Positions 1-64,000 of a DNA stretch of 64,000 nt are shown piece by piece. The stretch is from NCBI RefSeq assembly GCF_009905375.1, contig NC_133652.1, positions 120,549,797 to 120,613,796 on the forward strand, read 5' to 3'. Under the pieces are notes generated by a model that was not told where the DNA came from, made no database searches, and saw only the letters and a list, made by a program, of their open reading frames with translations. The DNA is from Apium graveolens. Its lineage: Eukaryota; Streptophyta; Magnoliopsida; Apiales; Apiaceae. The stretch's first letter is position 1; every line of letters begins with the position of its first letter. The position numbers and the translations under genes were made by a program.

Positions 1-1318
1 AAATGGCACAGCAGCTGTTAAAAAGCTTCAAGCTTTGGGTCTTTGCGATGTGGTTTTCCATCCTCTAGATGTCAAAGATCCTGCAAGTATTGCTTCTTTG
101 GCTAAATTCGTAGAGTTCAACTACAAGAAACTTGATATTCTTGTGAGTAGTGAAACAAACTTAATGCCCATTGCTATGAATTTAGTTTTTATAAACTAAA
201 AACAGCTAAAAGCATTTCATGTATCTGTGCAGATCAATAATGCAGGGGAAAATGGAAATGCAGTAAACTTGGAAGCACTTCCAAGCATTATTGATGGTGG
301 GATGGTAAATATACATAGCTTCCTCATAGTAGCACTTCTGTTACGCTCGATGTTTAATGGACAAGAACAGTATTGTGCACGACCGACACAAAACTTGATT
401 TATGTTGCACTTTGTGCATAAGGCTCTTGCATCTGTCAGGGGCCTTGCTCTTATTTATCATGAAGAGGCTAATCATAGGGTTCGAACAGTGACCTAGCTA
501 CATCTCCTTTCCCTCAATCTCAAAAACATGTTAAGTTTTAGACTCCGAAATTATTATAGCATGAAAACAGAAAAATATCAAACTTTTCTATGAATATTGT
601 GGTAGATATAGGAACGCATTAGGCTGTTGCCCTACAGCAGTAGACGAGTATTAATATGTTTCAGTTGTCGAACAGCTACAGGTGTTCGATGAAAATGTTG
701 ACAATGTAAAAGAAGTTTCATCAGAGACGTATGAGATGGCAGTAGAGTGTCTCAAAACAAATTACTACGGAACTAAAAGAGTGACAGAAGCGTTACTTCC
801 TCTTCTTCAGCTCTCCAAATCCGGAAGAGTAGTGAATGTCACATCTTTTTTCGGACAACTGCAGGCATGTATTGATACACATAAAAATGTTATACTTAAT
901 TAACATGCAAATTATGTTTTTGCCCCTTCGTTTGCAGTTTTTCTACAATGAAAAGTTCAAAGCAGAGATGAGTGACATTGAAAACTTGTCAGTAGAGAAA
1001 ATAGATGAAATCTTGCAGTGGTTTCTGAAAGACTTTGAGGACGATAAGCTTAAGGCCAACGGTTGGCCATTAACTGTAGCTGCTTACAAAGTTTCTAAAG
1101 CTGCTGTTATTGCTTACACAAGAATCATGGGCAAGAAATACCCAAATATCCTAATTAACTGTGTGCATCCAGGATATGTCCAAACAGACATGTCATACAA
1201 GACAGGACCTATGACTCCGGAAGAGGGTGCTAGAGCTCCTGTAATGGTGGCTATGTTGCCTGACGATGGTCCTTCAGGCCGCTACTTCTATGAGATGCAA
1301 GAATCCACCGCATACTAA
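1..1318 (+). CDS. Short-chain dehydrogenase/reductase, 3' part of a spliced gene
   Basis: NAD(P)H-dependent oxidoreductase of the plant SDR group that includes salutaridine reductase, neomenthol dehydrogenase and carbonyl reductase-like enzymes. Four exons can be read, all in phase 0: 2-142, 233-304, 682-864 and 938-1318, giving 258 residues. The exon 1/2 junction forms the conserved LDIL-INNAG segment. NVTS in exon 3 holds the likely catalytic Ser, and YKVSK in exon 4 holds the catalytic Tyr and Lys. CVHPGYVQTDM is the usual PG motif near the substrate/cofactor loop. The N-terminal Rossmann glycine motif (about 40 residues) lies left of the window. Introns 1 and 2 have GT-AG borders; intron 3 (865-937) appears to be GC-AG. 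The frame is open to the TAA at 1318, so the visible part looks functional. Substrate cannot be told from sequence. Confidence 0.88.
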
Positions 1319-1815
1319 ATCATGCAACTAAGCCTTTATAAAATCCTATTGTGCTGTTATCTTCCATAGAGTTTGTACTATTACAGTGTCTTTTATAATT
1401 AACTGTAAAATTCTGCATTATCTGATATATCTTTTCTGGTTTGGTGGAACTGGACACCTGAATACCATATCTGATACACAAATAACATTCATACAGAACA
1501 TGTTACATAATTGTCAAAAGTTTACATAATTGGCTTGAGTTTAAGCTATACTATAACATTTCTTAGGAGTGATCTCAAGAATTCAACATGATAAAGCTGT
1601 ACTATCATTAATTCTACCAAGATCAACATGAAAGATCGCCAATTTGCCATCCAGGCCGATTTGCTTACTGATTTTAGGTTTTGGCATCAACCAGTATCTT
1701 TCACTACTCAAAAGCAGAGTTCGGGCTTACTTACAATGATACAAATATAACATAGATTCAGTAACTTGATTGTATTTGTATCTGAAATTAAAATGTCACC
1801 TAAAACCTGAGAAAT
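1319..1815. other. Intergenic spacer and SDR 3' UTR
   Basis: AT-rich DNA after the SDR stop codon. It should contain the 3' UTR of that gene, but no single polyadenylation signal stands out. I see no other gene here. Confidence 0.6.
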
Positions 1816-2298
1816 TTAAATGGCAAAGTATTTATGTATCTTTTTAGGTGTATTCCCAGTTGCACGGAACTTCTCAGCTGCTGCTTCTACCTTAAGTTTG
1901 TCTTCTCCTTTCTTAGCAATAACAACAGCTCTCTTTTCTTCTGCTGACTTGTGAATCTCAGCCATCTTGTTCTTCATTCTGCTCTCTTTTTCTCAAACTC
2001 TTCCTGTTCACGTATAGGGACATTTTTTAGCTAACCTTCTCCACACTATATACACCTGTAAAACCGTGAAAGGTTGTGCTAAGCGCAAAAGCTCCCAGCA
2101 TCGACAGGGTCTTGGGAAGTCTCATGTATGCAGTCTTATCTTCATTCTAATGTACAGTCTATTTAGAAATGTGTTACATATGTATCCTAAATGTTGTTCG
2201 TTTTAGTGTTTTACCTCAATCTGCTTCAACTCAACTTCAATATATGCCTTTCTAATGTTCTCCCAGGCTTCAGTGATACAATCTGCACCCATTGGACA
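1816..2298 (-). pseudogene. Remorin C-terminal domain remnant
   Basis: Remorins are plant membrane-raft proteins with a C-terminal coiled-coil domain (Remorin_C). Reading the minus strand, an upstream exon (about 2298 to 2215) encodes ITEAWENIRKAYIEVELKQIE and ends at a GT donor. After an intron of about 211 bp, an AG acceptor at 2005-2004 opens an exon that starts EEFEKKRAE. A shifted frame then gives MKNKMAEIHKSAEEKRA, a GEDKLK segment and the FRATGNTPKK tail, with a stop at 1818-1816. Around 1980 the frame breaks, where family members have about four more residues, so a small deletion with frameshift is likely. No proline-rich N-terminal exon was found upstream. Probably a decayed copy or fragment; a real gene with misread exon borders is the alternative. 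Confidence 0.72.
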
Positions 2299-3491
2299 CA
2301 TCAAGTAAAGACAACAGGTGAGGTGGAGTACCAGTCAGCTGAGAGGGGACAAGGGAATGATGAGCTGGACAAAGACAAACAAGAAGTGGGGGTTGTTACA
2401 CCTGGAGGACCAGCTGCACTACATGGAGCACCGGTGGAGACAATTGGCTAACTAAATTTTGAATAAAATTTACACGTATCATGTAATTGAAAAAATTAAT
2501 AAAGAATTTCTTTCATGGAAAGTAAATTTATTATATTTTAACGTGTAAATTTCAAATTTTAAAAATAATTAATCAATAATTTTTAATGTTTTGAGTCAAA
2601 ATTTGGTCGATTTTACTCCCAGAAAATCAAAATAGACATATAATTAGGGATGAATGGAGTAAATATCTTTAACTATTCTAAAATAATTATGAACATATAT
2701 GTGTATTAATATAAATACCATGGAGTCATATTATTTAAAAAAAGTAAAAAAATGAACATATTTAAGAAATCAATTCAATTTGTTTTAAAATTATATAATA
2801 TCAAAAAAAATTGTGCATCCATGCATGGCACGAGTTTTAAGCTAGTAATATATTAAAAAATGTTGTTAATGGAAATTAAACCTAGTTTAACCAATAACAT
2901 TCACACTTCAATACCACAATGTCAATATCTTTTGTGTTACTTAACAGGTATTTGTCATAGAATAACATTTTTAATCATTTTTCTTTAAATTTGCTGATTT
3001 AGTTACTTATATAATTCAAAAAAAATTAAGTTACTACTAAAACAATATTAATAATCGATATTTTACATATAAATAACTATTTTAAGAAAAGGATAGATGA
3101 GTTAATACGTAACGTGTATTTAATTAACGATATTATACTTTTTAAAGTGAACGTTATATTAAATTTTACGATATTACATATAAGAAATGGTTAATAAAAT
3201 CTAATGATCACGCATAAAATTATAAGAAAAAAATAAATCAAATTTATAATATCTAACGATCATGTATACACTTATACGAAAAATAAAATATATAATATGT
3301 ATTTGTTCAATATTGATATGATATTTTTGTTAAGTACTCTTCGATTAAAATCATCAAAATAAGAAAACAGTTATTGGTATGTATATGATATACAATTACA
3401 TATAATGCTTAATTATTCAAATAAAAATATATTATATGTTACCCATACAATATTATAAATTCTTACATATAAATCACGACAATTATACGAA
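2299..3491. other. AT-rich intergenic spacer
   Basis: No gene seen. A plus-strand open frame ending at 2451 overlaps the remorin remnant and has no recognisable domain. Short inverted segments (AATTTACACGT near 2467 and its complement near 2540) suggest an old hairpin or MITE trace. The rest is very AT-rich. Confidence 0.5.
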
Positions 3492-3742
3492 CTCCTTCCG
3501 TCCCTCGCAATCTTTACATTTGGAGAGAGTGTCCGACACGTATTTTAAAGAACGTATAAAGTATCTTTTCATAGCTTATTTTCATAGTTTTCTTTTTCTA
3601 AATAAAAATTTAACCATTCAATTGTTATCTAAAAAATTGTAAAAATAAGTTATGGAATAATACTTTATACGCACATTAAAATGCGTATCGGCGTGCCAGA
3701 CACTCTTTCCGAAATGTAAAGAAATGAGAGGAACGGAAGGAG
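3492..3742. mobile_element. Stowaway-like MITE, 251 bp
   Basis: The left end begins CTCCTTCCGTCCCTC and the right end is its imperfect complement, ending GAACGGAAGGAG. Matching inner stretches also pair: CTTTACATTT with AAATGTAAAG, and AAGTATC-type arms further in. The CTCCTTCCGTCC terminus is the usual end of plant Stowaway/Tc1-mariner MITEs. No transposase is encoded, so it would be moved in trans. A clear TA duplication is not visible at the flanks. Confidence 0.7.
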
Positions 3743-4139
3743 CATAAAAAAAACTTTTAAGAAAAAATACCTTTAGGTTAAATGCCTAGCTATTGAGATG
3801 ATAGCATTTCGAAACAAACAATTAAGAAATCAGTGAAATAAGGGTGTTGGCACTCTCAGACACAATTTTATTAAATAAGGTCTCAAACAACATATATTGA
3901 AAAAATAAACGCAAATTAAAGAGATATTTTGAGAAATGTAATGACGTGCTACGTTTCTTTTCCCCGTAAATTTTGATAAAAGAAACAAGCAAACATGTGT
4001 TTATTGTTTAATTAGAATTTACACAAATTCTATATTCGTATATAAAAATACCTCCCAAACTGCCATTTTCATACACACATAAGTTTATATTGCGTTAATT
4101 AATGACCACATAATATATATATATATATATGTGTGTGTG
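3743..4139. other. AT-rich spacer with AT/GT microsatellite
   Basis: No gene seen. An (AT)n run at about 4113-4130 passes directly into (GT)n at 4131-4142, a compound microsatellite that abuts the proposed start of LTR X. Confidence 0.6.
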
Positions 4140-5434
4140 TGTTGTGCAAGACATGCCTGTATCATAACAAGACTAAGTCAAATTGGCAGCCCTAAGAATT
4201 ATTCGTATGATAATCTAAATTTGTATTTTGTACTTTATTACTTGAGTCTGTAAAAATGTCAAAGATTAGACTGAAGTATTTTTCGGTGAACAGTCTCAAG
4301 CCTAAGAATAAACTCTGGAAGAAGATCATGTCTCAGAGAAATAGTGAAGAAGCTTGGAGTTGAATAAATCTGTTTTAGAAAAAATATTCTAAGTCAAGAT
4401 ATCTAGAAGTCACAGATTAAGTCATATAGAGAAGTCATTCGAGAACTTCAGAATGACTTATCGAGAAGTCTAAATTGGCCTATAGAGAAGTCCCAAAGAT
4501 ATCGACAAGTCAAATGAAGATATGAAGATTGGAGATATCGACAAGTCATTTTGCATATAGAGAATTCAGATATATCGACAAGTTAAAATGAAGATATAAA
4601 GATTGGAGATATTGACAAGTCAATTTTCTCACTAGAAATCTCAGAGATATCGACAAGTCAAAATGCTTATAGAGATCTCACAGATATCGACAAGTCATTT
4701 CTACATGCAGAATTTTAGAGACCTCGACAAGTCAAATTCACTTATAGAGAACTCAGAGACCTCGACAAGTCAAGACACTTATCGAGAACTAAGAGATCTC
4801 GATAAGCCATTATATTTATCGAGATGTCAGTTCTCTATAACAACAACTGGAGATCTCAACATGATTTTCAAGTACAGAATGCACACATGTTAAATATTCA
4901 AGATTATCAATCAACAAACGATCTAATCACTTAGATTGAAAGGTCTACAAAAGTAGCTTGGAGAATGCAAGATCAAAGGCCAAGATTAACTGACAAAGGA
5001 AAGTCACAGTCCTACACGATTTGCAAAGATACACTAAGCCAGAAATGGAAAGCTTTAGAGATAACGATAACTTAAAGTAGGGTTTAGTACATCTTATTGC
5101 ATGCTGGGTACACCTGTGTTTACTAATCTATAAAGTAAACACTGGTCCTTTGCTGTTAATTATATCAAACAGATCTAGTTTTTCTTGTAACTCTTTCAAG
5201 TAAAAAGCTGAGTTCTTTACTTACAAAGAACCCAATATTTGTAACAAAACACTAGCTTGATTTTAATACAAAATTAAGTGAGTTTTGAAATATTGTGTGA
5301 TATGTTTTATTTCAGCTAACATAATATTACTGCATTTCTAATCTGCTATGTTAACCAAGCAACAAATATTTAAAAGGCCTTAAAAATATCCAAAACACAT
5401 TCACCCCCCTCTGTGTTGTATTCATTACCTAACA
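4140..5434 (+). repeat. LTR X, 5' LTR of a SIRE-type copia element
   Basis: The right end is firm: it ends ACCTAACA and is followed at once by an iMet-type primer-binding site. The left end is inferred from TGTTGTG, the same start as LTR D. Length is about 1.3 kb. The centre carries about nine spaced copies of a TATCGACAAGTCA motif. Only some 30 nt of internal sequence remain before element A is inserted at 5466. Confidence 0.65.
4498..4812 (+). repeat. Spaced tandem motif array in LTR X
   Basis: Copies of TATCGACAAGTCA or CTCGACAAGTCA begin near 4500, 4537, 4573, 4611, 4649, 4685, 4722, 4761 and 4799. Spacing is about 34-39 bp. Inverted copies (TGACTTATCGAG) occur near 4454 and 4777. Sequence between the copies is only loosely conserved. 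Confidence 0.85.
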
Positions 5435-5448
5435 AGTGGTATCAGAGT
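5435..5448 (+). promoter_or_regulatory. Primer-binding site of element X
   Basis: AGTGGTATCAGAGT follows the LTR end directly and matches the TGGTATCAGAGC site complementary to the 3' end of initiator Met tRNA. Confidence 0.8.
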
Positions 5449-5465
5449 AAAATCTGAAAGCAAAC

Positions 5466-6030
5466 TGTTAGATATATTTGAGATGTCATGTCTAATCTGT
5501 TGTGTTTAGTTTCAGAACTTAATATCAGGACTTACTGGAAATATGAACTTACTGAAGTCAGAACTTATATCAGAACTTAAGGCCGTCAGGATTTATATCA
5601 GGACTTAAGTGCGGGTACTTCAGATAAGGAAAACAGCTGATTTACAGAAAATGATCGTGACTAAAATAATAGAAGATATGCATGAAGAGTTAGAAGACTA
5701 GAAGACTTGTAGAAGATAATATTTGATTGATATATTTTAGGAGACATAATTATATTCCATATCAATTAGAAGATATCTTGTAACTGTGTACTATATAAAC
5801 ACAACTTAGGGTTTACACTATATGTGTTATCATTCACGAGAAAGATTATACATTGTAACCTAGCAGCTCTTAGTGATATTGTTCATCACTGAGAGAGAAC
5901 AACTGTTCTATTATAACAGAGTTTATTTTATTGAATATACTTGATTAATGTTACATACTTGTGTTCGAAATCGATTTGATTGTATAAACACTATATTCAA
6001 CCCCCTTCTATAGTGGTGTGTGACCTAACA
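5466..6030 (+). repeat. 5' LTR of element A (565 bp)
   Basis: Starts TGTTAGATATATTTG and ends GACCTAACA, next to a PBS. It carries six copies of the family motif NTCAGRAYTTA, starting near 5511, 5524, 5557, 5569, 5585 and 5597. A TATA-like ACTATATAAAC lies near 5790. It resembles the 616-bp LTRs of F but is clearly diverged. Confidence 0.9.
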
Positions 6031-6045
6031 AGTGGTATTAGAGCC
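6031..6045 (+). promoter_or_regulatory. Primer-binding site of element A
   Basis: AGTGGTATTAGAGCC lies directly after the LTR. It matches the iMet-type site with one change (TTA for TCA). Confidence 0.8.
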
Positions 6046-6085
6046 TCTCTGTTGATTTACAAACAGTGAGATCCAGTTTACAATC

Positions 6086-7003
6086 ATGTCTGAAGAAACA
6101 CAAACTCCACCTAAGCCCACCAAAACTCAAGATGCTCAAAACAATCAAACTCACAGTCGATATGAGAGTATTAGGGTTCCCATACTGAGAGCATCTGAGT
6201 ATCCTACATGGAAGGTAAAGATGGCTATGTTTCTGGAAGCCACAGATCCGGAAAACCTTGATAGAATTAATGATGGATCATATAAGCCTGCCAAGCTTTC
6301 TGTTGCAGTTGCTGATCAACCTGCAGAGATGATACCAAAGGAGAAAAATGAGTACACAACTGAAGACATCTCATCTATTTCCAAGGATGCAAGGGTAAAG
6401 CGTCTGCTTCATAGTGTAATTGACAATTTCATGTCAAACAAGGTAATTGGATGCAAGACTGCAAAGGAGATATGGGATGCTTTGGAGACAAGATGCCAGG
6501 GAACTGATGCAATAAAAAAGAACAGGAAGACTATACCCACTCAAGAGTATGAGCACTTTGACTCAAAAGCTGATGAGTCAATAACTGATCTATATGACAT
6601 GTTTGCCAAACCATCTTGCTATAATTGTGGAAACTCTTACCATCTTGCTTCTTTTTGCAGGAAAAATAAAGATATAAACTCTTTACCTCCTAGATCAGGA
6701 GTTAAGAGTCAGTCTGTTAGGTTTAAACCACAAAATCCTTGTTTTCATTGTGGTAGTTTATGGCATTCCATTTATACTTGTAAGGAATATCATAGTTTGT
6801 ACTATGATTATTATCAAATAAAACCTTCTTTGAAGAAAGTTAGTGTAATTCCTTCTAGTATAAATTCTGATGCAAAGTATGATATAAAGTCTGATAAGAA
6901 GCATGTTAGCATAAACTCTGAAATTAAATCCGCTGCAAATGCTAACAAACTTAAAAAGGCCAAAGGATCCAAGCAAGTCTGGGTCCTTAAAGCTAACCAA
7001 TAG
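6086..7003 (+). pseudogene. Element A gag, chimeric
   Basis: Capsid-type Gag of copia elements. The first about 175 residues (to DLYDMF, near 6605) match the Gag start of F, including the EIWDAL segment. Then the sequence switches to a part with two CCHC-like knuckles, CYNCGNSYHLASFC and CFHCGSLWHSIYTC, and a C-terminal tail ending KQVWVLKANQ. F instead continues with its LLNDLSL capsid region and one knuckle. The middle of Gag is therefore missing and its C-terminal part appears to come from another SIRE family. The stop TAG at 7001-7003 is followed 18 nt later by a CAG/GG that begins the protease segment. Confidence 0.8.
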
Positions 7004-7015
7004 TGGTCTTTGTGA

Positions 7016-10000
7016 TTGCAGGGCAACAGGAAAAATATCCTAGTTCTGGACAGTGGATGTTCAGGACATATGACTGGAAATAAAGCCCTGCTATCAGACT
7101 TTGTGGAGAAAGCTGGCCCAGGAGTTTCTTATGGAGATGGAAACATGGGAAAGACTCTGAGATATGGAAATATCAGTCTTGGGAATGTCATAATTAAATC
7201 AGTAGCTCTTATCTCAGGACTTAAACACAATCTGCTAAGTGTGAGTCAAATCTGTGACAGAGGTTATCATGTGGATTTCTTTGAAGAACACTGTGAAGTT
7301 GTAAGTAATTCTACAGGAAAAGTGATCTGAAAGGTTACAGACATGGTAACATATATGAAGCCAGACTTTCAACAAACTCTGATGGTTCTGCAATCTGTCT
7401 GTTAAGCAGAGCATTAATTGAAGAAAGCTGGAATTGGCACAAGAGACTCTCTCATTTAAATTTCAATAACATATATGAGCTAGTAAAGAAAGATCTTGTG
7501 AGAGGACTGCCAAAATCAGTATTTGCTCCTGATGCCCTTTGTGATTCATGTTAAAAGACAAAATAAAGAAAATCTTCATTCAAAAGCAAACCTGAATCCT
7601 CAATTCTTGAGCCTTATCACTTACTGGATGTCGATCTATTTAGTCCAGTCAATGTCTTGTCTATTACAAAGAAGAAATATGTTATGGTTATAGTGGATGA
7701 GTTCACAAGATACACATGGGTGTATTTCTTGCACAAGAAGAATGAAACTGCATCTACTCTAACTGATCATGTCAGACAACTGGATAAGTTGGTCAAAGAT
7801 TCTGTTAAAATAATAAGAAGTGATAATGGCACTGAGTTCAAGAATTCAATCATGGAAGAGTTCTGCAAAGAGCATGGAATAAAGCAAGAATTTTCTGCAC
7901 TTGGAACTCCACAACAAAATGGAGTTGTAGAAAGAAAGAACAGGACTCTCATTGAAGCTGCACGAACTATGCTTGATGAAGCAAAGCTACCAACCTACTT
8001 TTGGGCTGAAGCTGTGCAAACTGCTTGTTTTACACAGAATGCAACACTCATAAACAAGCATGGAAAAACACCATATGAGATGGTGAAGAAAAAGAAGCCA
8101 AATCTGAAATACTTTCATGTATTTGAATGCAAGTGTTTTGTTCTTAAGACTCATCCTGAACAACTGTCAAAATTTGATCTAAAAGCCGATGAAGAAATTT
8201 TTATTGGATATCCACTTTCCATAAAAGCTTTCAGAGTCTATAATTTAAGAACAAGGGTTGTCATGGAATCTATCAATGTATTTTTTATGATAAAAAGATT
8301 ACTGGACTTGAAGATTTCAATGATCATGATCAGCTGAGATTTGAAAATGAAGATTTAAATTCTGATTCTGTAAATTCTGATGACCTAAATCCTGATCCCG
8401 TAAGTTCTGACCAGTTAAACTCTGATGTCATTGAAACTATGGTAACTACTCCAAGGGAAAATGTACCTGTTTAGGGGGAGCAAGATAATGATCCTACCAC
8501 AACTCAAGTCTCTCAAGAAGCATCAGATGCTGTCACTAGCTCTTCAAGTTCTGATTCATCAAGTTCTGATGAGCCAAATTCTGATAATTCTGGAAACTCT
8601 GATTCATCAATACCTGAAGGATCCAACTCAAATTCTGAAATTTCAGAGAGCATAACTTCAGGAGGAGCATCAGAAAATGCTGATGGAGACAACATGGATT
8701 ATGGGGGAGGATCCAGTTCTAGAGATCAACTTCCATCTGCAAGGAAGTGGACTAAAACACAAACACTTTACTTAATAATTGGAGATCCTGAAGCAGGTGT
8801 CAGAACTAGAACAACAATATCAAATGAATGTCTCTATCATTCCTTTATATCTCAGGTTGAACCAAAGAAAGTGGAAGAAGCTCTTCAAGATGCTGATTGG
8901 GTGCAAGCAATGCAGGAAGAGTTAAATGAATTTGAAAGAAATAAAGTCTGGACCCTAGTGCCAAGACTAAAGAACAGATCAATTGTTGGCACAAAATGGG
9001 TGTTCAGAAGCAAAACTGACAGTGATGGCATAATTACAAAAAACAAAGCAAGACTAGTTGCTAAAGGTTACTCTCAACTTGAGGGTATTGACTATGGTGA
9101 AACATTTGATCCAGTTGCTAGATTGGAAGCCATAATAATCTTTTTAGCTTATGTTGCTCACAAGAAGTTTAAAGTCTTTCAAATGGATGTGAAAAGTGCT
9201 TTTCTCAATGGAGAATTGGAAGAAGAGGTATATGTTGAACAACCTCCAGGCTTTGTAGATCCAAAATTTCCAAATCATGTCTACATGCTTGATAATGCAC
9301 TTTATGTCCTTAAGCAAGCTCCAAGAACGTGGTATGAGACTTTAGCTCAATTCCTTTTGGAAAGTGGATTTACCAGAGGCACAATTGATAAAACACTGTT
9401 CTACCTCAACCATGGAAAGGACTTACTTTTGGTACAGATATATGTTGATGATATCATCTTTGGTTCTACAAATGCCAAACTCTGTGAAAGGTTTGCAAAG
9501 CTAATGCAATCAAGATATCAAATAAGTATGATGAGAGAACTTAGCTATTTTCTGGGACTTCAAGTCAAGCAAAATGAAGAAGGTACTTTCATAAATCAAT
9601 CTAAGTACACCAGAAATTTACTCAAGAAATTTAGAATGCAAGACTGTTCAACTGCATCCACTCCCATGGCCACTGCAACCAAGTTAGATAAAGATACTGG
9701 AGCATCAATATTACTAACTACAGAGGTATGATTGGCTCTTTACTCTATTTAACTGTAAGTAGACCTGATATCATGTATGCTATCTGTCTTTATGCAAGAT
9801 TTCAGGTTGATCCAAGAGAACCTCATCTAATAGATGTGAAAAGAATTTTCAAGTACCTCAAGGGTACAACTGATCTAGGATTGTGGTATCCTACAAAATC
9901 AGATTTTAAGCTAGTAGGTTACTCAGATGCAGATTTTGCAGGATGCAAAATAGACAGGAAAAGCACTAATGGAAGCTGCCAATTTCTTGGAGGCAGATTA

Positions 10001-10393
10001 GTTTCTTGGTTTAGCAAGAAACAGAAGTCAATTTCCACATCAACTACAGAAGCAGAATACATTGCTGCAAGAAGCTGTTGTGCACAAATTCTTTGGATGA
10101 AGAATCAGTTACTGGACTATGGGTTAGAATATTCTAAAATACCCATTTACTGTGATAATCAAAGTGCTATTGGTATGACAGGTAATCCAGTTCAACACTC
10201 AATGACAAAGCACATCAGTATTAGGTACCATATCATAAGGGAACATGTGATGGAAGGTAAAGTGGAATTGCATTTTGTCTCAACAGATCAACAACTAGCA
10301 GATATCTTCACAAAACCACTATGTGAAGCTACTTTTACAAGACTGGTAAATGAACTTGGAATGGTTTTAGGTTCTTTCTTAAAATCTGTTTAG
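7016..10393 (+). pseudogene. Element A protease-integrase-RT-RNase H, broken
   Basis: Copia-type pol. Protease: LDSGCSGHMTG, catalytic DSG at 7049-7057. Integrase: zinc-binding WHKRLSHLNF and ALCDSC segments (about 7430-7560), then core residues in RSDNGTEF (about 7807) and VVERKNRTLIEAA (about 7925). A Ser/Asp-rich linker spans about 8340-8690. RT has the YVDDIIFGS catalytic box at 9441-9467. RNase H has GYSDADFAGC, TEAEYIAA and ADIFTKPL. Breaks: one-base losses near 7325, 8285 and 9720 compared with F or D, stops near 7552-7564, and a stop in the linker at 8473. It cannot make a full polyprotein. Confidence 0.9.
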
Positions 10394-11884
10394 TTTTTGT
10401 TCTCATGCATCAGACTTTATGATCAGTGTTTACAGATTGTCTTATCTCAATATAATCTGTGCTTAAATTGTAATATATTTAATACTGATTGTTATCTGAT
10501 GTGATTCTATATACTCTGATAGTGTTTTGAATGTTCTGTGACTATTCACTCCAATGAGGATTATTTGTTAGATGCTGACTTAGTAGTCTTTAACAAACTG
10601 CATATCCCATGTTTGAATTAGTTATTTATGTGGAAATCCATAACATAAGCAAACTCTGATTTTGATCTTAGTCAAATTTACTTTGTGTATCTTATTACTA
10701 AGTCACAAACTAGATTATTATTTCTTATCTTTCAAATTCTGATGTCAGTAAATCTTAATGATGAACTACATGCTTGATAAGCCTCACTTATCTGAAGAAA
10801 GCAAAAGAAAAGAAAAATTGAAGTCAGGTACTCCTTTGAGATCTAGAGTAAATATGTGAAAGGGAAGACCAAAGTGCATTGCTGGTATTAAGTTATATGC
10901 ATTAGAAAAGCAAATAAATTTTTCTTGGTGACTTTTCACATTCTCTGATTACTGGAGAAATACTCCGATAATAGCATAAATTCTGATAGAAGTTGTGACT
11001 CATTTACACTGAGAAGCTACCGTAAAAAGAATGACAAAATATGCATAAAATGAGCACAAACAGTTGAGGTGGACTCTTGAAATTTATTCTATAGTAGACT
11101 TCAAAATTAAAGACAGATTTTAAGCACTTTTCTTAGTTATGCCTTATTTCTAAGATATACTGAAGTTTATCAGACTTTAATCATTATCTGATCATTTGCA
11201 AATGCACACACTCTCACTCCATATGAATGATGAAAATTTCTGTGGTGATTAAGTTGTTTTTGACAAACAGTTAAGTATTATTTGCATAAATCTGATGACA
11301 AGTTCTGATGATTAAACTCTGAAGAAATCAGTCAGTATTTGTGTGAAGAATTACAGAAACAGTCATTCACTTTTTGAGTAAAGAAGCCATATTCTGATGA
11401 CCATTAAATTCTGATAATAGTCAAGTTCTGATGCAAATCCTGATGGAAACTCTGATGCTTACGTGACATTATTTAATTGTTTGGCTAATTTTTAGTATTT
11501 ACTGTAACGGTTATATTTTGTCAGAAAATAATTAAGTGAGATAAAAATAGTTATAATCATTTGGTTAATGGGTTGCGTGTCTGTTTTGATAACAGCATGT
11601 GAGCAATAATTATTGCACATTTACCGTGCCCACTCATTACTTTTTTGACTGTTTCCATGCTGCCAGGTGTAAAAGGTATGTTCTGCTTCACAAAAATTAG
11701 TCGTTGTCACGTGGAGTGTATAAATAAGAGAGTTAAAAGATTTTACAATCTTTTGCCTACCATTTTTATTTTCTAATCTCTCTTATTCTCTCTCTCACTC
11801 TCTAATATTCTCTGAAGCTTTTTCATACAGGCATTTTATCAAATACATTTCGTACACACAACTTTCACTCAATTTCTTACACAA
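10394..11884 (+). other. Element A spacer between RNase H and 3' ORF
   Basis: No coding sequence. The stretch holds many AATTCTGATR and AAGTTCTGATR motifs, especially 10980-11460. It ends in a TATA box and a CT-rich leader. Confidence 0.7.
11708..11727 (+). promoter_or_regulatory. Internal promoter candidate, element A 3' ORF
   Basis: A G-box CACGTG (11708-11713) is followed by TATAAATAA (11719-11727), then a CT-rich leader (about 11760-11815), and the 3' ORF ATG at 11885. The TATA-to-ATG distance is about 158 nt, almost the same as in element F. Reading it as a promoter is inference. Confidence 0.5.
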
Positions 11885-14800
11885 ATGGCACCTAAGACAT
11901 CATCTTTAATGGAGCCAAGTTCGTCCCAAAAAACTATATGGCTATTATTAGCAAGGATGATGCTCCATCAGATCTTCATTTTATTCAAGACTTTCTAGCT
12001 CGAAGTGAGATTGGGTATGCTCTGACCCAACCACAATTACTCTCAAGAACTCAAATACTGGAGTTTTGGAGGACTGGTGTTTATGATGATGGTGGTGAGG
12101 CTGGGTCCCCAAGTATCATTTTCACAACAAGGGAAGAAGAGCATCTGGTAACATTGTCAACAGTTCGACAGGCTTTGCACTTACCAGAAAATTGCACTTT
12201 TAATGCTCAGATTGAGGAACCACTGCTAAAGGGTATGATGGCCAATCTTGGCTATGAGAAAGGTTTGTCCAAGCTGGGACAGCTGAAGAGGCCGTACATC
12301 AGAAAGGAGTGGAGCTCCTTTTTTGACTGTATCACCAGAGCTTTTGCCAACAAATGCTCCAACTTTGATGCCATTCCTATTCCGAGTCAGCAAATAGGGT
12401 ATGCACTTCTAAATCAAACTCACTTATGCTACTGCTATTCTTGGTTTTATTGGGGATAGGATGAATGAGGACCCAAATACTGTGTACTTTACTAGATTTT
12501 GTCAATTAATTTACAGCTTTTATTGTCCTGATAAGTCTCAAAACTTTAGTGAGATAATTCAACCTTTTAAACTTGCTAAAAGGGCCTTCACAGACTTATT
12601 ATCTACTGATAATAAGAAGACTATACTAAGACCCCTCCAAATTCCTCAATCAGTCAAACAGTTCTTAGTAAATTCCGATCCTCTCATATATAGTACCATA
12701 TATCCTGATGTAGCACCAGCACAACCTCCACCTACACAACCTACCAATACTCAACCAGCTCAATCCTCTCAACCTCAACCATAGCCTATCATCAGAACTT
12801 ATTTCCAACCTGCACAATCTTCTCAACCTCAACCATCAGCACGTATTACCAAACTAACCTCTGGTACTTCCCAAAAAGTGCCAGTTGTAAAATCTTCAAG
12901 AACTAAATATGTTCCTAAATCTCCACCAAGGAGAAGGATGATTCTTAGGGATGAATCAGATGAAGAGGAGCAAGTCCAGGTTCATGCATCAGAACCTGTG
13001 ACAGTAGCAGCTGAAAAAGATATTTCTCTGAACGAAACTGAAGCTGAGGATTCTGGTATTTTAAAGAGGAAAAGAACTTCAAGTTCTGATGCTGCTCATG
13101 CAACACCTTCACAACAAAGGTCCAGATCAAAGAAAATGAGAGCAGGAAGGCATATGGCACAACCTCAATCTGAGGATGCTCAAGAAGCTGATGAAGGGGA
13201 TCAGGAATCTCTGATCTCAACAGGACCAATAGTGATTGAAGCTTTGTCATCTCCACCTTAAGCTAAAGACACTGTTTCAGACACAGTGATCACACCTCCT
13301 GTCTCTCCAATAAAAGAAAATGTTCAAGTTGAAGATTCAGGATTAAGTCCTGAAATTGATATTCACAGGCTAAACATTCAATCTGTCCTGTTTCTGGAAG
13401 CACCACAAGGACAAATGACAACTCCACCTGTTTCTCCATTAAAAGCTGACATACCAACTACTCTAATTCTGGATATGGAAACAGATGAAGTTGTACCAGA
13501 ATCTCCTATAGCCACACACACTCTTGTGTTGTTAGAAGATAATGAGTTTCTTGCAAGTTCTTAAGAGTCAGCTCCAGTTAACACTCCAGCTCAAATTCTT
13601 GGAAAGGAGGCACTGCTTAAGAAGTTTGTTGAACAAGATGCTCCTGTTCTATTGGAAGAAACTCACAGAGGAGTTGAATGGACAAAGAAGTGGAATGAAT
13701 CTGATTTTATTTCAAGCTCCAAAGTTCTATCAGATCATATTGCAAAAGCTGATGAGTTGATGACAAATTCTGACTTTAAAGCTCAACTTAAAGTCACAAC
13801 TCTCAGTACTAAGAGCCTTCAAGGTCAACACTCCATTACCCATGCCAAGGTTGATTAACTACAGGAAAATGCTGATAAGCTGGACCTGATGCTCAAGCTA
13901 GACAAGAACAGGTTTATCAGACCTATTCATGAAAAAGTAGAGGCTATTGCGAAGGTTCAAGAAAAGTAACAGGCCCAACTGACTGAGGTCCTGCAAAATC
14001 AAGCCTCTCAACAGATTCAACTGAATGAAATCCAATCTTCAGTAGAACTTCTTCTATCTCTACTCCTACCAGATGATGCCAAAAAGGGGGAGAAGGTAGT
14101 GAAGTCCAAATGCTCTACTAGTCAAGTACTAAAGAAGAAGGATGATAAAGAAGATGACCAGGGAAACCCTAGCAAGGGTCAAGGTCAAGGGAAAAGCAGC
14201 AAAGTTTCTTCAAGGAAACTAATTTCTGATTCTAGAAAATCTTCTACACAGAAGAAGATAAGTTCTGAAGCTGTAGATGCTCAAACTCTGAAAGCAAGCT
14301 CTAATGATCAAAGTCTGATATCAAGTTCTGATATTCTCATTCAAAGAGGAAGTAAAGACTCTCAGAAGTTTTTGCAAACTCTGAAGCTTAAGGGAAGGGA
14401 GACTACAATCTATTATAAAGATCCCAAGATTCAGACACTTGATGAAGAAATTGCTAGAAGACTATTTCTCAAGCATAATCCTGAAATGGATTTAGAGACT
14501 TTAAAGGAGGAAGAAGCTAGATTTGCAGCTGAGAAGACAAATCTCAAGTCTAAAGCTTCTAATGCTAAGAAACCTCCAATGTCTAAGGCAAAAGGCATTG
14601 TGATCAAGGAAAGCTCTGAGGCTTCAAAGCCCAAGACAAGATCACAAGTTGAAATTGATCCCAAAGCAAAAGGGAAAGGAAAGATTGATGAACCAACAAA
14701 GACACAGGAGATGAAGATTCCTCAAATCCTGATGAAACCAGTGTGCAAAATGGTTCAAGTTTTTGATGATACAACTACTGAAGATGAAACTGTTGAAACT

Positions 14801-14887
14801 ATGAAAAGAAGGAAGATAACTGAAGAATCTAAGACAACCTCTGCCATAGCTCAAGTTGTTCATCAAAATCTAAGGTATCAATTCTAA
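11885..14887 (+). pseudogene. Element A 3' ORF (env-position protein), broken
   Basis: Unknown function. It starts MAPK as in F and shifts frame within the first 15 codons. The N-terminal domain reads FWRTGVYDDGG, LGYEKGLSKLGQLKR, KEWSSFFDCITRAF and NKCSNFDAIPI. A Pro/Gln and Ser-rich middle and a Lys-rich coiled-coil C-terminal part with EEIARRLFLKHNPEMDLE follow. The EWS..D..T..F..K.SNFD pattern is shared with the 3' ORFs of D and F. I recall databases naming such a domain 'putative plant transposon protein'. There are stops at about 12458, 12782, 13259, 13562, 13856 and 13967, plus frameshifts. No signal peptide or clear membrane segment is visible, so a true envelope role is doubtful. Confidence 0.75.
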
Positions 14888-16680
14888 CCACCATTGATTT
14901 AAATACAAGACAATATAAAGAAACTGTTGAAAATATGAGTGTAGAGATGTTTCATATCCACACAAACATGGTGGTAGCTACTGAGGAGGTGAGTAAGCTG
15001 TAAAAGTTGAATGAGAACCTTGAAATTGAGAAACACGAATTGGAATTGCAGCTTGTTGAGCTTGAAAGTGTCAAGCAAGAAAATGAATATTTGAAGAACA
15101 AGCTGAAGTGTGCTAGTGAAATTGAAGTTGTGTTGAGGGAAAAGATAGAGAAGAATGAGTGAAACTGAAATCTTTCTCAGCTAGTTGGCCAGTACCATGA
15201 TAAGAACAAACCATGTGCTAACATAGCTATTGGTTTGGACTATGATTCTTTGAATAGCAACAAGAAAAGTGAAGGTTATAAAGGAAAAGCAATTACAGGT
15301 CAAGATGTCCCAGTTATGCTGAGGAAAGTAGATGCACCTTTGTTCAAAGCATGTGAAGTCAATTTTAGTGAAGTTGAGTTGGTTATCAAGCAGGAGCTTG
15401 CAGATGAGGACAATGAAAAGAAATGCACAAAAACAACTCCAACTTCTAAACTGAAAAGAAGCCCAAGGTAGACCAAGTTTCTAAGAAGCTAATCAAAGAA
15501 ATCAAGACTGAGAATGCAGGAAAGAAAAATAAGAATAGGAATGGGAAAATATGAGTGAATAAAAGAAATAACATTGCATTTATTACAGATGCTCCCAGGA
15601 AATAATGTCAGAAATGTGGCTCTACAAATCACCTAACTCACCTTTGCAAAAAGGCTGTTAATGAGCCAAAAGTGGGAGCCTGTAGATAGAATGAATCAAA
15701 GGCTGAAGATCCCTATTCCTTCTGTGAAAAATTTGATTACATTCCTTGCATAATGACAAGCTGCATTAGACTGAGAGTAAATTTCAAAGATATAAGAATT
15801 GAGTCTACAGCTGAGAAGGGAATTGCAAATCAAAATTTGAACACAGTTCTTTTTGAATCATCACATTCTACTTCTGTAAATTCTGTTAACAAGAAGAAAG
15901 TACCCAACATTCCTTGGGTATCTAAACACACTTAATCCTCATTGTATGCAGGGCAAAGTGAAGAAGGTCATATGAGTCATAGACAGTGGATGCTCCTGGC
16001 ATATAACAGGTGATAAGGCCCTTCTATCACAATTTGAGGAGAAGGCTGGCCCATTGGTGACTTTTGGAGACAACAATAAAGGATTCACAATGGGACATGG
16101 AAAGTTAATTTCTGGAAATATTATCATTTAAGATGTAGCACTGGTAGCTGGTCTTGAGGTGAATCTCCTGAGTATCAATCAATTCACATATAAAGGATTC
16201 AATGTTTCATTTGACAAAGGATAATGCTCAATAAATAGCAAAAAGACCGGTGAAGTTGCTTTGAAAGGAATAAGAAAGGGAAGCTTGTTTGTTACAGATT
16301 TATACTCAGGAAATAAGGATGGAATATACTGCTTCTACACCAAGGCATCTGTTGAGCAAAGCAAGCTATGGCACAAAAAGCTCTCTCACCTGAATTACAA
16401 AGCAATCAATACCCTGGTGAAAAAGGAGTTAGTGAGAGACATGCCAAACTTGGAGTTTTCTCAAAATGAAGTTTGTGAGGCTTGTTAAAAAAGCAAAATG
16501 AAGAGATCAAGTCACAAGAGCAAAACTGTGAATTCTATAAGTGCATCTTTGCAACTCACTCACATGGACCTGGTTGGACCAGTTAATGTTTTATCTATTT
16601 CAAGAAAGAAATATGCACTTATCATTGTGGATGACTACTCAAGGTACACATGGGTAGAGTTTATGTATTCTAAGGATCAA
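14888..16680 (+). pseudogene. Fragment G: gag C-terminus, protease and integrase start of another SIRE element
   Basis: There is no LTR at the left junction. It begins in a coiled-coil gag part (NMSVEMFHIHTNM, then ELELQLVELESVKQENEYL). A second-type knuckle CQKCGSTNHLTHLC lies at about 15606-15647, and gag ends KKKVPNIPWVSKHT with stop TAA at 15933-15935. Sixteen nt later CAG/GG opens the protease, with IDSGCSWHITGD. Integrase zinc residues (WHKKLSHLNY and VCEAC) and the LTHMDLVGPVNV start of the core follow. Many stops. The knuckle and overall layout resemble element D more than A. It is cut at 16680, within integrase, by gypsy element C. Confidence 0.8.
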
Positions 16681-17236
16681 TGTAATGCCCCCAAATCCGG
16701 GGTCAGGAATCTGGGTCGTCACGCAATCCTTCAATCATGTATAACCTGTATTAAATTAATAATCCAATAATTCCATATCACAGACCCCCAATCTCACACA
16801 CTCACAAGTTATAGACTTATAAACGATGTACAACAAGTATCATCTGTTATTAAAACTCAAATGTACTTTACCAGATCTTAAACAATTATTTGTAACCTCT
16901 ACATAAAGTTACAATAATTACGACTAATATCTTATACCTATCTGATACTCTGGTCCACCTGAGACAAACCTGTCAGGGATTCTCCCATGACTGCAAGCGA
17001 CTAAGTCCCACATCGGCATACTGGATATCTGTTGTGTTGTGACATTTAAAAGAAAGCAAGAGTGAGCAATAATGCTCAGCCATAATAATCAACAATAAGA
17101 AAAGACTGTTAAAGAAATTATATTAATCCGTATAAGGATATGTATTTATTCAAAGTAGTTTTCTTGGTGATACACACCTCTTTTCAAAACAATTCTTTCA
17201 TTTGACTTATTATCCTGCAAATACCTTAATGATAAA

Positions 17237-19162
17237 TGTGACGGCCTCAACCCCGGGACAAGAGTTAACGTCACTAACAAAGATCAAATTATAATTATAA
17301 TGCAATCCAATCACTTTTATTCTAATATAAACAATCCCTGCTCAAGATCTTTTCCAGGTTTAAGTATAATTTAGGTTACACATTTATTACAACCCAACTT
17401 ATTTAAAATAAACTGACATCTCTAACTCTCTACAGCAACTCACAGACCATACTTGGTCGGACATAACACACTCAGAGGAGCTCAACACAACAGGACTGGT
17501 ACCTGGCCCTTACCAAAACAAAAACATTTCCTAGGCATCTGCAATACAAAAATATACGAAATTTTTTGCAAAAGTGAGCGATCAATCGCCCAGCAGTACC
17601 ACTATATGAATATTAATTAAAACATTTTATAATAAACAATTGTAGGAACAGAAATCACAACTTGTTAGTAGAAAACAAGTAAAACAAGTGTAAACAGATA
17701 AAAACTGATGAACTGTTGAAAACTGGATCTCAATAGCTAGCATGCTCTATAAAACATCTTATTTAACTGTGATGTGTAAATGCCAGAGTTAAATTTAATT
17801 TTTTTTAGCATGCTACTTTCATTTTCAAAACTTCCGTCCCATCACAGGACCCATAAAACCATTTGTCCCGTCACAGGGACCATAAAACCCGTCCCATCAC
17901 AGGACCCATAATATCACTTGCTCATATATAAATATATTGGATGATCCCTGGTGAGACAGCTGATCAGGCTATCTCCATAGGACAACTCTATCTTGGACAT
18001 CCTATGAAATTTGTTCCGGAACTCAGAGACTAGCTAGGTCTCTGTCACGCTGGGCTGGTGGTTATTATAGGGTGCGCAACCACTTCGCCTCTTACGTTAT
18101 CTTCCTGGTCGTTACGGGCCTTTGCGCACACTCATCCAATTATCTGATCATTTTTATCCAGTTTTCCAAATCACTTACCCATCTCTTGTCAAAACAATTA
18201 TATCACATCACACTTTCCAAAACATTCTCATTTCATTCAAAATTTAAAGATAGGCATTTTCAGAAGTTACTTTTCCCCCCAAAACATAAAAGGCGGTACC
18301 ACTCACCTGAACCGAAGGAATAAACGGGGAAGAAAAGGGCGAAATAAGGAGGGATCGAAGGAGAGGAATTGAGAGACAACAGAAAGAAGAAATTAGAGAG
18401 AGAGGGCTGAGATAGAGATGAGAGACGGGGGGTGGGGGGTTACATGGGAGGGTTTTATTTTATTTATTTATTTTTTGTCCGCAACACGAACTCTGAAATG
18501 CCCCCAAAACACGAAACACGTATACCTTAAAGAGCAAATTACGAGTAAAAATAATTCTAAAATCTTACCAAAATAACTTTAAAATTATCGTATTAATTAA
18601 CAATTAACTAAACAAAGTTTTTAAGATTTTTAACTCATTTTTAAGACGTACCCTGAACCCACATTTTTACAAATAAACGAAATAACGCGCGGGTCAAATA
18701 AATCCTAAAAATCTCCAAACTAATTTTAAAACTTCTGAAATAATCCAAACTTAAAAAATATATATTTCATAATTTTTGAAGAATTCTAGAATCAAATACT
18801 GATTTTACAGTTAAATGAAATCAGAAAATCATTTAAAGATAAGTAAACAATAAAATATTGATTTCTAAATTTTATAAACTCCTAAAAATAATAAATAAAA
18901 TTGTAAAGTGATAAAAATGATTTTAAAGACAATCCAAATATTTATGGAAATTTTTGAATAAAATCACCTTTAACTCTAAAACAAATAACACAGCGTCACA
19001 ACTAAATACACAAATGACCCTCGCACACCAACAATCACACATAATTAATAAAAATATTAACAAAAATAATATCCAGCTGACAGAACCCATACACATAGTT
19101 TATTTATTTAATTATTTAGTAATTACACATTTAAATAATATAGAAATTTACGAGTCGTTATA
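17237..19162 (-). repeat. 3' LTR of element B, shortened (1926 bp)
   Basis: It matches the right LTR except that about 1.21 kb is absent between AAAACATAA (ending near 18289) and AGGCGGTACC (from 18291). The left LTR lies at the 3' end of the element because transcription is on the minus strand. Confidence 0.88.
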
Positions 19163-19178
19163 TCCTTCCCCCTTAAAA
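19163..19178 (-). promoter_or_regulatory. Polypurine tract of element B
   Basis: Read on the minus strand this is TTTTAAGGGGGAAGGA, directly next to the 3' LTR, as expected for the plus-strand primer of reverse transcription. Confidence 0.75.
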
Positions 19179-19201
19179 AGATTCTGGCCTCAGAATCTGA
19201 T

Positions 19202-22200
19202 CTAATTAAACAAATGAGGATATTTGTCAAGCATATCTGACTATAACTCCAAAGTGGACTCTTCTACTCGAGGATTCCTCCACAATACTTTAACTATGGG
19301 AATAGACTTTTTTCTAAGGACTCGTTCTTTGCGATCTAGGATCTGGATTGGTCGTTCCACGTAGGACAAATCTGGCTGAAGCTCGATTGGTTCATATTCA
19401 ATAACTCTGTTCGAATCGGGGATGTAACGCTTCAGCATAGACACGTGGAACACATTATGGATATGTTGTAACTACGGTGGCAATGCCAATTCATAGGCAA
19501 CTTTACCAACTTTCCTCAATATTTCAAAAGGTCCGATATATCCAGGACTTAACTTTCCTTTTTGCCCAAATCTAACCAATCCTTTCCAGGGCGACACTAT
19601 TAGTAACACCAACAAACCTATCTCCATATCCATGTCTTTTTGATAAAGGTCCGCGTTCTTTTCCTGTCTATCTTGAGCTGCTTCTAACCTTTTTCGAATC
19701 AATACAACTGCATCCTTGGTTTGTTGAACCAACTCAGGGCCTAATAATTTCTTTTCTCCTACTTCATCCCAATAGAGAGGGGATCTACACTTACATCCAT
19801 ACAAAGCTTCGTAGGGCGGCATTCCTATACTGGCATGATAACTGTTATTATAAGAAAACTCAATTAACGGAAAATGATCATCCCAGCTTCCTTTAAAATC
19901 CAAAGCACAAACTCTTAACATATCTTCTATTGTTTGAATTGTTCTTTCACTCTGTCCATCTATCTGGGGATGGTAGGCGGTACTCATCTTCAACTTAGCC
20001 CCTAAAATATTCCTGGAATTTCACCCAAAATCTTGAATTAAATCTTGGATCTCGATCAGACACAACTGAAACAGGGACTCCATGCTTGGTCACAATTTCA
20101 TCCAAATACAACTTGACTAGCCTGTCCAAAGAATACTTTCATTGATGGGGAAGAAATGTGAAGACTTGGTCAATCTATCGATAATTACCCAAATAGCATC
20201 ATGATTCGATTTCGTCTTTGGTAGTCATACTACAAAATCTATTACAATTTCTTCCCATTTCCACTGTGGAATCTCCAAAGGTTGCAATAATCCACTTGGT
20301 CTTTGATGTTCCGCCTTCATTGTCTAGCATACATGGCATTTGTTAACCCAATTTGCAATTTCCTTTTTCATTCCTAGCCACCAAAAGTTCTTCTTCAGAT
20401 CTTGATACATCTTAGTGCTCCCCGGGTGAATGGAAAACTTGGAATTATGAGCTTCCCGTAAAATCTCATTCTTCAGTTCAGTCACATTAGGGATCCATAT
20501 TCTTGAGGAAAACCTGAACATACCCTTGTTATCTTGTTGAGTACAAAGTTCTTCTCCAGTTAAACTATCTAATCCTTGATCCATCATTTCTTCCTGACAC
20601 TTCTTAATCTTGTCCATCAATTTTGGCTGAAAAGTGATCTCATACAATTGTCCTTTATTTTCATCTAGCACTCGAACTTCAATTTCCAACTTCTCCAATT
20701 ATTTTGCGAGTTCCTCAGAGACTTTAATCGCATTCAATCTTTCTTTCCTGCTCAGAGCATCTGCCACTATATTGGCTTTGCCTGGGTGGTAATCAATGGA
20801 ACAATCGTAATCCTTAATCAGTTCTAGCCATCTCCGTTGTAGCATGTTTAGATCCTTCTGGGTGAATATATACTTTAAGCTTTTATGATCCGTATAAATC
20901 TCTTATTTTTCTCCGTACAAGTAATGTCTCCACAACTTCAACGCAAACACGATCGCTGCTAACTCCAGATCATGTACTGTATACTTTTGCTCATGAGGCT
21001 TTAATTGTCTGGAGGCGTAAGCAATGACTTTATCATGTTGCATCAACACACAACCCAAGCCTTTCAGGGAAGCATCACTATAGATTACGAAGTTTCCTGT
21101 CTCATCTGGTAATGCTAGTACTGGAGCTGTTACTAATCTCTTTTTCAATTCTTGGAAGCTTTCCTCACACTTCTCCGTCGAAATAAATTTCTCATTCTTC
21201 CTGGTCAACTTGGTCAATGGAGTCGCAATCTTAGCAAAGTCCTTTACAAATCTTCGATAATACCCTGCCAATCCAAGAAAACTTCTGACTTCCGTCGGGG
21301 TCTTTAGTTGTTCCCACTTGGATACAGCCTCAATCTTTACGGGATCCACTTTAAGTCCATCTTTTCCCACAACATGACCTAAGAATTGCACTTCATCTAA
21401 CCAAAATTCAGAATTTGAAAACTTTGCATACAACTGCTTCTCTCTTAGCCTTTGCAGGGCAATCCTCAGATGGTTAGCATGATCTTCTCTAGTCTTCGAA
21501 TAGATGAGGATGTCATCAATAAATACAATTACAAACTTATCCAAGTACTCTTTATACACCCGGTTCATCAAATCCATGAAAGCAGCTGGTGCATTGGTCA
21601 ATCCAAACGACATCACTAAAAACTCACAATGTCCATATCGGATTCTGAATGCAGTCTTTGGTATGTCTTCAGGCTTAATCTTTAACTGATGGTAGCCCGA
21701 TCTCAAGTCAATCTTCGAGAAACAACACGCTCCCTTAAGTTGGTCAAATAGATCGTCTATCCTTGGTAAGAGATACTTATTCTTGATGGTCAACATATTT
21801 AACTCCCGATAATCGATACACAATCTCATACTCCTATCCTTCTTCTTTACGAATAGTACTAGAGCACCCCACAGAGATACACTTGGCCTAATTACGCCTT
21901 TGTCCAATAATTCCTGGAGTTTCTTAGCTAGTTCTTTCATTTCTACTGGAGCCATGCGATAAGGAGCCTTTGAAACTGGTTCTGCTCTGGGAACTAAATC
22001 AATGGAAAACTGAATCTCGCGATCTGGTGGCAATCCAGGCAATTCATCTGGAAAAACGTCTGGAAATTCCCTTACTATTGGAATCTTGTCTAGATCAGGT
22101 ACTTCTTTCTCCACGTCTACCACATATGCTAAGTAAGCTTCGCATCCTTGTCTTAACAATTTCTTTGCCTTTAATATCGAGAGAAATTTCTTTTCTTGCC

Positions 22201-23806
22201 TTTGTCCTTGATAAGTCACCTTAATGATATCCTCGATAACCATCAAAATTTTCTTCTTCTTGCAGTCAATGTTTGCCTTATACTGGGATAACCAATCCAT
22301 TCCTAAAATCACGTCAAACTCTCCTAGCTCGAAGGGTATTAGATCAACCGAAAAAGAATACCCGTGGATTTCCAATTGATACTTAGGGTAAAACTGACTC
22401 ACTGAAACTCTATCCTGATTGGCTACTTCTATAGTCAAAGGTTCAGCCAAATCTTCTAACATTAAGTCCATTTTAACTACATAATCCTTTGATATAAAAG
22501 ACTTAGATGCTCCCGAATCAAATAAAACTTTAACAGGTACGGAGTTGAGAGAGAGCGTACCTTCCACTATGTCTGAGTCCTGAGCATTGGACCTTTTTGT
22601 CATTTTGAAAGTTCTGGCTTTAGCTGTACTGGATGCTGGTACTTGAGATGCAGTACCTGGAGTAGCTGTCTTACAATTCCGAGCAACATGTCCCACCTTC
22701 CCACAGTTGTAGCAAGTAACTGTGGGTTTCTCTGAATTTCACTCCCATGCGTAATGACCCTTTTGATGACATTTGTAACACTGAACATCCCTTTTGCATG
22801 AGCCACTATGTCTTTTCCCACATACCTTACATTCCATCACTAAATTTGCTGACTGAGCGGGAGTGGAGGCAACTGAGGTAGTAGCAGGCCTAGCCTGAGG
22901 AGAATTCTGTCTTCTAAATCTTTTATTCCTATTTTGGCCAAATCGCTTCTGAAACCTCTGACTAGACCCTCCTGGATTCGTCTCACCAGTAATACCTTCA
23001 GACTTTCGCTTCTTATCAACCTTTTCCTTGGCAGTCAACTTCTGATCGCTTTCAATTACTAGAGTGGCCTGAACTACCGAAGGATATATCTTGAGCTGCA
23101 AAGCTACAACCCCACTACTAATTTCTGGCTTCAGTCCCTGCTGGAACCTCTTCACTTTCTGAGCTTCAGTACTCACATACATAGGCACCAATCAGGCCAA
23201 TTCCGTAAACTTGGCCTCGTACTCGGCCACACTCTTTTCATCCTGCTTCAATTCCAAAAACTCAACCTCCAGCTGGTTCTGCAAACAATCCGGAAAATAC
23301 TTTTCCAAAAACAACTCTGTAAACCTGGCCCAAGAGACAGGGCCTTCTCCTTCCAAGGCACGGGTGGATTCCCACCAATAATTTGCTTCACCCTTGAGAA
23401 AATAACTCGCATAGTCTGATATGAGATTATCACTTACTTGAGTGAGGGTAAAAGCTTTCTCCATTTCCTTTAGCCAAATTATGGCATCAACTGGGTCCAT
23501 CTCGCCCTTAAATTATGGGGGCTTTACCGACTGAAAAGATTTAAAACTCATAGTTTGGTTCACTTTTCTTTGCTGAGGTTGCTACCGAAGCTGCAGCTGT
23601 TGCTTTTCAATTTGTTGTTGTTGCTGCTGTATGAACTGCTGTTGTTGTTGCTATTGTTGCAGAAATTGCTGCTGCTAAAATTGTTCTTACTGCTGGGCCA
23701 TTTGATTAGACTGTTGGCGCAACAAATCTAGCAACTCACCCATAATTGGGCCCCCTTCAGAAGCTCTGCTAGAGGAATTGGACAGGATATTCTTCTTGGG
23801 TGGCAT
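19202..23806 (-). pseudogene. Element B gag-pol polyprotein with stops
   Basis: Gag starts MPPKKNILS at 23806. A polyglutamine stretch follows in which several CAA/CAG codons read as stops. Then come the capsid part (WLKEMEKAF, ANYWWES), knuckles CKVCGKRHSGSC and CYKCHQKGHYAWE-stop (the last Cys codon is TGA), and [14 protein letters not shown]. Protease: [11 protein letters not shown] near 22520. [18 protein letters not shown] and catalytic FIDDILIYS at 21498-21527. RNase [11 protein letters not shown] near 21080. Integrase: HPGSTKMYQDL, CHVC and TAYHPQIDGQSER near 19960. Chromodomain at about 19420-19202. Other stops lie near 23190, 20905, 20700, 20330-20000 and 19242. Length, about 1535 codons, is normal for the family. 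Confidence 0.9.
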
Positions 23807-24342
23807 TCTCCTGAAACATAGCAAACAGTTTTAGTTTAAAAGAATTGCCCCCGGGTAGCAACATTTTCATGTGCCAAGAGAATGCTGCCGTAATAAAATA
23901 TTCCCACCCTCATTTAGTTGGGGTCCGACTGTAATGAGTGGCTAGATTTAACAAAATCAGCAATAATTGCAACAATAAAAATAACAACAATAATAACAGC
24001 ACGACACTAGCAGCATGTACCAATACTTATAACAACCACCAAATAATATCGCAACCTACTAACTACATTCACATAGTCGGACTCATTTTCGCGGAATAAA
24101 TGTCTAGGAATCTCTATCGGCCATTACCAATAACACCTATACCAGGTAAACACTAAAGATCAGGGCAGTTCCAAAATCTTCAAAACATGTCAGGGTTACA
24201 CCTTCGAACCCTCGACTAGACTCTTAAACTTGCTCCTCTAGATGCGAGTTGCTGATTCACACCCTATACACCAAATTTACACCATTCTGAATCTATTCCT
24301 AACCTAAATCAGGGACTCAAACCTGTAGCTCTGATACCAACC
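23807..24342 (-). other. Element B leader
   Basis: Untranslated leader between the primer-binding site and the gag ATG. No other gene seen. Confidence 0.6.
24328..24340 (-). promoter_or_regulatory. Primer-binding site of element B
   Basis: Minus strand TTGGTATCAGAGC, two bases from the 5' LTR, complementary to initiator Met tRNA. Confidence 0.85.
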
Positions 24343-27300
24343 TGTGACGGCCTCAACCCCGAGTCAGGAGTTAACGTCACTAAAAAAGATCAAATTACAA
24401 TAATAATGCAATCCAATCACTTTTATTCTAATATAAAGAATCCCTTCTCAAGATCTTTTCCAGGTTCAAGTATAATTTAGGTTACACATTTATTACAACC
24501 CAACTTATTTAAAATAAAATGACATCTCTAACTCTCTACAACAACTCACAGACCATACTTGGTCGGACACAACACACTCAGAGGAGCTTAGCACAGGAGG
24601 ACTGGTACCCGGCCCTTACCAAAATAACAACATTTCCTAGACATCTGCAATACGAAAATATATGAAACTATTTGTTAAAGTGATCGATTAATTGCCCAAC
24701 AGTACCACTATATGAATATTAATTAAAACAGTTTATAATAAACAATTATAGGAACAGATATCACAACTTGTTAGTAGAAAACAAGTAAAACAAGTGTAAA
24801 TAGATGAAAATAGATGAACTGTTGAAAACTGGATCTCAATAGCTAGCATGCTCTATAAAACATCTCATTAACTGTGCTGTGTAAATGCCAGAGTTAAATT
24901 TAAATTTTTTTTAGCATGCTACTTTCATTTTCAAAACTTTCGTCCCATCACAGGACCCATAAAACCATTTGTCCCGTCACAGGGACCATAAAACCCATCC
25001 CATCACAGGACCCATAAAATCACTTGCTCAGATATAAATGTATTGGATGATCCCTGGTGAGATAGCTGATCAGGCTATCTCCATAGGACAACTTTATCTT
25101 GGCCATCCTATGAAATTTGTTCCGGAACTCAGAGACTAGCTAGGTCACTGTCACACTGGGTTGGTGGTTATAATAGGGTGCGCAACCGCTTCGCCTCTTA
25201 CGCAATCTTCCTGGCCGTTACGGGCCCTTGCGCACACTCATCCAATTATTTGATCATTTTTATCCAGTTTTCCAAATCACTTACCTATCTCTTGTCAAAA
25301 TAATTATATCACATCACATTTTCCAAAATATTCTCATTTCATTCAAAATTTAGAGATAGGCATTTTCAGAAGTTACTGTTCCCCCCAAAACATAAGTTAA
25401 CAAAACAATTTGAACACAGGGGATACGTAACTTAAAACGTTCTGTTCCACTACGAGAAGAAAATAACAGTATATTCATATATGTTGAACCATAAATATAT
25501 GGTCATGGTACTTGCCTCCATACGCTTTAACAACTATTACTGGCTGACTTTGCACCGACCGAGATGCTAAGGATTTCGACTGGAACCTACAGGAATCGAA
25601 ATACCCTAAATTAGACGTCCAAATATGGTTGACTATCCTCAATACCCATCTACCCATACATTAACAAACCTGACTCGTAACATACCCAATATAATAATAC
25701 ATGTATCAATTAGGGTTCATGTCTTCGAAATCTGGTTCGGTGTTCTTTTTCAGAAAATAGGTATATTTGTCCTTTTATGAAATTAGGGTTATCGATTTTT
25801 GCAAAGTATTACATCACAACACATAATCATGTTTCGTATAAAGTACTTACATATAACCGATCGACATTCCGATAGTCATTGGGTACGACCTCGTATTTCC
25901 GTAATTTAATTTCCCAAATATCGGGCAGCACCTCCTTTGATTATCGGCTAACCCGTCGAACATCCTGACGTCAAATCAATCACAACCACAATCAATCTCA
26001 ATCCAAATCCCAACCACCGATTTCAGTTAACAACGTCAATTCGTAATTTACATACACCAATCAAATATACTTATTAATCGTTATCATCCATATTTTTATG
26101 TTTTAATCGTATTTTATAATTTTATTCGTAATTTGTATTTTAAATCGCATGGCTCAGAAATATTCATCATAGCCCACCGTCGGCTCGCCATGCTCATTGC
26201 CAACGACGGCGAAAGCGCGGGTACTTGATCGGATTTCCAACACAGATTTTACCGATATAACTTTGAATAATTAAAATAATTAGTCGAATAATCATTACAA
26301 TTCCATTCGAATATTTCGTGAATAATTCAAATAAATCAGATAAACCAATCGACACCACATCACAGAAACAACAGAACCGCATCAAACAAACACACAGAAC
26401 CATACACCACGCGCCACCGCCTCGCCGGAAAGCAGCGAGGGGCGGCGGCGGAACAAGGGGAAAAACAGAGCAAGGCAAAAACGGAGATGAAGGACACGAG
26501 CACGCGCATATACACACATATAAACACGCATCACCGCGATAAAAAAGAAACAGACCAAAACAATAACATGAGTGGCCGGAAAAACGAGAAATGGCCGGGA
26601 AAAACAGAGGCGGTACCACTCACCTGAACCGAAGGAATAAACATGGAAGAAAAGAGCGAAATAAGGAGGGATCGAAGGAAAGGATTTGAGAGACAACAGA
26701 AAGAAGAAATTAGAGAGACATGGCTGAGATAGAGATGAGAGACGGGGGGAATTACAGGGGAGGGTTTATTTTATTTTATTTTATTTTTGTTCGCAACACG
26801 AACTCTGAAATGCCCGCAAAACACGAAACACGTATACCTTAACGAGCAAATCACGAGTAAAAATAATTCTAAACTTTTACCAAAATAACTTTAAAATTAT
26901 CGTATTAATTAACAATTAACTAAACAATGTTTTTAAGATTTTTAATTCATTTTTAAGACGTACCCTGAACCCACATTTTTACAAATAAACGAAATAACGC
27001 GCGGGTCAAATAAATCCTAAAAATCTCCAAACTAATTTTAAAACTCCCGAAATATTCCAAACTTAATAAAATATAAATTTCGTAATTTTTGAAGAATTCT
27101 AGAATCAAATACTGATTTTACAATTAAATGAAATCAACAAATCATTTAAAGATAAGTAAATAATAAAATATTGATTTCTAAATTTTATAAACTCCTAAAA
27201 ATAATAAATAAAATTGTAAAGAAATAAAAATGATTTTAGAAACAGTCCAAATATTTATGAAAATAAATTTTGAATAAAATCACCTTTAACTATAAAGCAA

Positions 27301-27478
27301 ATAACACAGCGTCACAACTAAATACACAAATGACCCTCGAACACCAACAATCACACAAAATTAATAAAAATATTAACAAAAATAATATTCAGCTGACAAA
27401 ATCCATACACATAGTTTATTTATTTAATTATTTAGTAATTACATATTTAAATAATATAGAAATGTACAAGTCGTTATA
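24343..27478 (-). repeat. 5' LTR of element B (3136 bp)
   Basis: Long form of the LTR. Segment 25396 to about 26607 is absent from the left LTR. That segment includes a locally GC-rich stretch (about 26400-26470) and has no gene I can recognise; the open frames across it are low-complexity. Confidence 0.88.
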
Positions 27479-28931
27479 GTAAACCCATCACCTAGGCTTG
27501 GGTTACGGTATTGCATCTCAATTCCAATTGAAAGAATAGGACATACTCTGGAGCTACCACATACGATGATTAGTCGTACTACGAACAATCAGTAACCTTT
27601 TCAACTAGTAGAAGGATGACACCTTCGTATTCCGGTTATCACTCTTGCCGCATACGGGCTATATGTCCTCATTTTAGGTATACACACACTACGGAGGTCC
27701 TTAGGTACATATAGTACCATCTCCTATGGTACCAACAGTCTACCCAATACACCAAGTACTTGGATCTCTACCCCTCTATTATCCTTTAGGAAATCCTACC
27801 ATATATTTGGAATCATCGAACTACATCGAAGTTCCCCAAGCATTTTGCTCGTTGATAGGAACAACTCGTCTCATATGTATATATATATGTACTTCCGAAA
27901 TTTTTTGGAGGAAGTACTAGGATAATGTGAGTTGACCGTTGTCAACAGATAAATAAATGAGGGGGAGTTTATTTTGAAACTATATTCAAAATATTTAAAA
28001 TATATTGAGATAATATTCTTCGACGATCTGGAATTATTCGAATGATTTTCTGAAATTCAGAAAGTATTTTTAAATCATATTAAATCATTTAATTAATAAT
28101 TATTAATTAAATAATAATCTTTAAATAATTAAACCTCGAATAAATATACTTTAAAAGAATATTTGAAATAATATTCCTCAACTAATTTTGTTTAAGTAAT
28201 TTAAAGTAATCTTAAATAATTAATCGAGTTTGAAATAAATAATCGTTGGAGAATAACTCTCCTATATTAAATAAATAAATGAAATAATATCCATTATTCG
28301 AGTAATTAAATATAGTTGAGGGAATACAATCTTTGGAAATCGTTTTAATAAAAGTTCGAGGTATTTAATGTTTCACAAGTGGACATTGAGTCCCTTAGAA
28401 TAAAATAAGTATGGATTTTAATCGTCCAAAACATCTCCGGAATACTTCCGGGGTTTTAAATAATTTATACCGACCCATTCTCAGTATATAATATATACGC
28501 CACGCTATTTTCTAGAGTTTAACATTCTCAAATATAACTCCTCCTGAATACTTCCGGGTTTTTATAAACTTACACCGACCGACTCTCGGTCTAAATATAA
28601 TATTTCAAACTCGGTATGAACAAATACCAAAAATTATCAACGATTGTGTAATATAATATATCTCAAACTTCGTAAAACAGTTTAAAGCAATCTCATGCAT
28701 ATATCAAGGTTTTGGAAAACATTCACAACACAACATTTCTTAAAAGGTAGGATTTGAAAACTTTCCTGGAGTCCAAGATACGTTTTCTGACTTGCTCTCG
28801 TTCTGGGTTTTCTAATCAACAAATATCATAATCTTAATCAGTATTCCTCATCCCAACACCGACTTGTATTTCTAATAAGTTCAATACTTCATAATTTTCA
28901 ATATTCGACCGAATCGAAATAAGTATCGATC

Positions 28932-30199
28932 TGTTAGGTCCCAATATGTTTGTAGAAGGGGGGTTGAATACAAACTATACCGTTTAATCGAATAAAATGC
29001 GGAATAAAAATTGAAACAAAATTCAAGTTAAATAAAACTTTTATTAAATTTGAAATGTGTTACAACAACGGTATCTGTTACAAGGAATTAATCTCAAATT
29101 AATTATCACAAATTTAGAATAAATTCGACATGAACTTTTTCTATTTTTGCAATAATTAGAATCAAATGCTAAAAGCGATTTAAGATTAAGTTCTAGGGAT
29201 TTTGACCCGCTAGATAGTTACACAAGAACAACAAAAGAATTTCTAGTGGATTAGATTTAACAATAACTGCTACAAATAAATGCTCTGAGAATTTTACAAT
29301 AATTTCTCTGCTTCTGTTTATTTTGTGTTCTTCAGTGGTTGGCTGTGTATTCAATTGTGTTGACAAAAAGATCTGCTTCTGTTTGTTTAAGTAAACAGAT
29401 CACTCGAATTGAATCAGCATGACATTCGGCAAGACAATCCAAAATGAACTAGCAAGACAATCCTTTGAACTGGCAGAACTTTCGGTAGGACAATTACTTG
29501 ACTTGGAAAGACTATCGGTAGGATAATAGAATGACTTGGTAGAACTATCCAGAAAGACTTGGTAGGACTTTCGGTATGACAATCCAATTGTCATACCAGT
29601 TCAAATCTGTTTTGCTGATTTTCTTTTTGAATATAAATCCAAAATCATTTCTGAAAAATGCATAATATTAATTCAGAATTAATTAACCAATTAATTCAAT
29701 TAATCAATAAATTAATCTTTGCAGATTTAATTTATTTTCTTAATTAATTTAAATGACTTAATTAATTAATAGAGAATTAATACTACTCTTGAACATCAAC
29801 CACTCTTCTGACAATCTTCTGAAAATCACTGAATCCATTTCACCACTTGAATGTTGACACTCGATGTACTGTCTGGTTCATGAATGACTAACTTCTGTGA
29901 TGTTTCTCCAAGTCTTGATTTTCTTCAGATTAAATTCCTGTAATTAATTGATACCCTGACGAGATCTCTGTCACTTGGTTAAATCTACAATCTTGATTTA
30001 TATCACTGAGGCTTGATCAATTACTTGAGCTTCTTCCAGTGAATCTTCAAGTCTGTAGATGAACAATGTTTTTTAACCCTTTGACATATGTTACTTTGTG
30101 AGATCTCTCCGACGATAGATCCACTATTTACTTATTACATTCTTATTTGAGTTGAGTTGAATCCTCGAATAAACAAATAGGCTTAACATATGCCTTTCA
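28932..30199 (-). repeat. Solo LTR of a copia-type element (1268 bp)
   Basis: It starts TGTTAGGTCCC and ends CCTTTCA on the plus strand. Read on the minus strand it runs TGAAAGG...GACCTAACA, with the CAACCCCCC-type stretch near its 3' end that SIRE/copia LTRs have next to the PBS. A perfect 5-bp duplication CGATC flanks it (28927-28931 and 30200-30204). No internal sequence is present, so it is a product of LTR-LTR recombination. Inside are repeated GRCAATYC/ACTTGGWARGAC-like motifs (about 29410-29590). Confidence 0.8.
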
Positions 30200-32214
30200 C
30201 GATCCTTGGTCGAAACGGACGGTCAAAGTGGTCTTCTAGAGTTGACTTTACCGAATGTTACTATTACGCGACTCGCACTCTAACATTTTTAACAAATCAT
30301 AAGATTAATATTTTAATACGAAACCACCTTGAGGAGCTTCTTTAGTGCTTTTAATATTTATCATAAAATTTTCATTTTGATAAAATGAATATAATTAGGT
30401 GAAAAGCATTTCAAAAGTTCGGTCAATTATGGAGTTTTACTATTCTACCACTTTCACTAAAACGTTGATATCTCTCAAACCGCGAACTTAATTGACGTAC
30501 CGTTTTCGCGTACGTGATCTAGAAAACATTTATAACACATCATTCGAAAATGTTTTTCTGGTAACAGGGGTGAAATTACCGAAGTGGCAGTTTCCTAGCA
30601 GGGGGTTGTTTTTGACGTTCGTACTCCGCGAGACCTCGGCTCCGACATTTTTATAAAATTAAAAAATCAACATTTTTACTTGAAATTTTTATGGAAGTTA
30701 ATAAACTCTATTTATTAATCTCTGTTCAAATTTCATGATTTTTAAATATTTTTAAGTCGATCTTTTATATTTACAAAGTTCGTAATTTACAGTAGTTTTG
30801 TCACGTAAATCACTTTTACTAAAACGGTCATAACTTTTGATCCGTAAATTGAAATCAAGCGATTCAAGCGCCTAAACGATCCTCATAACATTAATTATTA
30901 TAATAAATTCTCACGTTTTAATAAACTACAGTTTATATATTTGGGAACCTCTGCAGAAACCTAAGTTGATTTTTGTTCGTTTTAACGAGGTTATGATTAC
31001 GATCCGAGTTTCGTTTATGTCTTAAATCATTATATACCATCAAAAATAGTCAAATAATCATCTCAAAACCAACTCATCTAAAGAACATCATGTTCTTGAG
31101 GTAACAATAATCAACCTTAAAACTAATTAACTAAACATCAAGATAATATTATATCAATCATACTTATATCCAAGATTCTTACTTTTCTTGAAACTTAAAA
31201 CTTAAACAAAGTTTGGATGAAGGTTTATACCTTTCTTGATAGCTTGGGAGGTCCTCTTATTTATGGTTGAATCTTGGGAGGGATTGGTTATGCTTAAGGG
31301 TCTAAATTATGCCATGAAAATCAAGACAACAAAAAGAGATTTTCGGAGTTACTATTCACCACCAATTTTGAGCAAGGATTTGACTATGCTATACTAATAT
31401 AATGGCCATGAAATTTTGAACGTACCTTGTACATGATATGTGGAAGTTTTGGTTAAAATTCGGTGATTTTTGAATGAGTAGAACATGAGATATGAATTTT
31501 TCTTCCCATGATGTTCTTGGAAATCAGCATTGAGTTTTTTTGGAGAGAGAGAGAGTTTGTTGCTTCTTGATTGCTTCTCTTGAAAGATTGTGTTGTATAA
31601 TTATATATATTTTAGTATATAACCTAGGACTAAAAAATCTTGGCATATCTTAGGGCATATCTCGCTAGCTTCCTAGGTTTACAAGCTAACTATCTAGTTT
31701 TAGGTTTTAATTTACTATTCCTAGCTTTAGGTCATCATGCTTCTTAGTTTAAGTTATTATTTGGTAACCTAGCCATGGTTAGTTTCTTACCCTGGTTAGT
31801 TAGTTTAGTTAGTTTGGTTCGATACGTTTATTTATTCGTTTACGCGTTTGCTTGGTCGCTTATTCGTTTTCGTAATAATTTCTCGTAAACGGTTCGCGGT
31901 GTAAATCCTTTCGTATACATTCTTTATGTTTTGAAGTATCGTTCTTGGATATAAATCCGTAGGATTTTAAATTTGTAATTATATTGTGATTCCCGAAATC
32001 CTTGATGGTTCATAGATACGGTCATTTTTCAAAGTTCGCTTTCTTCGAAAACTAATAGCGTTTATATACACTCATTTGGTATGTATAATCACAATATTAA
32101 CTCGGAATCTTAAATTAAAAACTCGTATGTGGTGTGGTCGCAAAAGTTTTTATTAAACCGCAAGGTTACTCTTCATAAAGGTCTTTTACCGATGTCAAAA
32201 ATTCGGGTTTTTAT

Positions 32215-34740
32215 AGTATTTACCCCTTAAAAGTATTCCGTCCCGGAATCATTTTAGAAATAGGCGGGGATACGCTTCTCACATGACCACCTCGAGTTCT
32301 CACGTTGACTTCGCAGTATTGAATCTCTTTATAAAATTTCCACTCACCCCTCCAATATATTTCCGGGTACTCGTCCTTATAGACCTATGACCTTTACACG
32401 TTACTCCATAAATGCTAAGTCTGGCTGCATGTTTATTAGCTCATTTTCAATCATATGTTTGGCGTTGACGGTTAAATTTTCTAACCTCGATTCGTGGTAC
32501 TCGTTATAAACTTGGCAACCGTTCGACGATGGTGCTAATTAATAAGTAAACTTTCTTAGTCCTTTAATTCTTCAACCAGTCCAATAAACCTTGGGTTTAA
32601 TATTTCTTTCCCTTTCGAATCTCATTACTCCCTCCCCGGGAGGCACTTTCAACAATACTTGTTATGTTACTTTGTACTTCATGTCTTTATAGTTCTGGTC
32701 CGCATATCTCTATTGTTTATCCTGGGCTGCCACTAGCCGGGTTCTGATAAGTTCTAGGAATTCCTTTGGTCTGTTGACACAACTATGGTCCAAGTATCCT
32801 CTGTTTACCAACTTCCTCCTAATTTAAGGGAGAACGATTCTTTCTTCCGTACAATTCTTTGTAGCCGTTCCAATGCCCGCATGATAACTCGTTATTGTCG
32901 GTAATTCGATTAACGTCAATTGATCACTTCATCTTCCTTAATAATCTATAATATGGGCTATTAGCGCATCTTCTAGTATTTGGAATACTTCTTCAACTTA
33001 TTCGTTTCCCCCTCCATCACTCTTACTAGTGCTAGAGTTTCGTTCCTTAATGTTTGCTCATTTCGGTGCATCATCTCTGTCGATTATTTTATGTAAGAAT
33101 TTCTCATTACATTTCTACACGCTCGTCTCCTGTTATACGTTTAGTGCCAGATTTAACATTTCTTCCTGTAGTAATGTAAGGCACATCGTCGCCATGTTGC
33201 CATCTTGAAGGAAGCACCATTTCATACGCAATTGATTGACACGTTTAGACTCGTGGAACGCTAAGCTTCCATTATCGGTCGTACTTATTTAATCATTCCC
33301 CGTATAATATCTATAGTACTACGATACCTTCTGGGTCGTACTTGTTATTTTCGCTGGCGCCTTGGACGTATTCGCGTTTATGGGTACCTGCTACCAGTGG
33401 CCTTTATAGGGCGTGTACGATCTTCTTTACCTTCTATCAGCTTTTACAATGACATCCTTCATTCTTTCATGTTGTCCTTCATAAAGGATATCGGTGACTA
33501 TTTTTCATATGCTATCGTGGCAAGTACATCTACACGAATTATCTTTCAACGATAGGCGATTCCCCTAACCGTTCCAAATAAAAGGCAAGCCGATAGACGT
33601 ATCTTCAATGGTCTGGATAGTCCTCCCATTCTACTTGTCGATTTGAGAACTCTAAGTCGTGCCTCTGTTCGTCCCTTCTCGCGAAATATATTGGGTCCTT
33701 GCGTGGCGCGATATCACGGGGTCACTCTATCACCAATTATCTCTTCCGCGTTCATAACAATTTTATAGAGCGGAGATCTATTATTTGCATGATAAAATAA
33801 GCGGTCTTATTTAACCTATTACTAAAATCCTAAAATAGCACGACGACTTAATTGGTTCTTGATAATCCTCCTCCAAAATTTATAATAAACCCCATTTGGG
33901 TCATTTACAAGCCGCAATCGTCAAAATTTTAATCTTATCCTTTCCGTTTTCACTTTCAACCATGTCGAGTACTTACTTGCCTAATCAATGACATCCTTTT
34001 CATATTCGGTCATGACTAATATCCTTTTATGTTTTTAGGCATCTTTAAGTTTTCTTTTTAAGTAATACAGGGTGCTCTTCATGCGATCCTTCTCATCAGT
34101 TGTTCTGAGAGTTGTCATCCTCAATATATCTTTTCCAACTTAAAGTGTCGGCCATCACATTGGCCTTTCCTTGATGATAATAGAATTCTCAATCATAGCC
34201 CTCGATCAATTTGACTATAGCCTCTATCTCGTGTTCAATGTAAGAAGAAAAAAAAAGAAAAAAATTCCAAATGTTTCTCATAAGTTAAACTCTTTGTCCC
34301 TTTCGGTGCGAACCTTGTCGCGATTATTCTAGATTATTATTAGAACACCTTATGCAACGGTCCTTAAGCCGCATAGTCATATCATTATACTTCACACAAA
34401 ATCCTCTTTTTATCGCCAAGTACTGCTAACACGGGGTTGTTACCAATCTTACATTCACTTTTTCAAAATCCTATTCCTCGAATTTATACATGCTTGGTCT
34501 TTCCCGAATGCATTAATACCTATCCCAATAATATTTCATAGAAGCGTACCTCACTAATCATGTTGTATCTATATTATCGTCCACCATGTTAAAGATCCTT
34601 ATGATAATAACTAAATATGGTATTTCCTTTTTAAATCAACTTACTCATCACGATGCTCCGATTATACCATCTTAGCACTGATTCTTCAATCTCATAATAT
34701 AATAATTGGTTCTCAAATATATCTCTCTTTGTTCGGAAGG
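32215..34740 (-). pseudogene. Element C pol remnant (chromodomain end, integrase, RNase H, RT edge)
   Basis: Heavily decayed. Matches to element B can be followed in the same order. The WELE-D-MR-type end is near 32280-32330. The integrase segment around the ASIGMPPYEALYG region is near 32870-33000 (CATGATAACTCGTTATTG compared with B). HQGKANVMADTLSWK lies at 34135-34180, the RNase H/integrase border. RNase H to RT traces continue to about 34500. No frame stays open. Confidence 0.6.
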
Positions 34741-36945
34741 CAATCAGCCTTGGAAAAATGATCTTCACGATATCGATGAAATTTAGACAATCTTAACAAG
34801 ATTTCAAAATCTAATATCTGAAGAAATAATGAGCTCTGAATAAAAGAGTCGCAACACTTAGAAGATTTATAACTTGGAAGGAAGAATACAACAAGAATTA
34901 TCCTTCCATGTCCTTAGAATTTTATATTATGATATTATAGAGAATATCCCTTGAAAGCAATGATTGCTGAATAATAACATCATACAAATGATACTTGTAA
35001 GACTTCCCTATTGAAAGAATACTTTTCTTTTCGAATAATGAAACAAATTTTGAATAATATCCTCAACCAAAGGTTAACCATTGAGGTTTCAAAATGATGC
35101 TATATTGAAGGAAGGAATTTTATTCAATGATTAACAAATAAGGAAGTATATTGTTCTTCAATCACTTTATGATTTTAATTGGATAATATTTATATAAACG
35201 AAAGAATAGAAAATTACATGAACAAAATATTTCATAAAACTGAATATGAATTCTCGTTTGAGTGGGCGATCTAGTTAGTTCCCAATTAAATCATTCTTTG
35301 AAAATTTCATCAACAATTAAATTTTGCATATATGATGTACTATGGAATAATAAAAATTTGATTGGAAGTGGAACTAGCAAAATAATAACTAGTCTGTATC
35401 AAGCAATATTATCAACCAACTAAGAAAATGGCCAGCTCAATTGGTTTGGCCCATAGCAACTAGCTAGGACGATTAGATAGGCTTCCGTCGTATTAATTAA
35501 AATTTCGACTAGTTAGGAGGATTAACTAGTCATTCATGAGAACATATGCAACTAAGCATATTTCATTTTGTTTGTAAAAAAAATCTCAACATCGTAACCA
35601 TTGAAGAGATTTGTGGCTACCCGGATGACGATTTTAAAATAAAGAGTTTTCAAATTTGGTCCAAGAAAGACAATTATAACTCTGAATCAAGTGGTCTTAG
35701 CATCGGAACAATCGATAGCCTCTCATCAAATATTTCTTGCCAATAAAATGGTACACTCAGAGGTGCCCTTATTCACATACTTTATCAGATTCTCAAATAG
35801 AATTGAATTCAGAGTACCAATATCAAATTGATACCCTTACTGTGATTTCAAAGTTTAATATACAATTTCATCCCTAATAGAAGAAAAGGATTCCCAAGGA
35901 ATCTATGGATATTAGATCATCCATGTTTTTAACAATTAGTTAAATATTTACCATCTTGACTAAGAAGAGTATGTATGAAAGAAGAATCAAGTGAAGATAT
36001 TCATTATGAATATTCGTCGATTAATGGAGGAAAGTTTATTAAAATTTCTCGGATAGTTGAAAGAAAGTATAAATAGCTCTGAGTCGAACAAGAAGACCAT
36101 GATCTATGAATAAAAATTCATGGATTAACTAAAAGAATTTAACAAGTACTGATGTGGAGAAAGACTATTCAAGTTGTTGGTCACATCAGAAGTTCAAAGT
36201 AGGGAACTAAAAGGATTGCCTAATATGACTTATCAAGGCAATACGAATGATCAACAGTTTGGAGGGGGTAGCGTGACAATGAGTAGGTGCCAAAATATTT
36301 CACAGATTATCCTAACTCTCATTATTATCAGTCTGAGGATGATACCATCTCTTCTTCTTTATAATTCCTTATTTCAGCTAGTGTCTCTTTCAAATCATTT
36401 TAAAATCGCTTACTAACTTGACTTTCTCATGTATATCTGTCATTTAGGTGTTTTACTTTGAAGTCCTTACTCAGAAATATTCCAAAAGCATCTTTTAAGC
36501 CGATAGGGGCCTGGTACACGCATCAGTTACTAACTACAAGTGGCCAGTTCCCCCGGGAATAGATCAAAGAGAACTCTCAGGGATCTCAATGCAATTCATA
36601 ATTTTGGTGGCATGTGTGTGTAATTGAACATACGTTACCGAATATATTAGAGGTCTACGAGTATATATACGTAGTCTCTGACATCATATCTACCGAAGAA
36701 TTCCTCCCTAGACTAACTGGTCTATCCTTTTTCTTACAAGGTTCTAAGATCGAACCATCGCTCGTTGTAATCTTACGCCATTTAATTGTAGACATGCCAT
36801 CAATTCTCGATGCTCTCGATCTCTGAGCTAAACCATCATAACCTTACATGTTAATTACATAATAATATCATGTAGTGTAGTCGTCTTACGATAACATTCT
36901 TATATTACATTCAAATCTTCCTTAATAGAAAATATCCTTATGGGT
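34741..36945. other. Unresolved degenerate sequence before element D
   Basis: AT-rich with short open frames on both strands and no domain I can name. It may be the rest of element C or older inserted DNA. Confidence 0.4.
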
Positions 36946-37969
36946 TGTTGTGAATATGTTGAGTACTTGATGATTACCTAAACAAAACATCTAAGTAGAT
37001 TTTACTTAGTGAAATAATGTAGCACTCGACGGATAAGAATTATAGTCCCGACGGATAACTCATTATAGTCCCGACGGATGATTAACTTATTATCCATCGA
37101 GTGAGTAGCTTATGTAATAATAAGTTTGTAGTACAGTGTTGTATGCACCTTTGTATAGAATCTGGAGTAGCATATAAGTCATGTTGACTTTAACTAGATA
37201 TGCAGAATAGGTTGATTAAGTGTACATAAATGATGTCTTGTAATTCTGCATAAGTGAAATAGAGTCAAGTGCCAAAATAGCTACCGACGGATGATTAACA
37301 AAGCCATCGACAGATGATCAAATGACTATCAACGGATGTTTAACATAGCAGTCGACGGATGATCAATTAAGTCATCGACGGATGATCTGAAAGTCGACAG
37401 ATGATCATATCAAGATTCAAACATCAGTTGAACAGTGAAAGCTGACACACAGCCGTTGAGTTGGATACAAGTACACTGTGAAAGCCCATTAACTGGGTAA
37501 TAGAGGACAAAAAGCAGAAAAGATCAAGACTGTTAGAATTTATATTTGTTCAGTTCTTTTGACTTTGTAATCTTGGTAATATATAAACCAAGAGAGTAGC
37601 AAATAGAAAAATAACTGAGATAGCTAAGAAACAACAACAGAGAAATCTTTGTAAGCATTATCTTTAGCATTTCCTGTGTTTTTAGCAGTTCTATTTGTGT
37701 AAGCAGCTGTGAGCATTTCTACACACAGAGTCCTCTCGATATATTAAATATATCTCTGGTGGAATTGTTTAAATCCACCAGAAAGTTTTTTAAAGACTCT
37801 TGTTTTTAATTACTTATGTTTTGATTCATTCAAGTTTACATTCCGCATTGTGTTAATCAAAACAAATATATCCATAATCGAGTTGAACATTTTTATTTCA
37901 AGAAAAAGGTTCAAGAATTCCATTCAACCCCCCTTCTGTAATTCTTGCTATATTGTTAAGGGACTAACA
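36946..37969 (+). repeat. 5' LTR of element D (about 1.02 kb)
   Basis: The right border GGACTAACA is followed by the PBS. The left border TGTTGTGAATATG is inferred. A TATA-like ATATATAAACC lies near 37580. Confidence 0.75.
37025..37405 (+). repeat. CGACGGAT motif clusters in LTR D
   Basis: First cluster: copies at 37025, 37047 and 37070, and an inverted variant at 37090. Second cluster: 37283, 37305, 37327, 37350, 37372 and 37391. Within clusters the spacing is 19-23 bp, mostly 22. The consensus is NTCGACGGATRA. Confidence 0.9.
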
Positions 37970-37984
37970 ATTGGTATCAGAGCA
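37970..37984 (+). promoter_or_regulatory. Primer-binding site of element D
   Basis: ATTGGTATCAGAGCA directly after the LTR, iMet type. Confidence 0.85.
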
Positions 37985-38030
37985 AGCTCTTAATCTACAA
38001 AGAGTTTAAAGATCAAAACAATTCAGCAAG

Positions 38031-40423
38031 ATGAACAAGAAAGATGTTGGAGTCAAGATTCCTTTTCTTGATAAAGATAATTACCATCATTGGAAGGTAA
38101 AGATGCATCTTCATATGCTTTCTCAAGATGAGGCCTATGTGGACTACATAGAAAGAGGCCCTCATGTTCCAATGAGAGCTGCAACAGGAAATGAACCATC
38201 TGTTCCAAAGCCAAGGCATGAATGGTCTGATCCTGATATTGAACAAGTCAGGAAAGATAAAAAGGCCATGAACATTCTGTTCAATGGTGTTGATGCAGAC
38301 ATGTTTGATAACATCATCAACTGCAAGACTACCAAGGAAGTTTGGGACACAATACAGATAATCTGTGATGGTACTGAGCAAGTAAGAGAAAATAAAATGC
38401 AGCTCCTGATTCAGCAATATGAGCATTTTCACAATGAAGAAAGTGAGTCACTCACTAACATTTTTAGTAGATTCCAAAAGCTACCAAATGCTCTTAAATT
38501 ATATGGAAGAGTCTATCAGACTAAAGACTCCAATCTGAAATTTCTCAGATCTCTTCCAAAGGAATGGAAACCAATGACAGTCTCATTGAGAAACTCACAA
38601 GATTATAAGGAGTTTACTTTGGAGAGACTGTATGGCATTCTGAAGACCTATGAGCTTGAGATAGAGCAGGATGAAAGAATGGAGAGAGGAAAGAAGAAAG
38701 GAGGATCCATTGCACTAGTGGCTGAACTGGAAAAGGAGAAGGAAGTGAAGATGGAAGCTGTGAAATCAACTTCAAAGGCCTGTGAAAGCAAGGGCTAGCT
38801 GCAGAAAGTGAAGATTCATTGAGTCAAGATGACATGGAGGACATTGATGAGCACCTAGCATTCCTTTCAAGAAGATTTGCCAAGCTCAAGTTCAAGAAGA
38901 ACTTTGGAGCTGCCAAGCCAAATAGAAACATGGTGGATAAATCAAAATTCAAGTGTTTCAAATGTGGCTTGGCTGGGCATTTTGCAAATGAGTGTAGAAA
39001 GTCAGATTCCAGTAAGAAAAGATTTGAGTCTGTGGATTATAAGCAAAAATACTTTGATCTACTCAAACAGAAGGAAAGGGCTTTTATTACACAAGAGAAT
39101 GACCGGGCAGCTGATGGTTTGGATGAAGATGAGGATGTCAGCTATGTCAATCTAGCCCTTATGGCCAAGTCTGATGAAACAGAGACAAGTTCCTCAAGCA
39201 ATCAGGTAATCACTACAAACCTTGCACATTTATCTAAAGCTGAGTGTAATGATGCAATAAATGACATGTCTACAGAATTGTATCATTTGCGTGTTACACT
39301 TAAGTCCCTCACTAAAGAAAATGCTAAAATCAAAGAAAACAACTTGTTTTTGAGTGAGAGGAATAATGTGCTTGAGTCTCAGTTTGTTGAGTTTGAGAAA
39401 CTAAAAATTGAGTGTAGAATTGCCAAGGAGGAATTAACTAAGTCCTTGAAAAAGGAAGAAATTTTAAAGAATCAGCTCGATCGTGAACAGGAGGTGATTA
39501 AAGCATGGAAAACATCCAGAGATGTTCATGCTCAAATCACCAAGGTTCAAGGAATTGAGTCTTTCTGTGATGAAGCCTGGAAAAAGAATAAGGAGAAACT
39601 AGAACCTACTTTGGTAGATGGATTGCTGACAGATGTAGACTCGACGGATGATGAGGACTATCTGTCGGATAACAAAAAGTGCTATCCGTCGAATGATAAA
39701 AATCCTCATCCGTCGGCTGTGAGCAAACCCATTAGCAAAGCCAAATTAACCAAGCTAAATGAAAAGTATGGGTTTGTTTCCAAGAACTTTGTTTCAGGAG
39801 AGTCAAGTCAAGCCAAGAAAGGGAAGAAGGCTAATGTTGGTCACATGACTGTCAAACAGTTAAGTGACAAACTTGAGAAGATAGAGGTAAAAACAGAGAC
39901 TAAAAGGAAAAACAATAGGAATGGTAAAGTAGGGATTAACAAACATAATAACTACACACCTGACAAATATGCTCCTAGAAATATCTATGTCAAGTGTGGT
40001 AGTGTAAATCATTTGTCTGTTAATTGCAAATCTGCCATGCCTACTCCCATGTCTGTTCAACCTCAATTCTCTAACATGAATGCCATGCCTCCCATGCCTG
40101 TTAATGCTATGCGTACACAGAACATGAATGCACAGTTTGCTAACATGCCATTTGCACCTAATCCATATTATGCTGCATACAATATGCCTCAAATGTCATT
40201 TAGCATGCCTTACTGGAATAACATGTTTGCACCAAGCATGCCATTTCCTGTTAGCCATAACATGCATGATAATTCTGGTGCATCTAGTGGTTTCAAAGAC
40301 CCAACCCAAATGACTAAGGAAGAATCTGAAATTCCTAAGTCAAATGAGTTGAGACCTAAGAAACAGAAGAAGAAAGCTAACAAGGCAGGACCCAAGGAAA
40401 CTTGGGTACCAAAATCAACTTGA
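38031..40423 (+). pseudogene. Element D gag, one frameshift
   Basis: Structural Gag. The start MNKKDVGVKIPFLDKDNYHHW is typical of copia Gag, and the capsid part runs to about 38790. There a single-base shift separates it from the next frame (AAESEDSLSQDDMEDIDEH). The first knuckle CFKCGLAGHFANEC is at 38953-38994. A coiled coil lies at about 39270-39600. The second knuckle reads YVKCGSVNHLSVNC, so its first Cys is lost (G has CQKC at the same place). A Met/Pro/Asn-rich tail follows at about 40036-40270. Stop TGA is at 40421-40423. Four copies of the D motif lie at 39649-39718. Protease is in another frame from this gag. Confidence 0.85.
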
Positions 40424-40437
40424 TTTGATTTTGATGT

Positions 40438-43400
40438 GTGCAGGGAAATAGAAGGAATCTTTGGTACTTGGATAGTGGTTGTTCAAGACACATGACTGGT
40501 GATATTACCCTGCTCGCAGAGTTTGAAGAGAGAGCTGGCCCAAGTATCACTTTTGGAGATGACAACAAAGGTTATACTGTGGGATATGGCTTGATTTCGA
40601 AGGACAATGTCATCATTGAAGAGGTTGCCTTAGTGGATGGTCTCAAACACAATCTGTTGAGTATCAGCCAGCTTTGTGATAAAGGCAACTCAGTAACCTT
40701 CAACAAAGAATCCTGTGTTGTGATTAATAATCAAAATATCAAAGTGGTTCTCACTGGTGTGAGAAGAGGAAATATGTATCTAGCTGACTTCAACTCAACT
40801 AAAGCAGAATCTGTAACTTGTCTTCTCAATAAAGCAAGTCAAGATGAAAGTTGGCTATGGCACAATAAACTATCTCATTTGAACTTCAAGACCATGAATG
40901 AGCTGGTAAAGAAAGAGCTAGTTAGAGGCATTCCTATGGTGGAGTTTACAAAGGATTGACTGTGTGATGCCTGCCAAAAAGGGAAGCAGATTAAAGCATC
41001 ATTCAGGAAGAAACTTGATTCAGCAATTGAAGAGCCTCTAAAACTGCTTCACATGGATTTGTTTGGACCAGTCTATATATTGTCAATCTCAAAGAAAAGA
41101 TTTTGCCTAGTAATTGTAGATGATTTCTCAAAGTTCTCTTGGACCTATTTCCTAAAGTCCAAAGATGAGGCTAGTGAAATCATCATCAATCACATAAGGC
41201 AAATTAACAATCATCCTGATTTCAAAGTTAGAAGAATCAGGAGTGATAATGGAACTGAGTTTAAGAACTATGTCATGAGAGCATTTTGTGAGGAAAATGG
41301 AATCTTGCATGAGTTTTCAGCAGCAAGGACTCCACAACAGAATGGAGTAGTGGAAAGAAAGAATAGATCTCTTATTGAAGCTACAAGGATAATGCTTGAA
41401 GAATCAAAACTACCAACATACTTCTGGGCTGAAGCTGTAAACACTGCATGCTACACTCAGAACATCTCTCTGATTAATCAAGCAAGATGCATGACACCTT
41501 ATCAATTGTTCAAGAACAAGAAGCCAACTCTGAACTTTCTTCATATCTTTGGCTGTAAATGCTATATTCTGAGAAATCAAACTGATCAAAATGGGAAGTT
41601 TGATGCTAAAGTAGATGAAGGAATTTTTGTTGGATATGCTGTTGGTAAAGCATATAGAGTCTACAATCTAAGAACCAACATTATTGTTGAATCTATACAT
41701 GTTGTGTTTGATGATAAAAAGATTGAAGGACTAATAGATGGAGATTACCATGAGAGCCTCAAATTCGACAATGTTGAGATGGTCAGTGATGAAAGTGATG
41801 ATGAGAGTGATCAAGAAACAGTGTCTAAGGATAATGCAGACAAATCTACTACAAATGAAGCACAAAACTCAACATCCGTCGAGTTACATAATGCTTCATC
41901 CGTCGGAAGGCAATCTGTATTATCTGTCGGAAGACAACTTGCCTCATCCGTCGGTACTCAAAATTCACCATCCGTCGGGTTATCAAAAGGAGCAGGAAGT
42001 CAAGGCAGATCACCCATAGAAAGCACCCCAATCTCAAATCAAAGATCCACAAACTCAGGGGGAGTTTCTAGCAATTAAAACTCAATCACACATCAAGACA
42101 ATATTGAGGTCTCTTCATCTAGGGCTAATCTACCTTAACCAAGAAAATGGACAAAAGATCACCCCTTTGAACTGATTATTGGTGATGTTTCTTCCAGAGT
42201 TCAAACCAGGAGAGCAACTCAAGAAGAATGTCTATACAGTAGCTTCCTGTCTAAGGAAGAACCAAAGAAGGTAGAAGAAGCCTTGTTAGATCCTGATTGG
42301 ATTTTAGCTATGCAGGATGAGCTAAACCAATTTGAAAGGAATAAAGTATGGAAGCTGGTACCCAAGCCTACAGGAAAGAATCCAATAGACACCAAATGGG
42401 TATTCAGAAACAAGATGGATGAAAATGGCATAGTAGTAAGGAACAAAGCAAGATTGGTTGCTAAAGGCTATTGTCAGCAAGAAGGAATAGATTTTGATGA
42501 AATATTTGCTCCTGTTGCAAGACTTGAAGCCATCAGAATCTTCTTAGCCTATGCAGCCCATGCCAATTTCAAGGTCTATCAAATGGATGTCAAAAGTGCC
42601 TTTCTGAATGGAGATTTGGAGGAAGAAGTGTATGTAAGTCAACCTCCTGGCTTTGAAGATCCAAATTTCCCAGAGTATGTCTATTATCTACTGAAAGCAC
42701 TTTATGGACTGAAGCAAGCACCTAGAGCCTGGTATGACACTTTATCAAAGTTCCTTTTAGAAAATCACTTCACAAGAGGTACTGTAGATAAAACTTTATT
42801 TTTCAGAAATATGAATGGCTCTAGCATACTTGTTCAAATTTATGTAGATGATATTATTTTTGGCTCTACAGATGAGAAACTTTGTAAAAAGTTTGCCAAA
42901 CTGATGCAAAGCAAGTATGAAATGAGTATGATGGGAGAACTAACTTACTTTCTTGGTTTACAAGTTAAGCAAGTTAGTGATGGAATATTCATTAGTCAAA
43001 CTAAATATATTTTTGATCTTTTAAAGAAGTTTGATCTAATGGATTGCACATCTGCAAAAACTCCCATGGCCACTGCAACTAAGCTTGAACTAAACACTAC
43101 TGAAAAGTCTGTGGATATTTCAAGTTATAGAGGCATGGTTGGCTCACTTCTATACTTAACAGCTAGTAGGCCAGATATAATGTTTGCTACATGTTTATGT
43201 GCTAGATTTCAGGCTGATCCTAGAGAGTCTCATTTGATAGCTATTAAGAGAATTTTCAGATATCTCAAAGGAACACCAAACCTTGGCATTTGGTATCCTA
43301 GAGATTCTGGTTTTGATCTAACTGGTTATTCAGATGCAGATTATGCAGGTTGCAGAATTGATAGAAAAAGCACTACAGGAACCTGTCAATTTTTAGGAGA

Positions 43401-43785
43401 CAAGCTTGTGTCCTGGTTCAGTAAAAAGCAAAATTCAGTTTCTACTTCTACAGCTGAAGCTGAATATATTGCTGCTGGCCGTTGCTGTGCACAGATTTTA
43501 TGGATGAAAAATCTATTGCTAGACTATGGTTTGCAAGTTGAAAGGATTCCTATTTTCTGTGACAACACAAGTGCAATTGCCATCACTGAAAATCCAGTGC
43601 AACATTCAAGGACAAAGCATATAGACATCAAGTACCATTTCATAAGGGAACATATAATGAATGGTACTGTAGAGTTACATTTTGTTCCAAGTGAGAAGCA
43701 ACTTGCAGATATTTTTACCAAGCCACTGGATGAATCCACCTTTTCTAGGTTGGTAAGTGAGTTAGGTATGCTTAATTACTCTTGA
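40438..43785 (+). pseudogene. Element D protease-integrase-RT-RNase H, three nonsense codons
   Basis: One continuous frame. Protease: LDSGCSRHMTGD, DSG at 40470-40478. Integrase: WHNKLSHLNF and LCDAC zinc residues, core RSDNGTEF near 41241 and VVERKNRSLIEAT near 41349. A Ser-rich linker with five motif copies lies at 41872-41981. [25 protein letters not shown], and YVDDIIFGS at 42841-42867. RNase [37 protein letters not shown] and ADIFTKPL. Stops: TGA at 40957, TAA at 42076, and TAA at about 42136. The two TAA codons stand where CAA is expected. All catalytic motifs are otherwise present. Confidence 0.92.
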
Positions 43786-44304
43786 ATTTATCTGAATTAT
43801 TTTGCAAGTTGAAAAGTAGCCAGAAATTTAACTGATTTTTAGTCTTGGATGAAAATTTTGGCTAAGTCAAAATTTGCATCTCGACGGATGACCATTATCC
43901 ATCGAGTTGAGTCATCCGTCGATATACAAATTGTAAATAAAAATTAATTACTTTTCTGGAGTATTTAAAGCTCGACGGATAACAGCTTATCATCATCCGT
44001 CGAAGTGTCTAAACCTTAACCGTTAATTCTCTGAACATTATCCATCGAGTATACTTACAGTTTGTAAGCATTACACGACGGATAATGGGTAGAATTTTTA
44101 CAGTTTATTTTAAAACGGCTGTTTTAGGCAATTTCTTTTGGGTAATTTACTTCTCTTTATTATTTTTATCCGTTGATTTTGAGTAAAGTATAAAAGCTTA
44201 TTTTATTCTAATCATTTTCTTTTATCACTCTCAAATTCAACTGTGTTATTTCATTCTCTCTCAAGCAAAAATCCTCTTTCTCTTCAAGCTTTTCTTCTCT
44301 AACA
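43786..44304 (+). other. Element D spacer with motif copies and internal promoter
   Basis: Non-coding. Seven copies of the CGACGGAT motif in both orientations start at 43879, 43894, 43910, 43970, 43992, 44037 and 44073. Facing pairs could form hairpins. A TATA box and CT-rich leader follow. Confidence 0.75.
44189..44196 (+). promoter_or_regulatory. TATA box candidate, element D 3' ORF
   Basis: TATAAAAG followed by a CT-rich leader (44215-44300) and the ATG at 44305, about 109 nt on. Same layout as in A and F. Function is inferred. Confidence 0.5.
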
Positions 44305-47300
44305 ATGACACCCGTAGTAAAAATCATGTCACAGACTGGGTTCATCTATGAGAAGAACAACTTCACTGCTTTGGTCAATAAGGGGATTCAACAATCTGAA
44401 GACTATCATAAGATGATGGACTTCGTGAAAAACTGCAAGTTAAGTTTTGCAATGCTGGAATCACCCACAATTTATTATGAAGTTGTTGAGGAGATGTGGA
44501 CAACAGCAATCTACAACTCTACTGACAAAATAATCACTCTGACCATCAAAGGTAATGATTTCTGTATCAATAGTGATGTAATAAAAGCATGTTTCAAGAT
44601 TCCTGATGATAATGTAACTGCACCACACACTGACACTGATATTGTCAATATGCACAATTCCATTCATTATGCACTTCCTACTGCAAAACTAAGTGAAATT
44701 AGAAGACTAGGTCTTAGGAATGAATGGAGTTACTTGTGTGATGTAGTAACTAAAGTCTTTTCTGGAAAAATCAGTAATTTTGATTCTGTGAACATTTCCA
44801 TGCTTAACATGCTATACATGCTAGTTACAGACAAATATTACAATTTCAGTGACCTTGTTGTGTATGAGTTAGGTTTTAAACTAGGTGACTTAGCCAAAAG
44901 AGGAAAGAATGTTTACTATGCTAGATTTTTTATGCTTTTGGCTAACCATCTTTGTCAAGAGATTGTACTTGAGAACCCTGATAGCAAATTAGCTTGTTGG
45001 GTTCAAGAGAGAAGAATTATTGCAGACTTGAACAGAGCCAACCATCACAGGGATGTGCCAATGTTCTATTTTCCTGTAATGCTGACACCTCAGGTAAGTG
45101 AGGTAAGTTCATCCATACCCTCAACCATTCCAATCTCTTCTATTTCTTTGACTTCAGGCATGTCTATGGCAACTGTGGCAATGACCAAACAGTTGCCTAC
45201 CAAAGCTGCCAAAACAACTGCTATTTCTAAATCCAAATCAAAGAAAACCCCCTCTGGTATCTCTCAAAAGGTACCAGTTGAAAAATCTACCAAAGCCAAA
45301 GAGGGGAGTGTGGAGGAGGGTAAGGTAGGTGAGGGAAGGGGTGAACATCAAAGAAGCCCCAAGGATAAGGTTGGAGAGTTGAGTGAATCCCAGCCTAGCC
45401 ACACTGCAGTTTCCCAACAAACTGTAGTGCTTAAAAAGGACAAAAGCTCACTTCTAGCTGCATCCTCCCAAAAGGATGTGGCTATTGAACAAAGCTCTCA
45501 TCCAAGAGCACAGGCCAAGAGGGTTAGGGACACAAGCTCACACCAAACTTACACTAGAAAGAAGAAATCCAAAACAACTGGGGATGCACAGGGCACACAC
45601 TTAGTGCAAACTGGTGCTAAAGACACAGTCCCCGCACCTTCTCAAATTCAGATTGATGTGGCTCCAATAAATGTGGAGTCACAGCCAAAATCTCTCATAA
45701 TAGAAGCCACAGAAACACAATACTCACCAACTAACTCACTGGAAGTGGACATGATAAACACTTCAATTCCTGATTCCCCTTCTTTAACTTTGTTGGGGAA
45801 GCCAAAATCTAGTGCAAGTGAGCATAATCTTTTAGATGATTTGTTGGCTCACTTGCCAATTCTTTCTGATTCTATTGTGACATCTGTGCCTCAAATAAAT
45901 TCAATCAACACAGAGTCAACAATAGTTTCTCTTCCCACCTCATTCATTTCTACTCACTCGATGGATATTGCTCATCCGTCGAGTAGTGATTGTATCCCGA
46001 CGGATAAGCTTAACAACAGTTATCCGTCAGATAGCTTTACCACTCACCCGACGGATATCACTTATCCGTCGAGTGTCTCTGCACAACTTTAAACTTCAAT
46101 AATTTCAAGTGCAGAAGATTTGGTGGTAATACAATCACTCTTAGGACTGAGAGAGGAGAGTGCATTGAGTGAGAGGCTGGGTTGCTCCCAGGAAAAAGGA
46201 GAGGAAAAGAGTGAATCTCAGCAATCCATTCATTCAGGATTGGCAAAAGTGAGTGAGAGGAGTCCCACCTTAGTAGGTGAAGGTAAGGGTATAAGGGTGG
46301 GGAGCCAGGGTGAGACCCTGATGCAACAAAAGAGAGAATATGAGAGAAAGGAAGGTACTGGAGAAATAAGGATGGAACCAGTCATTGCTAGTGAGTCAAT
46401 GATTGTGAATGATGCTGAAAAGGAAAGACAATTTCAGCAACATTACAAAGCTGTAATTGATAACATTTCCTTGGATGCTGACACTTTTACTCACCCTGTT
46501 TCAACCTATCAACTGTTGGCTGCTCAGGGCAATGTGGAGGCAGAGCAGACTTTGAATCTAGTGCACACCACAGAATCTCTTCAAAGAGATAAAGCTGCTG
46601 TGAACAGAATGCCTTCTCAAGCTGGAGAGCCATCTGAAGAATTTGGAGTAAATTCTGATGATGATGACTCTGGTTCTTTGGATGGAAGCATGAACTTAGG
46701 GGGAGCTGAAGGCCCAAGTTCTGCTTTCAGTTTACCTAAATGAGCATGGGCAAAGGAATTTTCACCAGGGCAATTTGAGGTGTCTTTGGTAAAACAAGTA
46801 ATAGCTATTCAGCAGGCCCTTCAGGAAGCTTCAGATGCTGGTACCAAGGCTGTTCTTCAAGCTCACCTAGACTCTTTACATTTAATGAAGATCCAACACT
46901 CAAGACAGAATCTCAGTGTGGATGAATTGAAAAAGGAGATAGCAGACTTAAAGACATATAACTCTGAGAAGCTGGATTCAATAATGCCATATGGTACCAT
47001 GCATGATCTATTACTAAGATTAAGGAGAGAATCAGATTCTGACAAGAAGATAGCCAAGCTGGAGAACAGAGTTCAGGTTATTGAGAATTCAGTGGCTCTG
47101 CTTCTTCAAAATCAACAGACTCAGACAAATCTTCTTATGCAACTGGCTAAAGCACAAGGCCTAACTCCTCCACTTGATGATAACAAAAAGGGGGAGAGAG
47201 AATCAAGTAAGGGGGAGAAAGGTCCAATTGAGGGGGAGAAACTTCTAGTTCAAATCAGCAAAGTAATTATACCTTCAATTACTATCTCCAAGCCACCAGT

Positions 47301-48006
47301 TGCAGATGGTATAGATCTTATAAATGCAGCAGCAGCAAATTTGAAAGATGCTGATAAAGGAGAGTTGACTCTGATCAACTGGAAAAAGATTGATGAGGAA
47401 ATACAGAAAAAGTTTTAATTAGTCAAGGAACCAGATCAGTCAGCCATCCATCACTCTCATGTCAAGCCAATCAATGTGAATGAGATGAGCATGAACTATC
47501 TGGAGAAAGGACAATCTTCCTGCATCAAGACTACAAAGGCTGAGATAATTCTTAAACCAAGGGCAAACTATCCAAAGTTATCTTTGAAGAACCCTATGGA
47601 TTCTGTGTATGAGACACCCAAGCCTGATGAAAAGAAGCTTCTGTCAAGATCTATTCTCCTCTACAAAGATCCAGCTGATTCAGCCTCAAGAAAGAGAATT
47701 GCAAAGATATTCAGAAATGGGAAGGAAATTTGTGTGGTAGCTGGACATCCACAATTTGCTCATGCAAAGGAAGAAGAAAAAGCCAGATTGAAGCAGGAAA
47801 AGAGGCAAGCTGCTCTAGATGCAAAGAAGTCTAAACAAAAGAAAGAACAGTTTGCTATCTTGGCCAAGCTACAGGCTGTGAATTTTTCTCAACAAATTCC
47901 CTCTCAACCATCTCAAGCTACTGAATCAGAGAAGAAGATTGAAAAACAGAAGAAATCCCCAAGAAAGAAAGAACTGGCTAAAAGAACAAAAAGAAAGTTG
48001 GATGTG
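44305..48006 (+). pseudogene. Element D 3' ORF (env-position protein), cut by element E
   Basis: Starts MTPVVKIMSQTGFIYEKN. One frame throughout, with stops at about 46090 (TAA), 46741 (TGA, TGG expected) and 47416 (TAA). N-terminal domain about 250 residues with NEWSYLCDVVTKVF and GKISNFDSVNIS, matching the pattern in A and F. A Ser/Thr/Lys-rich low-complexity middle carries six motif copies at 45958-46075, read as HPSS and PTD-type stretches. A coiled coil lies at about 46790-47130. A basic C-terminal part includes SILLYKDPADSASRKRIAKI. A TAG at the junction comes from the inserted LTR. No signal peptide seen. Function unknown; a nucleic-acid-binding or virion role is only a guess. Confidence 0.8.
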
Positions 48007-49676
48007 TAGGATTTTAATCGCAGCGGGGGCATGACAAAACACTTTTACACATAAAATCCAAATAAAAGCATACAGATCATGAATAAAAATTCGAGGGATC
48101 GAATCTAACCTTTAAAAATAATTCGGAGACAATGATCAGAGATCCTTAGCAGTTGCTCCTCAAGTGTGAAGCACTCTATCGGTATCCACCAAGAAAACGA
48201 TGTTAAGGAGGAGGAAGGAGGTGGAGAGAATTGGGTTTTCCAAACTTTTTGGGTTTTCGAGTTTGATGTGGGTTAGAATAAAATAGGGTCTATAATAGTG
48301 TATTTATAGGAAAAATTTTTAGCTGAAATTTTTCCATAAATAATATTATTATTATCCCATTTATTATTCTCATTAATAATTAAAACACCTTTTAATTATT
48401 AATCATTTTTCTAAACACTTTAGAAATAATTCTCTCTCTTGATTTAATTTCCAAAAATTAAATCCTTAATTAATAATATTAAGAACTTTTCTTAATTAAT
48501 TTATAATCAATTAAATCTCATTTAATCAATTATTAAATTTTCCAATTAATTATTTATTTCATAAATAAATAATTATTAGCCATTATTAATTAATTCCTCC
48601 ACCATTAAATCATTCTCTTTTTATGGCGTGACCCTGTAGGTTCAATATTAAGCCGATAGTAGAAATAAATAATAATAAAACTATTTTATCATTATTTATA
48701 TAAATTCTCTAATTTATTAAATATGATTAATTAATTAATACACATTTATTCTACATCGTGAGGGATACTTCTCAGCATATCGCGACTATCCGGATAATAT
48801 GAATTCACTGCTTAGAATACCAAGAACCTATTCAGTGAATAGTTATCGTACAATAAACTCCTTCTACCCTACAATGTCCCGATTAAATACAAGGCATGGA
48901 TCTCGTGTCAAGCCTATCTAATTCAATCACTTTGCTTACCATTTATTATGCGTAGTTCTATGCAAATTAGAAACTCCTTTCTAATTTCATTTACTCTGGC
49001 CAGAGATTCCTGAACTAGCATAAGTGGATCAGCCTTGAATATTCGCTTCCTTCACTGGAAGGGGTAGATCCTTTATTGATCATACACTATCTTCGTGTAC
49101 AAATTCCTATACCCAGAAGAGCCCTAATAATTGTCCCTGGAGACTAAGAACTAAACCAAAGCATAGTTCAGTGTACACAAGATGACTATGATGACCTCAA
49201 GTCTAAGGATACTTGTACAACTATCACTATATGAACAACTGCTGACACGTGAATGAACTCCATCAGTTGTTCAGCTGTGCGAGTCATGTTCAGTGAACTT
49301 ATTCCATAATAAGCACCTACATACTAGCTATAGTGTCACCACACAAATGTCTATGAGAACAGACATCCTTCATAATGAAGCAAGCATAGTATGTACCGAT
49401 CTTTGCGGATTATTAATTACCAGTTAGTAATCCTATGACCAGGAACTATTTAAGTTTAGTGTTATCATCTTTTTAGGTCTCACTATTATGATCTCATCAT
49501 AATCCATAAAAAGCTTTACTCTAAACTATGGTATATCTTATTTAAACACTTAAATAGATAAAGCCCGTAATAAAAACAAAACAAGTCTTTATTAATATCA
49601 ATGAAATCAAAACAGATTACATAAAAGTTATTCCTAAATCCTAATGCATGATTGGACTTAGGACATATTCCTTTCA
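48007..49676 (-). repeat. 3' LTR of element E (about 1.67 kb)
   Basis: Starts TAGGATTTTAATCGCAGCG on the plus strand and ends ATATTCCTTTCA. On the minus strand the LTR starts TGAAAGGAATATGTCC. No gene inside. Confidence 0.85.
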
Positions 49677-49688
49677 ATCTCCCACTTG
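49677..49688 (-). promoter_or_regulatory. Polypurine tract of element E
   Basis: Minus strand CAAGTGGGAGAT, immediately upstream of the 3' LTR. Confidence 0.7.
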
Positions 49689-49690
49689 TA

Positions 49691-51801
49691 CTAAAGCCCA
49701 TCACTCTGGTATCTAATACCCATCTAGTCTTTATGACGATCAAAGTGACTTTCATAAAGTAGCTTTGTGAGTGGGTCTGCTATGTTATTATGTGTGTCAA
49801 CTCTATTTCAATACAATACAAGAAATGTTACCGCGCTCCCACTATCCCTTTTGTAGACACATGGTTCATCTACGTTTTTGATAAAATCAAACTCTTTGAT
49901 TGTCTCATCAAAACGAATGTTCCATATTTCGAGAAGCTTGCTTTAAATCACATATGGTTCGCAGTAGCTTACACACTAGGCTTTCATTTCCCTTGGAAAG
50001 AAAACTATCTGGCTATATGCCAGATCTCATAGTCGTAGTAAGCAGCAATCGCAAGCAAAATCTGAACTGATTTTAACAGGGCTATAGGTAAAAAGTTTCA
50101 TCAAAGTCAATCCATTGCCTTTGTTTGAATTCTTTTGCCACAAGCCTGCCTTATAGGTCTCCACCTGGCCATCTGCTATAACCTATCTTTTGTATACCGT
50201 ATACATAGATTCCATTCTGGATTTCATGGCAACATGCCATTTCTCTGAGTCAACACTACTCATAGCCTCATTATAGTTCACAGGGTCGTCATCATCAATG
50301 ATCGACAACTCATTGTCATTCTTAATGACAAGGCCATATTACCTCTCAGGTTGGCGAGACACTCTCCCTGTTCTATGAATGGGCTGTTCCACAAAAGGTT
50401 GTTCAGTCTATTCAGGTGTTTCCACTTGATCCGTAGTAGTTTGTGCTTCTTGAACTTCATCAAGTTTAAATTTTGCTCCCACTGTTTCCTTCAAGGATAA
50501 ACTCCTTTTCCAAGAAGGTAGCATGTCTGGAGACAAACACCCAATGATCGGTGCAAAAGTAATACCCTAAAGTCTCTTTAGGATATCCCACAAAACTATA
50601 TTTTAGGGATCGATATTCCAGCTTATCTGGGTCAACTTACTTGACATAAGCTGGACATCCCCAAATCTTAATGTGTTTAAAGACTCGGTTTCCTTTCTTT
50701 CCATATCTCATACGGAGTATGAGGAACAGATTTGGAAGGCACCTTATTCAGTAAATATGCTGAGGTTTCCAATGCATCACCCCATAGGAATACTGGAAGA
50801 TTTGCATAGCTCATCATGGACCGAACTATGTCTAACAAAGTTCGATTTCTCCTTTCAGATACCAATCTGGAGGAGTCCACTGGGAGACTATACCATTTAC
50901 TTTGAGATAATCTAGAAACACTCCATTAAAGTATTCACCACCTCGATCTGATCGAAGAGTTATAATACTATGTTTGGTTGTTTCTCCACTTCATACTTAT
51001 ACTCTTTGAACTTTTCAAAGGCCTCAGACTTGTGTTTCATCAAACACATATCCGAATCCAGATCTATCATCTATGAAAGTAATGAAGTATGAAAATCCAC
51101 CCATGGCTTGCTTAGACATTGGTCCACATACATCTGTGTGTACCATTCCTAGCAAATTTGCAGCCCTCTCTCCATGTCTACTAAATGGAGACTGCAATGC
51201 CACTATAAAGTGAGATTTTCATCATCCCTTTTCTTTTATTAGTTTGTTCAATCTGAAATAAATTATGTCACATACATACAGACCATTATTTAAAGCACCA
51301 CGTCCATAAAGAATATTATCTCTAAGAATAGAACATTCATTATTCTCAATAATAAATGAAATCCAGCCAAGTCTAACATGGGAATAATATTCCTCACAAT
51401 CGAGGGAACAAAATAACAATTATTTCAAACAATAGTCTTGCCCGTAGGCCTATGTAAATGAAATGATTCTACATCTTTAGCAGCAACTCTTGCTCCATTT
51501 CCATCAGTAGAATCACCTCCTCTTCCTCAAGAGTCCTACTTCTCCTTGGTCCCTGCAACAAATTGCAGATATGAGAACCATAGGCGGTATCGAATACCCA
51601 AGTAGAAATTTGATTTAATGACATATTCATTTCTATCATGAACATACCTGAATCAGAAGCGGTAGTCTCACTACCCTTCTTCTTCTGCAATTCTGCAAGG
51701 TAAACCTTGCAGTTACTCTTCCAGTGCCCCACCTTGTTACAGCGAAAGCAAACAACTTTGCTCTTGGGGTCTTCAGCTTTTGGTGGAACCGGCTTTTCTT
51801 C
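49691..51801 (-). pseudogene. Element E knuckle-protease-integrase-RT remnants
   Basis: Read right to left on the minus strand. CFRCNKVGHWKSNC knuckle (about 51765-51720). Protease region STWVFDTAYGSHIC, with DTA where D(S/T)G is usual. Integrase has [18 protein letters not shown] and [13 protein letters not shown] (50880-50677). The linker to RT has YNEAMSSVDSEKWHVAM near 50270-50230. RT remnant SWNIRFDETIKEFDFIKN is followed by EPCVYK at about 49855. From there the sequence jumps straight to the RNase H end, NNIADPLTKLLYESHFDRH, stopping at 49693-49691. The RT YVDD box and most of RNase H are deleted. Confidence 0.82.
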
Positions 51802-52417
51802 TGTTAGATATATTTGATAATGTCATGGCTAATATGTTTTATGTTTAGCTTTCAGAATCTTACGTGAACAGGATAAATCAGTACTTAACTGTTGATCAGT
51901 ACTTATACTGGAAGTCAGGACTTAAGGATATCAGTACTTATATTATCAGGAGATAATCATCAGAAGATAGATATCAGAGCTTAAGTGCTGAAGGACAATC
52001 AGATAAGGACAGTAGCTGATTAAAGGAAAGAAGATCGAGATAAACATAAGAAGAGATATGCATGAAGAAGGAATTCCGTAAAGAATGGAATACTTGGAAG
52101 AAAAGATATCTGATTGATATATTTTAGGAAGCAGAATTATATTCCATATCAATTAGCGATTATCTTGTAACTGTGTAGTATATAAACACAGACATAGGGT
52201 TTACACTATAAGTGTTATCATTATTAGAAAAGATTATTCATTGTAACCCTTGCAGCTCTCGTGATATTTGTTCATCACTGAGAGGTAACAGTTCCATACT
52301 GTAACAGAGTTTATTGTTTCAATAAAGTTTGTTTTCTGTTACTTAAGTTCTTAAAGTTCGATTTGAGTGTACTATACACTGTATTCACCCCCTCTACAGT
52401 GTGTGTGTGACCTAACA
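51802..52417 (+). repeat. 5' LTR of element F (616 bp)
   Basis: TGTTAGATATATTTG to GACCTAACA. Motif copies NTCAGNACTTA start near 51877, 51895, 51914 and 51930. A TATA-like TATATAAAC lies near 52171. Confidence 0.95.
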
Positions 52418-52432
52418 ATTGGTATCAGAGCC
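52418..52432 (+). promoter_or_regulatory. Primer-binding site of element F
   Basis: ATTGGTATCAGAGCC directly after the LTR, iMet type, with full match to the usual site. Confidence 0.88.
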
Positions 52433-52473
52433 TATCTGTTAACATACATACAGTTAAAGATCCAAACACAATC

Positions 52474-55400
52474 ATGTCGGACACAGAAACTCCAACTAAG
52501 CCTACCACAACTGAGGAACCACCAAAGACACAAATTCAGAGTCGGTATGAGACCATCAGAGCCCCATACTGAGACCATCTGAATATCCCATATAGAAGGT
52601 AAGGATGACCATGTTCCTGGAAGCAACAGATCCAGAATACCTTGATAGAATCAAGGAAGGTCCTCACAAACCAACCAAACTCGCAGTTGCAGTTGCAGGT
52701 GAAGCAGCAAAGACCGTACCAAAGGAGAAGAGTGATTATACTGCTGAGGACATAGCATCAATTACTAAGGATGCTAAGGTACGACACTTACTGCATAGTG
52801 CCATTGATAATGTAATGTCAAACAGGGTAATCAACTGCAAGACTGCTAAGGAGATATGGGATGCTCTGGAAATAAGGTGTCAGGGAACTGACACAATTAA
52901 GAAGAACAGGAAGACAATACTCACTCAAGAGTATGAACACTTTGACTCAAAGACTAATGAGTCATTGAATGATTTATATGATAGATTTGTCAAACTTTTG
53001 AATGATTTGTCATTGGTTGATAAAGAGTATGATCTTGAAGATTCAAACCTTAAGTTCCTGTTAGCTCTTCCTGAATGCTGGGATTTGAAGGCAACGATAA
53101 TAAGAGACAACTACAATCTTGATGAAACAACTCTTGATGAAATCTATGGAATGCTCAAGACTCATGAGCTGGAGATGGAACAAAGAAGCAAGAGGAAAGG
53201 AGGAAAGTCAAGGACAGTTGCTCTTAAGGCTGAAGATGAATTCCCCAAAGCAGCTTCCTCAAAGAAAGACAAGGGTAAAGCTCTTTTCATAAAGTCTGAT
53301 ACTGAGTCATCAAGTTCTGAGAGTGATGATGACTCAGATTCTGAAAGCTTGCCTGAGACTGATGCTGATGAGGAGATGATGAAGCTGTGTGCTCTTATGG
53401 TGAAAGGAATCACAAAGATTGCATACAGGAAGTTCAGGAAGGGAAAGAAGTTTTCAAGGAAAGGCATAAGTTCTGATAAGAAGAATTTCAGAAGATCTGA
53501 AGGCAGAGGAGGAAAGTCTGACAGAGGAGATTACACCAATGTTAAATGCTATAACTGTGGTGAGAAAGGCCACATATCTCCTGACTGTAAGAAGGTAAAG
53601 GGTGACAAAGGCAAGGCTCTTGTCACAAAGCAGAAAAGCTGGACAGACACCTCAGACTCTGAAAGTGAGGAGAACTATGAATTGATGGCAAATGCTGATA
53701 AAGAAAGTGCTGAGAGCAGTTCTGAAGCTGCTGAAACAAAGGGCAACAGGAAAAATATTCTAGTTCTGGACAGTGGATGTTCAGGACATATGACTGGAAA
53801 TAAGGCCCTGCTATCAGACTTTGTGGAGAAAGCTGGCCCAAGTGTTTCTTATGGAGATGGCAACATTGGAAAAACATTGGGATATGGCAATATCAATCTT
53901 GGAAATGTCATAATTAAACAAGTAGCTCTGGTCTCAGGACTTAAACACAACCTACTGAGTATAAGTCAAATCTGTGACAGAGGTTATCATGTTGATTTCT
54001 TTGAAGAACACTGTGAAGTTGTGAGTAAATCTAAAGGCAAAGTTGTTTTGAAAGGATACAGACGTGGTAACATTTATGAAGCTAAGCTTTCAACAAGTAC
54101 TGATGGTTCTGCAATCTGTCTGTTAAGTAGAGCATCAATTGAAGAAAGCTGGAATTGGCATAAGAAACTCTCTCATTTAAATTTCAACAATATAAATGAA
54201 CTGGTCAAGAAAGATCTTGTGAGAGGATTGCCAAACACAGTATTTGCTCCTGATGGTCTTTGTGATTCATGTCAGAAAGCCAAACAAAGAAAATCTTCAT
54301 TCAAGAGCAAGACTGAATCATCAATTCTTGAGCCTTATCATCTTATACATATTGATCTATTTGGTCCAGTAAATGTCATGTCTATTGCAAAGAAGAAGTA
54401 TGCGTTGGTCATAGTGGATGAGTTCACCAGATACACATGGGTGTATTTCTTGCACACAAAAAGTGAAACTGCATCTATCTTGATTGATCATGTCAAACAG
54501 CTGGATAAAATGGTCAAAGATTCTGTGAAAATTTTAAGGAGTGATAATGGCACTGAGTTCAAGAATTTGATAATGGAAGAGTTCTGCAAAAGCCATGGAA
54601 TAAAGCAGGAATTTTCTGCTCCTGGAACTCCACAGCAAAATGGAGTTGTTGAAAGGAAGAATAGAACTCTCATTGAAGCTGCACGTACAATGCTTGAAGA
54701 AGCAAAGCTTCCAACCTATTTCTGGGCTGAAGCTGTGCAGACTGCTTATTTTACTCAAAATGCAACACTCATTAACAAGCATGGAAAAACACCATATGAG
54801 ATGGTGAAGAAAAAGAAGCCAAATCTGAAATATTTTCATGTATTTGGATGCAAGTGTTTTGTTCTCAAGACTCATCCTGAACAGCTATCAAAGTTTGATC
54901 TAAAAGTTGATGAAGGAATCTTTGTTGGATATCCACTTTCCACAAAAGCCTTCAGAGTCTATAATTTGAGAACAAAAGTGGTCATGGAATCTATCAATGT
55001 CTCTTTTGATGACAAGAAGATCACTGGTCTTAAAGATTTCATTGACCATGATCAGCTGAGATTTGAAAATGAAGACTCATATTCTGATACTAAAAATCCT
55101 GATAGTCTAAGTCCTGATACTGCAAACTCTGATGGATTAAACTCTGATGTTATTAAAACTGTGGTGACTACGTTAAAGGAAGATGCACCTATGCAGGGGG
55201 AGCATACTCAAGATCCTACCACATCTCAAGAAACATCAGAACGTGCATCTGGCTCTTCAAGTTCTGATTCGTCAAGTTCTGATAAGCCAAGTTCTGATAG
55301 TGCTGAAAATCTAAATACTGAAGAATCCAACTCAGAGAGCATAGTTTCAGGGGGAGCATCAGAAAATGAAAATGAAGATAGCATGGATCATGGGGGAGCA

Positions 55401-55496
55401 TCCAGTTCTAGAGAAAACCTTCCATCTGCAAGGAAGTGGACAAAATCACATACACCTGATTTGATAACAGTCTCAGTTCGACCTAGAATATGTTGA
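52474..55496 (+). pseudogene. Element F gag-protease-integrase, truncated before RT
   Basis: Start MSDTETPTKPTTTEEPP at 52474. Compared with A, one base is lost near 52560 and a Trp codon is TAG soon after; then one frame is open to 55496. Gag capsid: EIWDALEIRCQG. Knuckle CYNCGEKGHISPDC is at about 53550-53590. Gag runs into protease with no stop (KGNRKNILVLDSGCSGHMTG, DSG from 53769), unlike A, D and G. Integrase: WHKKLSHLNF, LCDSC, RSDNGTEF near 54538, VVERKNRTLIEAARTML near 54645. A Ser-rich linker with AAGTTCTGAT copies follows. The frame ends with eight unrelated residues after HTPDLIT. RT and RNase H absent. Confidence 0.92.
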
Positions 55497-56250
55497 AGTG
55501 GAAGATTAATAGTCACTATGATTAGGATTAATGGTATTCGTACTTGAACAGTCCACTGTTCTTGTGTCTTGTGCGGTCTAGACCATGATTCCTTTTTCCA
55601 ATGACTGTTATTCTTTTTCAAAGTCTAGGGAGACGAGGTAGAATTATGGTATTCTACCTGTCAGAATTAAATATCTTTGCGTCTCTTGGCATTCTCTTGC
55701 CTATATAAGCAACCACTTCACATCAGTCTTTCCATCACATTCTTCTCACACACTTATCTTCCTTTTTCTGTCAAAAACACAATGGTTCGATACAACATGT
55801 TTTTGAACTACCAAACCTTCAATATGGAGCTAAGTTGTGCCGAGTGGCAGCAGGAGTGGCATGTAACAGCCATTCCTGAGGAGATCTGGGATTCTGTCCC
55901 ACAGGAGGTGCTGACTCACCTTCTATTCTTCTATATGGATTACCATCGCCATCTGGAGTGATTGGAGGAGGAAAGGCGGGAAACTATCCGTCAGCAAGAG
56001 CGAATCATCCGACTCGCCATCTTGTTTGTCGAAGATAGGAAGAGGAAGATGACTTAATCTTGTCTTCTTCCTGTTCTTCTTCATCCTCAGCTTTGTCAGG
56101 CTTCTTAGCTAGGACTAAAGCTGTTGATGTTAGGATTAGGAGCTTAGGGAAAATCTTGTATAAGTATTGATGTAATTTCCATTTCATAAATGTATTGTCT
56201 TGATATATTAATGAAAGTTGTTTTTACTTCAAGATTTTATCTCTGAGTTA
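55468..56250 (+). other. Non-family cassette in place of RT-RNase H
   Basis: Not present in A or D at this place. It looks like a small transcription unit: TATATAAG at 55702-55709, a CT-rich leader, ATG at 55782, a short ORF, then an A/T-rich tail with ATTAATGAAAG near 56208. The right border is not sharp; by about 56590 the sequence matches the family 3' ORF promoter region again. Confidence 0.6.
55782..56057 (+). pseudogene. Small ORF in the F cassette, one internal stop
   Basis: Not recognised. Begins MVRYNMFLNYQTFNMELSC and has 59 codons to a TGA at 55959-55961. The frame then stays open for another 31 codons (ERRETIRQQERIIRLAIL and a KRKM end) to TAA at 56055. Read through the TGA it would be a 90-residue helical, charged protein rich in Trp and Glu in its first half. 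It could be a captured host gene piece or an accessory ORF of a related element. Confidence 0.5.
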
Positions 56251-56591
56251 TTTCATCTTGTGTTGATAAATCCTGATTGATGTTCTGATGACCATATATA
56301 TTTTGTTTTATATTAAGTTCTGATTCATTTTCAGCACTTACTCATCTAATTTATCTTGGTCATTTTCATGTGATGTATTTTCAGAATATCAATGATGCAG
56401 TGAAAAATAATTCAATCAGTACTAATGGTTTAAATTTTGAATTAAAACTGTTTCTCTTGATTAATGGAACGGTTTTTTCCTTGAAACTAGGCAACTGGGT
56501 AAGTAATGATTCCTGTTTTCTCGAGCCCAGTAACTGACCGTTATTACTGCATGTCTGACAGGTGTCCAACGGTAACATTTTTTGTTCAGAG
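56251..56591 (+). other. Element F spacer before 3' ORF
   Basis: Non-coding; contains AAGTTCTGATTC near 56317 and other TCTGATG copies. Leads into the TATA box at 56592. Confidence 0.55.
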
Positions 56592-56599
56592 TATAAGTA
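56592..56599 (+). promoter_or_regulatory. TATA box candidate, element F 3' ORF
   Basis: TATAAGTA, then a CT-rich leader (56620-56690) and the ATG at 56755, about 156 nt on. Upstream CAGGTGT is shared with A at about 11664. Function is inferred. Confidence 0.5.
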
Positions 56600-56754
56600 C
56601 AATAGAGAGAAGATTTCTTTAATCTTTTATTTTCTTTATACTTTATCTCTCTCCTTACTTTTACTCTCTTTCTCCTTCTTTCTCACGTTGGTTTTTCATA
56701 CAGACATTATCTCAAACACCCAACAGGCATACTTGAATCTCAATATTTTTTCAC

Positions 56755-59700
56755 ATGGCACCAAAGGATTTAATCATTGATGGAGCAAAGTTTGTTCCAA
56801 ACAACTATGCTGCAATTCTTGATCATGCTGAAGCTCCATCTGAATTGCACTTTGTGCAAGATCTTCTTGCACATAGTGAGGTTGGGTACGCCTTAACTCA
56901 GCCTGAATTATTTTCAAGTCAACAAGTTCTGAGGTTCTGGAGGACTGGAGTTTTTGATGATGGTGGTAAATGAGGAACTCCCAGTATTTTTTTCCAAGTG
57001 GGTGATTCATCCTATGTAGTCACTCCTGGTACAGTACGAAGAACATTACATCTTCCAGAAGATTGTACTTTCTCTATACCAGAGGAATCAGAACTTCGGG
57101 AGTTAATGACTGATTTGGGATATGAAAAGAGTCTGATAAAACTAGGACAATTGAAACGGGCTCATATCAGAAGAGAATGGAGTTTCTTCTTCGATTGCAT
57201 CACCAAGGCTTTTGGCAACAAGTGTTCAAACTTTGATGCTATCCCAATCATGAGTCAGCACATCGGGTATTCACTTATCAATCAAACTCACTTTGATTTT
57301 GCACCTGCTTTAATTGGTTTTATTGGGGGTAGGATGACAGAGGATAGAACTGTTGTTTACTTTGCTCGATTCTATCAACTTATTTATACGTATTGTACTG
57401 ATGAACCCCAGTTAGTCAGTACTCAAACCCCACCTTTTAAGGTTGCAAAAAGGTACTTTAACGACTTGATAAATGCTGACACAAAGAAATCAATGGTGAG
57501 ACCATTACAGATTCCTCAGTCTGTGAAACATATTCTGGTAAATGCTGATCCTGCTACTTACAAATCTGTTTACTCCAATGTTCAACCAACTCACCATAAC
57601 CAAAATTCATCATTTTCAGTCCCTACCACTCAGGGTATATCTCAACCTACCCTCAGAACTTATCTCAAATCCTATCTCTCCACTTCACAAACTGCTCAAC
57701 CTTCTTCTTCAGCACCTACTGTGAAGCCTACATCCTCTAAGCCAAAGAGAACAAAGACTGTTCTTCAAACACCTCAAAAGAGGAGGAGGATTACTTTGAG
57801 AGATGAATTAGATTCTGAGGACCATATTCCTTCTTCAGAACCTGTGGTAAATGAAGCTGAGAAGGCAACTTCTCAGAAGGATTCTGAAATTGGGGGTTCT
57901 AGGCTTCTCAAGAGGCTTAGACGAATGATAGTTCCTGAAACTCCCAAGGAATCCAAATCAACAAGGAAGTACAAGAAACAGAGGGCACAAAGGCCAGTTT
58001 CAGATGATGAGGAGGAAGTAGCTAAGGAAGGGGATCAGGAATCTCTGATCTCACAAGACAAGGAATTTGCTCCAGTCACTTCTTCTCCATCAACTCCATC
58101 TCAGGAAGCTGTATCTGACAAGGCTAACTCACCATCTGTGTCTCTTGTTGATCCAGGCACAAGTGCTGAAATTGATATTCAGAACCTGGTTGTGCCTGAA
58201 ATACTTTTCTTAGAAGCTCCAACAGCAAATAATCCTTCCACAACACCTGTTACTGCTGCTGTTCAAACTCCAAAGTTATCAACAACACCTTCTCTGCATC
58301 AAGATGCTGATGATCAGATTTTAGGTGAGCATCAGGATATGGCTGTTGATCAGAACTTAGTATCAGATCAGCAATTAGAGGATGCTGAAGCCTCCATTGC
58401 TACTCACACTGTTGTCTTATTAGACGATACTGATTCTTTAAGTTCTGATGCTGCAAATGTTGGAGATACTGGTGAAGCTGCTCCAACTGTAGATGCTGAT
58501 GAAGCAGGTCCTTCAGGACATACTCCTCCACCGACTCTTCCTAAGTCTGAACTGGTAAAGGAGTTTGTTATCAGGGATGCACCAGTGCCTTGGAGTGAAA
58601 CTCCTGCAGGTCAGGAGTGGACTAAGGAATGGAACTCAGTTTCATGTGTTCCAAATGCTTTACATCTTGCTGAGCACTTGACTAAAGCTGATGAAATGTT
58701 AAATTCTGATGATTTTAAAACCCAGCTTAGAGTCACTGCATTGAGTACTAAACATCTTCATTAAACTACTCATGCAGAGCTACACAAGATTCAGGAGAAC
58801 TTTATCAAACAGGAACAAGTTTGGAAAATTGATAAGAAAAAGTTCTTTCAACCTACCATTGACAAGATTGCTTATATTGAGAAAACTCAAGAGAAACAAC
58901 AAGCTCAGATTGATCAAATTCTGACAAATCAAGCTTCTCAGCAATCGCAACTTACTGAAATCCAGACCTCAGTGGAACTACTTATCTCTCTTTTACTACC
59001 TGCTGATGCCAAAAAGGGGGAGAAGGTAATTAAGTCCAAATGCAAAACCAACAAGACACTGCAAGGAAAGGATGATGGAAAAGATGACCAAGGAAACTCT
59101 GGAATGGGTAGCGGTCATAGTCAAGGTAGAAGGTTTACATCAAGACAAGCTAGTCACAGAACAAGTTCTGATACTGGGAAAAGAATAAGTTCTGCTGCTG
59201 GTAAAAGGATAAGTTCTGATGAACTTCTAGATCTTGATGAGGAAATATCAAGACAGTTATTTCTTCAAGAAAATCCAGGAATGGACTTGGAAAGTTTAAA
59301 GGAAGAAGAAGCCAGACTTAAATCAGAGAAAGTCACATCTAAATCTGAAGCTTCTGGTAAAAAGTCACTTCCAAAACTTAAAGGCATTGTTATCAAAGAA
59401 AGGACACATACTGAAGCAACATTGGCTAGATCACAACCACAGATAGATCCAAGATCCAAGGGTAAAGAAAAGGTTGGTGAACCTATCAAGGGTTACGTAC
59501 CTCCTGAGGAAGAAGAAATTGCTGATTAAAAAGATGATCTTCCTTTGACTTCAAGAAAAGTTCTTAAAACAACCTCTGACATGGCTCAAGTTGTTCAGAG
59601 TCAAGAAATTGTAAGTTCTGATATTCAGAAGAAGCAAGTAACCTCTGACAGTGCTCAAGTTAACTTGATATCAGAAAATAGATCAAAGACACTCCTACCA

Positions 59701-60459
59701 GGATTCACTAAAGCAAAACAGACTCAATCTTTGAAGACTACTGTAAGTGGTTTTGAAGCAAGAGTAGTTACTGGAAAGGAAGCTAGAGATAAAACTGGAT
59801 TGGGAAGTGCTGATGAAAGAAGAGTACACAACACTACCAATGATCCAACTTCCTTGAGTGAACCAAGTATTGGAGCAACTCCTGAGAGATTGAATCAACT
59901 GGAATCTGTACAGATGGTTTACCATACCTACTTGAAAGAATACATCATGTTGTATTTCATGACAGATGGTAGGGTTTATCATATAAGACAAAATGCCATT
60001 CCTTTGAAGAATTTTGAAGAATTGGAGCATGTACTTTTCTTACTTCAAGTGGATGACAGAATAACAGAGACTGCTGCAAACTACTTAAAAGAACAGATTC
60101 AGAGACAGAAAAGGCTTTATTCTGTTAAGTCTGACAGCATATATGTTCCAAAGTACAGAGATCACAATGGTGATATTGTTGATATGAAGCCTAATACTGC
60201 ACAGATCAGAACATATCTTGGTATTAAGGGACTTGAATTCAATCTAGAGTCTGACAAAGCTTATGTCATAAGACTAGATCAGGAGTTGAGAAAAGCAAAG
60301 ATCAATGATCTCAGAGCTGCAATCTTTCAAACTGGTGAAGATACTGCAGAGCTTAAAGATGTCAAAAGGAGAATGATTGATGAACTCAGATATGCTGAGA
60401 AATGTTTGTTGAAGAACTATCTCAGAACAACTCCTGACATCAGAGAGATCAGAAAATGA
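56755..60459 (+). pseudogene. Element F 3' ORF (env-position protein), three nonsense codons
   Basis: Start MAPKDLIIDGAKFVPNNYA. One frame to TGA at 60457-60459, with TGA at about 56971, TAA at 58762 and TAA at 59527. N-terminal domain: FWRTGVFDDGG, LGYEKSLIKLGQLKRAHIR, REWSFFFDCITKAF, NKCSNFDAIPIMSQHIGYSL and FIGGRM. The middle is Pro/Ser/Thr-rich. A coiled-coil segment lies at about 58780-58990. A C-terminal domain includes EYIMLYFMTDGRVYHIRQN and YFMTDG-type hydrophobic patches. Motif copies AAGTTCTGAT lie at about 58440, 59163, 59212 and 59612. It is the most complete copy of this protein here; function unknown. Confidence 0.82.
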
Positions 60460-60655
60460 TGAAGCCAAGTCGAAGATCTACAACTGCTTAAATTCTGATA
60501 TTTATACAGATTGAAGTTGTTATCAGAAGTTAAAATTGGTAAAAACTTTAAGGACTGTAAGTTGTAGCTATCTAGTCTATTTCTCATGCATTTGTACTTA
60601 ATGTTTTTGACATCATCAAATATCTGTTAAACTTGTATATTTTGTTAATTTACAA
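60460..60655 (+). other. Element F 3' untranslated segment
   Basis: Short non-coding stretch between the 3' ORF stop and the polypurine tract. Confidence 0.6.
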
Positions 60656-60667
60656 GTTGGGGGAGAT
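60656..60667 (+). promoter_or_regulatory. Polypurine tract of element F
   Basis: GTTGGGGGAGAT directly before the 3' LTR. Confidence 0.85.
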
Positions 60668-61283
60668 TGTTAGATATATTTGATAATGTCATGGCTAATA
60701 TGTTTTATGTTTAGCTTTCAGAATCTTACGTGAACAGGATAAATCAGTACTTAACTGTTGATCAGTACTTATACTGGAAGTCAGGACTTAAGGATATCAG
60801 TACTTATATTATCAGGAGATAATCATCAGAAGATAGATATCAGAGCTTAAGTGCTGAAGGACAATCAGATAAGGACAGTAGCTGATTAAAGGAAAGAAGA
60901 TCGAGATAAACATAAGAAGAGATATGCATGAAGAAGGAATTCCGTAAAGAATGGAATACTTGGAAGAAATGATATCTGATTGATATATTTTAGGAAGCAG
61001 AATTATATTTCATATCAATTAGCGATTATCTTGTAACTGTGTAGTATATAAACACAGACATAGGGTTTACACTATAAGTGTTATCATTATTAGAAAAGAT
61101 TATTCATTGTAACCCTTGCAGCTCTCATGATATTTGTTCATCACTGAGAGGTAACAGTTCCATACTTTAACAGAGTTTATTGTTTCAATAAAGTTTGTTT
61201 TCTGTTACTTAAGTTCTTAAAGTTCGATTTGAGTGTACTATACACTGTATTCACCCCCTCTACAGTGTGTGTGTGACCTAACA
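60668..61283 (+). repeat. 3' LTR of element F (616 bp)
   Basis: Same length as the 5' LTR. Four differences: AAAAGATAT to AAATGATAT, ATATTCCAT to ATATTTCAT, CTCTCGTGA to CTCTCATGA, and ATACTGTAA to ATACTTTAA. Confidence 0.95.
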
Positions 61284-61969
61284 TCTTCACCTACTTTCTT
61301 CTTCTTGGAAGAGTTCCTTTTCCTTTTCTTAGGATTGGAACCTTCACTAATTAGAAGAATACACCTCTTCTTAGGGGGAAAATTCGATTCCGCAGTCTTC
61401 AACATGTTGTGGAGTTCAGGCAGGCTGACATCCAACTTATTCATGTGAAAGTTCACAACAAACTGCGAGAACAAACTCGGAAGCGATTGCAAGACTAGGT
61501 CTTGGCTCAGCTCCCCATCCATGGCAAAACCAAGTTGTCCAAGACGTTCAATCAAATTGATCATCTTAAGTACATGGTCATTCACAGATGATCCCTCAGA
61601 CATCCTACAACCGAACAGCTCATTCGATATCTCATATCGAGCTGTCCTCCCTGCCACATCATACAACTCTTGTAGATGCATGAGGATAGTGTGAGCATCC
61701 ATATGCTCATGTTGCTTCTGTAGCTCAATGTTCATGGAAGCTAGCATGATGCATTGAGCAACATTTGCATCATCTATCCACTTACGATACACAACATGTT
61801 CATCATTATGTGCATCACTAGCAGGTTCAGTAGGCTTAGGTGAGTCAATCACGTATTCCAGCTTCTCAATCCTGAGAACAATTCTCAAGTTTCGAAGCCA
61901 GTCAGTATAATTAGGACCAGTCAATTTGTGAGCATCTAGTATGCTCCTGAGTGATAGTGCAGAAGACAT
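61284..61969 (-). pseudogene. Element E gag, interrupted by F
   Basis: Start MSSALSLRSILDAHKL at 61969. Capsid-type Gag: LTGPNYTDWLRNL, MLASMNIELQKQHE, YEISNELFGCRMSEGSSVND and LPELHNMLKTAE. It ends in a Lys-rich stretch (KKRKRNSSKKKKVGE), where F is inserted. Removing F and one TSD copy would leave gag in frame with the knuckle at 51765-51720. This portion itself has no stop. Confidence 0.85.
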
Positions 61970-62170
61970 AACGTACAAAGTAAATCTGTAAATGATAAAC
62001 ACATAACAACACTTAGCAAATATTCGATTTCATTTCAAAACACTATATGAATCGGGTCTTTATTCATAAGTGGCTCCCACTAGTTTTCCTAATTTATTCA
62101 ACCCCTACATGAAAAATTAAGCATTCATAATGCTAGTGGGAATAGGGATCCTACATTCCATTACACAACC

Positions 62171-62475
62171 CCGGCTGTGGCACGAAACGCCATGTAATGT
62201 TCAATAGGCAGACAACTCTTGTCAATTACATCTAATGTTATTCCCTAATCAAACTTTAGCCTCTTGAATAATTGAGTCACGGCTGTGGCACGACAAACTC
62301 AATATTCTAAGTCAAGTCTAACCCAACATTCCGTACAATTGAATCAGTCCCCAAAGGCCCACGGCTGTGGCATGTAACGACCTTTAGATTCTTATTCAAT
62401 GTACACATCTCTATGTAATAGACAAGTATTTCTTATTTCGAAATCAAAGCCCTCGGCTGTGGCACGAAACGACAA
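62171..62475 (-). repeat. Degenerate repeats CGGCTGTGGCACG
   Basis: Four copies of CGGCTGTGGCAYG near 62172, 62280, 62362 and 62454, at 82-107 bp spacing, each followed by an ACGA or AAACGAC-like tail. Adjacent sequence is poorly conserved. Confidence 0.8.
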
Positions 62476-63220
62476 TGATTCAAAAATAAGAACTACTTTC
62501 TACCATGTTGGAAGGCTATGACCGACACAAGCCCGTTGTGTCATTGGCCAATTACTACTTGATATTATTTAAGAGGGATTATATTACGTTACAATCATAA
62601 TCATATTATAAAGAGATTCTTCCTTTTAAATTAAATATTTTAAATCAATAATCAATAATCAGATGATTCCCAGATCGGGTGGAGCATTGTCAAGAGGCGT
62701 CACTTAATAACCCTTTCTTACAGATAGAAATCTGTTGTTGACAGAATCATCCTTTCTCTCATATCGAAAATTCATATTCAATTACGTGTTTCATAAACAT
62801 AAGAATCTCATGATTGTATTCATAATATTATTCTTAAGGTTATGAAACAATTTCACTATACTAGGTTTTCTAACAAATGCCTTATGTTCATTTAAGTTCA
62901 CCTAAATCTATCATCGCATGATAAACTAAGCATATATCACATATATCAACATGAATAAACATCAAGGTAGGCATTTTATATCATCTAGTACATTAGTCTA
63001 AGCATTATACATCTCTATGTATCACATGAAGCATTTAAAAGCAGTTAAAAACAGCTTTAAAACACTTCATGGAAATATAAACAGTTCAAAACTTTTATAT
63101 AAACTAAAATTGATCACTCCATTAGATCCATCTCCGAAAAATGAATCCAACGGTATATTGCACGCCTAAAACGGAGTTACGAAACTCCCAGAAAATCAAT
63201 TTTAAAATCAACAGAGGGGC

Positions 63221-63359
63221 TGTAACGCATTACAGGAACGCGTTACAGGACCTGTAACGCATTCCGGTGATGCGCTACACCCCATTTCAGCCATTAAAGG
63301 GTGTAACGCATTTCGTGAATGCGCCACAGGTGTGTAACTAATTCCCGGAATGCGTTACA
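63221..63359. repeat. Four 27-bp palindromic units
   Basis: Units start at 63221, 63253, 63302 and 63333, each 27 bp. Each begins TGTAACGCATT (TGTAACTAATT in the fourth) and ends in a complement such as AACGCGTTACA or AATGCGTTACA, with a loop of 5 bases. Each could fold into an 11-bp stem in RNA or DNA. Confidence 0.9.
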
Positions 63360-63806
63360 CTCCTATTTTTTTTTTTTTTTGCTTTTAGCAGCCGTCAACA
63401 GCTTCCTCGATCGCCGTGCAGCCGTCCTTCTCTGTCCTTTAACCGTGCAGCAGCAGTACAGCAAAAGCAGACAAGCAACAGAGATGTGCAGATGTACAGA
63501 TATATACAAACATATATATATATATATAATTTATATACATATATTTATACTAATTTAATTACGAATTTAATTACAAGAACTTTAAAAATTCATAATAAAA
63601 AATCTATACATCATAAAATTATGAAAAAAATACCCAGACGATCTACAACACTTGAAGAACCCAGATCAACATTCAAAATTATTCTGAGAAACGATTTCTC
63701 ATCAGACAAAATTAATCCATGATATGACTTGTAAAAATCATAATTAATTCATACAAGCACATAAAATTCTGAAATTTTTACCACAGATCTATATGCATAC
63801 AACCTG

Positions 63807-63820
63807 GCTCTGATACCATT
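63807..63820 (-). promoter_or_regulatory. Primer-binding site of element E
   Basis: Minus strand ATGGTATCAGAGCC, a few bases from the 5' LTR end, iMet type. Confidence 0.8.
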
Positions 63821-63822
63821 TT

Positions 63823-64000
63823 AGGATTTTAATCGCAGCGGGGGCATGGTAAAATACTTTTACACATATAAAATCCAAACAAAAGCATACAGATCATGAA
63901 TAAAAATTCGAGGGATAGAATCTAACCTTTAAAAATAAGTCGGAGACAACGATCAGAGATCCTTAGCAGTTGCTCCTCAAGTGTGAAGCACTCCACCGGT
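63823..64000 (-). repeat. 5' LTR of element E, partial
   Basis: The first 178 bases match the left LTR with about 5% difference. The rest is outside the window. Confidence 0.88.

Follow-up and report, generated by a model that had tools for sequence, protein, structure and literature searches.

The window, the whole 64-kb stretch of celery DNA that was analysed, holds element D together with the sister elements A and E (Table 1). Element D is a Sirevirus of the Ty1/copia group: it has copia gene order, with the integrase followed by the RVT_2 reverse transcriptase in a domain search, and several AGGGGGAG octamers are present in its 3′ part. Its 5′ LTR is followed near 37972 by TGGTATCAGAGC, which we take to be the primer-binding site. 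At the other end, further ORF pieces in the frame of the 3′ ('envelope-like') ORF continue beyond stops and reach about 48009; D is interrupted at 48007, and its 3′ LTR is absent from the window. Besides the octamers in Table 1, AGGGGGAG lies at 42057 and 46698, giving five copies in D altogether. In its passages on Sirevirus sequence signatures, PMC2829016 (Bousios et al. 2010) describes this octamer as a polypurine-tract (PPT) sequence with several copies in the 3′ region, the terminal tract lying 10 bp upstream of the 3′ LTR.

Table 1. Features of element D and its sister elements (window coordinates)
Feature	Position	Strand	Basis or remark
Sister element A, related to E, motif AAGTTCTGAT/AAATTCTGAT	5465..14900	+	approximate boundaries
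5′ LTR of D (TG...CA)	37019..37970	+	approximate boundaries, by eye
LTR motif array 1: 37027+, 37049+, 37072+, decayed 37092-	37025..37101	.	motif scans
LTR motif array 2: six copies, 19-23 bp spacing, all +	37283..37404	+	motif scans
TATATAA, likely TATA box, 3′ of the LTR arrays	37580..37586	+	
gag with zinc knuckle, two ORFs in different frames	38031..40423	+	PF14223, PF00098
gag motif cluster: 39642+, decayed 39660-, 39684-, 39708-	39640..39717	.	
GAG-pre-integrase, integrase and SH3-like domains, then linker (two ORFs)	40438..42078	+	ORFs, domain search
Integrase-RT linker array: five copies (four exact), 24-bp spacing, all -	41872..41981	-	
Reverse transcriptase (RT)	42283..43785	+	PF07727
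Spacer array: 43882+, decayed 43897-, 43914-, 43973+, 43995-, decayed 44040-, 44076+	43880..44087	.	
TATAAAA preceding the 3′ ORF, after the spacer array; candidate internal promoter	44189..44195	+	
3′ ('envelope-like') ORF, 595 aa	44305..46092	+	
3′ ORF N-terminal domain, predicted VANC21-like fold	44305..45063	+	structure model
3′ ORF motif cluster: decayed 45959+, 45974-, 45998+, decayed 46022-, 46049+, 46064-	45957..46073	.	
Three AGGGGGAG octamers (Sirevirus PPT octamer)	47189..47238	+	
Sister element E, own motif AAGTWCTGAT	51802..61283	+	

A repeated word in element D

The exact octamer CGACGGAT occurs 22 times on the two strands of the window, and all 22 copies lie in element D (span 37027-46071). 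With single-CpG-transition variants included, which were searched within D alone, the element has 33 sites: 10 in the LTR, four in gag, five in the linker between integrase and RT, seven in the spacer plus an outlier at 44168, and six in the 3′ ORF. The initial annotation had proposed about 32 sites in these five compartments, 22 of them with the exact core, and our recount agrees with it; its four gag copies also stand, while the interval given for them, 39649-39718, is corrected to 39640-39717. Dinucleotide-shuffled versions of D (37019-48006) contained the octamer 0.008 times on average in 500 shuffles and 0.003 times in a second set of 300, with a maximum of one in either set. The chance expectation of less than one, claimed from the sequence at the outset, therefore holds, and the density in D, 22 copies against one at most, is far above that of shuffled sequence; a density equal to it had been named as a possible refutation.

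Within two mismatches of CTCGACGGATRA the window has 31 sites, 30 of which are in D; one of the latter, within the RT, is probably due to chance, and exact copies are absent from the RT. The word CTCGACGGATRA is asymmetric by inspection, and many D copies are nevertheless arranged as inverted pairs. Gaps between copies are mostly 22-24 bp, with 15-17 bp for some inverted pairs, and the number of units in the second LTR array varies among genomic copies. Of the 73 CpGs of D, 44 fall inside the 22 exact copies; retention of CpGs as a methylation footprint was considered and rejected, as no difference was seen. Between the elements, 15000-36900 contains no CGACGGAT and one AAGTWCTGAT, and 48007-51801 contains neither.

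The word as a DNA-level motif

Half of the exact D copies, 11, are coding and the other 11 non-coding. The coding ones read as STD/PTD, HPS/YPS or SVG/SVE: the gag cluster, decayed copy included, gives STDD, YLS, YPS and HPS, and the linker array TSVE, SSVG, LSVG, SSVG and PSVG, while the cluster in the 3′ ORF encodes part of a tail predicted to be disordered. When the ORFs of D were shuffled among synonymous codons (2000 times), the coding copies dropped from 11 to a mean of 0.18 and a maximum of 3, and 17 of the 18 TCG, ACG and CCG codons across these ORFs lie within motif copies, decayed ones counted. The protein sequence therefore does not explain the word, as had been argued from the letters alone.

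A search of the genome with the D RT listed 86 places out of 184033 first-look candidates, and 30 loci were excised, the window copy among them. All 30 carry motif copies in linker and spacer; related copies lacking the motif, the other outcome that would have spoken against the earlier claim, were thus not seen among them. LTR, gag and 3′ ORF clusters were present in 6/6 copies sampled, with an LTR array of variable length. Motif positions are nearly fixed among the 30 loci, with single sites absent or decayed in many, but fixed positions alone prove little because these loci are close relatives. We therefore compared pairwise diversity inside and outside the motifs, a comparison the initial annotation had called for, in 29 copies (L137 was dropped from the 30). 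In the linker, the non-CpG motif columns (20 columns) gave 0.0037 against 0.0243 for the rest; in the spacer the values were 0.0086 (32 columns) and 0.0442. Random sets of 8-mers were equally low in 6/5000 (linker) and 5/5000 (spacer) cases, and the diversity of the RT as a whole was 0.0120. The motif bases of linker and spacer are thus constrained.

These results bear on neutral spread, in which a minisatellite-like unit was copied by template switching or the array is a protein-level repeat. The 22-24 bp spacing, the variable number of LTR units and the 8-residue repeat encoded by the linker would all fit it. However, the word is lost in synonymous shuffles and has three peptide readings, its bases are constrained, and the sites of five compartments differ together between families (see below), which makes neutral spread exceedingly improbable in our judgement. 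It is also conceivable that the motif acts as RNA, with inverted copies forming hairpins or long-range pairs; such pairing would survive a concerted change of the word, and folding of six D segments, taken as single sequences, gave z values of -4.9, -0.4, -4.0, -2.9, -5.4 and -7.4. Yet six A/E segments, likewise single sequences, gave -1.7, -0.9, -3.8, -0.4, -0.3 and +0.9, and the second LTR array and the linker of D consist of single-orientation copies, so that we hold a role as RNA to be highly improbable.

Families and their words

The sister elements carry a word of their own. AAGTWCTGAT is found 15 times in E (one LTR counted) and eight times in A, against shuffle means of 0.10 and 0.13; the D word is absent from A and E, and AAGTWCTGAT from D. 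The sites of E lie in the LTR, the gag-pol ORF including its linker, the spacer and the 3′ ORF, those of A in LTR, linker, spacer and 3′ ORF. In a sample of A itself plus eight copies out of 117 places listed for the A family, the exact A/E word was present in the linker in 9/9 and in the spacer in 9/9. E has 11 coding copies, compared to 0.59 expected and a maximum of 5 in synonymous-codon shuffles. All nine S[ST]D tripeptides in the examined E ORFs are encoded AGT-WCT-GAT; the plus-strand coding copies of E have a single reading, and the protein could therefore carry part of the constraint in this element. The E copies in LTR and spacer are non-coding. Tripeptide repeats in 9/29 homologues of the E 3′ ORF were also inspected and gave nothing clear. 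As a side observation, not every D-family copy has each single motif site, and the sister families carry another word instead.

Homologues of the gag and 3′ ORF proteins from celery, carrot, hogweed and other sources have comparable cluster sites. On the minus strand the prevailing readings are HPS/YPS, HPL/YPL or HQL/YQL, corresponding to TCGACGGAT, TCAACGGAT and TCAACTGAT, respectively; a plus-strand site gives STD with each of these words. Within single proteins the sites agree more often than after shuffling: 0.79 for the 3′ ORF (19/62 homologues, with cluster inclusion by our own definition), compared to a shuffled mean of 0.44 and maximum of 0.67, and 0.70 for gag (52 distinct clusters, from 120 of 123 homologues), compared to 0.38 and 0.55. 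Homologues outside these sets, including some of the hogweed proteins for gag and the 3′ ORF, are fragments or lack the peptides. Several proteins have mixed readings, and shared ancestry adds to the agreement. In carrot, the 3′ ORF proteins P0012 and P0056 read HQL at all three sites and the gags P0112, P0131 and P0143 at both, with the remaining carrot gags reading HPL or mixed; the carrot word would accordingly be TCAACTGAT, as deduced from proteins only. Pairs of the carrot type are scarce in the celery genome (48 vs 9 for the control).

A further celery family, F, allows this comparison at the DNA level. Its gag P0069, with 57 places listed in celery, reads YPL, HPL and HQL. In the LTR and gag of four excised F loci, TCAACGGAT was present and TCGACGGAT absent in 4/4, with one or two TCAACTGAT each. 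One F copy was traced downstream; its linker, spacer and 3′ ORF all contain the word, the 3′ ORF in the order +-+-+- as in D. In a second traced copy (L206-L208) the word was not found; since these stretches are also unlike the element, this copy is presumably interrupted. The traced F copy contains 35 CAACGGAT, 3 CAACTGAT and no CGACGGAT, compared to 2, 1 and 22 in D (Fisher 3e-14 for CAACGGAT vs CGACGGAT, with sites treated as independent). Although the two words are one CpG transition apart, that of F is not merely a decayed D word, because remnants of CGACGGAT would then be expected and none was found. The word is thus specific to the family, and homologous sites differ from family to family as a set.

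The 3′ ORF protein and its possible role

For a model of the 3′ ORF N-terminal domain, the best match among the PDB entries listed was VANC21 bound to its target DNA, well ahead of the others, and a model of the whole 3′ ORF matched VANC21 as well. The domain is therefore predicted to have a VANC21-like fold. At the sequence level, no match was found between the 3′ ORF and VANC (DUF1985/DUF287) in searches that used a DUF1985 alignment of four near-identical rows and a sequence set that may not include 9LNJ; PF20167 (Transposase_32) matched weakly (E 0.012) and did not pass the cut-off. A viral fold, for example that of an envelope protein, was considered too, and a BFVD search gave no match at E 0.001. 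Sequence homology of the 3′ ORF to VANC was thus not detected in these searches, and the likeness seen is one of predicted fold.

According to the parts of two papers that concern VANC binding (Hosaka et al. 2017, PMC5735166; Sasaki et al. 2023, PMC10398659), VANC words are family-specific, lie in co-evolving repeats and differ between related families, with YAGTATTAY for VANC21 and AGTTGTCC/AGTTGTAC for VANC6; the former reports VANDAL sites from non-coding DNA. Meeting reports mention unpublished VANC structures (PMC12859917, PMC8756742). Judged by these accounts, D shares with VANDAL short family words in co-evolving repeats and a variable, element-encoded protein with a predicted VANC21-like fold, and the AGTWCT of A/E fits the AGTWNT common to both VANC words, which may be chance. 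However, VANDALs are DNA transposons with non-coding sites, whereas D is an LTR retrotransposon with 11/22 exact sites in coding sequence. The VANDAL resemblance first proposed from the motif pattern is therefore supported in part: the predicted fold and the concerted family words speak for it, the coding placement of half of the exact copies does not. The D system would, by this analogy, work like the VANC system without being a member of the VANC family.

The closest precedent by place are the RM boxes of Sireviruses, which the relevant passages of PMC2829016 report from the LTR and from before ENV. They describe all RM boxes as palindromic and nearly confined to the LTR and the pre-ENV linker, with 77 of 79 linker copies lying before ENV, extras at the ENV start in two elements, and a Tnd-1 box lacking the CGG-CCG signature. 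D matches in place, with at least eight copies: 10 in the LTR and 7 (+1 outlier) in the spacer upstream of the 3′ ORF. Its word contains CGG, that of A/E neither CGG nor CCG. Unlike these boxes, the D word is not a perfect palindrome and is also found in gag, the integrase-RT linker and the 3′ ORF end; because CTCGACGGATRA is asymmetric, it corresponds to the RM boxes by place and is not a member. The maize Sirevirus LTR palindrome CACCGGACNNNGTCCGGTG (Bousios et al. 2016), discussed as a small-RNA hotspot, as cited in PMC10760457 and PMC5311732, likewise forms clustered words in the LTR regulatory region, but in these citing passages it is mentioned for the LTR only, whereas the D word is also internal.

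The D arrays lie upstream of the TATA-like site of the LTR and of the TATAAAA before the 3′ ORF. One F copy has the same order of array, TATAAAA and ATG; A has TATAAAT at this place, and in E no TATA-like site was found there. Host transcription factors could thus bind the motif, with the arrays as promoter and internal-promoter boxes and different factors recruited by different families, and RM boxes have been proposed as cis-regulatory in the passages cited (PMC2829016). This would leave unexplained the copies in gag, linker and 3′ ORF end, and why D and F, which share a host, use distinct words throughout their length; we consider it unlikely. Another protein of the element, the zinc-knuckle Gag or the integrase, might instead read the motif as DNA or RNA for packaging, assembly or integration. 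Retroelements need packaging signals, and the internal copies are part of the genomic RNA; however, copies occur in both orientations, and the LTR arrays lie upstream of a TATA-like site, so that a Gag or integrase reader appears decidedly unlikely.

On balance, we lean towards D being a Sirevirus whose 3′ ORF encodes a predicted VANC-like DNA-binding protein, with the word as its site and with element-wide, family-specific anti-silencing as the outcome. Both the binding of the word by this protein and its role in anti-silencing are our inference. The 'envelope-like' ORF would then yield a sequence-specific DNA-binding protein of VANC-like fold, and the 8-12 bp motif would be its putative binding site, clustered throughout the element: upstream both of the LTR promoter and of the likely internal promoter of the 3′ ORF, and in coding parts, at the least at the end of the 3′ ORF, whose encoded stretch is predicted to lack structure. 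Its product would serve the self-directed activation or anti-silencing of D, the sites in gag, linker and ORF tail would extend protection along the element body, and binding throughout would maintain or restore a state in which D is free of silencing and can be transcribed, as happens to VANDAL through VANC. Divergence of families would involve a joint change of protein and word, so that each family would activate only itself. The general form of this proposal, that the Sirevirus envelope-like gene is a VANC-type anti-silencing factor whose word is written element-wide, including gag, integrase and its own gene, and that this word changes jointly at its sites as a family diverges, each family thereby rescuing only itself, is one we advance tentatively and with slightly more doubt than belief.

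In its passages on these points, PMC2829016 (2010) treated what the plant envelope-like gene does as unproven and highly controversial, and no RM-box-binding factor could be named there. Our proposal joins the two, and both are testable with one purified domain. Further literature around the question includes PMC9073684, PMC11728184, PMC12844716, PMC11963269 and PMC13317346. Among the matches listed, with subscription journals mostly outside the search, no paper was found on motif arrays in Sirevirus coding regions or on a VANC-like envelope-like ORF, and titles listed for the motif strings were unrelated to retrotransposons. In viral contigs, motif pairs occurred in at least 120 stretches, with a maximum of six copies among 80 counted; we attribute these to chance in DNA of higher GC content, and no match came from an RT scan of the contigs.

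If true, the proposal would exemplify a regulatory code embedded in protein-coding sequence, and self-directed anti-silencing would reach from a DNA transposon group to very abundant retrotransposons: across the 3.33-Gb celery genome, CGACGGATN{10,20}CGACGGAT pairs number 48196 + 47906, 96,102 in total, compared to 0 + 5, that is 5, for the reversed pattern.

Possible nesting in and around the Sirevirus D

A direct repeat of 179 bp (94% identity) begins where D is cut and recurs at the end of the window, suggesting that a further LTR element is inserted in D, with D's sister element E nested within it; in this case, the 3' LTR of D would fall outside the window. The two LTRs of E are 99.35% identical, and its gag-pro-integrase ORF comprises 963 aa, while no reverse transcriptase was found from linker to spacer. 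Based on this LTR identity and the lack of a detectable reverse transcriptase, E is perhaps a non-autonomous Sirevirus that moved recently.

Coordinates of features in the window
Feature	Position
Second LTR array of D	37283-37404
Putative insertion point in D	48007
Direct repeat, copies	48007-48183; 63822-64000
Element E	51802-61283
Linker of E	about 55496
Spacer of E	about 56160

Motif arrays and words

Genomic copies of the second LTR array of D vary in length by whole units of ~22-23 bp (loci L165 and L168). AGTWCT, within the word AAGTWCTGAT of E and its relative A, matches AGTWNT, common to the published words of the anti-silencing proteins VANC21 and VANC6; this fit could be due to chance.

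D-type homologues in a parasitic plant and in a fungal record

The motif cluster is also present in D-type homologues from the parasitic plant Orobanche hederae (P0062) and from a record named Rhizophagus irregularis, a fungus (P0099). The latter is similar to carrot gags and may represent root-culture contamination.
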